Positions 1-64,000 of a stretch of DNA of 64,000 nt are shown here, piece after piece. Source of the DNA: Isoperla grammatica (lineage: Eukaryota > Arthropoda > Insecta > Plecoptera > Perlodidae); NCBI GenBank assembly GCA_945910005.1, contig OX246741.1:51238625-51302624 (forward strand), read 5' to 3'. The position numbers and the translations under genes are program-made. The notes below the pieces were generated by a model. It was not told the DNA's origin. It worked only from the letters and a program-made list of their open reading frames with translations, and did not search any database. Each line of letters starts with the position of its first letter. The stretch's first letter is position 1.

Positions 1-1451
1 TTACTACCTATAGTGATATTTTTTATGTATTATTCACCTGTTCATCAAATTAATGCGTGATTCAAATAAGTTAAAAATATATATTTCCATTTTCATACAA
101 TGTTATTTTATGGATTAAATAAACAATTGATTGCACCGATATTTGCATCTTACAACGTGTGGATATAGAATATAGAATAAAAAAAAGGTGGATAATTAAA
201 TAAATAAAAAATAAAATAAAGTAAAAACATAAAAAAATATAAAAAATAAAATAAATATAAAATGTGGATAGTTAAAATATGGGTATAAAATCGTCTATAT
301 TGTAATCTATATAAACTAAGCAGATATTTACAATATAGAACGTTTTCTGATTTGGACTCTACACTTAATTAAATCCTAATGAACATACATTTTAACCCGT
401 CACTATATCCTCCACATTAATCCACCAGCAAGTTGACACTGGTCTAGTTGGTCGCGGACCCGCTAATAAACAAGCCTCTGTTTTATCGCAGTGTAATCAA
501 TATACAACGCTTGAAGGAATACGAACCATATCAGTTACCAACCTTAGAACAATTGAGGTCGAGCCAACAAGAACAATGCGTGTAGGCTACCCGGCTCATC
601 GAGGGAGAAGGCTCAAGTCAACTTTATCTAGACATAACGGCAAAAAGCAATTTCGCTGTCGGTCGTTTCAAAAGGTCATTTCGTTTTTTATATGACTGCT
701 TTTATTTTGTGGCTAATATATTGTTTTTCGTAGGGGGGGGGGGGGAGGGGGGGTGGAGACGTGAATTTGCTTCTATCAATATTTTACAAAATGATAGTTT
801 CAAAATATTTTTTTGTTTTAGTTAACATATAGTTTATTCTTTCAAACATACGGTTAAATATACATAAGACACGAACAGATTAACGAAATTACTTTAAAAG
901 AAGTCCACGTAGGGTAAATGCCCTGTGTGTGTGTATAACTGTATCAGTTGCCCTCCTTCAAAAATCAGGTTTCTATCGGATCAGAATAGACAATTAAATG
1001 AAAATCAATTGTTTTTAGCATTTGAATATTAAATTTGATACTTTTTTTTTTTGGTTTGTTTGATTCGTTGTTTTATTGTAAGCTAACGTAAAGGATTAGC
1101 TAAAAAAAACATTCATAAAATGTATTTAATTTATTACCAAATAAATAACATTAAAATAATTACATATCAATATTTTGTTTCTCCCGCAGGAATATAAACA
1201 TAAAAACTATTCACGTTTGTTTCTGTATTCCAAAAATGTTAATAAATAAGTCTGCACTTAAAATAAGAATTTTTATATAAAGCTGCAGTTTTAAATTAGA
1301 ATTAAATACTATTTTTATTTAATTAATTATCAGCAACAAGGCATTTTCCTACAAGTGCGACACAACAAAAATAATAACTAATTGCGAAAGCACACAAGAC
1401 CAATAACACAACATGTACATATTCATACAAAGCACACTAGTGTCATGCTAA
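1..1451. other. AT-rich noncoding DNA
   Basis: No ORF with protein-like composition is visible. The stretch is AT-rich, with A-runs near 180-260 and a poly-G tract at about 733-757. I see no tRNA, no splice-bounded exon and no clear transposon end. Confidence 0.6.
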
Positions 1452-2081
1452 GATCGGTTTACACATTTAAGATTAAAAGTGTAAGTTTTAACAAATCAAA
1501 TCAAGCCTGAAGCATTATAGCGTTTACATACTTTCCAATCTTTAAGATTTAAGGAAACCATAGCAACGTTAGCTCTTATACCTAAACTTCTTAGCCCAGC
1601 CAATGAGAGACGATGTTTTATAAATCCGGCCAATGGTAGCGATCCTTAGTAAAGCAGTTAGGAAAATAAAATTTTAACAAAGAAGGATACCTCTACGTCA
1701 AAAACCACAAACAATTTTCATTTATATATTTTTTTCAGAAGAATGGGTTTCGAAATCAAAAATGTGAATCAACAGCGCACTGTGGTTTAGTAAGCCCTAC
1801 ACACTGAATGCTCTAAGTTGTGTCTTACATTGTAATCAGTGTTTTTTATATATAGTTTTTTTAATTACTAATTATTGAAATAATTATCAAAATAACTACG
1901 CTAATGGTGATATTTCCTTCAGTCTGTATGGCTTATCAAAACACAGTGCGCTGTTGAATTAGATTTTAAATTTCTTCTGGCAATCTTTAGATATAATTAA
2001 ACAATGAAACTTTTTTGCAGTTTTTGACGTAGAGACAATCCTTCGCTCTTAAACCTCGAATCTTAAGTGTGTAAACCGAGC
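1452..2081. mobile_element. Foldback MITE, GATCGGTTTACAC/GCTCGGTTTACAC termini
   Basis: The ends are inverted copies: GATCGGTTTACACATTTAAG at the left and the reverse complement of GCTCGGTTTACACACTTAAG at the right. Further inside, segments pair again: CTACGTCAAAAAC near 1693 with GTTTTTGACGTAG near 2022, and CAGCGCACTGTG near 1773 with CACAGTGCGCTG near 1942. The flanks are TAA and TTA, so the target duplication is unclear. No ORF is present, so this is a non-autonomous foldback element. Confidence 0.65.
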
Positions 2082-3984
2082 TTAAGGGCACAGTTACCAT
2101 AAAAGCGGTTACACGAATATGAACAGATCTTTGTAAATGTCATTATCTTTGCACTCACGCTGGCTCATCTTTTCAAACACAAAGCCCTTAGATTTTAAAA
2201 GTCGATGGCACAACAGCTCACTATCACCGGAACAGGAAGCTGGAGGAAGTAGAAGCCAGGTCGCTGATGCATGAATATGATTGCTCCGACCCTACTTAAA
2301 GCAGACATCGAAGTATTTCAGTCATATAATGAGGCACAAGGACATGAAAACACAAAATAATGAAACTTATCTGTGACCTGTGACCTTATTGCATACGAAG
2401 TGTACTCGTAAGAATGTTGAGTACGTAACAACTTCTTGTTGGGAAACTCTTGAAGATGCTAACAAGTCCACGTGTTTGTGTTTACAATATTGGAAACACA
2501 AACTTTATAACTATTTATGTAACTCGTAACACTTATAAATGATTTATCTGCAAGTAGTAATAACTAAGTTATACAACTACCTCTCTTAGTTATTACTTAT
2601 AATCATTGTTATGTACATTTTTACATTTTATAGTCTCCATAACTAGATAAGAAGATGCAAGTACAGAAGAAAAAATATAGGAATTACGAATATATATTTT
2701 TGTAAGCAAAATGTATGTGTGCTAGAATTGAATGTTTATCGTGTTTTTAAATGTATTATATATTTTGTCTTTTTTTAATTCAACAATTTTGGTATCGCTG
2801 CCTGTAAACAAAATTTAGTGTTTTCACGCCCCATTAATAAATCTGAACATTGACATATTAATTCATTAAAGGCATTTCAAATTATACCTATCACATATCA
2901 CAGCTCTTCGAGTCTAGATGAGTAAAGGATTTCAAATGTGTTCGTCTTATATTTTATTGCGTATTAAAATGTGCTTGGGGTCACGTGTACAGATACCAAT
3001 AACATTTCTTCGAAGTATATGGATTCTCATCTGATATTGAGGATGATACTGATAGAAAACGCAACCGGATCGCTTTTCCCACCGAGAAATACGATACGAT
3101 CTGGGAAATTGTTTTCCCTCAGCGCGATTCACTGAACGATATTATTCAACTCACGGAAAGGTTTCAGAGCGAATCAATATATACTTTATTTCAAATGGTT
3201 TCAGTCTGATAACTTTTTTTAAAATTAATAACAACATTGAATCTGGAGATTACATATTGTCGTATGACTGACTAGAGCCTTAAATTAAAAGACAAATCAA
3301 TTAATCCTTCAATTTATAATGTAATTTGTTTGAATGTACAAAGAAACCCAAATGGGCACCAGTAAAATTTTAACGGAATCTATAAATATCCCATAAGATA
3401 AATTAAATGATTTCTTAAATTACCGTTAGTTTCGTATTTAAATGTAAATTTATATTTTCTTTATTGGATTAAATGTTTTTATTTGTACCTACTAATTACA
3501 AAAAATAATCCGTTCAATTTTAACATCAATTTAGATTCCTGTACATTAAACTTTTTATTTTTTAATAATTCTCGTAGGTGTAATTGCTTTTGATAAATTC
3601 TGAACTAATTTCCAGAGCTCTCAGAAAATGAAATAACATTTTCAAATGAATGAGTAGTTAGATTGTTTTGAAATGGATACGAGTAATTTAGAACAATCAA
3701 ATTAGGTCGCTCTGAAAGAGATACTAGTAACAGAACCGTAATAATATATAATATAACATCCAAATCGCAGACATTAACGATTAACTCTTGAAACTGTTTG
3801 TGTGGAGAATCAAACAGCAGCAAAGCAAACATAGTTAATGATTACTTCTAAACATCTAATACGATTTGATGAATCATTTATTTAAGTTAATTAACATTTT
3901 TGTATATTAATTCAATTTTGCTTTGTTACAAGAATAGTTATAACGTCACTCCTCCATCATGGGTTGGGACCGATTGAGGGGGGG
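2082..3984. other. AT-rich noncoding DNA
   Basis: Only short ORFs without domain-like content are present (for example 2947-3132 and 3605-3832, minus). I see no splice-bounded exon or repeat end. A short poly-G tract lies at about 3979-3987. Confidence 0.5.
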
Positions 3985-4304
3985 GGCTTATGTGCTTTGG
4001 TTGCTGATTCTTAGCGTATATCATCTAGGAACGTGAGTTCGAATCCCGTCAAAGACATGTTTTTAAGTGTCCATTCATCTTCAAATAGGTCTATCACCCC
4101 TCATCGTCTGAAATACCATGACTGCAATAATAGATACGCAGTACTAATAATAATTATGATAATACTAACATAATATTCGAAATAGTTTAAATAGCTAAAA
4201 ATATTGGAACTTGACAGAAATCTATCAATTTGATAGTGGTGTATATATGTAAAAGGTGATTTTAGAGCCGTCATCTAGCAACGAAACACATAATAAATGG
4301 TTTA
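3985..4304 (+). mobile_element. tRNA-derived SINE-like element with conserved central domain
   Basis: A B-box-like GAGTTCGAATCCC near 4032-4044 marks a tRNA-related head. The 3' part near 4250-4300 reads GTAAAAGGTGATTTTAGAGCC then CTAGCAACGAA and ACATAATAAAT. That is the same central block found in the SINEs at 34.0, 35.8, 38.2, 42.1 and 45.8 kb. The head is degenerate and the tail lacks the later family-specific part, so this may be a different SINE family sharing one highly conserved domain. Confidence 0.5.
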
Positions 4305-4786
4305 AATGTCCCCCATTACAAAAATGAATTCTTGTAACTATGTAGGTAGACCGAGGGGTAGACTAAAAATACAAATTTATGTAGGCCTATTTATTTATAT
4401 TTATGTGATCTGTATTTTACCTTATTTTCCGACAGTAGTTTCATTGTCCTTATGTTGTTTAGCCCACGTTATTATTTACCTATCCAAATATTGTGCACCT
4501 CAGTTATTTCCCCTCTCACTTCCCTTTCAATTACATAACTTGTTTGCCAACCTGAGCTCGCGGTAGCACGATGTAAAATATTCTTTAGTTTCTCTTTTTT
4601 CACTCGAATTTCAACAAATATCGAGTGCTTATTATAAAAACAATTTTGAAACGTAATCGCTTCTTGTATACATCTTTCTAGAACAAATATTGACAAATTT
4701 CACTTTCAGTATAGATTAAATATTTTTTCAGTGCAAAAGCAAAGCACGAGTAAAGAAGAAGAACGTACGCACGAAGAGCGTACAGC

Positions 4787-6044
4787 GTCCTACTGGCAGG
4801 ACGAAAACGACTCATTTGAGTACGTAGCAAATCGCTTGGTTTCAGTACTATGCGTCCTGCTAGCAGGACGTGTTTTTCGCTAGATATGTAGAGCATATTC
4901 CAAGGGGCTAGCGCATTTTTGTTTCATGGTTGTAGCCCTCTTAGTTCGCAAGTCACAGCCTGTCAGCTGTGAGTCGACACTGTGCTGCCATTTTAGCACG
5001 ATGTTAGTTGTGGGTGATCGTGTTTCTACAAAAGCTACGAATTTTGATCAAAAAAACAGTAATTCTTGGAGTGTAAGTCAGTTTAGGGGTTGAGTGGGAT
5101 ACGGCTGTATGTTTGGGTGTTGTTACTAAAGTGTACAAAGCCAGTAATTGTGCTACAGTACTTTGGGACGACAAGAATAGCACAAGAATATCATGCCAAT
5201 TGTTGAAGCCTGTTGATACTTCGTCTTCACGAGAAAGCAACGCTACGGCTTCCACAACAGCTTCTTCTGCACGTTAGTTAATAAAAGCACTATATAACTA
5301 GCGTATTTAGACCATTTACTGTACAAGCTTCTAGTTCTGGCTTATATTTTATGTAGCTACACGTGAGTAGTCAATAATAATACGGAATACGCGTTTACGC
5401 TGGACAGCGGCGTTCGAGTGCTTGCTACCCGCTAGCGCGAGCTGAGCACGGAAAGCCTACCACATTCAGCATGACATTCCAGCCTAATTCAAATGATATG
5501 AAGCAATCTGAAGTTGTTAAAAAGACAATATAACTATTCAATTCAACCAATCAAACCATGTGTGCTTTTACTTTATTTTTTTTTATCAACGTGATCATAT
5601 ATGATAATATTATGTAAATTAAAAACGCTCTTGAAACGTATATCAATTTGTAATGATCTAAATTTACAAATGTTACCTAAATACTGATTGTCTAACTATT
5701 GAACCTATTGCAAATGTAGGGCATCACGAAATTAATAATTTACATTTGTTAATAAAATAAATTAAGTTTGATTTAAAAATAATATTATTTTAAAAATGTT
5801 GGCGCTGGGCTTCCGGAAGGTTCGTGTACTGCTGGAAGGACCATTCAATGAGTTTCCGCGTCCTGCTAGCAGTACGCAATATTTGGAAAATCGAATCTTC
5901 AAAAAATAATAATACATCTTGTCTCTGTCCTTCCGGCCGGACTTTTAGTACTGCTGGAAGGACCGACTTGCCTGCGCAAAATCTGTCTTCCAGCAGGACA
6001 AGGGCCCTGTACAAAAGTACTCACGGAAGCGCTTCCGGCAGGAC
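4787..6044. repeat. Cluster of GTCCTGCTRGCAGGAC-type palindromes
   Basis: At least eight perfect or near-perfect copies of one 16-bp palindrome occur: 4787-4802, 4854-4869 (perfect GTCCTGCTAGCAGGAC), 5826-5841, 5860-5875, 5927-5942, 5948-5963, 5985-5999 and 6032-6044. Variants swap GTCC with GTAC and CTGC with TTCC or CTTCC. They fall in two groups, 4.79-4.87 kb and 5.83-6.04 kb. The surrounding ORFs are not protein-like. Possible explanations are a decayed satellite, transposon subterminal repeats or clustered protein-binding sites. Confidence 0.6.
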
Positions 6045-6498
6045 AAGCGCTTGTAAACTCCAGACTTACAAAAACTCTAAAACATTTCTAACTAAAGACT
6101 TACAAAAACTATAAATATTTATATTGCGTAGTTTTCCGATTGCGGTTCAGTATTTTCTGCAAAAGTAACGGAAAAGTATAAACTCTAGAGATAAATACAC
6201 AAATATCTGTTGTCTGCACAAAGGAAAGATGTATTGACGAACCGTGAAATATGGACATTAGACATTCAATACTGAATTGAGTCTATTCTTAAACAATAAT
6301 TAATTTGAAAAAGGTATAAGACTACTTTCTTGTTCTATCTAAGCCACCCAGGCTTCCCATTGGTTGAATTACCTTGGTGAAAACAAGTTAGTAGCCTTCT
6401 TAATGTTTCCTAATATGTATTTAGTATTTCACTACAATGATGGTCGAAGTCACAATTTCTACACAATCACATATACAATACAATGCGTGATATCAAGA

Positions 6499-6787
6499 GG
6501 TCTACTGCAATGATATTCAACAGCTATAGTAGGCTAGATGCGCAGCCAAGTAGCCACAAGCGTGTCAATAAGAAGCCATCTTGAAATGGGCAAATAACAC
6601 AGGAGGGAATAGGAGTTTCTAATGCGACTTTCTGCCATTGGCAGCGCTAGCAGTACTCAAAGGTCCAAATTAGCATGTAAATTGCCCGTTTCAAAATGGC
6701 TTCAAATCGCTACGCCTGCTACTCAGTGGAAGATTGGGGGACTGGTGATCTAGCCTACTATAGATGTTGAATATCATTGGTCTACTG
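6499..6787. mobile_element. MITE with 9-bp target duplication (MULE-like)
   Basis: Inverted ends AATGATATTCAACA(G/T)CTATAGTAGGCTAGAT begin at 6509 and end at 6778. A second inner pair is CCATCTTGAAATGGGCAA with the complement of GCCATTTTGAAACGGGCAA. Both sides are flanked by GGTCTACTG (6499-6507 and 6779-6787), a 9-bp direct repeat typical of Mutator-like elements. There is no coding capacity. The centre contains CGACTTTCTGCC and GCTAGCAGTACT, which recur inverted at about 62.89-62.92 kb. Confidence 0.7.
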
Positions 6788-7120
6788 TGTTTCCATTTCT
6801 ACCAACAGAACGTTGATATAACTATAGGTTTGTCACTGTTACCAACAGCATATTGGTGATATGATTATTTGGTATAGCCATCCACGCACTGGACAGCTTA
6901 CGGTGCGTTCCCATGTCTTTTCGCCTGGGGGGCTATTCTTGAACCGATACGTTTTGACTCGCATGCGAGTAACTCGTATGGGTCCCAACCCGCATACGAG
7001 TAGCTCGCATGCGGAATTTGGTATTCTTGAAACCAGAGCGCTCGCATACGTTTTGAATCATTGTTGCAGTTGCTCATACGAGTCGGTCTTCACGAAAAGT
7101 TTGCAGTCGTTCTTTCTTTG

Positions 7121-8552
7121 ACTAATACGTCATCACTTGACGTCACTGTTTTATTATCGATTTTCTCGCCAGCCAATAAAAACGAAGATAAACAAAGACG
7201 CACGTGTTACGACCACATGTGATTGTGATTGCATTTTCGTGACATGTTTGACGTCTATGCAACTGTTCATCTTCAATCTGTTAACAAGGTAAGTTATTAA
7301 CCTTAAATTTCAGTTTCTGCCTTGTAGGTATATTGCCTAGTACAGGCCTCTGCCTACCTAGTATTTGTGACAAACAAATATCTGTCTAGGCCTATAATAG
7401 AGCTACGGATCGTGTCATTTTGAGGTTAAGCTCGACATGTTTGTGTAGACCATAGACATAGGGCTAGGCCTAGCAATGATTGAAGCTTAGAATTTAATAT
7501 AACTGCAGGTCTAGTCTAGGCCTAGTCACTGTGCCGTAGGCCCAAGACGCCCATAGCCTATAGTCACTTAGGTGTTTGTGAACATACTGTTGCATGCTGT
7601 CTAGCCAAGGGCCTAGGCCTACACACACCTAAGCAATGATTGATATTATGGTTGCTGTGTCAATCTTTTGAAGAATACCCGGCCTGCCTAGATAGACATA
7701 AAGCTAGTAGAATATGAAATTTCATGCTGTTGTTTGCTAAACGTAGAATTTGCAAGGTTTGTTACTGCATTTGTAGTCCCATCCTGCTTCAGTTGCCTAG
7801 ACGTTAGCTTAGACGCAGGTCCGGGTAGCCAAATGCCTAGTCCTCCTAGGCCTAGTCACCTAATGGAATACAAAATAGTCTAGTAGGCCTATGCATAATA
7901 TAATTTTATTTTTGCAGAGCAGTGATGAGGTCCAGCATAAAAGATTGCATGGACATGGTATCCGGACTGTCCTGAGAAATTCCTAAGGGTTTACGAACCC
8001 TACCTAAGGTAATTTTATGTAAACCTATAAGTTCATAGTGTTGTTGTTTGGGCCCTACTTAGGGCATACTTTAGATTTGTCAGGGTTAGTCTAAGCCCAT
8101 AAACAGCTGTCACTGACTGGTTGTTGTTCATTGTCTCAGCTAGAACTCATGAGTTTGCTACTCGATACAACAAATTCCTGCTTATGGCAATCAAACTGGT
8201 TGTAAAACAGTCCCAGAACAAGACAATGAACAAACCTCTTGTGCTAGACATACATCTAGATTCTGTAGAAAGTTACTAGTAGAGTTTATACTAGAACATC
8301 AAGTAAATTAGGAAAATATATTATTTATTTTCTTAAAAAGAGGTTTCAGTACTATATAATATACACCTTCCATTAACTTTAATGTCAATAATTTTAATCA
8401 AATTTAGTTTAAAAAACAAACTACTAGGTTTGGTGTTGGGTTAGTAAAAGTAAGCCAAATGGATGGGTAGTTCATTGGGGGCAATGTCCCAGGCAGCTTA
8501 CCTTGAGAGGTGAAGGTGTACACACAAAATACAAATATGTAGGCTACAGGAC
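7121..8552 (+). other. Left interior of Harbinger-type element: promoter-like start and candidate spliced exons
   Basis: A CRE-like TGACGTCA sequence lies at about 7139-7146. A good donor AACAAG/GTAAGT falls at 7288/7289. A second candidate exon, 7918-8008, is bounded by TTTTTGCAG and CTAAG/GTAATT. Its reading frames close after about 17 to 23 codons, so it could be untranslated or the end of a decayed ORF. GGCCTA-rich intron-like sequence fills 7.33-7.88 kb. No protein family is recognised. Confidence 0.3.
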
Positions 8553-8558
8553 AATGAA
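8553..8558. repeat. Polinton target-site duplication, left copy
   Basis: AATGAA directly precedes the AGTAGGTAGTGAGG terminus. The same six bases follow the opposite terminus at 24404-24409. Confidence 0.75.
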
Positions 8559-8559
8559 A

Positions 8560-8900
8560 GTAGGTAGTGAGGCACTATGGAGTCAAAGATGGCCGCCGAG
8601 GTTATTGACCTCAGGCACGTGTCACTAGGCACGTGCCACTTAGCCACCGAGGTTATTGACCTCAGGGCACGTGCCACTTCCCCTCTTGAGGTAGGTCAGT
8701 AACCTAAGGGGAGGGGAGGGGGGGGAGGGGGCCCACGTGACCACTTACGTCGCACCCCCGCCATTTTGTTTTCATGGCCGCCATTTTGTATACAGCAGTG
8801 CGCTCTAGTAGCTATTGAGAGAACCTCTGCCGCCATTTTGAATATTCAAATTTTCCCGCTATACTAGAGCGCTCTAGTAGCTAATGAAGGAATTATTGCC
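8560..8900. promoter_or_regulatory. Polinton terminus rich in E-box and GCCGCCATTTTG motifs
   Basis: The terminal 340 bp carries at least four CACGTG E-boxes, several GGCACGTG(C/T)CAC blocks, a G-rich run (about 8699-8731) and repeated GCCGCCATTTTG or GCCATTTTG motifs that match the YY1 core. The mirror lies at about 24060-24400. Polinton-like and adenovirus-like termini often bind host factors for replication or transcription. That role here is inferred. Confidence 0.5.
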
Positions 8901-8920
8901 GCCAAGTGAAGACACTTTGT

Positions 8921-9013
8921 AAAAAAACTTTGGCGACGAGTGGATTCGAACCATAGCCAGATCGGACCTTCAGTTCCATAAGCAGACACGCTAACCATTC
9001 GGCTACCGAGACA
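8921..9013 (-). ncRNA. tRNA-like Pol III transcription unit, left arm
   Basis: Read on the minus strand, an A-box TAGCCGAATGG (8995-9005) is followed 43 bases later by a perfect B-box GGTTCGAATCC (8942-8952), and the unit ends in a T7 run (8921-8927). No convincing 7-bp acceptor stem forms, so it is more likely a tRNA-like Pol III RNA or SINE head than a functional tRNA. Confidence 0.55.
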
Positions 9014-9538
9014 CCTTACTGTGTACGTGTTAGAATGTGTATATAACTTAATAGCTTGCTGAGCTCGGCTATTAGTTAATAGCTTGTGTTAATTGTTCGT
9101 TCAAAGTCCAACTCGTGTACAAATAGCAAACGTCAGTGTTTTATGCAGAGCTTAATAGCTTGATGAGCTCGGCTATTAATTAATTGTTTTTGTTAAGTGG
9201 TCGATCAAAGTCCAACACGTGCAAATGTCAGTGTTCTCAGGCGAATGACCGTTGCTACGTGTGATTTGCAAGGTTTGCTAAATTCATGTGACCAAGTCTC
9301 AACAAGCTTCATTACACTTTCTGCATTGATACAAGGGGCAATTGTAACTCGGCAGTCTTGTACACTGGCGCGCCCTAGTAGCTAATAAGAGAACTACAGC
9401 CACCATTTTATATACAGCAGTGCGCTCTAGTAGCTATAGAGAGAACCTCTGCCGCAGACGATGATGATGACATTATAATGCTTGAGGAATAAACTTTTGG
9501 TTGTGTTAAAACTAGTAATTATATTTGATACATTTAAG

Positions 9539-9775
9539 ATGGATGAAATTTTGGAAACGATCTTACCAAGCTTTGTGCCAGCCACTGATTCCCAAGTATT
9601 GGATGTATTATAGAGTGATTTTGACTTTACTCCTGTAAATATAGAGAATGTAAATAACGAAGATTTGCTACCTAGCCAGCCCATCCCACGCGCCTTACAC
9701 GTTACAGCTCGAAGTTTATGTATAATACTTTCACTTTTATCTATTAATAGACTAGGTATATTATTAGTCAATAGT
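9539..9775 (+). pseudogene. Broken small acidic ORF, left arm
   Basis: Starting at ATG 9539, the plus strand encodes a short acidic peptide (MDEILETILPSF...) that meets a TAG after 24 codons and then continues in the same frame as SDFDFTPVNIENVN. It converges on the 284-aa ORF and is mirrored at about 23208-23444. Composition suggests a former coding sequence, but no family is recognised. The antisense ORF at 9427-9771 is probably a shadow. Confidence 0.25.
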
Positions 9776-10036
9776 CAAGAAAGCTGATGAACGAATTAAA
9801 ATATATGCCCTTTCACGACAACCACCTCATTACAAAACTATTTTAATTTCCCAAATGATTTATTTAATTCGATATTTTCTCCTACTAGACGCGAGAAGAA
9901 AATATTTGCAAGTTATATCCTGCAAGTTCAAAGTACAATACACTACTATCTATTCCAATAATATAGAGTAAGGGAAATTCAGAAAACATTAGGTTGAAAA
10001 AACAAATGCAAATATTAAGTTTACCCAATTCTTACA

Positions 10037-10042
10037 TTTATT
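10037..10042 (-). terminator. Poly(A) signal of the 284-aa ORF, left arm
   Basis: AATAAA on the minus strand, 31 bases after the stop codon. Confidence 0.7.
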
Positions 10043-10072
10043 GCAATAAGTTTATAAACTTTTACATGTAGG

Positions 10073-10927
10073 CTATTGAATATTTCCAAGATCATCTACA
10101 ATGTTGGATGCACCAAGTTCATAAAGTATATATTCGAAATCCAACGATACACATTCGTTTTCACAGTTCATCTTATGCATATGTTTTCGCACAAATTGTT
10201 GAATTGAAATGGGCATCACTCCTTCTTTCTCTTCAAAGTCGCGTATGTATGCACCATATTTATTGTTGACATCTACCACAAAGTCACAGTACCATGCATA
10301 AAGTTGACGGTATCCACATTCATGGTCTTTCAGAATAGATGTTATAACTGTTGAATATTTTATTAAATTTATGCATGAAATTTCACTCAGGTAAATACCT
10401 TGTTGATCATCACATAACGATCTCAAGCCTATAACTACATTTCCCATGTACATCTTAACAAACAACACATTGGTACACAAATATTTGTCTGGTATATTCA
10501 CTACTTCATCCTCTGTTAAACTGAACACGTACGATGAAAGAAGTTCGATTTCACGTGCAAACTCTTTCCATGCTTCAGTGTGGAACTTAACACTTTGTCT
10601 CTTCAAACCTCTGATCTCCACAAAAGGTTGAAAGAATGCATCTTTGTGTAAACCAACAACAATAAATTTTGTTTTAGAATCATTAAGTTCAAATAAGCTT
10701 TTTCTCAGGACAATGTTAGGTTTCTTTTTAATTTCACTCACTGCGTTGAACACATTCTTCTCGGTGAAGTATCCATGCTGAGATTCCATCTTGTTTGTGC
10801 TGGCCCGGTGAAGATTGCTGGTCTGCTTGACATCTGCAGGAGGAGGCCTCGAGTATGGTTTCGGTCTGCTACTGTTGCTGAGTTGAGATTCCCCCTCGGT
10901 GGCAACATGTGTAGGTTTCCAAAACAT
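10073..10927 (-). CDS. Unknown 284-aa Polinton-associated protein, left copy
   Basis: This is an intact ORF, identical in length and apparently in sequence to the right-arm copy. Residues 1-46 are Ser/Pro/Arg-rich and probably disordered. From about residue 47 a folded domain follows, with alternating hydrophobic strands and the segment FFQPFVEIRGLKRQSVKF followed by EAWKEF. That pattern loosely recalls PC4-like single-strand DNA-binding folds, a weak guess. The C-terminal half is mixed helical with several Cys and no classic motif. It has its own CRE/GC-box/CCAAT promoter and poly(A) signal. It is not one of the standard Polinton genes I recognise. Its intactness beside a ruined polymerase is notable. 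Confidence 0.6.
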   Translation of the reverse strand: MFWKPTHVATEGESQLSNSSRPKPYSRPPPADVKQTSNLHRASTNKMESQHGYFTEKNVFNAVSEIKKKPNIVLRKSLFELNDSKTKFIVVGLHKDAFFQPFVEIRGLKRQSVKFHTEAWKEFAREIELLSSYVFSLTEDEVVNIPDKYLCTNVLFVKMYMGNVVIGLRSLCDDQQGIYLSEISCINLIKYSTVITSILKDHECGYRQLYAWYCDFVVDVNNKYGAYIRDFEEKEGVMPISIQQFVRKHMHKMNCENECVSLDFEYILYELGASNIVDDLGNIQ

Positions 10928-11105
10928 GGTTATAGCTCACACCGACAAACAGAACTTGCTCCCTAGAACTCTCGAACTTGAATGAGTAGGCTCTTCCGCT
11001 CCGCTCCGGTGCTGACTGCGGCTAGCGGTAATGCAGCGAAACTGTTACCTGATTGGTTGACACAAAGAAAGCCCCGCCCACACTTGTTTAGCGTGACGTC
11101 ACGCA
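10928..11105 (-). promoter_or_regulatory. Promoter of 284-aa ORF, left arm
   Basis: This mirrors the right-arm promoter. On the minus strand the order is palindromic CRE TGACGTCA (11094-11101), GC box GGGCGGGGC, CCAAT, then about 125 bp of leader to an ATG in the context AACCATGT. Confidence 0.6.
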
Positions 11106-11305
11106 AACCTGTCGAGACTTGCAAATGTGTCATACATACGCATTCCAAACTCGTAGCAATAAGAGAGGTTAATGATAACAAAATATCCAAATATATTTTG
11201 TTTATTTTAATAAATCATACATCAATTTTTTCAACTCAATATTTATACTTTTCTTTACTACTACTATTACATTGTGTTCTACTACTACTTTATTTAAGAT
11301 AGATA

Positions 11306-11782
11306 CTACTCAAAATTACAAGAATCGAAATCATTCACATGACAACACTCGTTTGAGTCCTGTATTTTCCAAAGTGCTTCCTTGCAGTTGAAACACCAAT
11401 GATTCTCATTCATCAAAAATTCGATGATTTCAATCTCGTCCAAACTTCGTATACTTGTCACACAATACATATAAGATAGACATTTTTCATCTCGAAGTTC
11501 AGGTCCACATTCTTCGCAAAGATTGATAGCAATGTCGTACTCTATGTATTTCATCAAAACGCAGTTACTATCGTAAAACGCAAAGTAGTACATTTCGTCC
11601 GAATACATGTTTAGAAATTCTGGAAAACGTAAACGCCTCATTGTGTCCACGTCCACTTCAATGACTGCTAAATCCATGTCTGGACCTGGATCCAATTCTT
11701 CTAACGCTAATCCATTGTCAAAGAAATCAACATGAGGAAGTACACCCCCTTCTCTTATTTCTACAACTTTACCGAAACACAT
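11306..11782 (-). CDS. Unknown 158-aa acidic cysteine-rich protein, left copy
   Basis: This is an intact ORF mirrored at 21201-21677. The protein is strongly acidic (many Asp and Glu), with two CxxC pairs, CEEC near residue 88 and CFNC near residue 133, and more Cys at the C terminus, suggesting a small zinc-binding fold. There is no signal peptide or membrane segment. A TATATAAG box and an AATAAA flank it. The family is not recognised. Confidence 0.55.
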   Translation of the reverse strand: MCFGKVVEIREGGVLPHVDFFDNGLALEELDPGPDMDLAVIEVDVDTMRRLRFPEFLNMYSDEMYYFAFYDSNCVLMKYIEYDIAINLCEECGPELRDEKCLSYMYCVTSIRSLDEIEIIEFLMNENHWCFNCKEALWKIQDSNECCHVNDFDSCNFE

Positions 11783-12061
11783 AGTGCAAGCAATTACTCT
11801 AATTCCTGTGTAGATGCACTTTCAGTACTGCTTTCTATTTCCTTGTGGCAAACTTATATACACAATTTCCCTTGGTCAGAAATAATTAATTACAATTACC
11901 TCCCTACGATTGACTAAGATAAAATTTAATGAATGTAAAAATGCAACATACTAAATTTTGTCATCTCGTAATATCAACTATGTTTATTTTTCGCACTTTT
12001 CACGTCCAGTTATTAATTCTTAAATGATTTATAATGTCCATGTGCATACGTATTAATGCCA

Positions 12062-15000
12062 TCACTTCTTATATAACGCTTGAACATCATATGGTGACAA
12101 AGTTGCTTTTTTATGTTTCAAAGTAAATAGTTCAATAATGTTGACTTGAAAACATTTCTGCGCTTTGTAATTCCTTTGAAAAAAATACGCTTTTTTATAA
12201 TCTTGATGCATGATACATTTGTTTAAAGTACGTTTTACAATTCCTTTTCCAATTTTCTTCAATTTTCCACCATCTTCCAAAATCAATTACATTTGTGGTC
12301 TAAGGCCAGTAAACTCCTTGACCACGCTTCCTTCATATTCATCCTCAAGTTTTTCTATCACCTTTTTATTATCTTCACTATGTAAGAAGTGTTCTCGAGG
12401 TAAGTTAGAAGTATCAAAGAAATCAGAGTCTAACAACATATCGCTATAAATATTTACGGTTTCGATCTCATAGCACAAACAATGTGTGTCTGTAAAAAGT
12501 AATTTGAGGCGATCTCCATATTTGTTCTTTGCATAACCGTAGTGAAAATCATACATCACTCGCTTACTTAATTCTAAAACAGTAAATCCAGTGAACATAG
12601 GTCTATTTAATTCAAGACAATACAAGGTTTCTTAGAATAGATTACGACAAGATCGTTAGAGAAAATCTGAAAACTATCAAGCGATTATTTTATTTGTCCT
12701 CTTCTCATTGTTTACCTTTTATTCTTTTCTCTAAACTCTTACCGTAAATACAATTTATTAATAGCTTGAAAAAAGTCTTTCTTAAAGCTTTTTTGAGCCT
12801 CCATACTTTTTTTCTGGTGGTACTGTTAAATCATTGTGATTATTGTGCAACACATAGAGATGTTCTAAATCTACTTCTTAAATATACTCCTTCTCAGCAT
12901 CATCAGATATATAAGTAAAGTCACATTGTTCAATTTCATCCACCTAAAACCGCGTGTGGGTAAACACTTACTCATTGCAACTCCATACAAGTTATTGCAA
13001 TCTAAATACAATATATATTTAGAAGGCTTTTCAACATAATTTTCACTCATATATTTGTTATTCGCTTCTGAAAATCGTTTGGTAATCATGACACATCACT
13101 CCTTATTTCATTTTTCATAAACAAGTACATGTCGGGATCTGTGAATAGCTCCAATTCAACCTTTGTCATCAGCTTTAGACAGCTTTCCCAGTCTAAACCA
13201 GGTGCAGTATACATATGCGCTGCATCAAGACTATAGTTTGCTAGGCATAACATTCGAAAGTGCTCAAATACATCTGCTAGTAGAAGAACATCAGTTTTCA
13301 CATACAGATCTTGATAGTCGCCTAAATTGTCAAACTCAAATGTTTCCCAAACTCTCTGTGCATGTTTGCAGTCCTCGTCACTAACAGTAGCCTATCTCCT
13401 TTCATTGTAGAAAGCCGATGGAGATGGCAAAGATGTTTCAAGCAGTTTAGAGGGTGGATCAATATAATCATATGGAAATACTTCTTTACGTAGTAGAAGT
13501 AGAATCCTTTCATTATCGAATCCTAAAAGATTCTCAACAAGTGTCTCTAAAAAATCACATAGGAATTGAAACGAGTCTATAAATCTCAAACTTTCCAATG
13601 TAAAGGAAATATACTTTTCCATGTTGTAAGAAATACACGTTATCTATCCTCTATCTTGCCAATGTTTTCGATGATCAAATGTCAATCATAGTTACGCAAG
13701 TTATGGAACACCACAGATATGAAGGAAATCTTTTTAAAGTTAATATTACAATGATTATGTGTTGCACCACGAAAACGCCCTGTCACATGATCATAATCCC
13801 GCACACGAACCATGTCTAGAGGCTCTTGACAAAGGTGACAATTTTCTTCGAAAGCTACCTGGTAACAAAACCAATTGCCTAATCTCGCTCAATATTGGTA
13901 GAAGTTTAGATTTTTTAATAAACAACAGGCAGTTTCCTTCTGAATTAACAATAACATACGCATAATCCGAAGGCTCTTGTCGTGTCAGCTTTGAAGTATA
14001 AGATGATTTTTCGCTTTGTACACACACTTATTTTTGTTGAAAAACACAAATGGAACTTTCTGAGTAAAGTGGTGATTTTTGAATTTCATAATATTGTTGT
14101 TATCTTCTTTAGGTATTTTAACTTTTTTGAAGACTACGCTCATTACATACAGTAAGTGTGATGTTTTTATAAAAGATCCTTTGTGTAAAATCTATGAAGA
14201 CATAAATAGCAATAAAAAATTGTACCCTTGTGTTTGGACTTTTATGAGACATTAGTGCGATGTAGTTTCGTTACTATTGCACAGTTTTCTTCTTTGTTAT
14301 TCTAAGAGGAAGAATTTCCAAAAACATTTACTGATATGTTGTTATTCTTCTCAAAAAGATCTATCTTTGAGATTTTTACTGGAAAATCAATTCCGTTCAT
14401 ATTTAACTCGGACTCGAATTCTTTATACTTAATAACTTTATTGCAATTAATATCTTGAAGGTGAAAATGTGCCAAGATCGACCATATAAAACATTTATTA
14501 TCGTAGTTTTGTATTTATTGAGTTGTAGCGTTCGAGGAATAGGTATAAAGCTTGATCCTGATAGAGGTGCATATTTCGCTGTTTTTAATTCCATATATGT
14601 AATATTATCGATGCCCCAATTACTTCCTTAAAGGCCGTGCATGCCTTGTTGATAGTGACGAAAGCTTCATTCAAAACTGCGACTCAAACTCAGATTCTTG
14701 TAATAACGTATGACATCTACTTCGGAAACATGGACTCGTTGAGACTTCCTCCCCCGCTGACTCGCGAGTGTAACGTACAAACATGACGATATACCATTTC
14801 ACTCCTCGATGAATGGAGAGATCTTTAAATAGTTTTCTCTTCACAGCTTCTTGATGTTAAGACAGAAACAACAGTACGCCTCTTCCAATCTCTTGTTTTC
14901 GGAACGTGTAAGTTTTCATCACATCATCCGAAGTCACACGGCCCATGCACCTTCATCTTCTTTATCATTCTCTTCAACATCCATATCATAAACCGCATGT

Positions 15001-15255
15001 TTGTGTTATACACTAAGTTGATCAGTTTCAATATGTTTAAATAAACTTATTTTCTTGCTAAAGTTCTTTCCACACATACCACACTGATACAAAGTCGCGT
15101 GGCCCTTTAGAAAATGTCGTTTTAAACCATCAGCTCTAGCAAACGTTGCTACACACATGTCACATCTCAACCTCTATTTTTCATTATGAATGGTTTTCTC
15201 ATGTCTAATTAAATTGGACTTTTTAACAAAGTTTTCCTATGAAGAAGAAACTATT
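12062..15255 (-). pseudogene. Polinton-type DNA polymerase B remnant with N-terminal C2H2 fingers, left copy
   Basis: This is the mirror of the right-arm remnant, with the same breaks. Recognisable blocks in order on the minus strand are finger-like segments (about 15100-15250), an exonuclease-region block RFIDSFQF (about 13580), KTDVLLLADVFEHFR (13301 onward), motif A LDCNNLYG (about 12990), a motif B NCIYGK block (about 12745) and motif C FTDTHC (about 12480), then EFTGLRPQM. These lie in different frames with stops between them. In motif C the usual second Asp is His, so it would be catalytically dead even apart from the frameshifts. Confidence 0.75.
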
Positions 15256-15362
15256 TTTACTCAATTGGTTATTGTATATGTATTATATTTCCTTTATTAC
15301 TGTGATTTTTATACTATATATTTTTTTTTTGTATTCTAAATGATTTCGTACATCAAACAACG

Positions 15363-15747
15363 GAATAATACTAATTAAATCCATCATCTCACATACTTAA
15401 CAAATCTACTCATGGTTTCAAGATAAATGATGGTAATACAGTTTGCCACACACTGTTAGATGTATTCTACATGGGCGATCTCAAGTTATATGCGTTAAGT
15501 GCAACACCCATGACGAATCTACTAATCTCAATGTTATAATTCAGTAGAGATATGTACGGATTTTGGAATTGATAAAATAAATGTAAGTCACTTCAAGTCA
15601 TCAAAGAAATGATAACAAAATAAGAAGAGTTTGAAGTTGTCGAAGACAACCGAATAGGAGTAATGGACGAAGAATACGTATACAAATATCTAGGATTTGC
15701 GCAGGCTAAACAAATTGATCATAAACTGAGGAAAGTAAATAGTATTT
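15363..15747 (+). mobile_element. Inverted partial copy of LINE reverse transcriptase in left arm
   Basis: This encodes the degenerate reverse-transcriptase block GDLKLYA (where FxDDxKLYA is expected) and later YKYLGFAQAKQIDHK. It mirrors the start of the loop LINE, so the palindrome breakpoint lies inside that LINE. Confidence 0.6.
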
Positions 15748-17236
15748 TTTCCCGCCAAGTTGTCTCTTCATTGTGGCATAAAGGAGCGGCAACATCAATC
15801 CAAATCGTTTCTTGTTTCTTCTTGTCAATAAATATAATATCTGGTCTATTGTGATGTATGGTTTGGTCTGTTATAACTGCCCGGTCGTAATATAATTTGC
15901 AGTCGTTAGTATCTAATACCTTTTTTAAGGATTATATTTGTATACGCAGTGGTTGTGTTTATAAGCGTTTACTGTATGGCTTGTTTTTATATAATATTTA
16001 TTGACAACATGACTCAAGTCCCAAAAGTGCAATATAATATACTTAAACAATAGGTCTAAAACTAAGCTAAATAAACTAATAACTAAACTAGCTTGCTAAC
16101 TGTACTATACTATGTACTAACTATAACTAAACCTGTGATAAAATATAGTGAATATGTACAAGTGTACGAGTGTGAGCGTGTGTGTATGTGTATGCGTGTG
16201 TGTGTGTGTGTGCGTGTGTGTGTATCTAGTCATTTACATTAGATATCGCAAGTTGTATCGCTGATTTGTAATTTTCAACTGTGATCTATATCAATGTGTG
16301 TGTAATTGGCTAGTATATTGTACAAATTTTGTATTCGGTTTAAACAAGAATATTTTACGCATGTCTATACGGCTTCTAGGTACGTAGAATGAAGAGTTTT
16401 TCCTAGTGGATCTCGTGGGTACATGATAATTAATGTGTTCCAACTGGTTGGTATCTGTAAAGTTATTGACAATTTTATAAAGAAATACCAGGTCAGTGAA
16501 CTTGCGCCTATCACTTAACGTCACCAAGTTGTTTTCTTCTCACAGTGATAAATAATTACGCCTGTGGTATGTTACTCCCTTTAAGATATGTATAATTTTT
16601 GCTTCTTGGTTATGCCTATGAAGATAATCTGTTTGACAAAGCATTTTGCACCCAAATACGATATGTTCAATTGTTTCACCGTTCATATTACATTTTCTAC
16701 ATTTATCATCCACTGTGACGTCTTGCATTACGTAATTTTTGTAATTGTTAGTCTTGATTACCTTATCTAGAATAGCGATCATCAATCCCTCCGTTTCGCT
16801 GAAAATGTGGCCGGACGTTAACCATTTGTTCGATGCTACCCTATCGACGTTCTATATAATGTCTGCTATGTAAAGTCTTTTTTTTTATATCCTTACCTCT
16901 TTCGCTGTGTCAGAATTAATTTCTTGAAGCAACTTTAAATTTCCGTCATTTAAATTAAAGGGAGAAAGCGACTAGTCTGCCGACACTATAGCTCTGTGAA
17001 GTTGTGAAGTGGGCATTTTGTATAAAAGTACTTTATTAGAATTTCAATTTGTTTATAAATTGTTTAAATCAATCAAGCCTCTTCCCCCTTTTTCTCTTGG
17101 TAGAGTTTCTCTATTTATTGCTGACATCCGAATGAATATGTAATAATCGGTATAGTATAATTGTTAATTGCTTTAATCTTGCTCTTAGCATACAGTTGCG
17201 TTTTTAAAATTGATCATATTCGTTTCTTGTTTGTAG
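15748..17236. other. Unique loop between the palindrome arms
   Basis: About 1.49 kb has no inverted counterpart. It consists of the 3' part of a minus-strand LINE with a second LINE tail nested in it. The asymmetry shows the palindrome is not a simple read-back artefact of one arm. Confidence 0.7.
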
Positions 17237-17620
17237 AAATACTATTTACTTTCCTCAGTTTATGATCAATTTGTTTAGCCTGCGCAAATCCTAGATATTT
17301 GTATACGTATTCTTCGTCCATTACTCCTATTCGGTTGTCTTCGACAACTTCAAACTCTTCTTATTTTGTTATCATTTCTTTGATGACTTGAAGTGACTTA
17401 CATTTATTTTATCAATTCCAAAATCCGTACATATCTCTACTGAATTATAACATTGAGATTAGTAGATTCGTCATGGGTGTTGCACTTAACGCATATAACT
17501 TGAGATCGCCCATGTAGAATACATCTAACAGTGTGTGGCAAACTGTATTACCATCATTTATCTTGAAACCATGAGTAGATTTGTTAAGTATGTGAGATGA
17601 TGGATTTAATTAGTATTATT
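15753..17620 (-). mobile_element. Degenerate LINE with restriction-like endonuclease domain
   Basis: Read on the minus strand, there is a reverse-transcriptase block GDLKLYA (about 17500), FSRDM/DFGIDK (about 17430) and YKYLGFAQAKQIDHK (about 17290). Next comes a zinc-knuckle-like CRKCN...ETIEHIVFGC (16540-16785), and finally an endonuclease-like HNRPDIIFIDK...IDVAAP (about 15780-15870). This order, RT, then CCHC, then RPD...D, is that of R2/R4/NeSL-type LINEs. Stops and frameshifts make it a fossil. Confidence 0.65.
15950..16527 (-). mobile_element. Nested LINE 3' end (Jockey/CR1-like C terminus)
   Basis: The ORF 16291-16527 reads RRKFTDLVFLYKIVNN then VPTRSTRKNSSFY. That is the C-terminal signature of many apurinic-endonuclease LINE proteins, followed on the minus strand by a noncoding tail with a (TG)n tract at about 16160-16225. 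It interrupts the RLE-type LINE between the knuckle and the endonuclease. Confidence 0.55.
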
Positions 17621-17727
17621 CCGTTGTTTGATGTACGAAATCATTTAGAATACAAAAAAAAAATATATAGTATAAAAATCACAGTAATAAAGGAAATATA
17701 ATACATATACAATAACCAATTGAGTAA

Positions 17728-20700
17728 AAATAGTTTCTTCTTCATAGGAAAACTTTGTTAAAAAGTCCAATTTAATTAGACATGAGAAAACCATTCATAA
17801 TGAAAAATAGAGGTTGAGATGTGACATGTGTGTAGCAACGTTTGCTAGAGCTGATGGTTTAAAACGACATTTTCTAAAGGGCCACGCGACTTTGTATCAG
17901 TGTGGTATGTGTGAAAGAACTTTAGCAAGAAAATAAGTTTATTTAAACATATTGAAACTGATCAACTTAGTGTATAACACAAACATGCGGTTTATGATAT
18001 GGATGTTGAAGAGAATGATAAAGAAGATGAAGGTGCATGGGCCGTGTGACTTCGGATGATGTGATGAAAACTTACACGTTCCGAAAACAAGAGATTGGAA
18101 GAGGCGTACTGTTGTTTCTGTCTTAACATCAAGAAGCTGTGAAGAGAAAACTATTTAAAGATCTCTCCATTCATCGAGGAGTGAAATGGTATATCGTCAT
18201 GTTTGTACGTTACACTCGCGAGTCAGCGGGGGAGGAAGTCTCAACGAGTCCATGTTTCCGAAGTAGATGTCATACGTTATTACAAGAATCTGAGTTTGAG
18301 TCGCAGTTTTGAATGAAGCTTTCGTCACTATCAACAAGGCATGCACGGCCTTTAAGGAAGTAATTGGGGCATCGATAATATTACATATATGGAATTAAAA
18401 ACAGCGAAATATGCACCTCTATCAGGATCAAGCTTTATACCTATTCCTCGAACGCTACAACTCAATAAATACAAAACTACGATAATAAATGTTTTATATG
18501 GTCGATCTTGGCACATTTTCACCTTCAAGATATTAATTGCAATAAAGTTATTAAGTATAAAGAATTCGAGTCCGAGTTAAATATGAACGGAATTGATTTT
18601 CCAGTAAAAATCTCAAAGATAGATCTTTTTGAGAAGAATAACAACATATCAGTAAATGTTTTTGGAAATTCTTCCTCTTAGAATAACAAAGAAGAAAACT
18701 GTGCAATAGTAACGAAACTACATCGCACTAATGTCTCATAAAAGTCCAAACACAAGGGTACAATTTTTTATTGCTATTTATGTCTTCATAGATTTTACAC
18801 AAAGGATCTTTTATAAAAACATCACACTTACTGTATGTAATGAGCGTAGTCTTCAAAAAAGTTAAAATACCTAAAGAAGATAACAACAATATTATGAAAT
18901 TCAAAAATCACCACTTTACTCAGAAAGTTCCATTTGTGTTTTTCAACAAAAATAAGTGTGTGTACAAAGCGAAAAATCATCTTATACTTCAAAGCTGACA
19001 CGACAAGAGCCTTCGGATTATGCGTATGTTATTGTTAATTCAGAAGGAAACTACCTGTTGTTTATTAAAAAATCTAAACTTCTACCAATATTGAGCGAGA
19101 TTAGGCAATTGGTTTTGTTACCAGGTAGCTTTCGAAGAAAATTGTCACCTTTGTCAAGAGCCTCTAGACATGGTTCGTGTGCGGGATTATGATCATGTGA
19201 CAGGGCGTTTTCGTGGTGCAACACATAATCATTGTAATATTAACTTTAAAAAGATTTCCTTCATATCTGTGGTGTTCCATAACTTGCGTAACTATGATTG
19301 ACATTTGATCATCGAAAACATTGGCAAGATAGAGGATAGATAACGTGTATTTCTTACAACATGGAAAAGTATATTTCCTTTACATTGGAAAGTTTGAGAT
19401 TTATAGACTCGTTTCAATTCCTATGTGATTTTTTAGAGACACTTGTTGAGAATCTTTTAGGATTCGATAATGAAAGGATTCTACTTCTACTACGTAAAGA
19501 AGTATTTCCATATGATTATATTGATCCACCCTCTAAACTGCTTGAAACATCTTTGCCATCTCCATCGGCTTTCTACAATGAAAGGAGATAGGCTACTGTT
19601 AGTGACGAGGACTGCAAACATGCACAGAGAGTTTGGGAAACATTTGAGTTTGACAATTTAGGCGACTATCAAGATCTGTATGTGAAAACTGATGTTCTTC
19701 TACTAGCAGATGTATTTGAGCACTTTCGAATGTTATGCCTAGCAAACTATAGTCTTGATGCAGCGCATATGTATACTGCACCTGGTTTAGACTGGGAAAG
19801 CTGTCTAAAGCTGATGACAAAGGTTGAATTGGAGCTATTCACAGATCCCGACATGTACTTGTTTATGAAAAATGAAATAAGGAGTGATGTGTCATGATTA
19901 CCAAACGATTTTCAGAAGCGAATAACAAATATATGAGTGAAAATTATGTTGAAAAGCCTTCTAAATATATATTGTATTTAGATTGCAATAACTTGTATGG
20001 AGTTGCAATGAGTAAGTGTTTACCCACACGCGGTTTTAGGTGGATGAAATTGAACAATGTGACTTTACTTATATATCTGATGATGCTGAGAAGGAGTATA
20101 TTTAAGAAGTAGATTTAGAACATCTCTATGTGTTGCACAATAATCACAATGATTTAACAGTACCACCAGAAAAAAAGTATGGAGGCTCAAAAAAGCTTTA
20201 AGAAAGACTTTTTTCAAGCTATTAATAAATTGTATTTACGGTAAGAGTTTAGAGAAAAGAATAAAAGGTAAACAATGAGAAGAGGACAAATAAAATAATC
20301 GCTTGATAGTTTTCAGATTTTCTCTAACGATCTTGTCGTAATCTATTCTAAGAAACCTTGTATTGTCTTGAATTAAATAGACCTATGTTCACTGGATTTA
20401 CTGTTTTAGAATTAAGTAAGCGAGTGATGTATGATTTTCACTACGGTTATGCAAAGAACAAATATGGAGATCGCCTCAAATTACTTTTTACAGACACACA
20501 TTGTTTGTGCTATGAGATCGAAACCGTAAATATTTATAGCGATATGTTGTTAGACTCTGATTTCTTTGATACTTCTAACTTACCTCGAGAACACTTCTTA
20601 CATAGTGAAGATAATAAAAAGGTGATAGAAAAACTTGAGGATGAATATGAAGGAAGCGTGGTCAAGGAGTTTACTGGCCTTAGACCACAAATGTAATTGA

Positions 20701-20921
20701 TTTTGGAAGATGGTGGAAAATTGAAGAAAATTGGAAAAGGAATTGTAAAACGTACTTTAAACAAATGTATCATGCATCAAGATTATAAAAAAGCGTATTT
20801 TTTTCAAAGGAATTACAAAGCGCAGAAATGTTTTCAAGTCAACATTATTGAACTATTTACTTTGAAACATAAAAAAGCAACTTTGTCACCATATGATGTT
20901 CAAGCGTTATATAAGAAGTGA
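17728..20921 (+). pseudogene. Polinton-type DNA polymerase B remnant with N-terminal C2H2 fingers, right copy
   Basis: Family B protein-primed polymerases copy Polinton and adintovirus-like genomes. Visible blocks: KKSNLIRHEKTIH (about 17785), CDMCVATFARADGLKRHF and CGMCERTLARK (17820-17940), RFIDSFQF (19400), KTDVLLLADVFEHFR (19685), LDCNNLYGVAMS (motif A, about 19980), NCIYGK (motif B, about 20230), [19 protein letters not shown] and FTDTHC (motif C, about 20490), EFTGLRPQM (20670). The blocks lie in shifted frames with stops between them. The motif C DTD is DTH. Both arms share every break I checked, so the decay predates the inverted duplication or the arms are homogenised. The expected N-terminal exonuclease part between 18100 and 19350 is poorly preserved. 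Confidence 0.8.
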
Positions 20922-21122
20922 TGGCATTAATACGTATGCACATGGACATTATAAATCATTTAAGAATTAATAACTGGACGTGAAAAGTGCGAAAAATAAA
21001 CATAGTTGATATTACGAGATGACAAAATTTAGTATGTTGCATTTTTACATTCATTAAATTTTATCTTAGTCAATCGTAGGGAGGTAATTGTAATTAATTA
21101 TTTCTGACCAAGGGAAATTGTG

Positions 21123-21130
21123 TATATAAG
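21123..21130 (+). promoter_or_regulatory. TATA box of 158-aa ORF, right arm
   Basis: TATATAAG lies 71 bases before the ATG of the 158-aa ORF and is mirrored in the left arm at about 11853-11860. Confidence 0.55.
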
Positions 21131-21200
21131 TTTGCCACAAGGAAATAGAAAGCAGTACTGAAAGTGCATCTACACAGGAATTAGAGTAATTGCTTGCACT

Positions 21201-21677
21201 ATGTGTTTCGGTAAAGTTGTAGAAATAAGAGAAGGGGGTGTACTTCCTCATGTTGATTTCTTTGACAATGGATTAGCGTTAGAAGAATTGGATCCAGGTC
21301 CAGACATGGATTTAGCAGTCATTGAAGTGGACGTGGACACAATGAGGCGTTTACGTTTTCCAGAATTTCTAAACATGTATTCGGACGAAATGTACTACTT
21401 TGCGTTTTACGATAGTAACTGCGTTTTGATGAAATACATAGAGTACGACATTGCTATCAATCTTTGCGAAGAATGTGGACCTGAACTTCGAGATGAAAAA
21501 TGTCTATCTTATATGTATTGTGTGACAAGTATACGAAGTTTGGACGAGATTGAAATCATCGAATTTTTGATGAATGAGAATCATTGGTGTTTCAACTGCA
21601 AGGAAGCACTTTGGAAAATACAGGACTCAAACGAGTGTTGTCATGTGAATGATTTCGATTCTTGTAATTTTGAGTAG
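21201..21677 (+). CDS. Unknown 158-aa acidic cysteine-rich protein, right copy
   Basis: This is an intact ORF immediately downstream of the polymerase remnant, in the same direction. It is acidic, with CxxC pairs CEEC and CFNC and a Cys-containing tail (ECCHVNDFDSC), suggesting zinc binding or disulfides. A TATA box lies 71 bases upstream and AATAAA at 21689-21694 follows the stop by 11 bases, so it is built as a self-contained transcription unit. It has no recognisable Polinton counterpart such as capsid, protease or ATPase. The function is unknown. Confidence 0.55.
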   Translation: MCFGKVVEIREGGVLPHVDFFDNGLALEELDPGPDMDLAVIEVDVDTMRRLRFPEFLNMYSDEMYYFAFYDSNCVLMKYIEYDIAINLCEECGPELRDEKCLSYMYCVTSIRSLDEIEIIEFLMNENHWCFNCKEALWKIQDSNECCHVNDFDSCNFE

Positions 21678-21688
21678 TATCTATCTTA

Positions 21689-21694
21689 AATAAA
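21689..21694 (+). terminator. Poly(A) signal of 158-aa ORF, right arm
   Basis: AATAAA lies 11 bases after the TAG stop. The mirror is at about 11289-11294. Confidence 0.65.
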
Positions 21695-21879
21695 GTAGTA
21701 GTAGAACACAATGTAATAGTAGTAGTAAAGAAAAGTATAAATATTGAGTTGAAAAAATTGATGTATGATTTATTAAAATAAACAAAATATATTTGGATAT
21801 TTTGTTATCATTAACCTCTCTTATTGCTACGAGTTTGGAATGCGTATGTATGACACATTTGCAAGTCTCGACAGGTTTG

Positions 21880-22055
21880 CGTGACGTCACGCTAAACAAG
21901 TGTGGGCGGGGCTTTCTTTGTGTCAACCAATCAGGTAACAGTTTCGCTGCATTACCGCTAGCCGCAGTCAGCACCGGAGCGGAGCGGAAGAGCCTACTCA
22001 TTCAAGTTCGAGAGTTCTAGGGAGCAAGTTCTGTTTGTCGGTGTGAGCTATAACC
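21880..22055 (+). promoter_or_regulatory. Promoter of 284-aa ORF, right arm
   Basis: The palindromic CRE TGACGTCA (21882-21889), GC box GGGCGGGGC (21904-21912) and CCAAT (21927-21931) are spaced as in a compact viral or housekeeping promoter. The leader leads to ATG at 22056 with A at -3. Confidence 0.65.
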
Positions 22056-22910
22056 ATGTTTTGGAAACCTACACATGTTGCCACCGAGGGGGAATCTCAA
22101 CTCAGCAACAGTAGCAGACCGAAACCATACTCGAGGCCTCCTCCTGCAGATGTCAAGCAGACCAGCAATCTTCACCGGGCCAGCACAAACAAGATGGAAT
22201 CTCAGCATGGATACTTCACCGAGAAGAATGTGTTCAACGCAGTGAGTGAAATTAAAAAGAAACCTAACATTGTCCTGAGAAAAAGCTTATTTGAACTTAA
22301 TGATTCTAAAACAAAATTTATTGTTGTTGGTTTACACAAAGATGCATTCTTTCAACCTTTTGTGGAGATCAGAGGTTTGAAGAGACAAAGTGTTAAGTTC
22401 CACACTGAAGCATGGAAAGAGTTTGCACGTGAAATCGAACTTCTTTCATCGTACGTGTTCAGTTTAACAGAGGATGAAGTAGTGAATATACCAGACAAAT
22501 ATTTGTGTACCAATGTGTTGTTTGTTAAGATGTACATGGGAAATGTAGTTATAGGCTTGAGATCGTTATGTGATGATCAACAAGGTATTTACCTGAGTGA
22601 AATTTCATGCATAAATTTAATAAAATATTCAACAGTTATAACATCTATTCTGAAAGACCATGAATGTGGATACCGTCAACTTTATGCATGGTACTGTGAC
22701 TTTGTGGTAGATGTCAACAATAAATATGGTGCATACATACGCGACTTTGAAGAGAAAGAAGGAGTGATGCCCATTTCAATTCAACAATTTGTGCGAAAAC
22801 ATATGCATAAGATGAACTGTGAAAACGAATGTGTATCGTTGGATTTCGAATATATACTTTATGAACTTGGTGCATCCAACATTGTAGATGATCTTGGAAA
22901 TATTCAATAG
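22056..22910 (+). CDS. Unknown 284-aa Polinton-associated protein, right copy
   Basis: This is an intact ORF. The N-terminal 46 residues are Pro/Ser/Arg-rich. The rest is a compact soluble protein with no signal peptide or transmembrane helix. The FVEIRGLKRQSVKF segment followed by a Trp-containing helix is the only hint of a PC4-like nucleic-acid-binding fold, and I hold that loosely. A second start at residue 47 (MESQHGY) would give a version without the disordered tail. It is the outermost protein gene of the arm, transcribed toward the element end. AATAAA follows at 22941-22946. Its preservation in both arms suggests function or very recent duplication. Confidence 0.6.
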   Translation: MFWKPTHVATEGESQLSNSSRPKPYSRPPPADVKQTSNLHRASTNKMESQHGYFTEKNVFNAVSEIKKKPNIVLRKSLFELNDSKTKFIVVGLHKDAFFQPFVEIRGLKRQSVKFHTEAWKEFAREIELLSSYVFSLTEDEVVNIPDKYLCTNVLFVKMYMGNVVIGLRSLCDDQQGIYLSEISCINLIKYSTVITSILKDHECGYRQLYAWYCDFVVDVNNKYGAYIRDFEEKEGVMPISIQQFVRKHMHKMNCENECVSLDFEYILYELGASNIVDDLGNIQ

Positions 22911-22940
22911 CCTACATGTAAAAGTTTATAAACTTATTGC

Positions 22941-22946
22941 AATAAA
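22941..22946 (+). terminator. Poly(A) signal of 284-aa ORF, right arm
   Basis: AATAAA lies 30 bases after the TAG stop. Confidence 0.7.
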
Positions 22947-23944
22947 TGTAAGAATTGGGTAAACTTAATATTTGCATTTGTTTTTTCAACCTAATGTTTT
23001 CTGAATTTCCCTTACTCTATATTATTGGAATAGATAGTAGTGTATTGTACTTTGAACTTGCAGGATATAACTTGCAAATATTTTCTTCTCGCGTCTAGTA
23101 GGAGAAAATATCGAATTAAATAAATCATTTGGGAAATTAAAATAGTTTTGTAATGAGGTGGTTGTCGTGAAAGGGCATATATTTTAATTCGTTCATCAGC
23201 TTTCTTGACTATTGACTAATAATATACCTAGTCTATTAATAGATAAAAGTGAAAGTATTATACATAAACTTCGAGCTGTAACGTGTAAGGCGCGTGGGAT
23301 GGGCTGGCTAGGTAGCAAATCTTCGTTATTTACATTCTCTATATTTACAGGAGTAAAGTCAAAATCACTCTATAATACATCCAATACTTGGGAATCAGTG
23401 GCTGGCACAAAGCTTGGTAAGATCGTTTCCAAAATTTCATCCATCTTAAATGTATCAAATATAATTACTAGTTTTAACACAACCAAAAGTTTATTCCTCA
23501 AGCATTATAATGTCATCATCATCGTCTGCGGCAGAGGTTCTCTCTATAGCTACTAGAGCGCACTGCTGTATATAAAATGGTGGCTGTAGTTCTCTTATTA
23601 GCTACTAGGGCGCGCCAGTGTACAAGACTGCCGAGTTACAATTGCCCCTTGTATCAATGCAGAAAGTGTAATGAAGCTTGTTGAGACTTGGTCACATGAA
23701 TTTAGCAAACCTTGCAAATCACACGTAGCAACGGTCATTCGCCTGAGAACACTGACATTTGCACGTGTTGGACTTTGATCGACCACTTAACAAAAACAAT
23801 TAATTAATAGCCGAGCTCATCAAGCTATTAAGCTCTGCATAGAAAGTTGGACTTTGAACGAACAATTAACACAAGCTATTAACTAATAGCCGAGCTCAGC
23901 AAGCTATTAAGTTATATACACATTTTAACACGTACTCAGTAACT

Positions 23945-24037
23945 TGTCTCGGTAGCCGAATGGTTAGCGTGTCTGCTTATGGAACTGAAGGTCCGGTCTG
24001 GCTATGGTTCGAATCCACTCGTCGCCAAAGTTTTTTT
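23945..24037 (+). ncRNA. tRNA-like Pol III transcription unit, right arm
   Basis: A-box TAGCCGAATGG (23953-23963), B-box GGTTCGAATCC (24006-24016) and a T7 stop (24031-24037) are present. Spacing is tRNA-like, but the 5' and 3' ends do not pair into an acceptor stem. It mirrors 8921-9013, so each arm has one, near the terminus and pointing outward. Confidence 0.55.
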
Positions 24038-24403
24038 ACAAAGTGTCTTCACTTGGCGGCAATAGTTACTTCATTAGCTACTAGAGCGCGCTAGTATAGC
24101 GGGAAAATTTGAATATTCAAAATGGCGGCAGAGGTTCTCTCAATAGCTACTAGAGCGCACTGCTGTATACAAAATGGCGGCCATGAAAACAAAATGGCGG
24201 GGGTGCGACGTAAGTGGTCACGTGGGCCCCCTCCCCCCCCCCCCTCCCCTCCCCTTAGGTTACTGACCTACCTCAAGAGGGGAAGTGGCACGTGCCCTGA
24301 GGTCAATAACCTCGGTGGCTAAGTGGCACGTGCCTAGTGACACGTGCCTGAGGTCAATTACCCCGGCGGCCATCTTTGACTCCATAGTGCCTCACTACCT
24401 ACT

Positions 24404-24409
24404 AATGAA
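24404..24409. repeat. Polinton target-site duplication, right copy
   Basis: AATGAA directly follows CCTCACTACCTACT. It matches 8553-8558. Confidence 0.75.
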
Positions 24410-24435
24410 TAACGTAAAAATTGTTTTGTAACAAT

Positions 24436-26360
24436 ATGGCCTTGCTTACTCGACGATTGCAGTCGAATCCACTCGCAGTTCCTATTGTGAACACCACCAC
24501 CTTTCAAGGTAAGCTGTTGGGATTCTTATTATTTCCCCAATAAATTATGAGGTCTACAATTCTATGGGAAGTAATGTGTGGATTGTTGTAAATTTTATTA
24601 CAGTACCCTTGCAAGGACATTTTATTCTAACACAATCTGTTTTTTTTTTTCAGTTGCAGTCATTGCGGCAAAAGTTTTCTGCAATTTAATCGGTCCACAC
24701 CAGTCTACAGGCCTTACTACTTAAAAACTGGTCTGTTTTTTGGCTGTGGTGGTCACGGTCCTGCCTCTGGGTCACCACTCACCACTTGCATCAAATTGAT
24801 GTAAAATTGAATTTAAATTGAAAGTGAAACTGAATAAGACTTTAAAGAATTAATTGCAAATTTCTGTTTATAGTGGTAATCATCAGTAGGTATTTAAAAA
24901 CCAATAAAAAATTGATTTAAATTGTAAAATTTTGGGTAAACTTATTTATGTCTACATACTTTGTTCATAACTTTTACAAGATACAGTAGGCTACCCAATA
25001 TATTTTGTTTTGAAAGTAGGTAGCCAGCAAATACAATAACATGGAGGACTGAAAAGATGTCATGCTTCTTCGAGATCTCATAAATACTGAAGTCGATGCA
25101 GGCAGTATGCATCGTACTTTTCATAAATTCACATTAACTTATGTCAAATTAACTTGTGAGTGTGTGTGTAATTTCCTCCTACGTGTAATGTTATCCCTTG
25201 CATTACATTACAAAAATTGCAAACCCATACAAAGAAAAAATTACCACCTAAAATTTAAAAAATGCAAAACTACTACTACTACTACTACTACTACTACACA
25301 CACACAAACACACACACACACACACACACTATTTGTGGCCAAATAAGTATTTCAGCAATATTGTAGGTACTTCATTTTCAGGCCCATCATTAAAAACTAA
25401 TGGTAAGAGTAAAAGTAAAGTAATCCTACTTTAGTCAGTCCCATTTGCATAGCAATTAGCTTTGATTTGTTACTTTGATGATTATTTTATTTTTTATACA
25501 AACTTTGATGTTTATTTTTAATATTGATGGGCCTTCAGTAATTTTTTTTTTTTTTTTAGGGAATAAATACACTACATAAATAATTAAAACTATGTTTTGA
25601 ATTAGGTTTAAATTTTAAAACTAGTTCATCTACCATTTTACAAGGGGAAATTTTAAGTTTGGAAAATACAGAACTACACAATATGTAATAAAATATTATA
25701 TGCATTTAATTTATTTATTTGGCGATACATTTTCTTACTACTGTACTGGTGTAGTAAAACAAGTCACTGACCAGAATGCATTCAACCATCAAAACTAAAA
25801 CTACCTCAAAATGTGCTTTATAATAATTGAAAGTAATTGTTCTCTTGTCAGGGCTACCTCCTTATGAATGCATTCACAATTATTTAAAAATTCGTCACAT
25901 TTCAACCAGAATACCAATTTCTTCATTTCATTGGAAATGTAAATCCTCTCTTGGCCAATGCTGGAAGATTGCAGCAGGGGTTGATGTAGGTAGAATTTCA
26001 ACGTTAGTAAAGTAGCCATTTCTAGCTTCATCGACCGACATATGGCCCTCTTGCCCGTAGATGTCTTCTTGTGGTCTTCTCTTGTATCTGCAACTTGAAA
26101 TAAAAAGTTCTTGGGGATATAATTTAATTACCCTACTTGAAGCACACTATTTAGGGGAAATATTAAGGTCCAAAACAATATAATTAAATTTATATTTTTT
26201 AGGACTAATAGCCTCAGCCAAAAGCCAGAAGGCCTCGACATGGAAACCAAATTTTCCCACATCAGTTTTTATCCCAGCAGGTTCCTCAACATTGGTTGTT
26301 GAACATGCAACGTTACATTTTTATGATACTGTTGAAAGTAATGTTCATAAGTGGACTAGG
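24436..26360 (+). CDS. Candidate two-exon gene fragment in right half of Harbinger-type element
   Basis: Exon 24436-24508 starts with ATG in AACAATATGG and ends TTTCAAG/GTAAGC, encoding MALLTRRLQSNPLAVP and about eight more residues. A second open segment, 26203-26360, is bounded by TTTTTTAG and CTAGG/GTAAGG and encodes KPNFPTSVFIPAGSS and LVVEHATLHFYDTV. The first exon ends in phase 1 and the second continues in phase (G then GA), so they join in frame. No further exon or stop was found. I do not recognise the family. It may be transposon cargo or host sequence. Splice sites are the main evidence. Confidence 0.35.
25271..25330. repeat. (ACT)n and (CA)n simple repeats
   Basis: ACTACTACT... 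is followed directly by an ACACAC tract, inside the Harbinger-type element. The 94-aa ORF across it is an artefact. Confidence 0.9.
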
Positions 26361-27074
26361 GTAAGGCCTAACTATGTATAGCCTAGGCTTACCATGTGAG
26401 CCGAACCCGGACTAGCATGTACGTAGGCCTACTGAGTGTACAGGATAAGTTCAGTATCTGACACTTTCATTCCGTACAAGCGTACTAGGGTGTACGGGTC
26501 AGTTCGAACTATGTGTGCTGGCTGAGTGATTTTACCGAGTCAAACTCGGTCTGTGCAGATGTCCTTCATACAATCCTAGTCCAAAATGAGTATTTACGAG
26601 CTAGGCCTATAGTTCGGGCTTGGCTACTGTGGTAAATGTAGACAATTAAGGGCACATGTCGGCCTAGACTAATCCATATAGGCCTAGACCAAGGTTAGAA
26701 CTGTTTTAAGGTAGGCCTAGGCCTGCATGCAGAATTTGTTAAACTAGCATGCCATGGGCGCTAGGCCTAGCCCTAGCTCTTGTTCTTTTCATACATAAAT
26801 AAATAGTTTCTTTACTCACTAGACGTAGGCCTACATAATATAGGGTAGGCCTAGGCCCTAGGCCAAGCTTATCTGCAGGCAAAGATCAAGGCTAGCCCTA
26901 GCCCTAACCTCACTTTCCATACTCGTTCGGGGCTAATCGCTAGGCCTAGGTATATTTTAAACACAAATCCTAGGCCTACGAACGGAATGTAATGAAACTA
27001 TAAAATATATTACACATAATAGCGTAGGTCTAGGCTAGGCCTACTATAAGAGAGTAATATAATCATTTACCTAC

Positions 27075-27101
27075 CTTGGAGTCTGCTTTCGATGTCTTCA
27101 T
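27075..27101 (-). CDS. Possible first exon of a Harbinger-encoded gene
   Basis: On the minus strand, ATG at 27101 opens MKTSKADSK and runs into AAG/GTAGGT. It starts about 235 bp inside the right terminus, where Harbinger elements often place the start of their Myb/SANT-like gene. No downstream exon with a SANT pattern was found. Confidence 0.25.
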
Positions 27102-27805
27102 AACCTCTGATTTTGATGTCAACAACACAATTTTACAACAACAACCACGCCAAAACGCATACGGTTTCCCATCTCGCCACCTCTAGGCCGGCGAGTAGAA
27201 ACGTATGGCCATTCCGCATGTGCGGGTACGGTTTCAAATTCAAGAATAGCAAATTGTCAAAACGTATGCGTAATGGCGGTCACGTGACCATAATCCCGCA
27301 TGCGAGTCCACTCGCATCGTTTCAAGAATAGCCCCCCTGACGTTGGCCAAGCATGGCCCGTAGAATTTTCGACCAACGTCGAGGGGGCGGTGCCAGCGAT
27401 TGTAAATGGCTACAATTGGCCAACGTCCAACGTAAAAGCATGAGACCCCACATTAGCCCATGGGGACGTCTTCCGATTCATACATTATACTTACTTTATT
27501 GCAATTAAGGCCAGTGACGCACGGTACCCTCTTTATAGCCTGATGAGTGATGATTGGTGAATGATAATGAGGAAGGGAGGAGGGGAAGCCTGGTACCGGC
27601 ACGAAGCCTACTCTTTTCGAAAAACACCAAGGGGACCATTGGCTTTACATCCCATCCGAAAGGACGGTGTAACTTTGACCAGTCATATAGGTTCCTCCAC
27701 TAACCTGGACTGCTGAGCAGTTGACGAGAAGAACGAAGCTGTTACACAAGCTTTCGAACCCTCCAATCTGCTCTTACCAACGGTAACTAGTGTTTCAGAG
27801 GAGAG

Positions 27806-27860
27806 TGGTCACCCATCCACCTCTTGACCTAGCCCGAGGTTGCTTAACTTGGTGTTGGTA
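27806..27860 (-). repeat. 5S rRNA-derived segment inside a repeat
   Basis: The minus strand reads AAGTTAAGCAACCTCGGGC, then GGTCAAGAGGTGGATGGGTGACCA. That follows the order of the internal-promoter half of animal 5S rRNA (GTTAAGC..CGGGC..GGATGGGTGACC). Only part of the gene is present. The surrounding 27.47-28.23 kb includes CATCCCATCCGAAAGGACGG and resembles dispersed repeat sequence, so this is likely a 5S-derived retroelement segment and not a working 5S gene. Confidence 0.5.
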
Positions 27861-28529
27861 TGGGAACCTGCTAAGCGACAGCGGCTAAACCGTTGGCTAT
27901 CCATTATACATAGCGGGGTCGTCATAAGGGGAGTCCAGCAAGGAAGGTCAGGGCCAAATGGGAGGAGGATTCAAGTGGCACAGTTGAAGAAAGGAACAGG
28001 GTCACCACTTGTAGCCCTGTTACGACTGTAGTCTTGTCACACCAACCTCCGATGGGCGAGGTATACAAGTCTTTTCACTCCGAGAAGTGAGCGCGAGATG
28101 TGGTGTTTTCAACAGAGGGCCCTTTTACTGGGACGCTGACAGACGTAGCGCAACCTTGGTCCAGGTAGCGGAGATAATGAGCTCTATACGCTACCCATTA
28201 AATCTCACCTGTCAAATCAAATGTCGCCTATTCCTACGGTGATTGTCTACACTCTACAGTTACATATTAAAAAGTGACAGATACAATATTTCGCAACTTT
28301 TAACAAATTAGTTGGATTCGTGCGTACAACTACAAACTAACCCGTTTCTATGTTTGAAATTTGAATCATTCTTATAGCTCTAATATCAACGATTTTCTGT
28401 AACAAGTGTATGATAAGTTGATAGCTATAATATTGTAGAGGTAAATGTAACAAGAAGACGTCGGAAAGGCTTCGACTTTACTTTGAATCACGATAACAAC
28501 AGTACTGAAGGAACAAACGTCGGTATCAA

Positions 28530-28700
28530 CACATTGGGTACGTTCCGTAACCTCTTTGGGCGCGCCCAAAGATGCCCAGTCTATTCCGTAACCATTCTCC
28601 ACGCGCCCATGCACCATTCCGTAACCTGCTTGGGTAGCGTCTTGGGCACGCCCGCAACGCCCAAGCCTTTTCTCCGGGCACGGCCGGTCATGGCGGCAAT
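28530..28700. other. GC-rich block with repeated ATTCCGTAACC motifs
   Basis: TTCCGTAACC occurs three times (about 28542, 28583 and 28617) with short palindromes such as GGGCGCGCCC. This looks like subterminal repeats of a DNA transposon whose other part is lost in the gap. It could also be a CpG-rich promoter. No convincing ORF is present. Confidence 0.35.
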
Positions 28701-28828
28701 TCAAAAGTGAATGTGCTGTCATGTGTACCATAGTGCCAAAAGGAACTGTTTTTGTGGTTCTATTGTAGATCGCCCATTATTATTCGGTGATAAATTAATT
28801 ATCACTGGTGTAATCCTGGCCAAAACTA

Positions 28829-29028
28829 NNNNNNNNNNNNNNNNNNNNNNNNNNNNNNNNNNNNNNNNNNNNNNNNNNNNNNNNNNNNNNNNNNNNNNNN
28901 NNNNNNNNNNNNNNNNNNNNNNNNNNNNNNNNNNNNNNNNNNNNNNNNNNNNNNNNNNNNNNNNNNNNNNNNNNNNNNNNNNNNNNNNNNNNNNNNNNNN
29001 NNNNNNNNNNNNNNNNNNNNNNNNNNNN
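28829..29028. other. Assembly gap (200 N)
   Basis: Exactly 200 N are present, probably a placeholder length. The gap borders the 8-bp array, so the array's true left edge is unknown. Confidence 1.
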
Positions 29029-30881
29029 GTGGTAGAGTGGTAGAGTGGTAGAGTGGTAGACTGGTAGACTGGTAGACAGGTAGACTGGTAGACTGGTAGA
29101 CTGGTAGACTGGAGGACTGGTAGAGTGGTAGTGGTAGACTGGTAGACTGGTAGACTGGTAGACTGGTAGACTGGTAGACTGGTAGACTGGTAGACTGGAG
29201 GACTGGTAGAGTGGTAGTGGTAGACTGGTAGACTGGTAGACTGGTAGACTGGTAGGCTGGTAGACTGGTAGACTGGTAGACTGGTAGACTGGTAGACTGG
29301 TAGACTATTAGACAGGTACACCGGTAGACTGGTAGACTGGTAGACTGGTAGACTGGTAGACTGGTAGACTGGTAGACTGGAGGACTGGTAGAGTGGTAGT
29401 GGTAGACTGGTAGACTGGTAGACTGGTAGACTGGTAGACTGGTAGACTGGTAGACTGGAGGACTGGTAGAGTGGTAGTGGTAGACTGGTAGACTGGTAGA
29501 CCGGTAGACTGGTAGACTGGTAGACTGGTAGACTGGTAGACTGGTAGACTGGAGGACTGGTAGACTGGTAGACTGGTAGACAGGTAGACCGGTAGACTGG
29601 TAGACTGGTAGACTGGTAGACTGGTAGACTGGTAGACTGGAGGACTGGTAGAGTGGTAGTGGTAGACTGGTAGACTGGTAGACTGGTAGACTGGTAGACT
29701 GGTAGACTGGTAGACAGGTAGACCGGTAGACTGGTAGACTGGTAGGCTGGTAGAGTGGTAGGCTGGTAGACTGGTAGACTGGTAGACTGGTAGACTGGTA
29801 GACAGGTAGACCGGTAGACTGGTAGACTGGTAGACTGGTAGACTGGTAGACTGGTAGACTGGTAGACTGGTAGACTGGTAGACTGGTAGACTGGTAGGCT
29901 GGTAGACCGGTAGACTGGTAGACTGGTAGGCTGGTAGACTGGTAGACTGGTAGACTGGTAGACTGGTAGACAGGTAGACCGGTAGACTGGTAGACTGGTA
30001 GACTGGTAGACTGGTAGACTGGTAGACTGGTAGACTGGAGGACTGGTAGACTGGTAGACTGGTAGACAGGTAGACTGGTAGACTGGTAGACAGGTAGACT
30101 GGTAGACTGGTAGACTGGTAGACTGGTAGACTGGTAGACTGGAGGACTGGTAGAGTGGTAGGCTGGTAGACTGGTAGACTGGTAGACTGGTAGACTGGTA
30201 GACTGGTAGAGTGGTAGGCTGGTAGACTGGTAGACTGGTAGACTGGTAGACAGGTAGACCGGTAGACTGGTAGACTGGTAGGCTGGTAGACCGGTAGACT
30301 GGTAGACTGGTAGACTGGTAGGCTGGTAGACTGGTAGACTGGTAGAGTGGTAGGCTGGTAGACTGGTAGACTGGTAGACTGGTAGACTGGTAGACAGGTA
30401 GACCGGTAGACTGGTAGACTGGTAGGCTGGTAGACTGGTAGACTGGTAGACTGGTAGAGTGGTAGGCTGGTAGACTGGTAGACTGGTAGACTGGTAGACT
30501 GGTAGACAGGTAGACCGGTAGACTGGTAGACTGGTAGACTGGTAGACTGGTAGACTGGAGGACTGGTAGAGTGGTAGTGGTAGACTGGTAGACTGGTAGA
30601 CTGGTAGGCTGGTAGACCGGTAGACTGGTAGACTGGTAGAGTGGTAGAGTTGTAGAGTGGTAGACTGGTAGACTGGTAGACTGGTAGACTGGTAGACTGG
30701 TAGACCGGTAGACTGGTAGACTGGTAGACTGGAGGACTGGTAGGCTGGTAGAGTGGTAGTGGTAGACTGGTAGACTGGTAGACTGGTAGGCTGGTAGACC
30801 GGTAGGCTGGTAGAGTGGTAGAGTGGTAGTGGTAGACTGGTAGACTGGTAGACTGGTAGGCTGGTAGACTGGTAGACTCGT
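29029..30881. repeat. 8-bp minisatellite array, unit GTAGACTG
   Basis: About 1.85 kb (roughly 230 units) of GTAGACTG is present, with variants such as GTAGAGTG, GTAGGCTG, GTAGACCG, GTAGACAG and GAGGACTG, and occasional 6-bp units (GTAGTG). An 8-bp unit without stops keeps long minus-strand frames open (LPVYQSTS repeats, up to several hundred residues). Those are not genes. The left edge is in the gap. Confidence 0.95.
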
Positions 30882-30889
30882 ACATCTCA

Positions 30890-31795
30890 TGACTTATGTT
30901 GCGTTATCTCTGATGATGACTGTATCAAACGATTTTTAAAAAATAGGTCGTCATAATGACACATAATAAACATGATGGCGATTTGGGAGATTGTACGCGG
31001 TTGAATGTTGGCCATCGTTAAAATGAAAAAAACCACAAGTTTAGCGGTCTACCCAAAATGTTCAATTATCTTAACGACTTAGTTGAGGTTCTAAATAGTC
31101 CAATTAATACAAAACTCTGATTTGTTTAATGTTTGGAGTGAGTGATAACCATTAATTTTAGACTGTACTTACATAGTTCGTAAAATCAAAGCGTATGAAT
31201 TAACTCATTAATTGGGATCAAGATATTTATCAGAACCATAATTGGATAGTAAATAGTCCCAAACTGTCAAAGAATTAAGGAACGTCAATTGTAATTAGTG
31301 TGAATAGATGCGTGGGATCTGCCACATTGATATCGAACTAATGGTTATTTCACTAATGCGCTCTAGTCCCAAATTAACCCCCCCCCTCCAGTTCCCCTGC
31401 CCCTGTATTCATCATCCAATTTCCATGACTATGTGTAGCGATTCCAACATTGTTCTGCTGCACTCAAGCTGTTTACCTCATTGGGAGAACCGAATAACTA
31501 CTCATTACAGTGACTTATCATAGCCGCAAAATTTAATGACAACACTTTTAGGGTTGGATCTATAATGATTTATGCACTCCACCTAGAAGGAGTACTATTT
31601 ACTAACATCCGTGAAGAAAACTACTGATAGCAGAAACAAACATTTACGGAGAATCATTAGTTTGACGACTTATTATAGAGAGTAAAACATTTCAAGCATG
31701 TGGTAGGGAACCAAAATTAAAAAAATATATAAATATAGTAATTCATGCTTTTGGGTATTAGTCTAAGTTATGTGATTAAGTGTAATAAAATAGTT
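30890..31795. other. AT-rich noncoding DNA
   Basis: No exon-like or transposon-end signal is seen. A short C-run lies at 31379-31386. Confidence 0.5.
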
Positions 31796-31873
31796 CACTT
31801 ATCTCATTTCACGACGTTTCGCTGATAAGTCAGGTCGGACTGATCAGCAAAACGTCGTGAAATGAGATAAGTG
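31796..31873. repeat. 31-bp inverted repeat with Penelope-like AACGTCG hairpin
   Basis: CACTTATCTCATTTCACGAC and the following GTTTCGCTGAT are repeated inverted across a 16-bp centre, with one mismatch. The pieces CTGATCAG and CAAAACGTCG or CGAAACGTCG resemble the degenerate hammerhead-type ends of Penelope-like retroelements. No Penelope ORF is nearby. Confidence 0.45.
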
Positions 31874-33787
31874 AAAAATGTTACACTCGTTCACAAAATG
31901 TGGACTAATACGGCAAAAGAAGAAACAAAAATCATCATATTTGGGCTACGAAAATATTCGCCAAAACATGCATATATTAAAACACGGGCTTTCGTGGCCC
32001 AGATTAATGTTAATACAATGAAGGAAAACAAATCAGGTTCTTTCCCCATGGCGTTTATTTTTATTTGTCATTGTCACTTGTCGTGTCAACAAGCTCGTGA
32101 CATAAGTGTTCAATAAAATTTATGTAAAATGATAATACGAATGTTTAAATATAATAAAAGTCAATGCACTTAATATAGAATTTATATTCAGCGGTGGACA
32201 TTATTGTATTTATTATGTGCCTTGTTTCAAATATAAAGTGAATTCCACAAAACGCCTCAGCCCAAACCGGGAATCGAACCTGGAGCCTTCTGCTTACAGC
32301 AATAAATTTAGCGTATATCCATATAAATAGAATGAAGACATTGAGAAAGAACGTCAGAAATATGTCTGTGTTTAAATTCGAAAGAATACAAATATCACAA
32401 CAATTTGTCTCTGTTGGATTCGGAAGGTTAATATATCACAGTAATTTGTCTGTCTTGAACTTTGCAAGGATAAAATATCACACATTATTTTTTTTTTCTC
32501 TAGAAAAAGAAAATGACTGTGCTTAGGTATAGGATGTCTGTTTTGTGGTATTGTTTTCTTGATTATTGCGCCAAAATATTTTCCCATTGTTATTTCTCTC
32601 AAAGCATTTTCACAAAAAAACATAACTTAACAAAAATTAATTTTTAATTTTTTCATTATTATTTTAATAATAATAAAATATGTAAAAAAAAAAAAGATAA
32701 TCCCATTCAATATCTATCGTGCCAAGTGTACGTATGAGAAGTTGCTACATGGGTATCGCACCAGAGAATGTCAAAACTCGAGACAACAATCCCAGTCTTG
32801 CGCAGAAGAAGAACAATGACTGGTTGAAGACAGTCACTATCAAACGCTTTGTCGTAATCGTTGTCACACCCTGTGCTGACATGAATAGTGTATGAGACTG
32901 TGATGCGCATAGAATATCAACCACATGCAAACAGCTCGTCTTCAAGTCATTGAGTTTAGAAAATGCTCCGTTTATTAAAATGTAGAGATACAACGTTGTT
33001 TGTGTTTTGTTACGTGGTATAGGTCACCTCAAAGAGCGAATAAACTTGTTTTCTTTGTTGTGTTGTCAACAATGCTTTTGATCATAATTCAATAGCTGTA
33101 ATAAATGCAAATGAATACTGATCAATTATTTATCTAAAAATTGTATTCACTTGCACTAAGTAGCTGAGGGAGGCAAGGAAGTCATTCTACGATAATGGGT
33201 TAACAGGGATTTTGCTGTGTAAACATGCAACTATAATCATGAAAATCAACTAAACAATCTTTGTTAGTAAAATCCCACAATTTGCTACAATTTTAAAACT
33301 CTATGAACCTAAAGTTAGAAAAGGTATTGTTCAAAATGTAATTGTGTTTACGATTACTCAAAAGAAAAGTAATTCACTTTCAATAAAAATTATAGTAACA
33401 AAAGTAATAATAACTGTTCTTTAATATTTTACTAAATATACATACTTCTTTGTGATAGTTTGTAAAATTTTTATTCCTTATACATTCTCGTATTATTATT
33501 GTATTTGGGTAATGTAGGACCATCTAAAGCGAGCTCAAGGACATGTGCATCTATTACAGCTGGGTGGACGGCTGTGTCTCAACTGACCAATCAGAACGAA
33601 GCAACGCCCAGAAACATTAATTTATTCATTTTTTCATTCATTAATTCGTTATAAATTATTAAATTAATTACATAGACAGAATCGTAACAATGACAGTATT
33701 AGAAAAAAACAAATCCGGGGTATGCATCGCTTTTTCAATATCATGATGCGTTATCAAGATAATAAAGGCGCCCGACCCTTCTATGCA
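31874..33787. other. AT-rich noncoding DNA with a tRNA-like fragment
   Basis: This is mostly featureless. At about 32252-32325 (minus) a tRNA-like piece contains a B-box GGTTCGATTCC, probably a truncated SINE head. Confidence 0.45.
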
Positions 33788-33916
33788 TCCGATCCGTGTG
33801 ATGGGTCCGTTTTTTCGGTTCATCCAATCACAGCCCATACTCATTTGACTTCGATTGCGAGATGCTGGCTGTCATTGGATTAACCGAAAAAACGGATGCA
33901 TCGCACGAATCGGACA
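33788..33916. mobile_element. Short foldback MITE
   Basis: GATCCGTGTGATG, TCCGTTTTTTCGGTT, ATCCAAT and ACAGCC on the left are matched inverted on the right by GGCTGTCATTGGAT, AACCGAAAAAACGGA, CATCGCACGAATCGGA. The loop is about 30 bp and there is no ORF. Confidence 0.65.
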
Positions 33917-33976
33917 CATTTATTTATGTATTTGTTTATGCATTACCCAACAACAGAATACAAAAATTCCAGAAAA

Positions 33977-34396
33977 TGTCGTGTTGGTCCAGTGGTTAGC
34001 ATCCCTGCTTCCAATGTAGAAGGTCCCGGGTTCAGATCCCGTTTCAGGCAGAAGTTTTTTAACTTCTAATATGGATTCAATTCCATCACTTCTTGTCGTA
34101 GGAATAAGTAAACGGTGACTTTGGAGCCGTCCTAGCAACGAAGCACTCAATAAATTCAAAGTTGTTCTGAATCGGCCTTGTTGATTCCGACATTTGTCCG
34201 CACGTGTTCGCACTGTCCAATCCTGATTCATATGTTTTGTATTTGAAATATCGATCTTTGATTGGCTATCGCTCACTCGCCGTTGGTGTTCGGAGCCTAC
34301 AGGGTTGTTTTAGTCGCTTTCAATTAAAGTCTCCCACTGCAAATTAGTTAAGTTACTGAGTGGGTAGACTCTAAATGTGAATTTATTTATTTATTT
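33977..34396 (+). mobile_element. tRNA-derived SINE, copy 1 (most complete)
   Basis: The tRNA head has A-box TGGTCCAGTGG and B-box GGTTCAGATCC. The central block is GTAAACGGTGACTTTGGAGC / CTAGCAACGAAG. The 3' body ends ACTGAGTGGGTAGACTCTAA and a (TTTA)n tail. Four other copies lie at 37.9, 40.6, 42.0 and 45.5 kb. The ORF on the opposite strand is a shadow. Confidence 0.8.
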
Positions 34397-35744
34397 CTAT
34401 TTAAAATAATTAAATGTAGGCATAGAAAGACAAATGTTCGTGGTGACATGACTGACTACTTCTAGAGTTCTTATAATAATGCTAAGGGTTTTCTGCGAAA
34501 TATGCAAACAGATACATAGAACATAATTATTGTAACGGTGAACATAATTTGCATATGATTTTGAAACCAATGAGCTAGATATACTGTCAATGAAAAGTGA
34601 AAGACAGCTAAATGGAATAGAAAGAAGCGATATCGAAATTGAGGTGAGAAACTGAAAATAATAAGATTAAATGCTATATTATATATCATTTTATCAAATT
34701 TATGAGGAACATATTGCTGAAGACCTAAAGACGAGAGGAGAGAACTGGGAGCAAGTAGAGGAAGAATGATTGTGGGAAGATAGGAAGAGGTGGGAAGATT
34801 TGTCTGTGAAACCCAAGCTGACCCTGCCAGAAGCAGGAAACGGATCAAATGGATCAAATTTTATCAAAGCAAATTAATTTCAAGATTTATTATGAAGGAG
34901 ATAACATACATGGGTTGTGCGCTTTCATCTCCACTGAAACCAGACCAAACAACTCGAAACGAAAGAAGAAACACAGCAAAGCAACTCATGTCTACAAGTG
35001 GCAGACAGAGCGACGTCCCACTGCGTGAGGTCTCTACCGCAACTACTTACTCTCTGCCGTCGCCGCTGTACACACTCACCGACAGAAAGCAAAAAACAGT
35101 TTCGCTCACATGTTTTTGTTTGTTTGCACTGCGGGTGTTGCTCCGAACAACAAACACCACTTAGGTGTAGTTTTAAATCGTCGTTACTTCCATATGTGAA
35201 GCCGCTGTCGTTAATGGATATGAAAAGGAAAACAAAACGGAAAGTTTGTTGAAGTTTGTATTAACTTGGCTGTATTTCAAAGATTATCCCAGGGGTCTAA
35301 CCTAGATGATTAGTCTTGGTATGACGAAATGCGATTACTGCATTGCACGTGTTTTATGACACGTGTGACCGGCGGGTGACACGTGGTGTCGTTTATAGAT
35401 CTGGATCACACGTGTGACTGTTCGAGAGGTTGTCGGTTCTATTCCCAGAACGTTAATCCTAACTAGCAAGTTTTAGTATTCATCAGTCAGAACGTGAATT
35501 CTGGGGTCCATTTTGAAAATTTCTTCGAAAGTATTAAAACACGCTCATACCACGTGAGTAAACTACTGGCTAGTCTTGCGCACTAAATATCTAAGCCAAT
35601 CAGCGGTTGGGATATCAAATCAGCTGACAAATAAAATATTTAGTTTTTACTCAAAGACCGGGCAATAATTTGGTAAACTTGATTTGTGAAAACGAAACAT
35701 TATTTATCATCAATAAATCTTTTAGTCTTGTGGGTTTATTTTGA
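34397..35744. other. Noncoding stretch
   Basis: Two ORFs of 124-128 codons exist on opposite strands (34471-34857 minus, 34790-35164 plus), but neither has domain-like sequence. CACGTGT motifs cluster at 35347-35417, and a B-box-like GGTTCTATTCCC lies near 35434. Confidence 0.4.
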
Positions 35745-35890
35745 ATCAAATGCAGAAAGAAGGTGAAGGGTTCAATTCACGGTTTGGGCTAGGGTTTTTT
35801 TCTATTCCTGAAACATATTTTAATGTATAACGGAATATATGTAAACGGTTATTTAGTGCAGTCATAGCAACGAGGTACATGATAAATGAT
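35745..35890 (+). mobile_element. Truncated SINE sharing the central block
   Basis: A B-box-like GGGTTCAATTC near 35768 is followed by GTAAACGGTTATTTAGTGC / CATAGCAACGAG / CATGATAAAT, a diverged version of the central SINE block. The 3' body of the larger family is missing. Confidence 0.5.
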
Positions 35891-36589
35891 ATAATGCCCA
35901 CTTCTGAAAAAATTCTTGTGATAAAAATGTATTTCTTGTTTAATACATATGGCGTCGTGTATTTCCACGTTTCACTAACTCGTCAGGTAGCCCCCCCCCC
36001 ACTCTCTCTCTGTCCTATTCCAATATTCCCTCACGCCACCTCCGGACAGAACAGTCTACACTATTGCATGATCAACAAAAACTTCCCAACGTGGTCTAGA
36101 CTACATCCCCTCCCCCCCCCCCCCGCCACTACTTCCTATACTTGTTTGCCTTCTCATTTACCATCACTCACCAGTCACCACCTTCCCGTACCATGTATAA
36201 CATTGCATGTACCCTTATTACCCTGTACTTCCCCCCAACTGACCCACGCTTGATGTTTGCTAATTTATTGCCCCTCATAATTTCATTTTGACCGATCCAT
36301 TTCTTTATAGCTGGTGTATTAAATTTTTCATATATTAATATGGAACACTGTAAGCACACACTACCAATACTTAATACTTAACACTTTAGTTGACATAGCA
36401 GTACTGTGTGGCAGACACGTAACGTATAACTAACGTTGTTGTCAATCTATTTCGGAGTAGGGGATGGAGCGAGTAGGGGATGGAGAGGAAGTAGAGGAGA
36501 GCTATATAACTGAGCGGCTTTGCGATAGCGGGTGTTATTCTGTTAGCATCACTGTCCAGAGTTCCCCCTCGTGACAGTTGTTCGTGTCA

Positions 36590-36720
36590 GTGTCAACACT
36601 CCACGAAGGTCCCTGAAGAAGCCCATTGCAATATGGGCAAAACGTTGGATTGGTTCAACCTTTTGACACAGTTATACTCGGAAAACCACGGTAGTATAAC
36701 TTTGTTGTCGTTTCCATTGA
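36590..36720 (+). mobile_element. Penelope-like element end with degenerate hammerhead motif
   Basis: CCTGAAGAAGCCCATTGCAA then TATGGGCAAAACGTTGGATT has the CTGANGA core, a stem II (GCCCAT/ATGGGC) and AAAAC where hammerheads need GAAAC. This CTGAAGAAG...AACGTT hairpin is characteristic of Penelope-like element termini. The core G-to-A change would inactivate cleavage. Confidence 0.5.
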
Positions 36721-37895
36721 GCTGCCAAAGTAACTTATTCTCTCGTTGTAGGTGATTTGATTAAAGAATTGTGTGATATAATCCAACAACGATTACTCTA
36801 GGTTTCAATTCTTTTAATAATCGCATTTTGTTCAATAAATTTAATTTAATTTAAAATCATTTTTATTCTTTATTTTCTTAACAAAAGTACACACAAGTAA
36901 TAACCAAAAACACAAAATGTATCACAAATGAAAATTTAAGACATAATTCCACAGAGAAAAGAACCTCATGTAGAGTAAAAGCCTTGTATGTGGACTGAGA
37001 AACTAAATGAAGAATCTAATCTAGTTTTAAGAATGAGATTTTGTGCAATATTTCCAGATTTTCTTTCAAATATTAGTAAAACAAGATACACACTCAGGTA
37101 ATTTCACCCACTCTGTACAGGCGATGACTATCCAAGACTTGACACCCCTGACTTTAAGCCTTATCGACCATTTCAAGTCAACTTTCCCGTACTACAATAA
37201 TATGAGAGTTCAATAATTCGTGCTCATCCGGGACTATCGGTAATCTAAATTGTACACAGTTCCATTCAGCTCGGATTACTGGTTCTTTGTTAAAACTAGG
37301 GTTGGTTTTGTGTTAACTTATATGTTGTGATTATTTTCATAAACAATGGACGTTCATGATTACCAAATAATATATATTTTTTTTTAAATTTTTATGTTGC
37401 TTTGAAAAAAAAAAGTTTGTTTAAATATCTATGTTGGTTTGAAAAACACTCATGATTTTTCTTCTTTTCTTCCAGTCTTAACATTTCTTTTTATATGTCG
37501 GTTACAACATACGCATGCCGTGGTACGTATTCCAAACTTTGTCCGTCTCTCTTATTAGTCCGTTCCTTTCGCCATTGAGTTATATTCTCTAGTATCCTTT
37601 GACCCTTCTATTCTAAAACTGGGTCAAATTAAACGACTATTCAGTAAAAGCTGACAAAATCTTAAGTCTATCGTAGACAGCATAAGACGCATAGGCTTAA
37701 TATTTAATTGTTTCCGTTCGGATCACAAAGAAAGCAATTTAAAATCTAAATTAGGAAAAGCGACGTGGGTAGATATTAATACACTATCTGGATTGTGTCC
37801 TAAAATTGTGTTGTGCTTTCATTTAATGAGAATATCTTGACATCTCAGCATCCGCTGCCTTTCTCAGACACGAGGGTGGTAGATGAGGGTGCAGT
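36721..37895. other. AT-rich noncoding DNA
   Basis: I see no ORF of interest, no splice-bounded exon and no transposon terminus. Confidence 0.5.
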
Positions 37896-38229
37896 AAATA
37901 AATTTAAAAAATAAATTCGTATTTATAGAGTCTACCCACTCAGTAATAAAACAGATTTTCAGTGGGGTACTATAATTTAAAGCGACTAAACCAACCCTGT
38001 AGACTCCGAACACCATTGACGAGTGAGCGATAACCGATCGGTATTTCAAATATGAAACACATGAATCAGTGATTGGATAGTGCGAACACCTGCAGACAAA
38101 TGCCCGAATCAACAAGGCTGATTCAGAACAACTTTGAATATATTGAGTGCTTTGTTGCTAGGACGACTCCAAAGTCACCGTTTGCATATTCTTAAGCCAA
38201 GAAGTGATGGAATTGAATCCATATTAGAT
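37896..38229 (-). mobile_element. tRNA-derived SINE, copy 2 (5'-truncated)
   Basis: This is a minus-strand copy of the body and tail of the 33977-34396 family, including the central block (CGGTGACTTTGGAGTCGTCC). The tRNA head is missing. Confidence 0.75.
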
Positions 38230-39329
38230 CATACTGTTAAAACAACTCCCTGAACAATGTTTAAATAAACCCCAGTTAAACGAAGTATTTGGTAAAGTGG
38301 GTACGCAATACATACAGATATATTTATTCACTCAGTAACATCACCATACGTAAAGAAGATATACGTAGCGTTTTCTTCATGATAGATATTTTGTATTAAG
38401 TTACTTGAAGTATCACAAACAGCAAACATACCATGACATATTTGAGAGTATATGTGCTACAATTCCATTGTTAATAAAACCTCTATGTAGATGTAATACC
38501 GAAGTAACATCTGGTAGTGATCTTGACTTCGCTGTTCGTAGTAAGTTGTCTTTTGTACTAGATACGGTTTCAGTCGAGCTTCCCGGGAAACAATATTAGA
38601 TTTCTCCTCTTTTGTTTTCTTGTCTGGTTCCATGCATGCAATCTCCAAGCAACAGATGGCTCACGGCTCCCTCGACTACAATTGACGACTTGCGATGGGA
38701 GGAGCTTATTTTAGTTTCCCGCGCGCTCCAGAGATGGCGCGCGAGAAGTGAGGAAACATTCTTGAGAAAACGATGGATCCCATGCTATTGTTACGGGAGC
38801 ACGCTTAGGGAAAATGTTTAAATTTGTTTAAAAATTTCGAGATGAGTGTAGTTTTCAAGTATTTTAGTCACGAAGGAAGCCAGAGGCTACTCAAAGAAAG
38901 TTACAGCTTGTTTGTACCTTCCTTTTTGAAAGAGTTTTGGACCGCTGAAAATCAGGTGGCAGGCACTGTTCTTGTCAAGGCTAGAAGTGTACCTACGTGT
39001 TTTTAATTAGTTAATTTAGTTATATTAATGATGCACTCATATGTCTGCTATTATGCACGGTTTACTGTTTAATATTTCTAGTTTGTAAAACATTAGAATT
39101 CATGATTTAAAGATAATAATGCAGACATATATTACCGCCACTATAATGCACGCCTACTTGGGGCCTAGATGACAGGTAGGGCCTCTACCTGTCACCTGTC
39201 TTTGAAACTAGGGCTTTGGCTGGATTTAGCCTAGCGTAGGCCTACATTTTCCTAGCCTCTAGTCTAGGCCTAGCCCTGCCTATGCGTGCAGGCTATTTAT
39301 GTAACTATTAACTTTCATGAATTAATTAA
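38230..39329. other. Noncoding, possible regulatory stretch
   Basis: A GC-richer block at 38.60-38.80 kb (GATGGCTCACGGC, GCGCGCTCCAGAGATGGCGCGCG) may be a promoter or a short foldback (GCGCGC...GCGCGC). GGCCTA-rich sequence lies at 39.16-39.29 kb. No supported exon is present. Confidence 0.35.
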
Positions 39330-39641
39330 TTAACTGTTACGATTAACTCTGATCCTCGGTGCTTTCAGCTTTCTTGGGGAAGTAAAACTTAACACACTTG
39401 GGATTGCATCCTTCTTGAAGCAATTTTTGCTGCCGTTTACAGCTTCCCTCAAGTCTGTTGGGATGAAATGACTAGAACACACTGTCACTGTTGACGAAAC
39501 GGCTTGGTTCCTTCTGCTGTCGCGGCGTATTTTAATTTCCCATATCTTTCTTAGCTTCGCATCTTTGAGAAACAAATGAAATGATATGCCAGGAACTGTA
39601 GCATTATTTTTGCATCTAGGAACACAACAATAACGCGGCAT
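39330..39641 (-). CDS. THAP-domain zinc-finger protein (103 aa, possibly first exon or THAP-only gene)
   Basis: THAP domains are C2CH zinc-coordinating DNA-binding modules found in animal transcription regulators and P-element-like transposases. Residues 1-85 show the full signature: MPRYCCVPRCKNN with Cys 5 or 6 and Cys 10, hydrophobic FHLF, KIWEIKIRRD carrying the invariant Trp, VCSSHF giving the CxxH pair, and late DAIPSVL with the conserved Pro. The remaining 18 residues are basic. Most THAP proteins are longer, so later exons or a decayed transposase are possible. No DDE domain is seen to the left. The start is the first residue of a canonical THAP fold. A CG-rich promoter-like block lies directly upstream. 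Confidence 0.7.
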   Translation of the reverse strand: MPRYCCVPRCKNNATVPGISFHLFLKDAKLRKIWEIKIRRDSRRNQAVSSTVTVCSSHFIPTDLREAVNGSKNCFKKDAIPSVLSFTSPRKLKAPRIRVNRNS

Positions 39642-39840
39642 TGCTCATTCGCTATGGAAATCTACGCTCAAACTACCCAAAGTTCCCATATGTTCCATGC
39701 AAAACGGCTGCAATGTTTACTCACATACGCAGCCATGTTGGGGGCGGGTTGAACGCGTCACGTGAGCGTGACGTAGGTGGGAGGGAACATCCGAAGTCGT
39801 CAATTGTTGTCAGTGTCGGGTTTCGTGACAAACTTCACTG
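39642..39840 (-). promoter_or_regulatory. Promoter-like block upstream of the THAP ORF
   Basis: It contains a CACGTGA E-box, TGACGTAG CRE half-site, GGGGGCGGG GC box and GCCATGTTGG, all within 200 bp before the ATG and unlike the AT-rich surroundings. Confidence 0.45.
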
Positions 39841-40120
39841 ATCGTTATGCACTAAATATTAGTATTACTTTTTATTAAGAGAAAAGCTTAAGAAAATTAA
39901 AAACATTATATACGACTTCCTGTGACTTTGAAGTTGTAATTGAAAGTCGACCCCTACGCCTATAGAGCACTCAAAATACACTAGATGCATTCTGGTGGCA
40001 AGAAAATAAACTGCTAAAAAGAGTGGTTTGCTTGTCAGTTTTCATTGTTGTTTTATTGTTATTATTCATCAATGGCGCTGAAAGGAGGTTGCTTAGCAGT
40101 GCTATCTATGTTAGTTTTGA

Positions 40121-40242
40121 GTCAACAATAGGGGCAACCGTTGTTGCTATGGATTTGTTTTATATATGGGAAATAACAAAATATGCAAACAAACTGTTAC
40201 CTTGGTAACAACGGGGCATCCCTAGGTGTTAAAATTCCAGCC
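40121..40242. mobile_element. MITE family 'GTTGTTGC...CCCCTA', diverged copy
   Basis: The left half (ATAGGGGCAACCGTTGTTGC) is inverted at the right (GTAACAACGGGGCATCCCTA), with a central TATGGGAAATAAC shared with the copies at 45.96 and 55.80 kb. Confidence 0.55.
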
Positions 40243-40560
40243 TGTGTTTTTAGTAAAATGTTTGCTTATGTCGACGCCGTTGTTTGTAAAGTGACATTTA
40301 AATTTATGTTTCTTTTACCTACGTGATTCTATGTTAGTCTGTTTGTAATTTTCATATTACGGTGACAATAATAAACAAATTAATAATAATGAAAATAATA
40401 ATTTTGTGATTCCATGTGGCACCTAGAAAGATATAGCGTACCGGTAGTTGAGTGATTATTGATTTTGTGTAGTGTCATTGCGTTTTAAATTTAAATGTTT
40501 ACGACTAAACTCAACATGACAGCTAGAGCGTTGTCTCGCACTACCGATAAAATAAATTAT

Positions 40561-40632
40561 ATTAATAAATAAATTCACATCTAGGTTCTACCCACTCAGT
40601 AACGAAACTGATTTTTAGTGGGGGACTTTAAT
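40561..40632 (-). mobile_element. SINE 3' end, copy 3
   Basis: Only the tail of the 33977-34396 family is present: AAATAAATTCACATCTAGGT, then CTACCCACTCAGTAACGAAA. Confidence 0.6.
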
Positions 40633-40967
40633 TAATAATAAAAGCTACCCTTGACTATTATGTTCAGGAACCCAACAGTGCATGAACTTATGAAATTAAT
40701 AAGGAGGACTAACTAGATTGAGAGGGGTATTTGGGTAGAACTTTGATATGGACGAGTCCCTGTTGTCTTGCTCCATGCATGGCATCTTCTTACATTCTCA
40801 AGCAAGATATATATAACGGCTCTCTTGTCCCTACTGTGTAGCCAATGTCGAATACCGTGACAAAGTCACTGAAATGTGTGCGCGTACAGATAATATTTTA
40901 CAATTTGGGTAAAAGCTTAGAAAATATTAGAAGAAAACACGCTTGTTGTCTGACCTGGAGCCCGATT

Positions 40968-41105
40968 CTCTAAATCTGTGATAAATTTCTCACCGGTGTC
41001 TGTCGTTACGGAAGGCGAATGGATGGCTGTGATTGGGTCACAGCCTTCTCATAACGACCAAAACCGGTGATCACCTTATCGTTGACCATAGAGAATCAAG
41101 GCCCA
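40968..41105. mobile_element. Short foldback MITE, CCCGATTCTCTA termini
   Basis: CCCGATTCTCTA and CACCGGTGTCTGTCGTTACG on the left pair with CATAACGACCAAAACCGGTG and CATAGAGAATCAAGGCCC on the right. The centre is GATGGCTGTGATTGGGTCAC. There is no coding potential. Confidence 0.65.
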
Positions 41106-41982
41106 GGTGCTTTGAAACAATGGTTATCAGTTATAGTGAAAACACGTTGAAGCTAGGCTCAGATATTGCCGGTGTATCAAAGTTGACATGTGTGTCACAT
41201 ATGTGTGGTATATTATACATTATCTAATTGAGACGTAAATAACGGTAAAGATGCAATTAATATGGAGTAAAAGAATGCAAGTGTCCAAATGCGTGAGCTA
41301 AAACTTCACCGGTATCATGTAAGACACGTTTTTAAACCATTCGATTAAGAAAAAAATAGAGCGAATTTCTGTCAAAACCAATGCAATACTAATGATAATA
41401 AAATTATTCAGCACATGCATCTAAAAGACACATTGTGTGTATACGGAGTTATAGAATGTTTAAATAATAGCGGTCCAATCGAATTATGGCTTCATTTTAA
41501 ACATGTTCAATCACAAAATATCAAGTTGCCTCAATCAAAAAACAAATGCCCATTTTATCAAACTTTTTGCCCAAACTTTGAATCCTTCGATTGTTGTTTT
41601 GATTACGAAAACTTTCAAAATTGATTATAAAACGTGAAAACCCTTTTCCTATTATCTGTGGACAAAATTGATTGCATCGTAAACCGTGAGTACAACAAAC
41701 CATTTCACTACGTTAATACTGCATTAAAGTGAATGTTTATGGTTCTGTTATTTATGTATGTCCCATATAATGTGGCTCTTAGCGAGGTGTTCAATCACGC
41801 AATGTGTTGTTGGAGGGTATTGCACTTAAAATTAATTACACATACTTATAGTTATAGCATTACCTATAATCAAGTCATAATATTTCGTTCACATCTGAGG
41901 TGTACGAGCGCTTGAGATTAAGAAAATAACTAACTTATTCACAAAGAATAGCACATTTTATGTCTGCCATTTGATTCAACAA
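41106..41982. other. AT-rich noncoding DNA
   Basis: Small ORFs of 60-69 codons lack any recognisable feature. I see no repeats or exon boundaries. Confidence 0.5.
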
Positions 41983-42395
41983 ACATTAAACCTGCTTTCA
42001 ATGCAGAAGGTCCCCGGTTCAAATCCCACTTCAGGCAGAAGTTTTTTAACTTCTAATGTGGATTCAATTATATTACTGTTTGGCTTAGGAATAAGTAAAC
42101 GGTGACTTTGGAGCCGTCCTAGCAACGAAGCACTCAATAAATTCAAAGTTGGTGTGAATCGGCCTTGTTGATTCTGGCATTTGTCCGCAGATGTTTGCAC
42201 TGTCCAATCACTGATTCATATGTTTCGTATTTGAAATATCGATCTTTGATTGGTTATCGCTCACTCGTCGATGGTGTTCGAAGCCTACAGGGTTGGTTCA
42301 GTCACTTGCAATTAAAGTCCCCCACTGCAAATCAGTTAAGTTACTGAGTGGGTAGACTCTAAATGTGAATTTAATTATTTATTTATTTATTTAAG
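41983..42395 (+). mobile_element. tRNA-derived SINE, copy 4
   Basis: The head is truncated at its 5' side but keeps the B-box GGTTCAAATCC. The full body, central block and (ATTT)n tail match the 33977 copy. Confidence 0.8.
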
Positions 42396-43180
42396 GTTAA
42401 TTATACATGTGATTATACCATTTAATTAGTTGTGGCGCTGGAGGAAGTAAGTATGGAACAGGTATTAAACAAGGGAATGTTTGCTTTAATTACAATGTGT
42501 ATTATGATAACCTGATCCATTGCACGTACAATAAACACTACAATATGGAGTAGGGTATCCAAATAGTTACAAGTACAGAAGAATGGCAACGATGGTTTTT
42601 TAGATACAAGTAATCACGATTTGATTCAAGTTTGGCCAATACCAGCAAACTATAGATCACCTACCGATTACGAAGGAATGTTCGTTAATATTATTTATTT
42701 AACAATTAAAAATATGTTTTGTCCAGTTTTGAATCAAATGTTTACGTTTCAGTTTAAATATAATATATTAAATATGTTACACATATTATGTGAGATTGTT
42801 GGAATTAAATGAAACAGACCGTGTTTTGCATGCACTAGTAACAAATGTTTGCTTTTTCAACCTTCTGGGTTTTAATAATTGTATAGATTTAATTACTTAT
42901 TTATTTGTTTGGAACATTTTTACTAGGGATACATTCAATAAAAATAAAATAAAACTCATTTATAATCGAAAAGATACCTGCGTTACCGATCGATAAGAAA
43001 TGTAGAAACATGAAGCAATGTTTTACAGATTCAATGATATTATTTCGCCTAACCGAGCGCGTTAGTAATGATATAGCAACATTCCTAGGACACATCAGAC
43101 GTGACACTGTTGAGAGTAATGACATATCCCAGTATCTTGACAGTATCATTGATTATTTCTACACTAAAAAGTTCTAATAA
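42396..43180. other. AT-rich noncoding DNA
   Basis: Nothing is supported here beyond short random-looking ORFs. Confidence 0.5.
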
Positions 43181-43727
43181 AGGCGGTTTCACACAAAAAC
43201 ATAAGGCATAAGATTTAAGGTTTAACGCATAGTCGTAATGTTGGATCATAGGAAACACGTACTGGCATTCACACAAATGCACTTGTTTTAAGACATAGTT
43301 TTAACGCATAATTTTCTGTTTTAAGGCATAAGAAAGTTGACCAATGTTCAACTTTATGCTTAAACCTTAAAACAACGCACGAAAAACTTGAGTCAAAGAA
43401 GCATCTACTTTAAAACGTTATGACTACCACAGTCATGTACGTCACCGAATAATAATAACATTCGGCGGGAAAAGTGTGGTTGGTAGGTTATGGTCGATTG
43501 GCACTGTTGACACTTCAGAATGGAATTTAGCAACGAAGAATTTATCGTTTATCAGAACAAATTATGTAGTAGCCTACAGTATTTGGCCGCAACCTCCAAA
43601 GAACTTCAACGAGTGCCATGTCTTCTCATAAACTCTTTGTGCTAACGTTTCTATGTATACCAGCACCCCTTAAGTACTATGCGTTAAGCCTTAAATCTTA
43701 TGTCATGTTTTTTGTGTGAAACCGCCT
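43181..43727. mobile_element. Internally deleted PIF/Harbinger element, TAA target duplication
   Basis: AGGCGGTTTCACACAAAAAC and ATAAGGCATAAGATTTAAGG on the left are matched inverted on the right (TTATGTC, TTTTTTGTGTGAAACCGCCT), flanked by TAA (43178-43180 and 43728-43730). Inside, an ATG at 43520 opens MEFSNEEFIVYQNKLC and LQYLAATSKELQRVP. Such a short N-terminal fragment is expected of a Harbinger transposase, but the DDE domain is gone. Confidence 0.7.
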
Positions 43728-44418
43728 TAAGAACGAAATAACGCATTACGAACACGCTTTTCCAGAAAACAAACCATTCGAAATTTTCTTCGATTATCGA
43801 AGTTTGATTGAATATCGAATATCGATTATCGTGCGTATCACTAATATATGATTTTCAGAATTGAGCTAGAAAGCCGTAATTTGCTTTATCTAAGGGTCCT
43901 TGATAGTAATGTTAAGGTGCAATTTTCACTGTTGTGCATTGTTGTCATTGAAGATCTAGAGGACCGTGATTAGCTCTAAAATTCGTATCACATCGGCTGT
44001 TCAGCACCTCAGGCAGGCCACGCACGACAAAGCTCGTGGATGGGACCTTTTTCAACAGCCCTCACCGAAGCAATTATCGTTGGCGACCATCTGCGGGATG
44101 GACTCCGAACGTCTCAAAAGAACTTATTTACAACCTGTCATACCCATGTATTCATTTGGAGGGAAAAGGGACTTGGGGGTGACTATAAATAGTTATTCAA
44201 AACATTGTAAAAATAGTTTTCGGCTTTCCGTCATCATAATGTTATAAAAAGCGTACCATTGAACGCGCAACGCTAAGACAATATAGCCACTTTTTTAATT
44301 TTAGCTGTAGCTCAATTTTTAGTCACACACATCCACCCACGTCCACATACATGTAATGTAGGGCACATCCAAAATACATGTAGGGGTTTTCATAATAATA
44401 TGTTTAAAAGCCTTATTC
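43728..44418. other. Repeat-like noncoding DNA
   Basis: TCTAAGGGTCC motifs at 43.89 kb recur at 44.89, 44.97 and 45.16 kb, and the GGCTGTTCAGCA block at 43.99 kb recurs inverted near 44.86 kb. Together these suggest one larger foldback from about 43.87 to 44.91 kb with other elements inserted. The 93-codon ORF at 43966 has no protein features. Confidence 0.35.
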
Positions 44419-44505
44419 ATGTGTAGCTCGTTGGTCTAGTGGGTTTATTCCTGCTTCCATTGCAGCGAATCGTGGGTTCGATTCTTGGTTCGGGTACGTT
44501 TTTTT
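44419..44505 (+). mobile_element. tRNA-like SINE head, different family
   Basis: A-box-like TAGCTCGTTGG, B-box GGTTCGATTC and a T-rich run (about 44499-44508) are present. The central block of the other SINEs is absent, so this is a separate family or a lone tRNA-like copy. Confidence 0.5.
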
Positions 44506-44943
44506 TTATTTTAACATAAACTGTATCTATGTGATACTGGTGTATACGAAAACCGTGACAAAATGAACAATGAATCGCATAATACATCATAATATAATAT
44601 AATGTCACCTGAAGCTACTGAAAATTATAACATGTGATTGTATAGACGGTAGCGCACATGTGGGGGAGGGGGTTGGGGCGGGGGTGATGAGGCGGATTCA
44701 CGGAATCAAACATTGTTCAGCACGGTTCTAAATTTGAAAGTATGCATTGTGCTAAAACTTTTTTTTTCACCCAAAACCCTTCGCCAACTGCGGTCAATTG
44801 TTCGCCGCGCAGACCTTTATTAAGGGTTGTCCCAAACGCTCGAGTCGGGTCCTTGCTGAACAGCCGACGTGATATCCAGCCAGTATATCTAAGGGTCCTA
44901 GATCAATTCTGAAAAAGGTGTATTAATTTTTACTGTGTTATGT

Positions 44944-45185
44944 ATAGCCCATTTCAAAAACTATCTAGGACCCTTTGTATGATTATCATGGCTTCAAGAA
45001 CAACAAAACACAACAATTAAAAACAGTTTTCAAATGTTATATCAAGATTCATTAATGCACACCAGATCATCATCTACTAACCTTGATTTCATGTTTTAAT
45101 TGTTGTTCATTGTTGCTAATAAAGATTTAGAGGACCGGGATGATAATCATACAAAGGGTCCTAGATAGTTTTTGAATGGTCTATT
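44944..45185. mobile_element. Foldback MITE just downstream of secreted-peptide gene B
   Basis: TAGCCCATTTCAAAAACTAT and CTAGGACCCTTTGTATGATT on the left are inverted on the right (AATCATACAAAGGGTCCTAG, ATAGTTTTTGAATGGTCTA). TA is a possible target duplication. The right end lies only 12 bp from the stop codon of gene B, so it may form that gene's 3' untranslated region. Confidence 0.65.
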
Positions 45186-45196
45186 GGTCATTGTTG

Positions 45197-48172
45197 TTAT
45201 TCAAAACAATTGTTTACTGTGATATTCATCTGTGGTTGATGAATATGTAGCCCGTTAAACATGTTGAGCGACTGTACAACAGCGTTGAGTGCGACCGAGC
45301 GAGGTACAGACGTTTTAAACATGTTGTTGATGGTGAGGTTGATGTGCGGCTGATGTATGTGCGTGCTGTTAAACATGTTAGTGGACGGCGCATGCGCAGT
45401 GTCGACCTGAGCAATGGCCGCTACGTCTCGCCTCACGCGGTCAGCTGGCGTTACCTGAAACAAAATGGTGGGGTCAAAATGGCGTTTTAGCTCCATTAAA
45501 TAAAACAAATAAAATAAATTCACATTTAGAGTCTACCCACTCAGTAATGAATCCGATTTGCAGTTGTGGACTTTAATTTAAAGGAACTAAACCAACCCTG
45601 TAGGCACCAGACACCATCGGCGAGTGAGCGATAACCAATCAAAGATCAATATTTCAAATACGAAACATATGAATCAGTGATTGGACAGTGCAAACACCTG
45701 CGGACAAAAATGTCAGAATCAACAAGGCCGATTCAGAACAACTTTGAATTTATTGAGTTCTTCGTTGCTAGGACGGCTCCAATGTCACCGTTTACTTATT
45801 CCTAAGACAACAAGTAATGGAACTGAATCTTTATTAGAAGTTAAAAACTTCTACCTGAGCCGGGATTTAAACCCGGAACCTTCTGCATTGGAAGCTGGGA
45901 TGCTAACCACTGGACCAACGAGCCACCTCTGTTAAGGTCCGTATTTATAGTCTTCCCCTACCCCTCGAGACGCCCGTTGTCCCCAGGCTTGCAAGTTGTT
46001 TCCCATAAAGAAAACACATCCTTAGCAACAACGGGCGCCCCTAGAGGTAGGGGACGAGTATGAATTCCAGCCTAAGGGCCGGTTTTTCATTCAGTTGTTA
46101 TACAAACAGTCCGTAAGCATGACCAGCGCTTTTACCAACTTGGCAATTAAAAATGAATTTACAAGTAAAGCACATATTTAATATGCTTTTTCTAGTTTAA
46201 ACTGAAAAATAATTTAAATTTGAGAAGATAACAATCTTAAAGGGATAGTCAGATGAAGAACTAAAAAATCACCAATTAGTCATTAGTCCATGAAATTCAG
46301 TTGCGTGTAAAATACAATTGATATAGGTTGCTTCAATGCAAGAAAAAAAATAGTGAACAATTAGCTATTCTACAGATTCCCTTCGGCAGCTCTTGCTGCA
46401 TTTTTCTTCTAAAGCGTAGTGTAACTGTATCGGTTCTGAGGTCGCTGGCGCCTTCCCGATAGACAAAGAACTCATTGTGTTATACGAGACCTGCCCGCGC
46501 TCCGCGAAACACTCGACGACTGCGGACAGTACCGCTCAAAACAGATTGCAACTTTTCTACACATCATGTCACAAAAAAATTAATTGCAGGATATTTTGTA
46601 GAAGTAAACGTTCGTACTAAGAAGCATGTTATCGGTAGAGAAACGATGCACATTAAACCTCTTGATCGATTTTTGATCAGTGCCCTATTTTAGCGGTGGT
46701 TTTACTTTCTCAAGGCAACATTTTTTTTATATGGGAATTACCATGAGAAAAGTTGCTCGGTGCTACTTGGTAGCACCAAACCAAATAATCGCGTTTTCTT
46801 TAATTTGTTTAACCGCCTGCTTTTAAAGTATGGTATCTTTTAGTCATGTTTTTTATATTTAAAGGTGGACATCTACAAATGGTAGTTCTTTAGTTTTTCA
46901 CCCGACTATCCCTTTAATAACTACAACTAAGTTTTCATTTTATTAAATACACTAGTGCAAATGTTTAATAAATTGAAAATCAATTAGTGTATATATGTTT
47001 TTGTGGTTGGCTGTTATTTGTTGAGATGTGTGTAGTCATTTGTTAATCTCACAAAGATTTTAAATTATGATGTACACTTTACAGTACCGGAACTCAAGCG
47101 ATTTTCTTGCTGCAAACATTTGCGCGCGCAGATCCTCGTTACATATGGGCGACATAAAGCCGATCAAGTAGTACGTCTACTACAACTTGAGGTAGATATT
47201 ATAATGGTAAAGAACGTATGTCGACCCTATCACCGCTACGCCGCGCTTGTGTCACCGTGCGCAAGTTTTTCAATGGAGTTTTTGGTACTGTCCGTGGTAT
47301 TTACAAACCACTATTTTGTCTCGATTAGCATCGTTTCCAAAATATAGAACGGTTAGGTCAAAATGTTATTATCAGCAGAAATAAGCATTTCCGCGATTTT
47401 AATAATTCTTATATATCTTTGTTTTTAAAGTAAGTGTTTGTCACTGGAACCGTAAAAAGCGTAGCATTTCAAAGTCCTTCGTTAGTATTAAAAAACTGGC
47501 AATCAAATTTAGATTTCTGATTTCAAAAACACACCCGATACATACTATAAGTTCATCAGATATCCACAAAGATATTTTCTTTTACTTTCTTGATCATAAA
47601 CGAGTATTTCGGCTAAAAGGTAATTTTCAACAAAAATAATGTTACATTGTTAATACATTTTAATTTAAATTGCAATCATTACATTTGTTTGTTTGTAATT
47701 TTTGCTTCAGCTACTTATAATTTGCGGCAACTTATACCAGTTAGGTTAACAGTAGTTAAGCGAAATTCGTATGTAATGGCCTATATAAGTTTGTTAACTA
47801 CGTTCACATTACATTCTTATAACAGCAGTTAGTAGCTTAACTTCCGTTAGTGACCGTAGTGTGAACAAGGTACTAGAAACCGAATAAATACTCAGGAAGT
47901 ATGAAATGTATGTCAGACTAGTGTGTATCTGGAGGCCTCTCATTCGAGAAGTAACGTCCCATAAGAATTTCTTTGAGAATCATAAGATGTGTTGTTGGTA
48001 TTACCCTCTTGATCCTCACCTCCATGTTCTGGGCTCTGGGGACGCCGGTTCGAGGCGACAGCTGTTCCCTGATCCCGCCCTGGGACTCCCTCCCTCTAGG
48101 TGGCCACACCGCCACTGGCAGCGCTAGTGTCGCTACCAGGCACAGCGACAACAACAGAAGGCTGTGCTCCAT
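45197..48172 (-). CDS. Secreted precursor gene B: signal peptide, RVRR site and duplicated Asn/His-rich repeat (2 exons)
   Basis: Exon 1, 48172-48020, encodes 51 residues starting MEHSLLLLSLCLVATLALP (signal peptide) and ends ATGGAG/GTGAGG. Exon 2, 45454-45197, follows TTTTGTTTCAG and encodes 85 residues to a stop. Both junctions are phase 0, giving a 136-aa precursor. Exon 2 begins VTPADRVRR, a furin site, and then carries two 21-residue repeats of pattern NMFNxxHIHQPx(I/M)Nx, T, (I/V)NNxF (residues 26-46 and 64-84 of the exon), with N-glycosylation sequons NST, NLT and NIT. An acceptor TTTTCAG lies 8 bases before the ATG, so the first exon is untranslated and further upstream. The family is not recognised. 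Candidate roles are antimicrobial peptide or hormone. The 2.6-kb intron holds a SINE and two transposons. Confidence 0.6.
45498..45926 (-). mobile_element. tRNA-derived SINE, copy 5 (inside gene B intron)
   Basis: This is a near full-length copy of the 33977 family on the minus strand, with tRNA head (TGGTCCAGTGGTTAGCATCC) and tail (AATAAAATAAATTCACA complement). It starts 44 bp upstream of the exon 2 acceptor. Confidence 0.8.
45955..46078. mobile_element. MITE family 'GTTGTTGC...CCCCTA', copy in gene B intron
   Basis: TATTTATAGTCTTCCCCTAC and GAGACGCCCGTTGT are inverted at the right as ACAACGGGCGCCCCTAGAGG and TAGGGGACGAGTATGAAT. It is related to 40121-40242 and 55800-55943. Confidence 0.65.
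46241..46913. mobile_element. TTAA-flanked DNA transposon (Kolobok/piggyBac-type), non-autonomous
   Basis: The left end AGGGATAGTCAGATGAAGAA and the inverted right end AGGGATAGTCGGGTGAAAAA are present. Direct TTAA flanks both ends (46237-46240 and 46914-46917). No transposase ORF is visible. It lies in the gene B intron. Confidence 0.7.
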
Positions 48173-48211
48173 GGCGCTATCTGAAAACTGTGGTATAGTT
48201 GTACCAAGACT

Positions 48212-48347
48212 ACCTTACACAAATACACATGCTTTCGTCACAGGCGACTGGTTCGTAGCCAATCAGCGATCGGTATTGGCGCAGGTGTGTCTCGGGCGGT
48301 TCGCTGGTTGGCTACGACTGCCCTGGATGGGACGAAAGCAGGTGTAA
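48212..48347. mobile_element. Foldback MITE, TTACAC...GCTTTCGTC termini
   Basis: TTACACAAATACACATGCTTTCGTC and GACTGGTTCGTAGCCAA on the left pair with TTGGCTACGACTGCCCTGG and GACGAAAGCAGGTGTAA on the right. It lies 40 bp upstream of the gene B start exon. Confidence 0.6.
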
Positions 48348-48351
48348 AGTA

Positions 48352-48460
48352 ATCTTGGGTCCACTATAAAGGTCTCTCACAGCAAGAAGTAAGAAAGTAT
48401 CAGGACCGCCCACATTTAGTTTCCAACCTAACAAGCGCGAATCACTAATGTTTTTCCGAT
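48352..48460. mobile_element. Single terminal arm of the AAAGGTCTCTCACAGC MITE
   Basis: This matches the right arm of the element at 54730-55031 in inverse orientation (AAAGGTCTCTCACAGCAAG, CAGGACCGCCCACATTTAG, GCGCGAATCACTAATG). It is cut off by the trinucleotide array that follows. Confidence 0.6.
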
Positions 48461-48469
48461 ACTGTAGTG

Positions 48470-48712
<243 letters not shown>

Positions 48713-49129
48713 GATTGGTTGGAGTAGAAACTGGATATAATGAATTCGCACCTTACTATCTCTGACCAATTAAGGTCAGTGGGTACAGTAGCACAACCAA
48801 GGAAATTATATTTTTTTGTGATAAGGGCTAGAAATTAAAAGTTTTTTTTTTCTGTAATCCCAAGTTGTTAGCCTTGCCACTATCTGAAACTCCGTGTGAA
48901 CGTATTTCCATAAGTTCAACTTCTACCACAATCATTAGCAAAGTGTGCGAACTCGTCTAAACGTGGGACTTACATTTTATGTAGGAAGTTTTACTTTAAT
49001 TCTTTTCAAACTTGTGTGGAAAATAAGTGTTTAAATTTTCTTCCTTAAATAGCTTTTCTTTCTTATAAATGTGTTCTGTTACTTAAAGTTATTAAAACAT
49101 ATTGTAATTGTTGTTAAAATTGTTATTAT

Positions 49130-49857
49130 TAAGCGAGCGAAGCGAGCGTTTCCACTTGACTCTTATGGCACTTCGTTCTGTTTTTTTGTTTGTTTGTTTT
49201 TTTTTGTTTTTTTTTGTTTTTATGTCCGTCGATAGCGGTCGAACGGAAAGTCCGATCAACTTGAAATTTGGACTATCCACAAGCCTTGATGTGGATTGAA
49301 GGTGTATAGTTTTGAGGCAAAATCGTTTGAAAAGTTACAAAGTTACACCATAGTTACTGCAAAATATTTTTCTGAAACAAAATGGCGGCAAAATGTGAGA
49401 TAGCCAGATTTTTTTACAGATTTTTCCGATCACGAATATGTTAGTGTAATGGCGATCTGATAAATATTGGCAAAGTTACACGAAAGTTACTCGAAAATAT
49501 TTTTCTAAAACGCAGTAACGGCAAAATGTGAGGTGGCTATCTTATAGTAAATTTTTGTCCGGTCACGAATATACTAATGTAAACGCGATCCAATACGTAT
49601 TAGAGGCAGAAATTACATTTCTATTGCTGTCAATAAGTGTTAGTAACGGTGGCGGACCGTATTGAAAACATGACCACGAAAATTCTTAGCAACGCACATT
49701 GCACTGCATACAACAATGTCGGAAAGTATAATAGCCATGGAAATAAGAACAATTTTTGCAATGCGCATTCTTGAATTGTTGTTAATTGTTGTTCGTATTA
49801 ATTAGCATTGAAAACTTTTCGCCAGAAAGTTCGTAGATATTGACGCGCTCGCTTATC
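49130..49857. mobile_element. DNA element with TAAGCGAGCG ends
   Basis: Left TAAGCGAGCGAAGCGAGCG and right inverted TAAGCGAGCGCG bound about 730 bp. The interior includes GTCCGTCGATAGCGGTCGAA and a poly-T run, and a partial inverted copy lies at 56630-56740. There is no transposase ORF. Confidence 0.5.
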
Positions 49858-52525
49858 AACGCGTCAAACAGAGCGTTTTCCTAGTTATTTAAATTATTGT
49901 TGTTAAAATTATTAATGGGGTCTTCGTCTATTGCAGTTATTTTCATGTTCTTATATTAGGCAGCCCTCCATAATCTTTAGATAAGATATCGTTATTGCGT
50001 TGAGTATGACTGTATTACTTTTTTTTAAGTGAGTACTGTATTCTATGCACCATCTTTGTAAATCAACTTTAGGACTGATTCATTTATAATATAGAAATAG
50101 ATTAAAAGGGATAGTTTAAACTATGAATCTAATTGTATTGATTTCAAAACATTATTTAAATTGGGGATCAAAACAATAGAAAAGTTTAAAATACATTTCG
50201 GTCTCCCACATAAAAACCTTAATCGACACGAGTATACAATTAAAGGTATGTATGATGAGTAACACTATTATATTAATAACATTAAGCAAGTGTGTTATTC
50301 ATTCCTAGATAATGCGGATCGAGAGATAATGATATAACAAAGTGTGTACTGTATACTGTACAAGTTAAATTATCTTTGCGTCCATAATAAACATTATAAG
50401 GACATGGGTTGTGTTTTAAATATTTCCTCCACACATTTTCAATGATATTATTAATTTTAAATAATTAAATTTTTGTTTATCACTGTTAACTGTTAACTAT
50501 GTATTATTGTTTACATTCAAATTAAAAGAAACGAGAAATTATGAAATGGTTCTTATCTAAAATCGAGTAGAAGATATGCCCTACATTAGTATTTGAATTT
50601 CCCGGCATTCATTCTGCTTATATATGATTAAATAGCATTCTTTTAATTGTAATTTGTGTTCCGATCTATGCAACACGAAAACAAACATATATGAAGACAA
50701 TCAATCTCCTACTTCAAATGAAAACCCCTCATTGATGTGGGTCGATTATAATAAAATGTTCTACTTATTATCTCTATATAAATAAGCTTGTTTCGGAACT
50801 TGCAAGTACTAAGTATGGGTGTAGCCGTAACACTCTCGCTGATCAAAAACCATATTAAATATTTAAATGGGTTTTATCTACTCTAAAACTCATTAAACTC
50901 CATTTAATGACAAAACAAATTATACCACTTTCATGATTATTACAAAACCGCGTTTGGTGCGGTAGATAAATCTACCGCAATCTCTAAATCTCTTTAGGTA
51001 GCGCTCTTAAATTTGCAGATACAAACCGAAACAAAAATACAAACAAAGTATTCAACATACTTAAACATATGACAAGGATGGGTGGGGAGGCGGGAGGAGG
51101 GAGGAGAGAGCTCCATACTATGCTACACAATATAGTATATTGTGTATAGCATAGTAGAATTCAATCAATGTATGTTTGAATGAATGCCACTTACACATTT
51201 CTTGTTTGTGATATCTCTACACATGCGATAATTGTTTCAAGTTAATTCGATAATGCAAATAATATTTAAAATGTATATTTTGATTGATTGATACTTGGGC
51301 TTACGTCTCATATTTTTGCAACCTGGCTAATCGAGACGATGAGTGGGTGAAATATGAAGATGAAATAGCGGGCTGTTTGTATAGGAAAGGGGCAAGTAGG
51401 AGGGAGGGCGGAGAGAAAAGGGGGAAAGGGGGAAAAGGGAGTAGGGACTGTATTTTGTCTGACCTCCTCTTCGACCTGTCCGGCTAGGGTGGCCCTACCA
51501 GACGCATACGCTTCCGCCGGTATAGCTCTCAGGATCACCAAAGCACGCAAACCTGCCCACCACGATAAGGTAGCAGACCCTGGGCCGGGTATATTTTAAA
51601 TAATGAACCGAACTATCATTAGAAAACCAAACATGAGCAGTACAACTGGACTCAAGGCTCAACGCACAGCAATAACTTTAAACTGTGGTCGACGATAGAA
51701 ATACGACAATCTTACTTTGTACAAGAATATGTTAATACGCTTTAGTTCAACACATTTTCATAAATTTTGGAATAAGTTAAACTTTCGTGATACGTAATCT
51801 TGATATTAAAAATGTTTAAAACATTTTACAGATATATATTATTCTTTCTTTAAAATATGTCTTTCTTCTACGTGTGGACCAACGTCAGCTTGTTGAAGCC
51901 TTGTAAATTAAATACCTACTGCTTGAAAGATTAATAATACCTCGAAGACAAATACAAAATGTATTAATAGCCACAACAAACACCTTAAAAGGCCACACCT
52001 TAGGAGTTTGTTTTTTTACTGTGGCCAAAATAAGAAATGTATGTTATACATCTTAAATATTCAATAAACATTCTATTCTATTCTATTCTTTTCTATATTC
52101 TTATAACTTTCCCAAAGAATTATCTTCAATAGACGTACAGCACTGCACATAAAGACTATACCCTACACGTTGTAACAATTTTCATGTTCGTTTGCAACAC
52201 TTACTTGCACAGTAATCAGCACATCTATCTCAAATAATTATTGAAATGCTTTACTCACATTTTGACGATGTAGACGTTCACTGTTCAGTCTATCGTACTG
52301 ATACGACGGGATATGAAAATCAACTAAACAAATGCGAAGTTTCCGCCAAGCTAGGAAGTCCCACGCCCATATATTATGCATTCACTCACACGTTAATTCA
52401 TGAGGTCGATATTCGCAAGTGAATAGGCAGCATTGTTATTGCAATTTCGTGAGTAATACTTTGCAAGTATAATAATTATTGAAGGCGGCCGATACACAAT
52501 ACATTTTAGCGCTGCGTGTGGTAGA
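49858..52525. other. AT-rich noncoding DNA with minor repeats
   Basis: A small perfect hairpin ACTATGCTACACAATATAGT and its inverse lies at about 51115-51160. A segment at about 51485-51580 (CCGCCGGTATAGCTCTCAGG, AAAGCACGCAAACC, CCACGATAAGGT) looks like a dispersed retroelement tail. No exon is supported. Confidence 0.4.
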
Positions 52526-53217
52526 CTTTGTCTCGCCATTATACTGGCGGTTTATCCTTGACCTTGCAACTTGTCTCGCCATTATACTGGCGGTTTATCC
52601 TTGACCTTGCAACTTGTCTAGCCATTATACTGGCGGTTTATCCTTGACCTTGCAACTTGTCTCGCCATTATACTGGCGGTTTATCCTTGACCTTGCAACT
52701 TGTCTCGCCATTATACTGGCGGTTTATCCTTGACCTTGCAACTTGTCTCGCCATTATACTGGCGGTTTATCCTTGACTTTGCAACTCGTCTCGCCATTAT
52801 ACTGGTGGTTTATCCTTGACCTTGCAACTTGTCTCGCCATTATACTGGCGGTTTATCCTTGACCTTGCAACTTGTCTCGCCATTATACTGGCGGTTTATC
52901 CTTGACCTTGCATCTTGTCTCGCCATTATCCTGGCGGTTTATCCTTGACCTTGCATCTTTTCTCGCTATTATACTGGCGGGTTATCCTTGACTTTGCAAC
53001 TCCTCTCGCCATTATACTGGCGGTTTATCCTTGACCTTGCAACTTGTCTCGCCATTATACTGGCGGTTTATCCTTGACCTTGCATCTTGTCTTGCCATTA
53101 TACTGGCGGTTTATCCTTGACCTTGCAACTTGTCTCGCCATTATACTGGCGGTTTATCCTTGACTTTGCAACTCGTCTCGCCATTATACTGGCGGTTTAT
53201 CCTTGACCTTGCATCTT
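52526..53217. repeat. 43-bp minisatellite, about 16 copies
   Basis: The unit begins CTTGTCTCGCCATTATACTG and ends TTTATCCTTGACCTTGCAA. It is nearly uniform, with a few variants (TTGACTTTGCAACTC, TTGCATCTT). It begins about 120 bp beyond the poly(A) signal of gene C. Confidence 0.95.
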
Positions 53218-53337
53218 ATAAATCTAAATATTTAAAAACTTATATCTTATAAATCTAAACTACAGATATAATATTCCGGTTTGTAGTATTTAAAATTCTA
53301 CTTCGATGACGTTTACAGAGGTTTTTAATTTGGTGCT

Positions 53338-53343
53338 TTTATT
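53338..53343 (-). terminator. Poly(A) signal for gene C
   Basis: AATAAA on the minus strand, 112 bases after the exon 2 stop. Confidence 0.5.
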
Positions 53344-53455
53344 TCACTTTTTTATTACATGTTTTATCCATGATACTGAACGGGAATCTACAGCAATCTA
53401 GTACTATCTAGTGCAATCTAGTGAAATCTAGTGAAATCTTAACATCCGCAAAGAG

Positions 53456-53518
53456 TTATGCTCCGTGATTTGGTATATTCGCTCTGCCTCGCTCAATTTG
53501 GACGGAAGATTTGTTGAT
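53456..53518 (-). CDS. Terminal exon of candidate secreted-peptide gene C
   Basis: A strong acceptor TGTTTTTGTTTCAG precedes a 20-codon frame that ends in TAA (INKSSVQIERGRANIPNHGA). AATAAA follows. Its position and strand fit as the last exon for the signal-peptide exon at 55032-55148, but no donor was found there to link them. Confidence 0.4.
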   Translation of the reverse strand: MNKSSVQIERGRANIPNHGA

Positions 53519-54487
53519 CTGAAACAAAAACACAACAATGCTATCAAACATCTGACACAATATCATTTTAATTAATTTTAACATTTGACTTTAAAGTTTA
53601 AAATTTAATAATTTGAAAAAATGATACAATTAATATGTTACAACTAATAAGATGATACTTTTAAAATTTGTCATTGTAAATAATGCAAAGTCAATGTAAA
53701 TTGTAAAAAAAAAAAAAATGCAAATAAATATGCAAATATATCACGATTGAATTAAATGCAATACTACGATATTATTGTATACTATCGTAATGAATAGGGA
53801 ACACGCGTATGAAAATTTTAATCGATTTTCAAATACCTTATCCCTCATTTAATAATTTTGTGTCTTTGAATTTTGAAAAACGGATCAGTCTATGCCTCAA
53901 AATAATTGGTTTAGTAACAATAAAAAAAAAGGGCGCGAAAAACGAGCCGCCGCCATGTAGAGTAGATTTGACGTCATAGTTTTGTTCTGCGTACGCTCAC
54001 CGCCTCAGCGATTGGTCTGTTCTGCCAAGTTTACAGAATCATTGCGTCACAGCCACCTGTACGCGTTTCAGATCCCCAGTTTAAACTTCAATAAATGCGA
54101 CCACATTAAACCTATTTAAAAATTTCTTTTTTACGTGCCACTTGCATTAATATACTTTTTGTATCTAATACTATTAAACTAAGTGTTTGGTTTAACAAAA
54201 AAAAATCGTACGCGTGTTGCCTATTTTGCATATTCAATTTCTTTTCGTTATCTGTGGAACCTGATAATGTCTCTCTTGTATATCTTCCCACGATTTCGAT
54301 TTTACAAGTTTTTTAAACATACAAACATAAAACATAAAATGCTCATGATCCGAGGCAGCAGACTCTTACTAAAACTGTGCGAAGTGTTTCTTGAATTCAG
54401 TTACTTGAAGTGTTTCTTGAATTCAGTAACCTAGCACAAATATTATCGTATAGTAATTTGTGATTATTTTCATCTTTTACTAGTTTA

Positions 54488-54628
54488 GGACCCGGTTTTT
54501 CAATCGGTCATTAACGGGGCCGTTGGCTGCCGGCCCCGTTATCTGCATAGAGTTTGTTGGGTTACAGATTACAGACCGTCAGCTAACGACCCCGTTAACG
54601 ACCCGTTAACCCATTGAAAAACCGGGCC
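54488..54628. mobile_element. MITE, GGACCCGGTTTTTCAATCGGT ends, TTA duplication (copy 1)
   Basis: Inverted ends GG(A/G)CCCGGTTTTTCAA and blocks TCATTAACGGGGCCGTT / GCTAACGACCCCGTTAACGA are present. TTA flanks both sides (54485-54487 and 54629-54631), typical of PIF/Harbinger. Copy 2 is at 58259-58387. Confidence 0.75.
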
Positions 54629-54729
54629 TTAATCTATTTTTTCAAATAATAGTCGCTAATGTTGTAGAGACCCCAGTCATACGGGCTGTGACGTCACGTG
54701 GGAACCATGCCCTACCCACCTGTTGTCTG

Positions 54730-55031
54730 CTAAAGATCTCTCACACCAAAAAATAAGATAGTGTCAGGGGAGTCAGGACCGCCGTCAATTAGTTTCCAAC
54801 TTAACAAGTGCGAATCACTAACGTTTTTCCCGATTATCTAGTACAATTTGGTTGCGTTATGTTTTATGACGGAAACCTGCTGCACGTTTTCTTGCACATT
54901 ACCGTCAAAAAACTTACCGCAACCAAATTGTACTAGAGAATCGGGAAAAACGTCAGTGATTCGCGCTTGTTAAGTTGGAAACTAAATATGGGCGGTCCTG
55001 ATACTTTCGTACTTCTTGCTGTGAGAGACCT
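54730..55031. mobile_element. Long-TIR foldback MITE abutting gene C exon 1
   Basis: Arms of about 120 bp start CTAAAG(A/G)TCTCTCACA and include AGTTTCCAACTTAACAAG and CGCAACCAAATTGTACTAGA. The right arm ends one base before the stop codon of the gene C signal-peptide frame. A lone arm of the same family sits near gene B at 48352. Confidence 0.7.
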
Positions 55032-55148
55032 TTAGTAACGATTTATGTTGGGTATCTTGGGCGCGTCCTCAGCCACGTCTGACTGAGGAAGGGCACAGCT
55101 GAGTGCTGCCAACGCGCCAACGATAAACAGTACGACACTCAAATGCAT
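55032..55148 (-). CDS. Signal-peptide exon of candidate gene C, cut at a MITE
   Basis: ATG at 55148 opens MHLSVVLFIVGALAALSCAL, a clear signal peptide with an Ala/Ser-rich cleavage region, then PQSDVAEDAPK and a stop at the edge of the MITE (38 aa). As in genes B and E, an acceptor-like TATGTAG lies close upstream of the ATG (20 bases). No donor is visible before the stop, so either the MITE insertion truncated the exon, or the 38-residue product is complete. Without the MITE, a CAG/GTGGGT donor just beyond would still follow an in-frame stop. Function unknown. Confidence 0.45.
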   Translation of the reverse strand: MHLSVVLFIVGALAALSCALPQSDVAEDAPKIPNINRY

Positions 55149-56310
55149 GGCTGGGGTCTCCTCAATACCTACATACAAAGCGTTCGATTTATTGATAACA
55201 GTTTTGTATTAAATTATCGCTTTATCAATTTGTGGAACTGTAAAAATTCCGATATTTTCTTTTGAGATAAAATCACATTTTGTGTCCATATATTGGAATT
55301 CAAAAAATGTTTTTTTTTTTATTACTAACACAAATTGAAATATTTTTATATTGTCATTTATTTTATGTGATATAAATGCCAATACGTTTTTAATATAATT
55401 TGACGGAATGTCAATTTACTTTAAACCAAACTGAAATTTTTGCAGACTTCATGTATGTGTTTTAATTTAAGTTTAAAATTGAACATTTCGATTGTGACCT
55501 AGATATAATTAAAGCTATGATCAAGTTAATTTGAATTAGTCGTAGTGTAGACCTACCAATGAATTTTTCATTTGGCAACTCATCAATTAACTTAATACTA
55601 ATACTAATTCAAGGTTTTGAGCCAATATAGAATTGAGACACATAAAGAAGGACACATAAATAAAGACACAATAAGAAGATCAGTACCTTTCACCCACTCC
55701 TGCTGAAAATCAGTTTATGTTTCATTATATAAGTACATTCTTCTTCGTTAGTCACATATTAAAAATGCTACAAAGTGATAACTATATCAACATTTCTGGC
55801 TGAAATTTATACTCATCCCTCACCCCTAGGGGCGCCCGGTGTTGCCAAAATTGTGTTTTCTGTATGGGAAATAACACACATGAAACTATTATCTGGCAAC
55901 AAAGGACGCCCTAGGGGTAGGGGACGACCATGAATACTGGGTTATTAAGATTTAAGATTGTAATCATTACGGTGGATACTGACAAATACGTATACATTAT
56001 TTAATTCGCTTGCAAAATAAGGATTAAAATGTTTTGATTTTTTTATCCAGTTTTACTTCTTAAAAAAAAAAAAAAAAAAAATAGGGAGTGAGCACTTTTC
56101 AATATTGTTCAGCGTTCTCAAGATATATTAGTAAACCACTTCAATTTTTCACTCATGACTCACCTGTCGTCAATTCAAACAATCTTCTTTCAACCACCAC
56201 TTGTTGTAGTAAAAAACGTTGCCACCTCTCTAACTACTCCACGCGGACAAATACTGCAACTGTTATGTCTGCAGTCACAGTACTTGAAGCCGTTCTAAGA
56301 AGCTGTTAAC
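55149..56310. other. Noncoding stretch with one MITE
   Basis: The 73-codon ORF at 56088-56309 is not protein-like. A poly-A tract lies at 56062-56080. The MITE at 55800-55943 is listed separately. Confidence 0.45.
55800..55943. mobile_element. MITE family 'GTTGTTGC...CCCCTA', third copy
   Basis: TTTATACTCATCCCTCACCC and CTAGGGGCGCCCGGTGTTGC on the left are inverted on the right (GGCAACAAAGGACGCCCTAG, GGGTAGGGGACGACCATGAA). The central GTATGGGAAATAACA matches the other copies. Confidence 0.65.
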
Positions 56311-56403
56311 TATAAACTATAAACTACACAGCTATAAGCTACACACTATTAACTACACACTATAAACTACACACTATAAAATACACACTATAAACTACAC
56401 ACT
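56308..56403. repeat. Short tandem repeat, unit about 17 bp (ACTATAAACTACACACT)
   Basis: Five to six degenerate units of TATAAACTACACACTA are present. Confidence 0.8.
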
Positions 56404-56629
56404 GCACTGGCACGAGGTGTGGATAACGACTGAAGCGTGATAGTTTTTTTGCGTTATATTGGTAGGAAAATAGGTTTTGTGTGTACTTATTCGTCTGTGT
56501 GTTATTACGATATCTTAAATTTGAGGGTGGCGGACAACACCCTGAGTTTGTACGAAAATGTTTTGTTTAACACAAATCAATTTAATCTAAGAAATTAGGA
56601 ACGGTAATATACATTTAAATTGTAGAATA

Positions 56630-56740
56630 GTTTGATCGGACTTTCCGTTTGACCGCTGTCGACGGACATAAAAAACGAAAAAAAAAAAAAAAAAAACAGA
56701 ATGAAGTGCCATAAAGGTCTAAAAGGACGTTCGCTTCTCT
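56630..56740 (-). mobile_element. Partial inverted copy of the 49130-49857 element
   Basis: On the minus strand: GCACTTCATTCTGTTTTT, ATGTCCGTCGACAGCGGTC, GGAAAGTCCGATCAAAC. These match the left part of the 49.13-kb element. Confidence 0.6.
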
Positions 56741-56761
56741 TACTTAATTATTTTATTTTTA

Positions 56762-56779
56762 TTTTTATTATTATTATTA

Positions 56780-56872
<93 letters not shown>

Positions 56873-56934
56873 GTTGTATCATTATTATTATTATTATTTT
56901 TTTTTTTATTATTATTATTATTTTTATTGTTATC
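56762..56934. repeat. (ATT)n microsatellite
   Basis: About 55 ATT units with small interruptions. The poly-Ile, poly-Asn and poly-Leu frames are artefacts. Confidence 0.97.
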
Positions 56935-57417
56935 ATACAATCTCGGTCAAAACCGGCGTTAACATGTTATACGGACGTAACGTCAAGTATTTCCATGTGT
57001 CTACCTTATTTAACGTCACTAATCACATGTCACTAGTTTAAACAGTCATCAATCTCGGTCAAAGCCGGTGTTTACATGTAATACGGACAATACCGATGTA
57101 ATGCCAAGTATTTCCATGAGGTACCTTGTCCAACTTCACTCGTTACTGTCTTATTAGTACTTGTTCATAGTATACACTGCATAATGATATGATCTTATTT
57201 CCGTTGTCTTCGTGTGTGTCTTCTTTGCGTCGTGTTACTGTGTGTACGGTCGTGGCCGATTTCTCGATACTATCCTAGTAATTCTACTCTATGGACAATG
57301 GAAAACCACGAAAACCATGTCAGGATAGATGTTGTCTCGAAGGATTCACTCTCATAAGTTTAAACTAGTTCTAAATGTTCTTCGGTATGTGAATGTTCAC
57401 GTCATGTTCTGTCAAAA

Positions 57418-57495
<78 letters not shown>

Positions 57496-58258
57496 AGTAT
57501 TGTTTACTATACCATTAAGACCACATAAGGGCGAAGCTTGGGGATGGCGTAGGCCCCAGACACCCCTGACTGTTCAGAAATCCAAGAGCCACTAGATAAA
57601 CCTTATAAATGAAACATAAAAACAACTCCATGGCTATGTTGTGGATCTTACACCCAAACCCAATGTGGAAAGCTTTTGGTACACATTCAGGTTTTGCTGT
57701 TTACATTCTGTGATGGTCTCCTAGGGTCGGCGTTCGACCCTAATGGCGTCTTACTCAAAGTAAAATCAACAAACACGAAGTTTGCCCACGGGGAACCGTA
57801 TATTATGCATGACACGATGTGTACAAGTGTAGCTCGCGCCTAGAACCCACAACTCGAGTAGTGTGGGGAAAGAAAACGTCTAGCTGAATACGAAATATAC
57901 TATCTATACTATATTGATACTAGTATTATCGATTCATTTTTGTTGAAGTTTTTAAGAGCATTCGGCAGTAGTTTTGAAACTCATTACTAAACTAATAGTA
58001 GGATTCTTATAAATATTTATTTACAGACGGGTGTAAGTACATTTTTTGAAAAGTCTGTTAAATTAGTGTACACATTTTGAGTTGTGCAAATAAATTACTT
58101 TTGTCGAAAATGTTCAACGAAATAATATGGAGATCCTAATAAAATATGTACACATATTTTTGAACAGTTTGGACACAAATTTACTTACACCCACTCGTAC
58201 ATATATGATATTTCAGTACAAGTAGGTTAATATTTGTAATAATCCTACTATTAGTTTA
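56935..58258. other. Noncoding DNA with a second (ATT)n tract
   Basis: CGGTCAAAACCGG / CGGTCAAAGCCGG blocks near 56.94 and 57.06 kb form a direct repeat (followed by GTTAACATGT or GTTTACATGT). An (ATT)n tract lies at 57420-57494. No supported exon is present. Confidence 0.45.
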
Positions 58259-58387
58259 GGGCCCGGTTTTTCAATCGGTCATTAACGGGGTCGTTAGCTG
58301 ACGGTCCGTTATCTGCATAGGGTGTATTGGGCTACATATTATGGGCCGTCAGCTAACGGCCCCGTTAACCGATTGAAAAACCGGCCC
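58259..58387. mobile_element. MITE, GGGCCCGGTTTTTCAATCGGT ends (copy 2)
   Basis: Same family as 54488-54628, inserted after the same TAGTTTA target. The left TTA flank is clear and the right flank is TGA, possibly mutated. Confidence 0.7.
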
Positions 58388-58599
58388 TGAGAGTACTTAG
58401 ATTACAACCAATACATCTGTAAAACGCCTGCTGCCTAACGCTTTCAACCATCAAGAACATATGTATTATATCAATAGCAGTATTTACTCACTTATCACTT
58501 AGGGGTTCTTTTGCTTAAATTGTTAGAAACTGTCCCGTAGGCCGTAACAAATGTGGTGTTCATTTTGCAACCGCTTTCTGTTTAGTTCATCAAGTTGCA

Positions 58600-58728
58600 T
58601 TTAACGTCGGCGTATAGCGTAAGTGTTTGACCAATCAGACTTCGTTACGGTGATATGACTCCTTCCCTTTTTACTTTAGTACGAAGCCTGATTGGCCAAC
58701 ACCTTAGGCTAACCATCAGTGTAAGAGC
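58600..58728. mobile_element. Diverged short foldback element
   Basis: GCGTAAGTGTTTGACCAATC and AGACTTCGTTAC on the left pair imperfectly with TAGTACGAAGCCTGATTGG and CCAACACCTTAGGC on the right. There is no ORF. Confidence 0.45.
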
Positions 58729-58963
58729 TGGAAAACCCAACATCACATATTAAGTTCCTTTTTTTATTTGTAAGTAGAGATAAACAAATAATTTGCACGG
58801 CTGTTTTATTTGTCACATTGTGTTGTCACTTCAAAATACAAATAAAATTAGTATTAAGTAAATTTGAGAGGTTTCAAATATATTATATTCATGTATAAAT
58901 ACAATTTGTCGGACACGGATGGGACACAAAAAACCATATAATATGAAGTATTAATATTGTTGG

Positions 58964-59356
58964 ATGTCCAAACATCCATGTATATTCAAGTATACAGTGA
59001 ACTCTCAACACAATAAGATACACGACAATTTATTTGAAATGTTGAATCAAGAGATAGTTTTAAATATATGTTATTCTTCCATAAAACTTGACACATTTAA
59101 GTGCACAATTTCCTTTCCAAAAAATGCAAATGTTCCTTTGAAAACTAATGTTAAATGTGTTTGTACCCATTCCTTGTTCACGTTCATTTTTAAACAACTA
59201 CATTGCCCAATATTTATTATCGGTATAGATATCTATGCAGCAGTTCTTCCAAGGTTTTGGCATGCTCAGCGTTTGGATGTATCTTTTCTTCAAACAAGAG
59301 ACAATCTCTTGAAAGTGTACAACATGTCAGTAAATAAGTTGGTATTGTTGTTTTAA
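58964..59356 (+). CDS. Uncertain 130-codon ORF
   Basis: This is the longest plain ORF in the right part, starting MSKHPCIFKYTVNSQHNK. It contains several Cys, no signal peptide and no motif I recognise. The AT-rich context makes a chance ORF plausible. Confidence 0.2.
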   Translation: MSKHPCIFKYTVNSQHNKIHDNLFEMLNQEIVLNICYSSIKLDTFKCTISFPKNANVPLKTNVKCVCTHSLFTFIFKQLHCPIFIIGIDIYAAVLPRFWHAQRLDVSFLQTRDNLLKVYNMSVNKLVLLF

Positions 59357-59729
59357 TACTCTCTCATTGTGAAGAGTTGACACGGTGGGTTGGGGGTGGG
59401 GGGGGTTGAGGGGTGGGGTAGAGGAAATGACAATGGCTCACATGCAAAGTATCTCTTGCAGAGAGTCAGTTTTATGATTCCTAGCTTCCACTCGTCTATA
59501 ATCCGACATGTTACTCTCCATTAAATTTCTACTAAATTATCAGAAACTCGTCTTCTCCACCGAGATGAAGATCACCACTGGCAATAGTTTGGAACACACG
59601 ACACAACCAACAACCATGTTGTAAGTAGTTGTTGAAAAAAACACGGTATGAAACTCCAGCATTGGACAATGCGGTTTCAATTCACCACTACAAGAACAAG
59701 AACAACCACCAACATATGCTAATATATTC

Positions 59730-59735
59730 TTTATT
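59730..59735 (-). terminator. Poly(A) signal of the proline-rich peptide gene
   Basis: AATAAA on the minus strand, 222 bases after the terminal stop at 59958. Confidence 0.6.
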
Positions 59736-59957
59736 GATACATCTATGCAGAAGCTGAACAGTAATCAAAACGTTATGTAAACAATTTATCCTTTCACTTA
59801 AAAACAAAAGCATGTACTAGAAGCCAAACATAATACCGGTTATATTGCAGAAATATGGCTCGATTACTCGAGAAAGATAGGCGGACTATTGCCACTTGTA
59901 AGAGAACAGAATTACGGGATTGAGCTTGGATTGTTCTTTGTGTTTCTATTCTTTTGG

Positions 59958-60619
59958 CTATTCTTCTTTGTTTGGTCCAGCAAAGTGTGGATTGTTTACA
60001 CGCACTCGGCTCAAAATATCCATAACCTGTAACAACAACCAATACGCATTAATACAAACCGAACCATTGAGAGGACATTTTGAGGCGATCGTACCGGGCA
60101 TGTACCTCCTTTTTCACATCATCATAGTCATCCGCGGACCGTCCAAGGCGAGTTAAGAAGGGTCGGGGTCTTGGTCGAGGGAGGTAGGTGGGGCCGTCTT
60201 TCCTTTTCACGCGGTCCAAAGCCCCCAGCGTCTGAAACAATCAATAGTAATGTCAGACTGTACAGATAGTATGTTCAGTTCTTGACTGGGTTAAGACCGC
60301 CAGTCCATTCTACATTCATAAGGCATCAAATAAATGCAAGAAACACACAGTTTTAAGCTATTAAATGGCGTTTGCAAAGCTTTAAAAGTCATCCTCAAAT
60401 TAACTTAACTGTCCGAGCACTAGTCACTTGGCCATTTCTTGACCTAGGTCCCACCAAAACGTATACCTGTTTAACACGTCCAGGTTTAAACAAAATTTAT
60501 TTCAAATGTAGGCCTATGTTAAAATAAACCTTGAATTTCTTTTCAAATTATATTTTTTTTTAAATGTTCACATTATATTACTTTAAGGTTAATGGAGATG
60601 TCTACCGTGCGACAACTAC

Positions 60620-60652
<33 letters not shown>

Positions 60653-63162
60653 TATAATAATAATAATAATAAATGTGCTTTATTTGGAAATAAGAACAAG
60701 TTTCACAAAATGGCGAGGTTCTAACAAACAGTTATCTCTTCCACCTAATCATACATACGGCTTCCGTGTTTAGTAACTAAGGTAATTCTAATGTTATTAA
60801 GTTAATTAAGATAAATAATTTTTAATTTTATCATCATGTATGCTTAATGCTATTAAGACTCAATTACACACTTTTACAATATTAATTAAACAAGACTTGC
60901 AAAAATAGATTATTATGAAGCTTATTAATTCAAGAATAGATTGTTATGACCCACAATATAATACATTTGGGTAGATACTTGATCTTCTTTCAACTAATTT
61001 TAAATAACGACTAATCTTAATTAATAATAGTGAACAAATTACTATGAGGCTTCGAGATGAATCTAGTTAAGGGGAGAACACAGATTTCAATAACAGTATA
61101 TACATGAAGTAAACCCAAGAAATCTGCAAGTTAATATATTAATATACCTCTTGCCGCTCTTCAGCATACGCGGACCGTCCAAGGCGAGTTGATAAGGGTC
61201 GGGGTCTTGGTCGAGGGAGGTAGGTGGGGCCGTCTTTCCTTTTCACGCGGTCCAAAGCCCCCAGTGTCTGAAACATTCAATAGTAATGTCAGACTGTACA
61301 GATAGTATGTTCAGTTCTTGACTGGGTTAAGACCGCCAGTCCATTCTACATTCATGGGGCATCAAATAAATGCAAGCAACACACAGTTTTGAGCTATTAA
61401 ATTGCGTTTGCAAAACTTTAAAAATCAACCTCAAATTAACTTAACTATACGAGTACTAGTCACTTTGCCATTTCTTACCATGAGGTCTCGCCAAAACGTA
61501 AACCATGTTTAAAAATTAAAACGTCAAGTTTAAAAAAATTAATTTAAAAATATAATATGTTAAAATAAACCTAAAATTTATTTTCAAATTTCATTCAAAA
61601 AAAAATATTTTCCCATTATTTCATTTTTAGGTTAATGCAAATGTCTACCGTGCGACAACAAGGGGAGAACACAGATTCAAATAACACTGTTCGTGAAATA
61701 AACGCAAGAAATCCGCAAGTTAATATATTAATATACCTCTTGCCGCTCTTCAGCATCCGCGGACCGTCCAAGGCGACTTGAGAAGGGTCGAATCGGTCTT
61801 GGACGAGGAAGATAATTGGGACCGTCTTTCCTTTTCACGCGGTCCAAAGCCCCCAGTGTCTGAAACATTCAATCATTGCTAACAAGGTATAAGGCCGAAG
61901 GTAACTGGGGCCGTCTTTCCTTTTCACGCGGCCCAAAGCCCCCAGTGTCTGAAACATTCAATCATTGCGAACAAGGTATAAGGCCGAAGGTAACTGGGGC
62001 CGTCTTTCCTTTTCACGCGGTCCAAAGCCCCCAGTGTCTGAAACATTCAATCATTGCTAACAAGGTATAAGGCCGAAGGTAACTGGGGCCGTCTTTCCTT
62101 TTCACGCGGCCCAAAGCCCCCAGTGTCTGAAACACTCAATCATTGCGAACATCTCCGAAACATTCAATTGCGAACAACACCAGGTATAATGCACTGTATT
62201 ATTACACTGTACTGTACTCTTTTAACAGTGTAATATACCTCGGTCTTGGTCAGCTACCCATACAACAGAAGTACTGCTACTTACTTCGCGAAGTGTTTGC
62301 CTCCTACATTCACAATGCGTATACTTACAAGTGCAGTATACAGTGGTTGCTAAAGCCCACAGCTTGAGATTTGCTAAAAAGCCTTCTGCCAGTTCCAAAA
62401 TTAAAACCTCCAGCACCTAAAAATCTTTTCCTCAGATATCCTGCTTCTGCAAATCAGATAATAGCGGGAAATATGAATGCCGTAGAAGTGGACTACTTCT
62501 TCAGCCGTGTACAGAGGAGTGAATTACTCACATGCTGAAGAACTATTTGAGTAGCATTGAACCCGATGATTATGGTGGTGATGGTGATGGTGATGGTGGT
62601 CCTATACATCAATGGGCGTCTCAGGTCAAAGCTGAAGTAGGTTGCAGCACCTGTCCTTAAAGGTCCAACTTTGTGATTCATTCTTTGTTAAATATTGTCG
62701 TTAGTCAACTGTCTAACTGTCAAACGACAATATGTTTGTTTTGTATCTATAACAAAGGTATTGTCCGTCAAAAATTTGTAAAACATTACTTCAATGGATG
62801 ATTTATATTTAAACGTATTAAATATGAACGACTTGAATGTTTGAATTGAGAAAACGAGGTGCAAAGATCGAGTTGGACCCTTCAGTACTGCTAGCGCTGC
62901 GAGCGGCAGAAAGTCGCGCCTAAGACGCCCATTGTGAAAAAAGTCTATTAAAGATAGTATAGGAACTAGAGAAGTATAAAATGAAGTTGGTTCCATTGCA
63001 CTCTTCTAGGTCGTAAGTATGGGGACACTTACGATGGGTCAACCTATCTTATGGTACCATTCTTACCTCATGGGACAAGTCTTGCTCGGAGGCTGTGCGG
63101 TCGCCTCCATGTACCACGTGACAGACGCTCACAACGAACAGTACCAAGACGAGGCGGTGCAT
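59958..63162 (-). CDS. Multi-copy proline/arginine-rich (oncocin-like) peptide precursor, gene E (5 exons)
   Basis: Coding exons on the minus strand: 63162-63067 (32 codons, signal peptide MHRLVLVLFVVSVCHVVHGG, donor GAG/GTAAGA), 61859-61737 (41), 61267-61148 (40), 60231-60106 (42) and 60026-59958 (22 plus TAG). Every junction is phase 0, so any number of middle exons keeps frame. The predicted precursor is 177 aa. Each middle exon reads TLGALDRVKR, a furin site, then a Pro/Arg-rich peptide, then RLGR, a second RxxR site whose Gly could become a C-terminal amide. Predicted peptides are KDGPTYLPRPRPRPFLTRL, KDGPTYLPRPRPRPLSTRL and KDGPNYLPRPRPIRPFSSRL. The YLPRPRP core equals that of oncocin and resembles pyrrhocoricin and apidaecin, which block bacterial ribosomes. 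A neuropeptide role is the alternative. Acidic spacers (SADAEERQE, SADDYDDVKKE) are typical of multi-peptide precursors. Confidence 0.7.
60106..60231 (-). CDS. Peptide exon 3 of gene E (last copy)
   Basis: Bounded by TTGTTTCAG and GAG/GTACAT, 42 codons. It differs from the other copies in the peptide tail (PFLTRL) and a longer acidic end SADDYDDVKKE. Confidence 0.7.
60242..61147 (-). other. Intron of gene E, part of a 1036-bp tandem duplication
   Basis: Sequence next to the exon 3 acceptor (AATAGTAATGTCAGACTGTA, GACTGGGTTAAGACCGCCAG, CTACCGTGCGACAAC) is repeated 1036 bp further right next to exon 2 of the peptide set. It contains an (ATA)n tract at 60621-60672. Confidence 0.7.
61148..61267 (-). 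CDS. Peptide exon 2 of gene E
   Basis: Bounded by ATGTTTCAG and CAAGAG/GTATAT, 40 codons. It encodes TLGALDRVKR, the PLSTRL-ending peptide, LGR and SAYAEERQE. Confidence 0.7.
61737..61859 (-). CDS. Peptide exon 1 of gene E
   Basis: Bounded by ATGTTTCAG and CAAGAG/GTATAT, 41 codons. It encodes the variant with PRPRPIRPFSSRL, one residue longer than the others. Confidence 0.7.
61886..62152 (-). pseudogene. Three truncated peptide-exon copies as an 89-bp tandem array
   Basis: Units start at 61886, 61975 and 62064. On the minus strand each keeps the acceptor ATGTTTCAG, TLGAL(G/D)RVKRKDGPSYL, then switches to RPYTL and loses the PRPRP core and the donor. Alternating variants (GCCCAAAG/GTCCAAAG, GCGAAC/GCTAAC) suggest growth by two-unit steps. 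Confidence 0.65.
62660..62882. mobile_element. Foldback MITE in gene E first coding intron
   Basis: The left AAAGGTCCAACTTTGTGATT is inverted at the right (GCAAAGATCGAGTTGGACCCTT). Just beyond, CAGTACTGCTAGCGCTGC matches sequence in the 6.5-kb MITE in inverse orientation. The 102-codon ORF across it is not protein-like. Confidence 0.5.
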
Positions 63163-63174
63163 GGCTTACTAGAT
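63067..63174 (-). CDS. Signal-peptide exon of gene E
   Basis: Acceptor TGTGTTACAG ends at 63175, 12 bases of leader precede ATG 63162, and the donor GAG/GTAAGA is strong. It encodes MHRLVLVLFVVSVCHVVHGG and a short acidic pro-segment (DRTASEQDLSHE). Confidence 0.7.
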
Positions 63175-64000
63175 CTGTAACACAATAGCGGCCTTTACAC
63201 GTACACTCTTGCTCGGAGGCTGTGGGGTCCCCTCATGTACCACATGACAGACGCTCACAACGAACAGTACCAAGACGAGGCGGTGCATGGCTTACTAGAT
63301 CTGTAACACAATAGCGGCCTTTACACGTACACTCTTGCTCGGAGGCTGTGGGGTCCCCTCATGTACCACATGACAGACGCTCACAACGAACAGTACCAAG
63401 ACGAGGCGGTGCATGGCTTACTAGATCTGTAACACAATAGCGGCCTTTACACGTACACTCTTGCTCGGAGGCTGTGGGGTCCCCTCATGTATCACATGAC
63501 AGACGCTCACAACGAACAGTACCAAGACGAGGCGGTGCATGGCTTACTAGATCTGTAACACAATAGCGGCCTTTACACGTACACTCTTGCTCGGAGGCTG
63601 TGGGGTCCCCTCATGTACCACATGACAGACGCTCACAACGAACAGTACCAAGACGAGGCGGTGCATGGCTTACTAGATCTGTAACACAATAGCGGCCTTT
63701 ACACGTACACTCTTGCTCGGAGGCTGTGGGGTCCCCTCATGTACCACATGACAGACGCTCACAACGAACAGTACCAAGACGAGGCGGTGCACGGCTTACT
63801 AGATCTGTAACACAATAGCGGCCTTTACACGTACACTCTTGCTCGGAGGCTGTGGGGTCCCCTCATGTACCACATGACAGACGCTCACAACGAACAGTAC
63901 CAAGACATGCATGGCTTACTAGATCTGTAACACAATAGCGGCCTTTACACGTACACTCTTGCTCGGAGGCTGTGGGGTCCCCTCATGTACCACATGACAG
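63175..64000 (-). repeat. 126-bp tandem array of duplicated signal-peptide exons
   Basis: At least six full units (period 126 bp, from about 63208) plus a partial one continue past the window edge. Each keeps TGTGTTACAG/ATCTAGTAAGCC, the ATG and MHRLVLVLFVVSVCHVVH, then, through a one-base deletion relative to the first exon, continues EGTPQPPSKS up to a possible AGT/GTACGT donor (also phase 0). One unit has a 9-bp in-frame deletion after ATGCA (about 63906). Units are almost identical, so the array is young or homogenised. Confidence 0.85.

Follow-up and report, generated by a model that had tools for sequence, protein, structure and literature searches.

Which kind of gene carries, in the stonefly Isoperla grammatica, three consecutive exons for short peptides rich in proline and arginine, each built around the motif YLPRPRP? 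The locus lies on the minus strand of a 64,000-nucleotide stretch of DNA (the window, to whose positions plain coordinates refer). The gene anatomy, the presence of two copies, the silent-biased divergence of the core and the residue register are established here; we read the gene as probably a secreted multi-peptide precursor of proline-rich antimicrobial peptides (PrAMPs) that are Type I-like and probably amidated at the C-terminus.

An earlier, sequence-only reading of the locus, whose interpretation is partly supported overall, had suggested that the animal may not be an insect. A non-insect host is ruled out by the mitochondrial gene order, I-Q-M-ND2-W-C-Y-COI when read under code 5, which we take to be the ancestral insect order, and by 122 exon-level matches in the genome to 7tm_6, presumably the insect odorant receptor family, against none in any of 14 control genomes; the host is Isoperla grammatica, Plecoptera.

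Gene model and predicted peptides

The gene in the window, copy A, comprises a signal-peptide exon, three phase-0 peptide exons and a short last exon, all on the minus strand. This exon set is a predicted gene model, obtained with a search pattern that demanded splice sites; partial array copies do not enter it. The signal-peptide exon (63067..63162) has 32 codons including the ATG and codes for MHRLVLVLFVVSVCHVVHGGDRTASEQDLSHE, in which MHRLVLVLFVVSVCHVVHG, judged by eye to be a signal peptide, precedes an acidic pro-sequence; it ends in a phase-0 donor, GAG|GTAAGA, and its product is 88% identical to its counterpart in copy B. Peptide exon 1 (61737..61859; 123 nt, 41 codons) encodes TLGALD-RVKR-KDGPNYLPRPRPIRPFSSRL-GR-SADAEERQE, peptide exon 2 (61148..61267; 120 nt, 40 codons) TLGALD-RVKR-KDGPTYLPRPRPRPLSTRL-GR-SAYAEERQE, and peptide exon 3 (60106..60231; 126 nt, 42 codons) TLGALD-RVKR-KDGPTYLPRPRPRPFLTRL-GR-SADDYDDVKKE. 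The predicted last exon (59958..60026), which adds VMDILSRVRVNNPHFAGPNKEE and a stop, is the least certain exon, as is the 79-nt intron before it among the four predicted introns, all of which are phase 0 with GT/AG ends and all of whose donors read GAG|GT. Left unspliced, this last intron would extend exon 3 to ...VHARYDRLKMSSQWFGLY and a stop, with the same peptides either way. Copy B has the same last exon, yet its conservation is uninformative, since A and B do not differ at all in this part.

From the exon coordinates, the predicted mature peptides 1, 2 and 3 occupy 61770..61829, 61181..61237 and 60145..60201 on the minus strand; for peptide 1, a C-terminal amide is predicted from the Gly that follows. 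Each has RVKR directly before it and GR directly after it, and together they have the consensus K-D-G-P-[T/N]-Y-L-P-R-P-R-P... over 19-20 residues. Their composition is that of PrAMPs, with 25-26% Pro, 20-21% Arg, a charge of +5 if amidated and overlapping PRP motifs behind a signal exon. The arrangement given by the sequence-only reading, three phase-0 exons with RVKR, a 19-20 residue YLPRPRP peptide and Gly-Arg behind a signal peptide, is thus confirmed in every element. The C-termini read RPFSSRL, RPLSTRL or RPFLTRL, then Gly, and -R-L precedes Gly-Arg in all seven full-length peptides.

In the processing that we propose, the signal peptide would be taken off the secreted precursor, a furin-like protease would cleave behind both RVKR and RLGR, the Arg would be trimmed by a carboxypeptidase, and the exposed Gly would become a C-terminal amide, yielding for example KDGPTYLPRPRPRPFLTRL-NH2 (charge +5). 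Acidic spacers (SADAEERQE-TLGALD) would hold the precursor inert. Furin sites of known antimicrobial precursors, as presented in an excerpt of PMC9233930, resemble the processing sites of the stonefly precursor.

Residue register and mode of action

Assuming cleavage after RVKR, all seven stonefly peptides have Asp at Tyr-4 and Leu at Tyr+1, with Arg at Tyr+3 and Tyr+5 in the same register, and thus combine the Y-L-P-R-P core and the Asp of Type I peptides. Oncocin aligns in this register with peptides 1, 2 and 3 at 11, 9 and 9 identities, scores that were reached by 4, 11 and 13 of 50,000 shuffles, respectively; pyrrhocoricin and riptocin gave much weaker results with peptides 2 and 3 (407-1,205 of 50,000). 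According to PMC13233979, Asp at Tyr-4 touches G2553 in oncocin and in Dal2, and the Type I chimera DalDro turns into a Type II inhibitor on removal of the Asp or replacement of Leu at Tyr+1 by Ser. A PrAMP gene with an oncocin- or pyrrhocoricin-type core, as first proposed, remains the best reading, and the agreement with Type I peptides in register goes into finer detail than that proposal had stated. The peptides would be taken up by Gram-negative bacteria and, on entering the exit tunnel of the ribosome, would adopt the inverted orientation of Type I; Tyr6-Leu7 would reach the peptidyl transferase centre, Asp2 would come close to the A-loop, and ribosomes would be arrested at start codons.

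The Type I PrAMPs of Heteroptera (oncocin/Oncopeltus peptide 4, pyrrhocoricin, riptocin and metalnikowin; sequences from an excerpt of PMC7736402) share D2 and the Y6-L7-P8-R9-P10 register with the stonefly peptides and are likewise cationic and of similar length. Oncocin additionally shares R11-P12, whereas metalnikowin 1 differs in having R7 for L7; riptocin is also multi-copy, with a 14-repeat precursor (PMC8767025, in part). Against this, Val1 and Lys3 of oncocin are Lys1 and Gly3 in the stonefly, from residue 13 onwards the stonefly sequence is unlike that of known Type I peptides, its amide is predicted to be natural whereas that of oncocin was added by chemists (PMC11678341, excerpt), and the host is a plecopteran rather than a hemipteran.

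Further peptides share parts of the core. Dro-like Type I peptides of the subgenus Drosophila have Asp at Tyr-4 followed by Tyr-Leu (Dal2) and a penultimate Arg, as in the stonefly, and their precursors are multi-copy too, with 3-10 repeats in some species; yet they have a PRPT core and an N-terminal Gly where the stonefly has PRPRP and Lys, and PMC13233979, the source for these features, reports finding them only in Drosophila. The ten residues YLPRPRPRPL of consP1 (VRKPPYLPRPRPRPL-CONH2), the proline-rich parent peptide of an antimicrobial design study, are identical in four of the seven stonefly peptides, and the amide is shared as well; consP1 is synthetic, however, and has another N-terminus without Asp and no STRL end (PMC8711299, excerpt). 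The mammalian PrAMP PR-39, which we group with Bac7 and Tur1A, has a PPYLPRPRP core resembling that of the stonefly, and its residues 1-16 equal oncocin in the shuffle comparison for peptides 2 and 3 (7 and 17 of 50,000), with 61 for peptide 1. These three are vertebrate peptides from single-copy cathelicidin precursors, and a Y-L-P-R-P-type core can therefore arise independently.

In its architecture the gene resembles that of apidaecin, a Type II peptide of bees and wasps, in which a conserved N-terminus is followed by one complete peptide per exon in a variable number of exons (PMC1847501, in part); the earlier reading, too, had pointed to the apidaecin gene as making several peptides from one precursor. 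Our gene model likewise has a shared N-terminal exon and one peptide per exon, and the peptides of both genes end in -RL, a likeness that alone does not amount to common descent. The apidaecin spacer is RREAEPEAEP and its peptide is unmodified, whereas the stonefly spacer differs and an amide is predicted. Apidaecin traps release factors through a PRPPHPRL C-terminus with a free carboxylate (PMC11549390, excerpt); the stonefly C-termini differ from this and are followed by Gly.

It is nonetheless conceivable, if unlikely, that the peptides are PrAMPs of another mode, be it Type II, in which the terminal Leu and the Arg before it trap release factors, DnaK-directed or of mixed orientation. The -R-L before Gly-Arg in seven of seven peptides recalls Type II, whose members use the penultimate Arg according to PMC11549390 and PMC13233979, and apidaecin matched peptides 1, 2 and 3 at 18, 47 and 31 of 50,000 shuffles; the sole match in a sequence search of the PDB was the apidaecin-like Fva1, at a non-significant E of 1.7. 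The penultimate Arg also occurs, however, in the Type I Dro-like peptides (PMC13233979, in part), and R-L may merely belong to the RLGR cleavage site. Further, the PRPPHPRL signature is missing, and the stonefly peptides have both the Asp and the Leu that favour Type I in DalDro. In Fva1/Api the terminal carboxylate touches tRNA and RF1, and amidation would remove it.

Second copy and constraint on the core

Copy B, a recent duplicate about 95 kb from copy A, extends from C9:51200249 to at least 51223997 and has four full peptide exons; that such a copy exists speaks against a chance pattern, though the duplicate is recent. Of the corresponding segment around copy A, the part inside the window is 57417..64000. 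All seven full-length peptide exons have an open frame and GT/AG ends; outside these, and not counted among them, both copies also contain incomplete repeats of peptide exon 1, in which the frame is lost, in an 89-bp array. In copy A this array (61808..62151, minus strand, about 3.9 copies) repeats the acceptor together with the opening portion of peptide exon 1, and the frame is lost in the units upstream of the full exon. A second array on the minus strand, with units of 126 or 120 bp (63163..64000), continues beyond the window to about C9:51307402; most units have the acceptor, ATG and signal sequence without the GAG|GT donor, and copy A contains 46 motif starts including the full exon. The varying exon number and the arrays show the rebuilding of such genes.

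Between exon 1 and exons 2/3 of copy A, the core KDGPxYLPRPRP differs by 6 silent changes in 9.5 sites and 1 replacement in 26.5 (pN/pS 0.06, Fisher p 0.0003), and in copy B by 5 silent changes and 1 replacement (p 0.003); silent changes thus outnumber replacements by more than chance. Beyond residue 12 constraint is absent except in R-L-G-R, and in copy A the C-terminal part shows 2 replacements and a difference of one codon, silent changes being absent. The comparison of copy A with copy B (4 silent and 11 replacement changes, pN/pS 0.94, with A exon 2 paired with B exon 3) does not show constraint and is uninformative: the exons are 2.8% diverged, which is not below nearby introns and flanks (0-7%).

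The distribution of constraint bears on whether the gene could instead encode amidated neuropeptides or hormones, for example related to -RLamide or FxPRLamide (pyrokinin) peptides. Repeated peptides also occur in neuropeptide precursors, and the pyrokinin C-terminal motif is F-x-P-R-L-amide, which the multi-copy precursor, the predicted amidation and the -F-x-x-R-L-amide end of three of the seven peptides recall. We consider such a function highly unlikely, as none of the seven has Pro before Arg-Leu, the oncocin match is in register, and it is the N-terminal YLPRPRP half that is constrained and not the C-terminal part, the opposite of what we would expect of an amidated neuropeptide.

Four kappa-B-like patterns, which would point to immune induction, had no match in the regions upstream of the two arrays (9.6 kb for copy A and 1.6 kb for copy B) or in the copy-A gene with its array, where chance would yield no more than 1.7 matches for any pattern in any region; the promoter position was not located. 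We regard it as extremely improbable that the gene is a decayed or unexpressed duplicate rich in repeats, its frames intact only through recent duplication. This reading would fit the lack of kappa-B matches, the degenerate 89-bp and 126-bp arrays within the gene and the pN/pS between copies, and copy B could be an unremoved second haplotype in an assembly from which 47 haplotypic duplications were removed by hand (PMC13033136, excerpt). Against it stand the core constraint across the older split of exon 1 from exons 2/3, the frame kept in all seven full-length exons and the leftward end of A/B similarity at an (ATT)n run, which fits genomic duplication, although beyond that run the comparison covered just 249 bases of copy B.

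Novelty and distribution of the core

Searches of a protein collection, whose insect-precursor content is not established and for which there was no positive control, gave 660 candidates with none at E up to 1 and, in a second search, one candidate with none at E up to 10; no precursor match outside the mature core was found there, and no Pfam family matched. The gene is undescribed among the literature matches listed for stonefly antimicrobial peptides, insect orders with PrAMPs and the core strings, and the insect sections of an invertebrate PrAMP review, as excerpted, are limited to Diptera, Hemiptera, Hymenoptera and Lepidoptera (PMC11678341). The earlier reading knew of no description of this arrangement; what is new is its lineage, the way its features are combined and its signal for amidation, whereas one peptide per exon is known from apidaecin of the honeybee, and Type I-like precursors with several copies are known from riptocin and Drosophila. 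Tentatively, and with more doubt than confidence, we suggest that stoneflies evolved their own family of Type I ribosome blockers independently, naturally amidated at the C-terminus and encoded, as in apidaecin, with one peptide per exon. On this reading some of the peptides, which combine the Type I N-terminal residues with a penultimate Arg and a terminal Leu, may be able to occupy the exit tunnel in both orientations.

If the gene works, stoneflies would join the producers of ribosome-jamming natural antibiotics, and an oncocin-type gene in this order would mean either that this mode of ribosome inhibition is older in winged-insect history or that Y-L-P-R-P was reached by convergence, as in PR-39/Bac7. 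The natural amide, if real, would precede the change later made by chemists to improve oncocin, and a naturally amidated scaffold matching a designed consensus core would be of interest for PrAMP antibiotic development. As the peptides are short and easily synthesised, the ribosome prediction is directly testable.

A DNA pattern for YLPRPRP matched 34 places genome-wide against 11 for a reversed control, more than expected by chance, and seven of the 34 are the seven peptide exons. Many of the other 27 are CCTAGGCCTAGG-like repeats (23 judged from the matched letters only). The four places seen in translated context (L066, L082, L083 and L085) have nearby stops and lack the RVKR...GR layout; at L083, ARRKVYLPRPRPG lies in a short frame.

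Structure of the peptide gene and its second copy

The peptide gene in the window (copy A) lies on the minus strand and consists of five phase-0 exons, namely a signal exon (63162-63067), three peptide exons at 61859-61737, 61267-61148 and 60231-60106, and the last exon at 60026-59958. Its donors read GAG|GT and its acceptors TTTCAG or TTACAG, and every peptide exon has the layout TLGALD-RVKR-peptide-GR-acidic tail. The sequence-only reading had placed three phase-0 RVKR-peptide-GR exons behind a signal exon within 59958-63162; all of these are present and the span coincides exactly with the exon ends. The last intron (79 nt) is a prediction that sequence cannot prove; left unspliced, the frame terminates as ...MSSQWFGLY.

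Copy B, located ∼95 kb away on the same contig (51202795-51207430), which is chromosome 5, has four peptide exons between a signal exon and the same last exon. The two copies become similar within an (ATT)n tract at window position 57417, with 249 bases of copy B compared to the left of this start, and remain so for at least 15 kb, past the signal exon and its array. Divergence is 2.8% in exons and 0-7% in alignable introns and flanks, a range that excludes one more, barely alignable intron stretch. Copy B could be an unremoved haplotype instead of a separate gene copy; for apidaecin, a passage of PMC1847501 describes unequal exon numbers between two sequenced honeybee haplotypes.

Both loci carry arrays of 126- or 120-bp units with signal-exon motifs. 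The array of copy A, upstream of the signal exon, runs from 63080 to 64000 and continues to contig position 51307402 (46 motif starts), and that of copy B spans 51207430-51218358 (88 motif starts); these counts, from a motif search, are lower bounds and include the full signal exon. An ATG with 28 open codons is found in 44/46 units of copy A and 81/88 of copy B, AGT|GTACGT in 45/46 and 79/88, and the TGTTACAG acceptor in 46/46 and 88/88, whereas the GAG|GT[A/G]AGA donor occurs in 1/46 and 1/88. With an E cutoff of 0.001, the signal sequence has 93 matches, all of which (93/93) fall within the two loci. A further array is built of 89-bp units that contain the first part of peptide exon 1, and both kinds of array appear to be tandem expansions of local origin. 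Four kappa-B-like patterns were sought in the copy-A gene together with its array, in 9.6 kb on the upstream side of that array and in 1.6 kb on the upstream side of array B, regions placed relative to the arrays and not to a mapped transcription start; none was present, which speaks against the proposed antimicrobial role.

The earlier suggestion that the animal may not be an insect did not hold. The mitochondrial contig (16,163 bp, translated with code 5) has the order I-Q-M-ND2-W-C-Y-COI, which we take to be the ancestral insect order, and the 7tm_6 family has 122 matches in the genome, counted by exon; both point to an insect. Mitochondrial COI has 34 further matches outside the mitochondrial contig (including loci L034 and L035), many with stops, which are apparent nuclear insertions of mitochondrial DNA.

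Similarity to known PrAMPs and predicted mode of action

In ungapped comparisons at equal register, the predicted mature peptides 1, 2 and 3 of copy A share 11, 9 and 9 identities with oncocin, a score reached by 4, 11 and 13 of 50,000 shuffles of the respective peptide. High scores are likewise reached by metalnikowin (6, 25, 17), apidaecin (18, 47, 31) and PR-39 1-16 (61, 7, 17). Pyrrhocoricin (5, 459, 407) and riptocin (16, 1,205, 1,160) are strong matches for peptide 1 and weaker ones for peptides 2 and 3, and drosocin does not stand out (4,336, 4,027, 5,209). The designed peptide consP1, as given in a passage of PMC8711299, shares YLPRPRPRPL with four of the seven peptides of copies A and B. 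Since a search of the protein collection, run without a positive control, found no relatives, we do not claim descent from the heteropteran family; our claim, drawn from sequence, is one of mode, namely that the gene product would work like a Type I (oncocin-like) PrAMP.

According to parts of PMC13233979, the Asp of oncocin and of Dal2 sits on G2553 in published structures, mimicking tRNA C75, the Tyr-Leu of Dal2 lies where the formyl group of fMet would be, and deletion of Asp or exchange of Leu for Ser switches the DalDro chimera to stop-codon arrest. In all seven stonefly peptides (7/7), position Tyr-4 is Asp and position Tyr+1 is Leu, a register that presupposes cleavage leaving Lys1 as the first residue. 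In shuffles with YLPRPRP held fixed, Asp fell at Tyr-4 in 8% of all cases and did so together with Pro at -2 in 1.5% of all cases; the register thus adds modest weight over the core. As these positions correspond to the Type I determinants, we predict Type I action, with arrest at the start codon.

Within each copy, the duplication separating exon 1 from exons 2/3 is of sufficient age for silent changes to be present, so that these exons can be compared for constraint. The core KDGPxYLPRPRP shows 6 silent changes in 9.5 sites and 1 replacement in 26.5 in copy A (pN/pS 0.06, Fisher p 0.0003), and 5 silent changes and 1 replacement in copy B (pN/pS 0.07, p 0.003). The RVKR-to-GR stretch yielded pN/pS of 0.19-0.24 and the first 36 codons of the peptide exons p of 0.003 to 0.10, each over four comparisons that have data in common and are not independent. 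Between the core and GR, the exons of copy A differ by 2 replacements and by one codon in length, and silent changes are absent. The signal is absent between copies A and B, with 4 silent and 11 replacement changes (pN/pS 0.94; A exon 2 matched with B exon 3).

Genome-wide, the pattern YLPRPRP occurs at 34 places, compared to 11 for the reversed control, and these exons account for 7 of the 34. A single YLPRPRP on another contig (L083, C13:8533356-8533375) lies in a short open frame, ...YEAARRKVYLPRPRPGQEVK followed by a stop, with basic residues ahead of it and Gly behind; it is probably a chance occurrence.

C-terminus and relation to described precursors

The sequence RLGR is a minimal R-x-x-R cleavage site. 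Cleavage there would expose Gly for amidation, giving a mature end -RL-NH2. In contrast to this predicted amide, the natural insect PrAMPs in the passages on apidaecin ('unmodified', PMC11549390), metalnikowins (without modification) and pyrrhocoricin (O-glycosylated, both PMC11678341) are unmodified or glycosylated, and the oncocin amide is presented as one of three designed changes (PMC11678341). The -RL end resembles that of Type II (apidaecin-like) peptides; a penultimate Arg is also described in Type I Dro-like peptides (in part of PMC13233979), and in the stonefly R-L may be retained solely as part of the cleavage site.

One peptide per exon has already been described for apidaecin (PMC1847501), and passages on other precursors give 14 repeats for riptocin (PMC8767025) and 3-10 for Dro-like genes of some species (PMC13233979). 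The insect sections in the outline of a review of invertebrate PrAMPs are dipteran, hemipteran, hymenopteran and lepidopteran only (PMC11678341), and the matches listed in our literature searches, with few queries specific to stoneflies and thin coverage of subscription journals, included no stonefly PrAMP. The novelty would lie in Plecoptera as an order, in a Type I core being joined to a one-peptide-per-exon gene, and in the amidation signal.

Other repeats in the window

An inverted repeat with 7.2 kb arms (8559-15747 and 17237-24403, 99.4% identical) contains mirrored open frames of 287, 171, 115 and 114 codons, for which a Pfam search gave no match over the cut-off. An 8-base repeat (TGGTAGAC, ∼234 copies) occupies 29030-30882, its reading frames being long Ser/Thr/Pro/Tyr repeats, and a 43-bp tandem repeat of sixteen copies, 95% matching, lies at 52528-53217. 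An element of 0.3-0.4 kb recurs in dispersed positions, at 33983-34404, 37895-38228, 41991-42394 and 45496-45919, with 85-89% identity in comparisons of inverted pairs.
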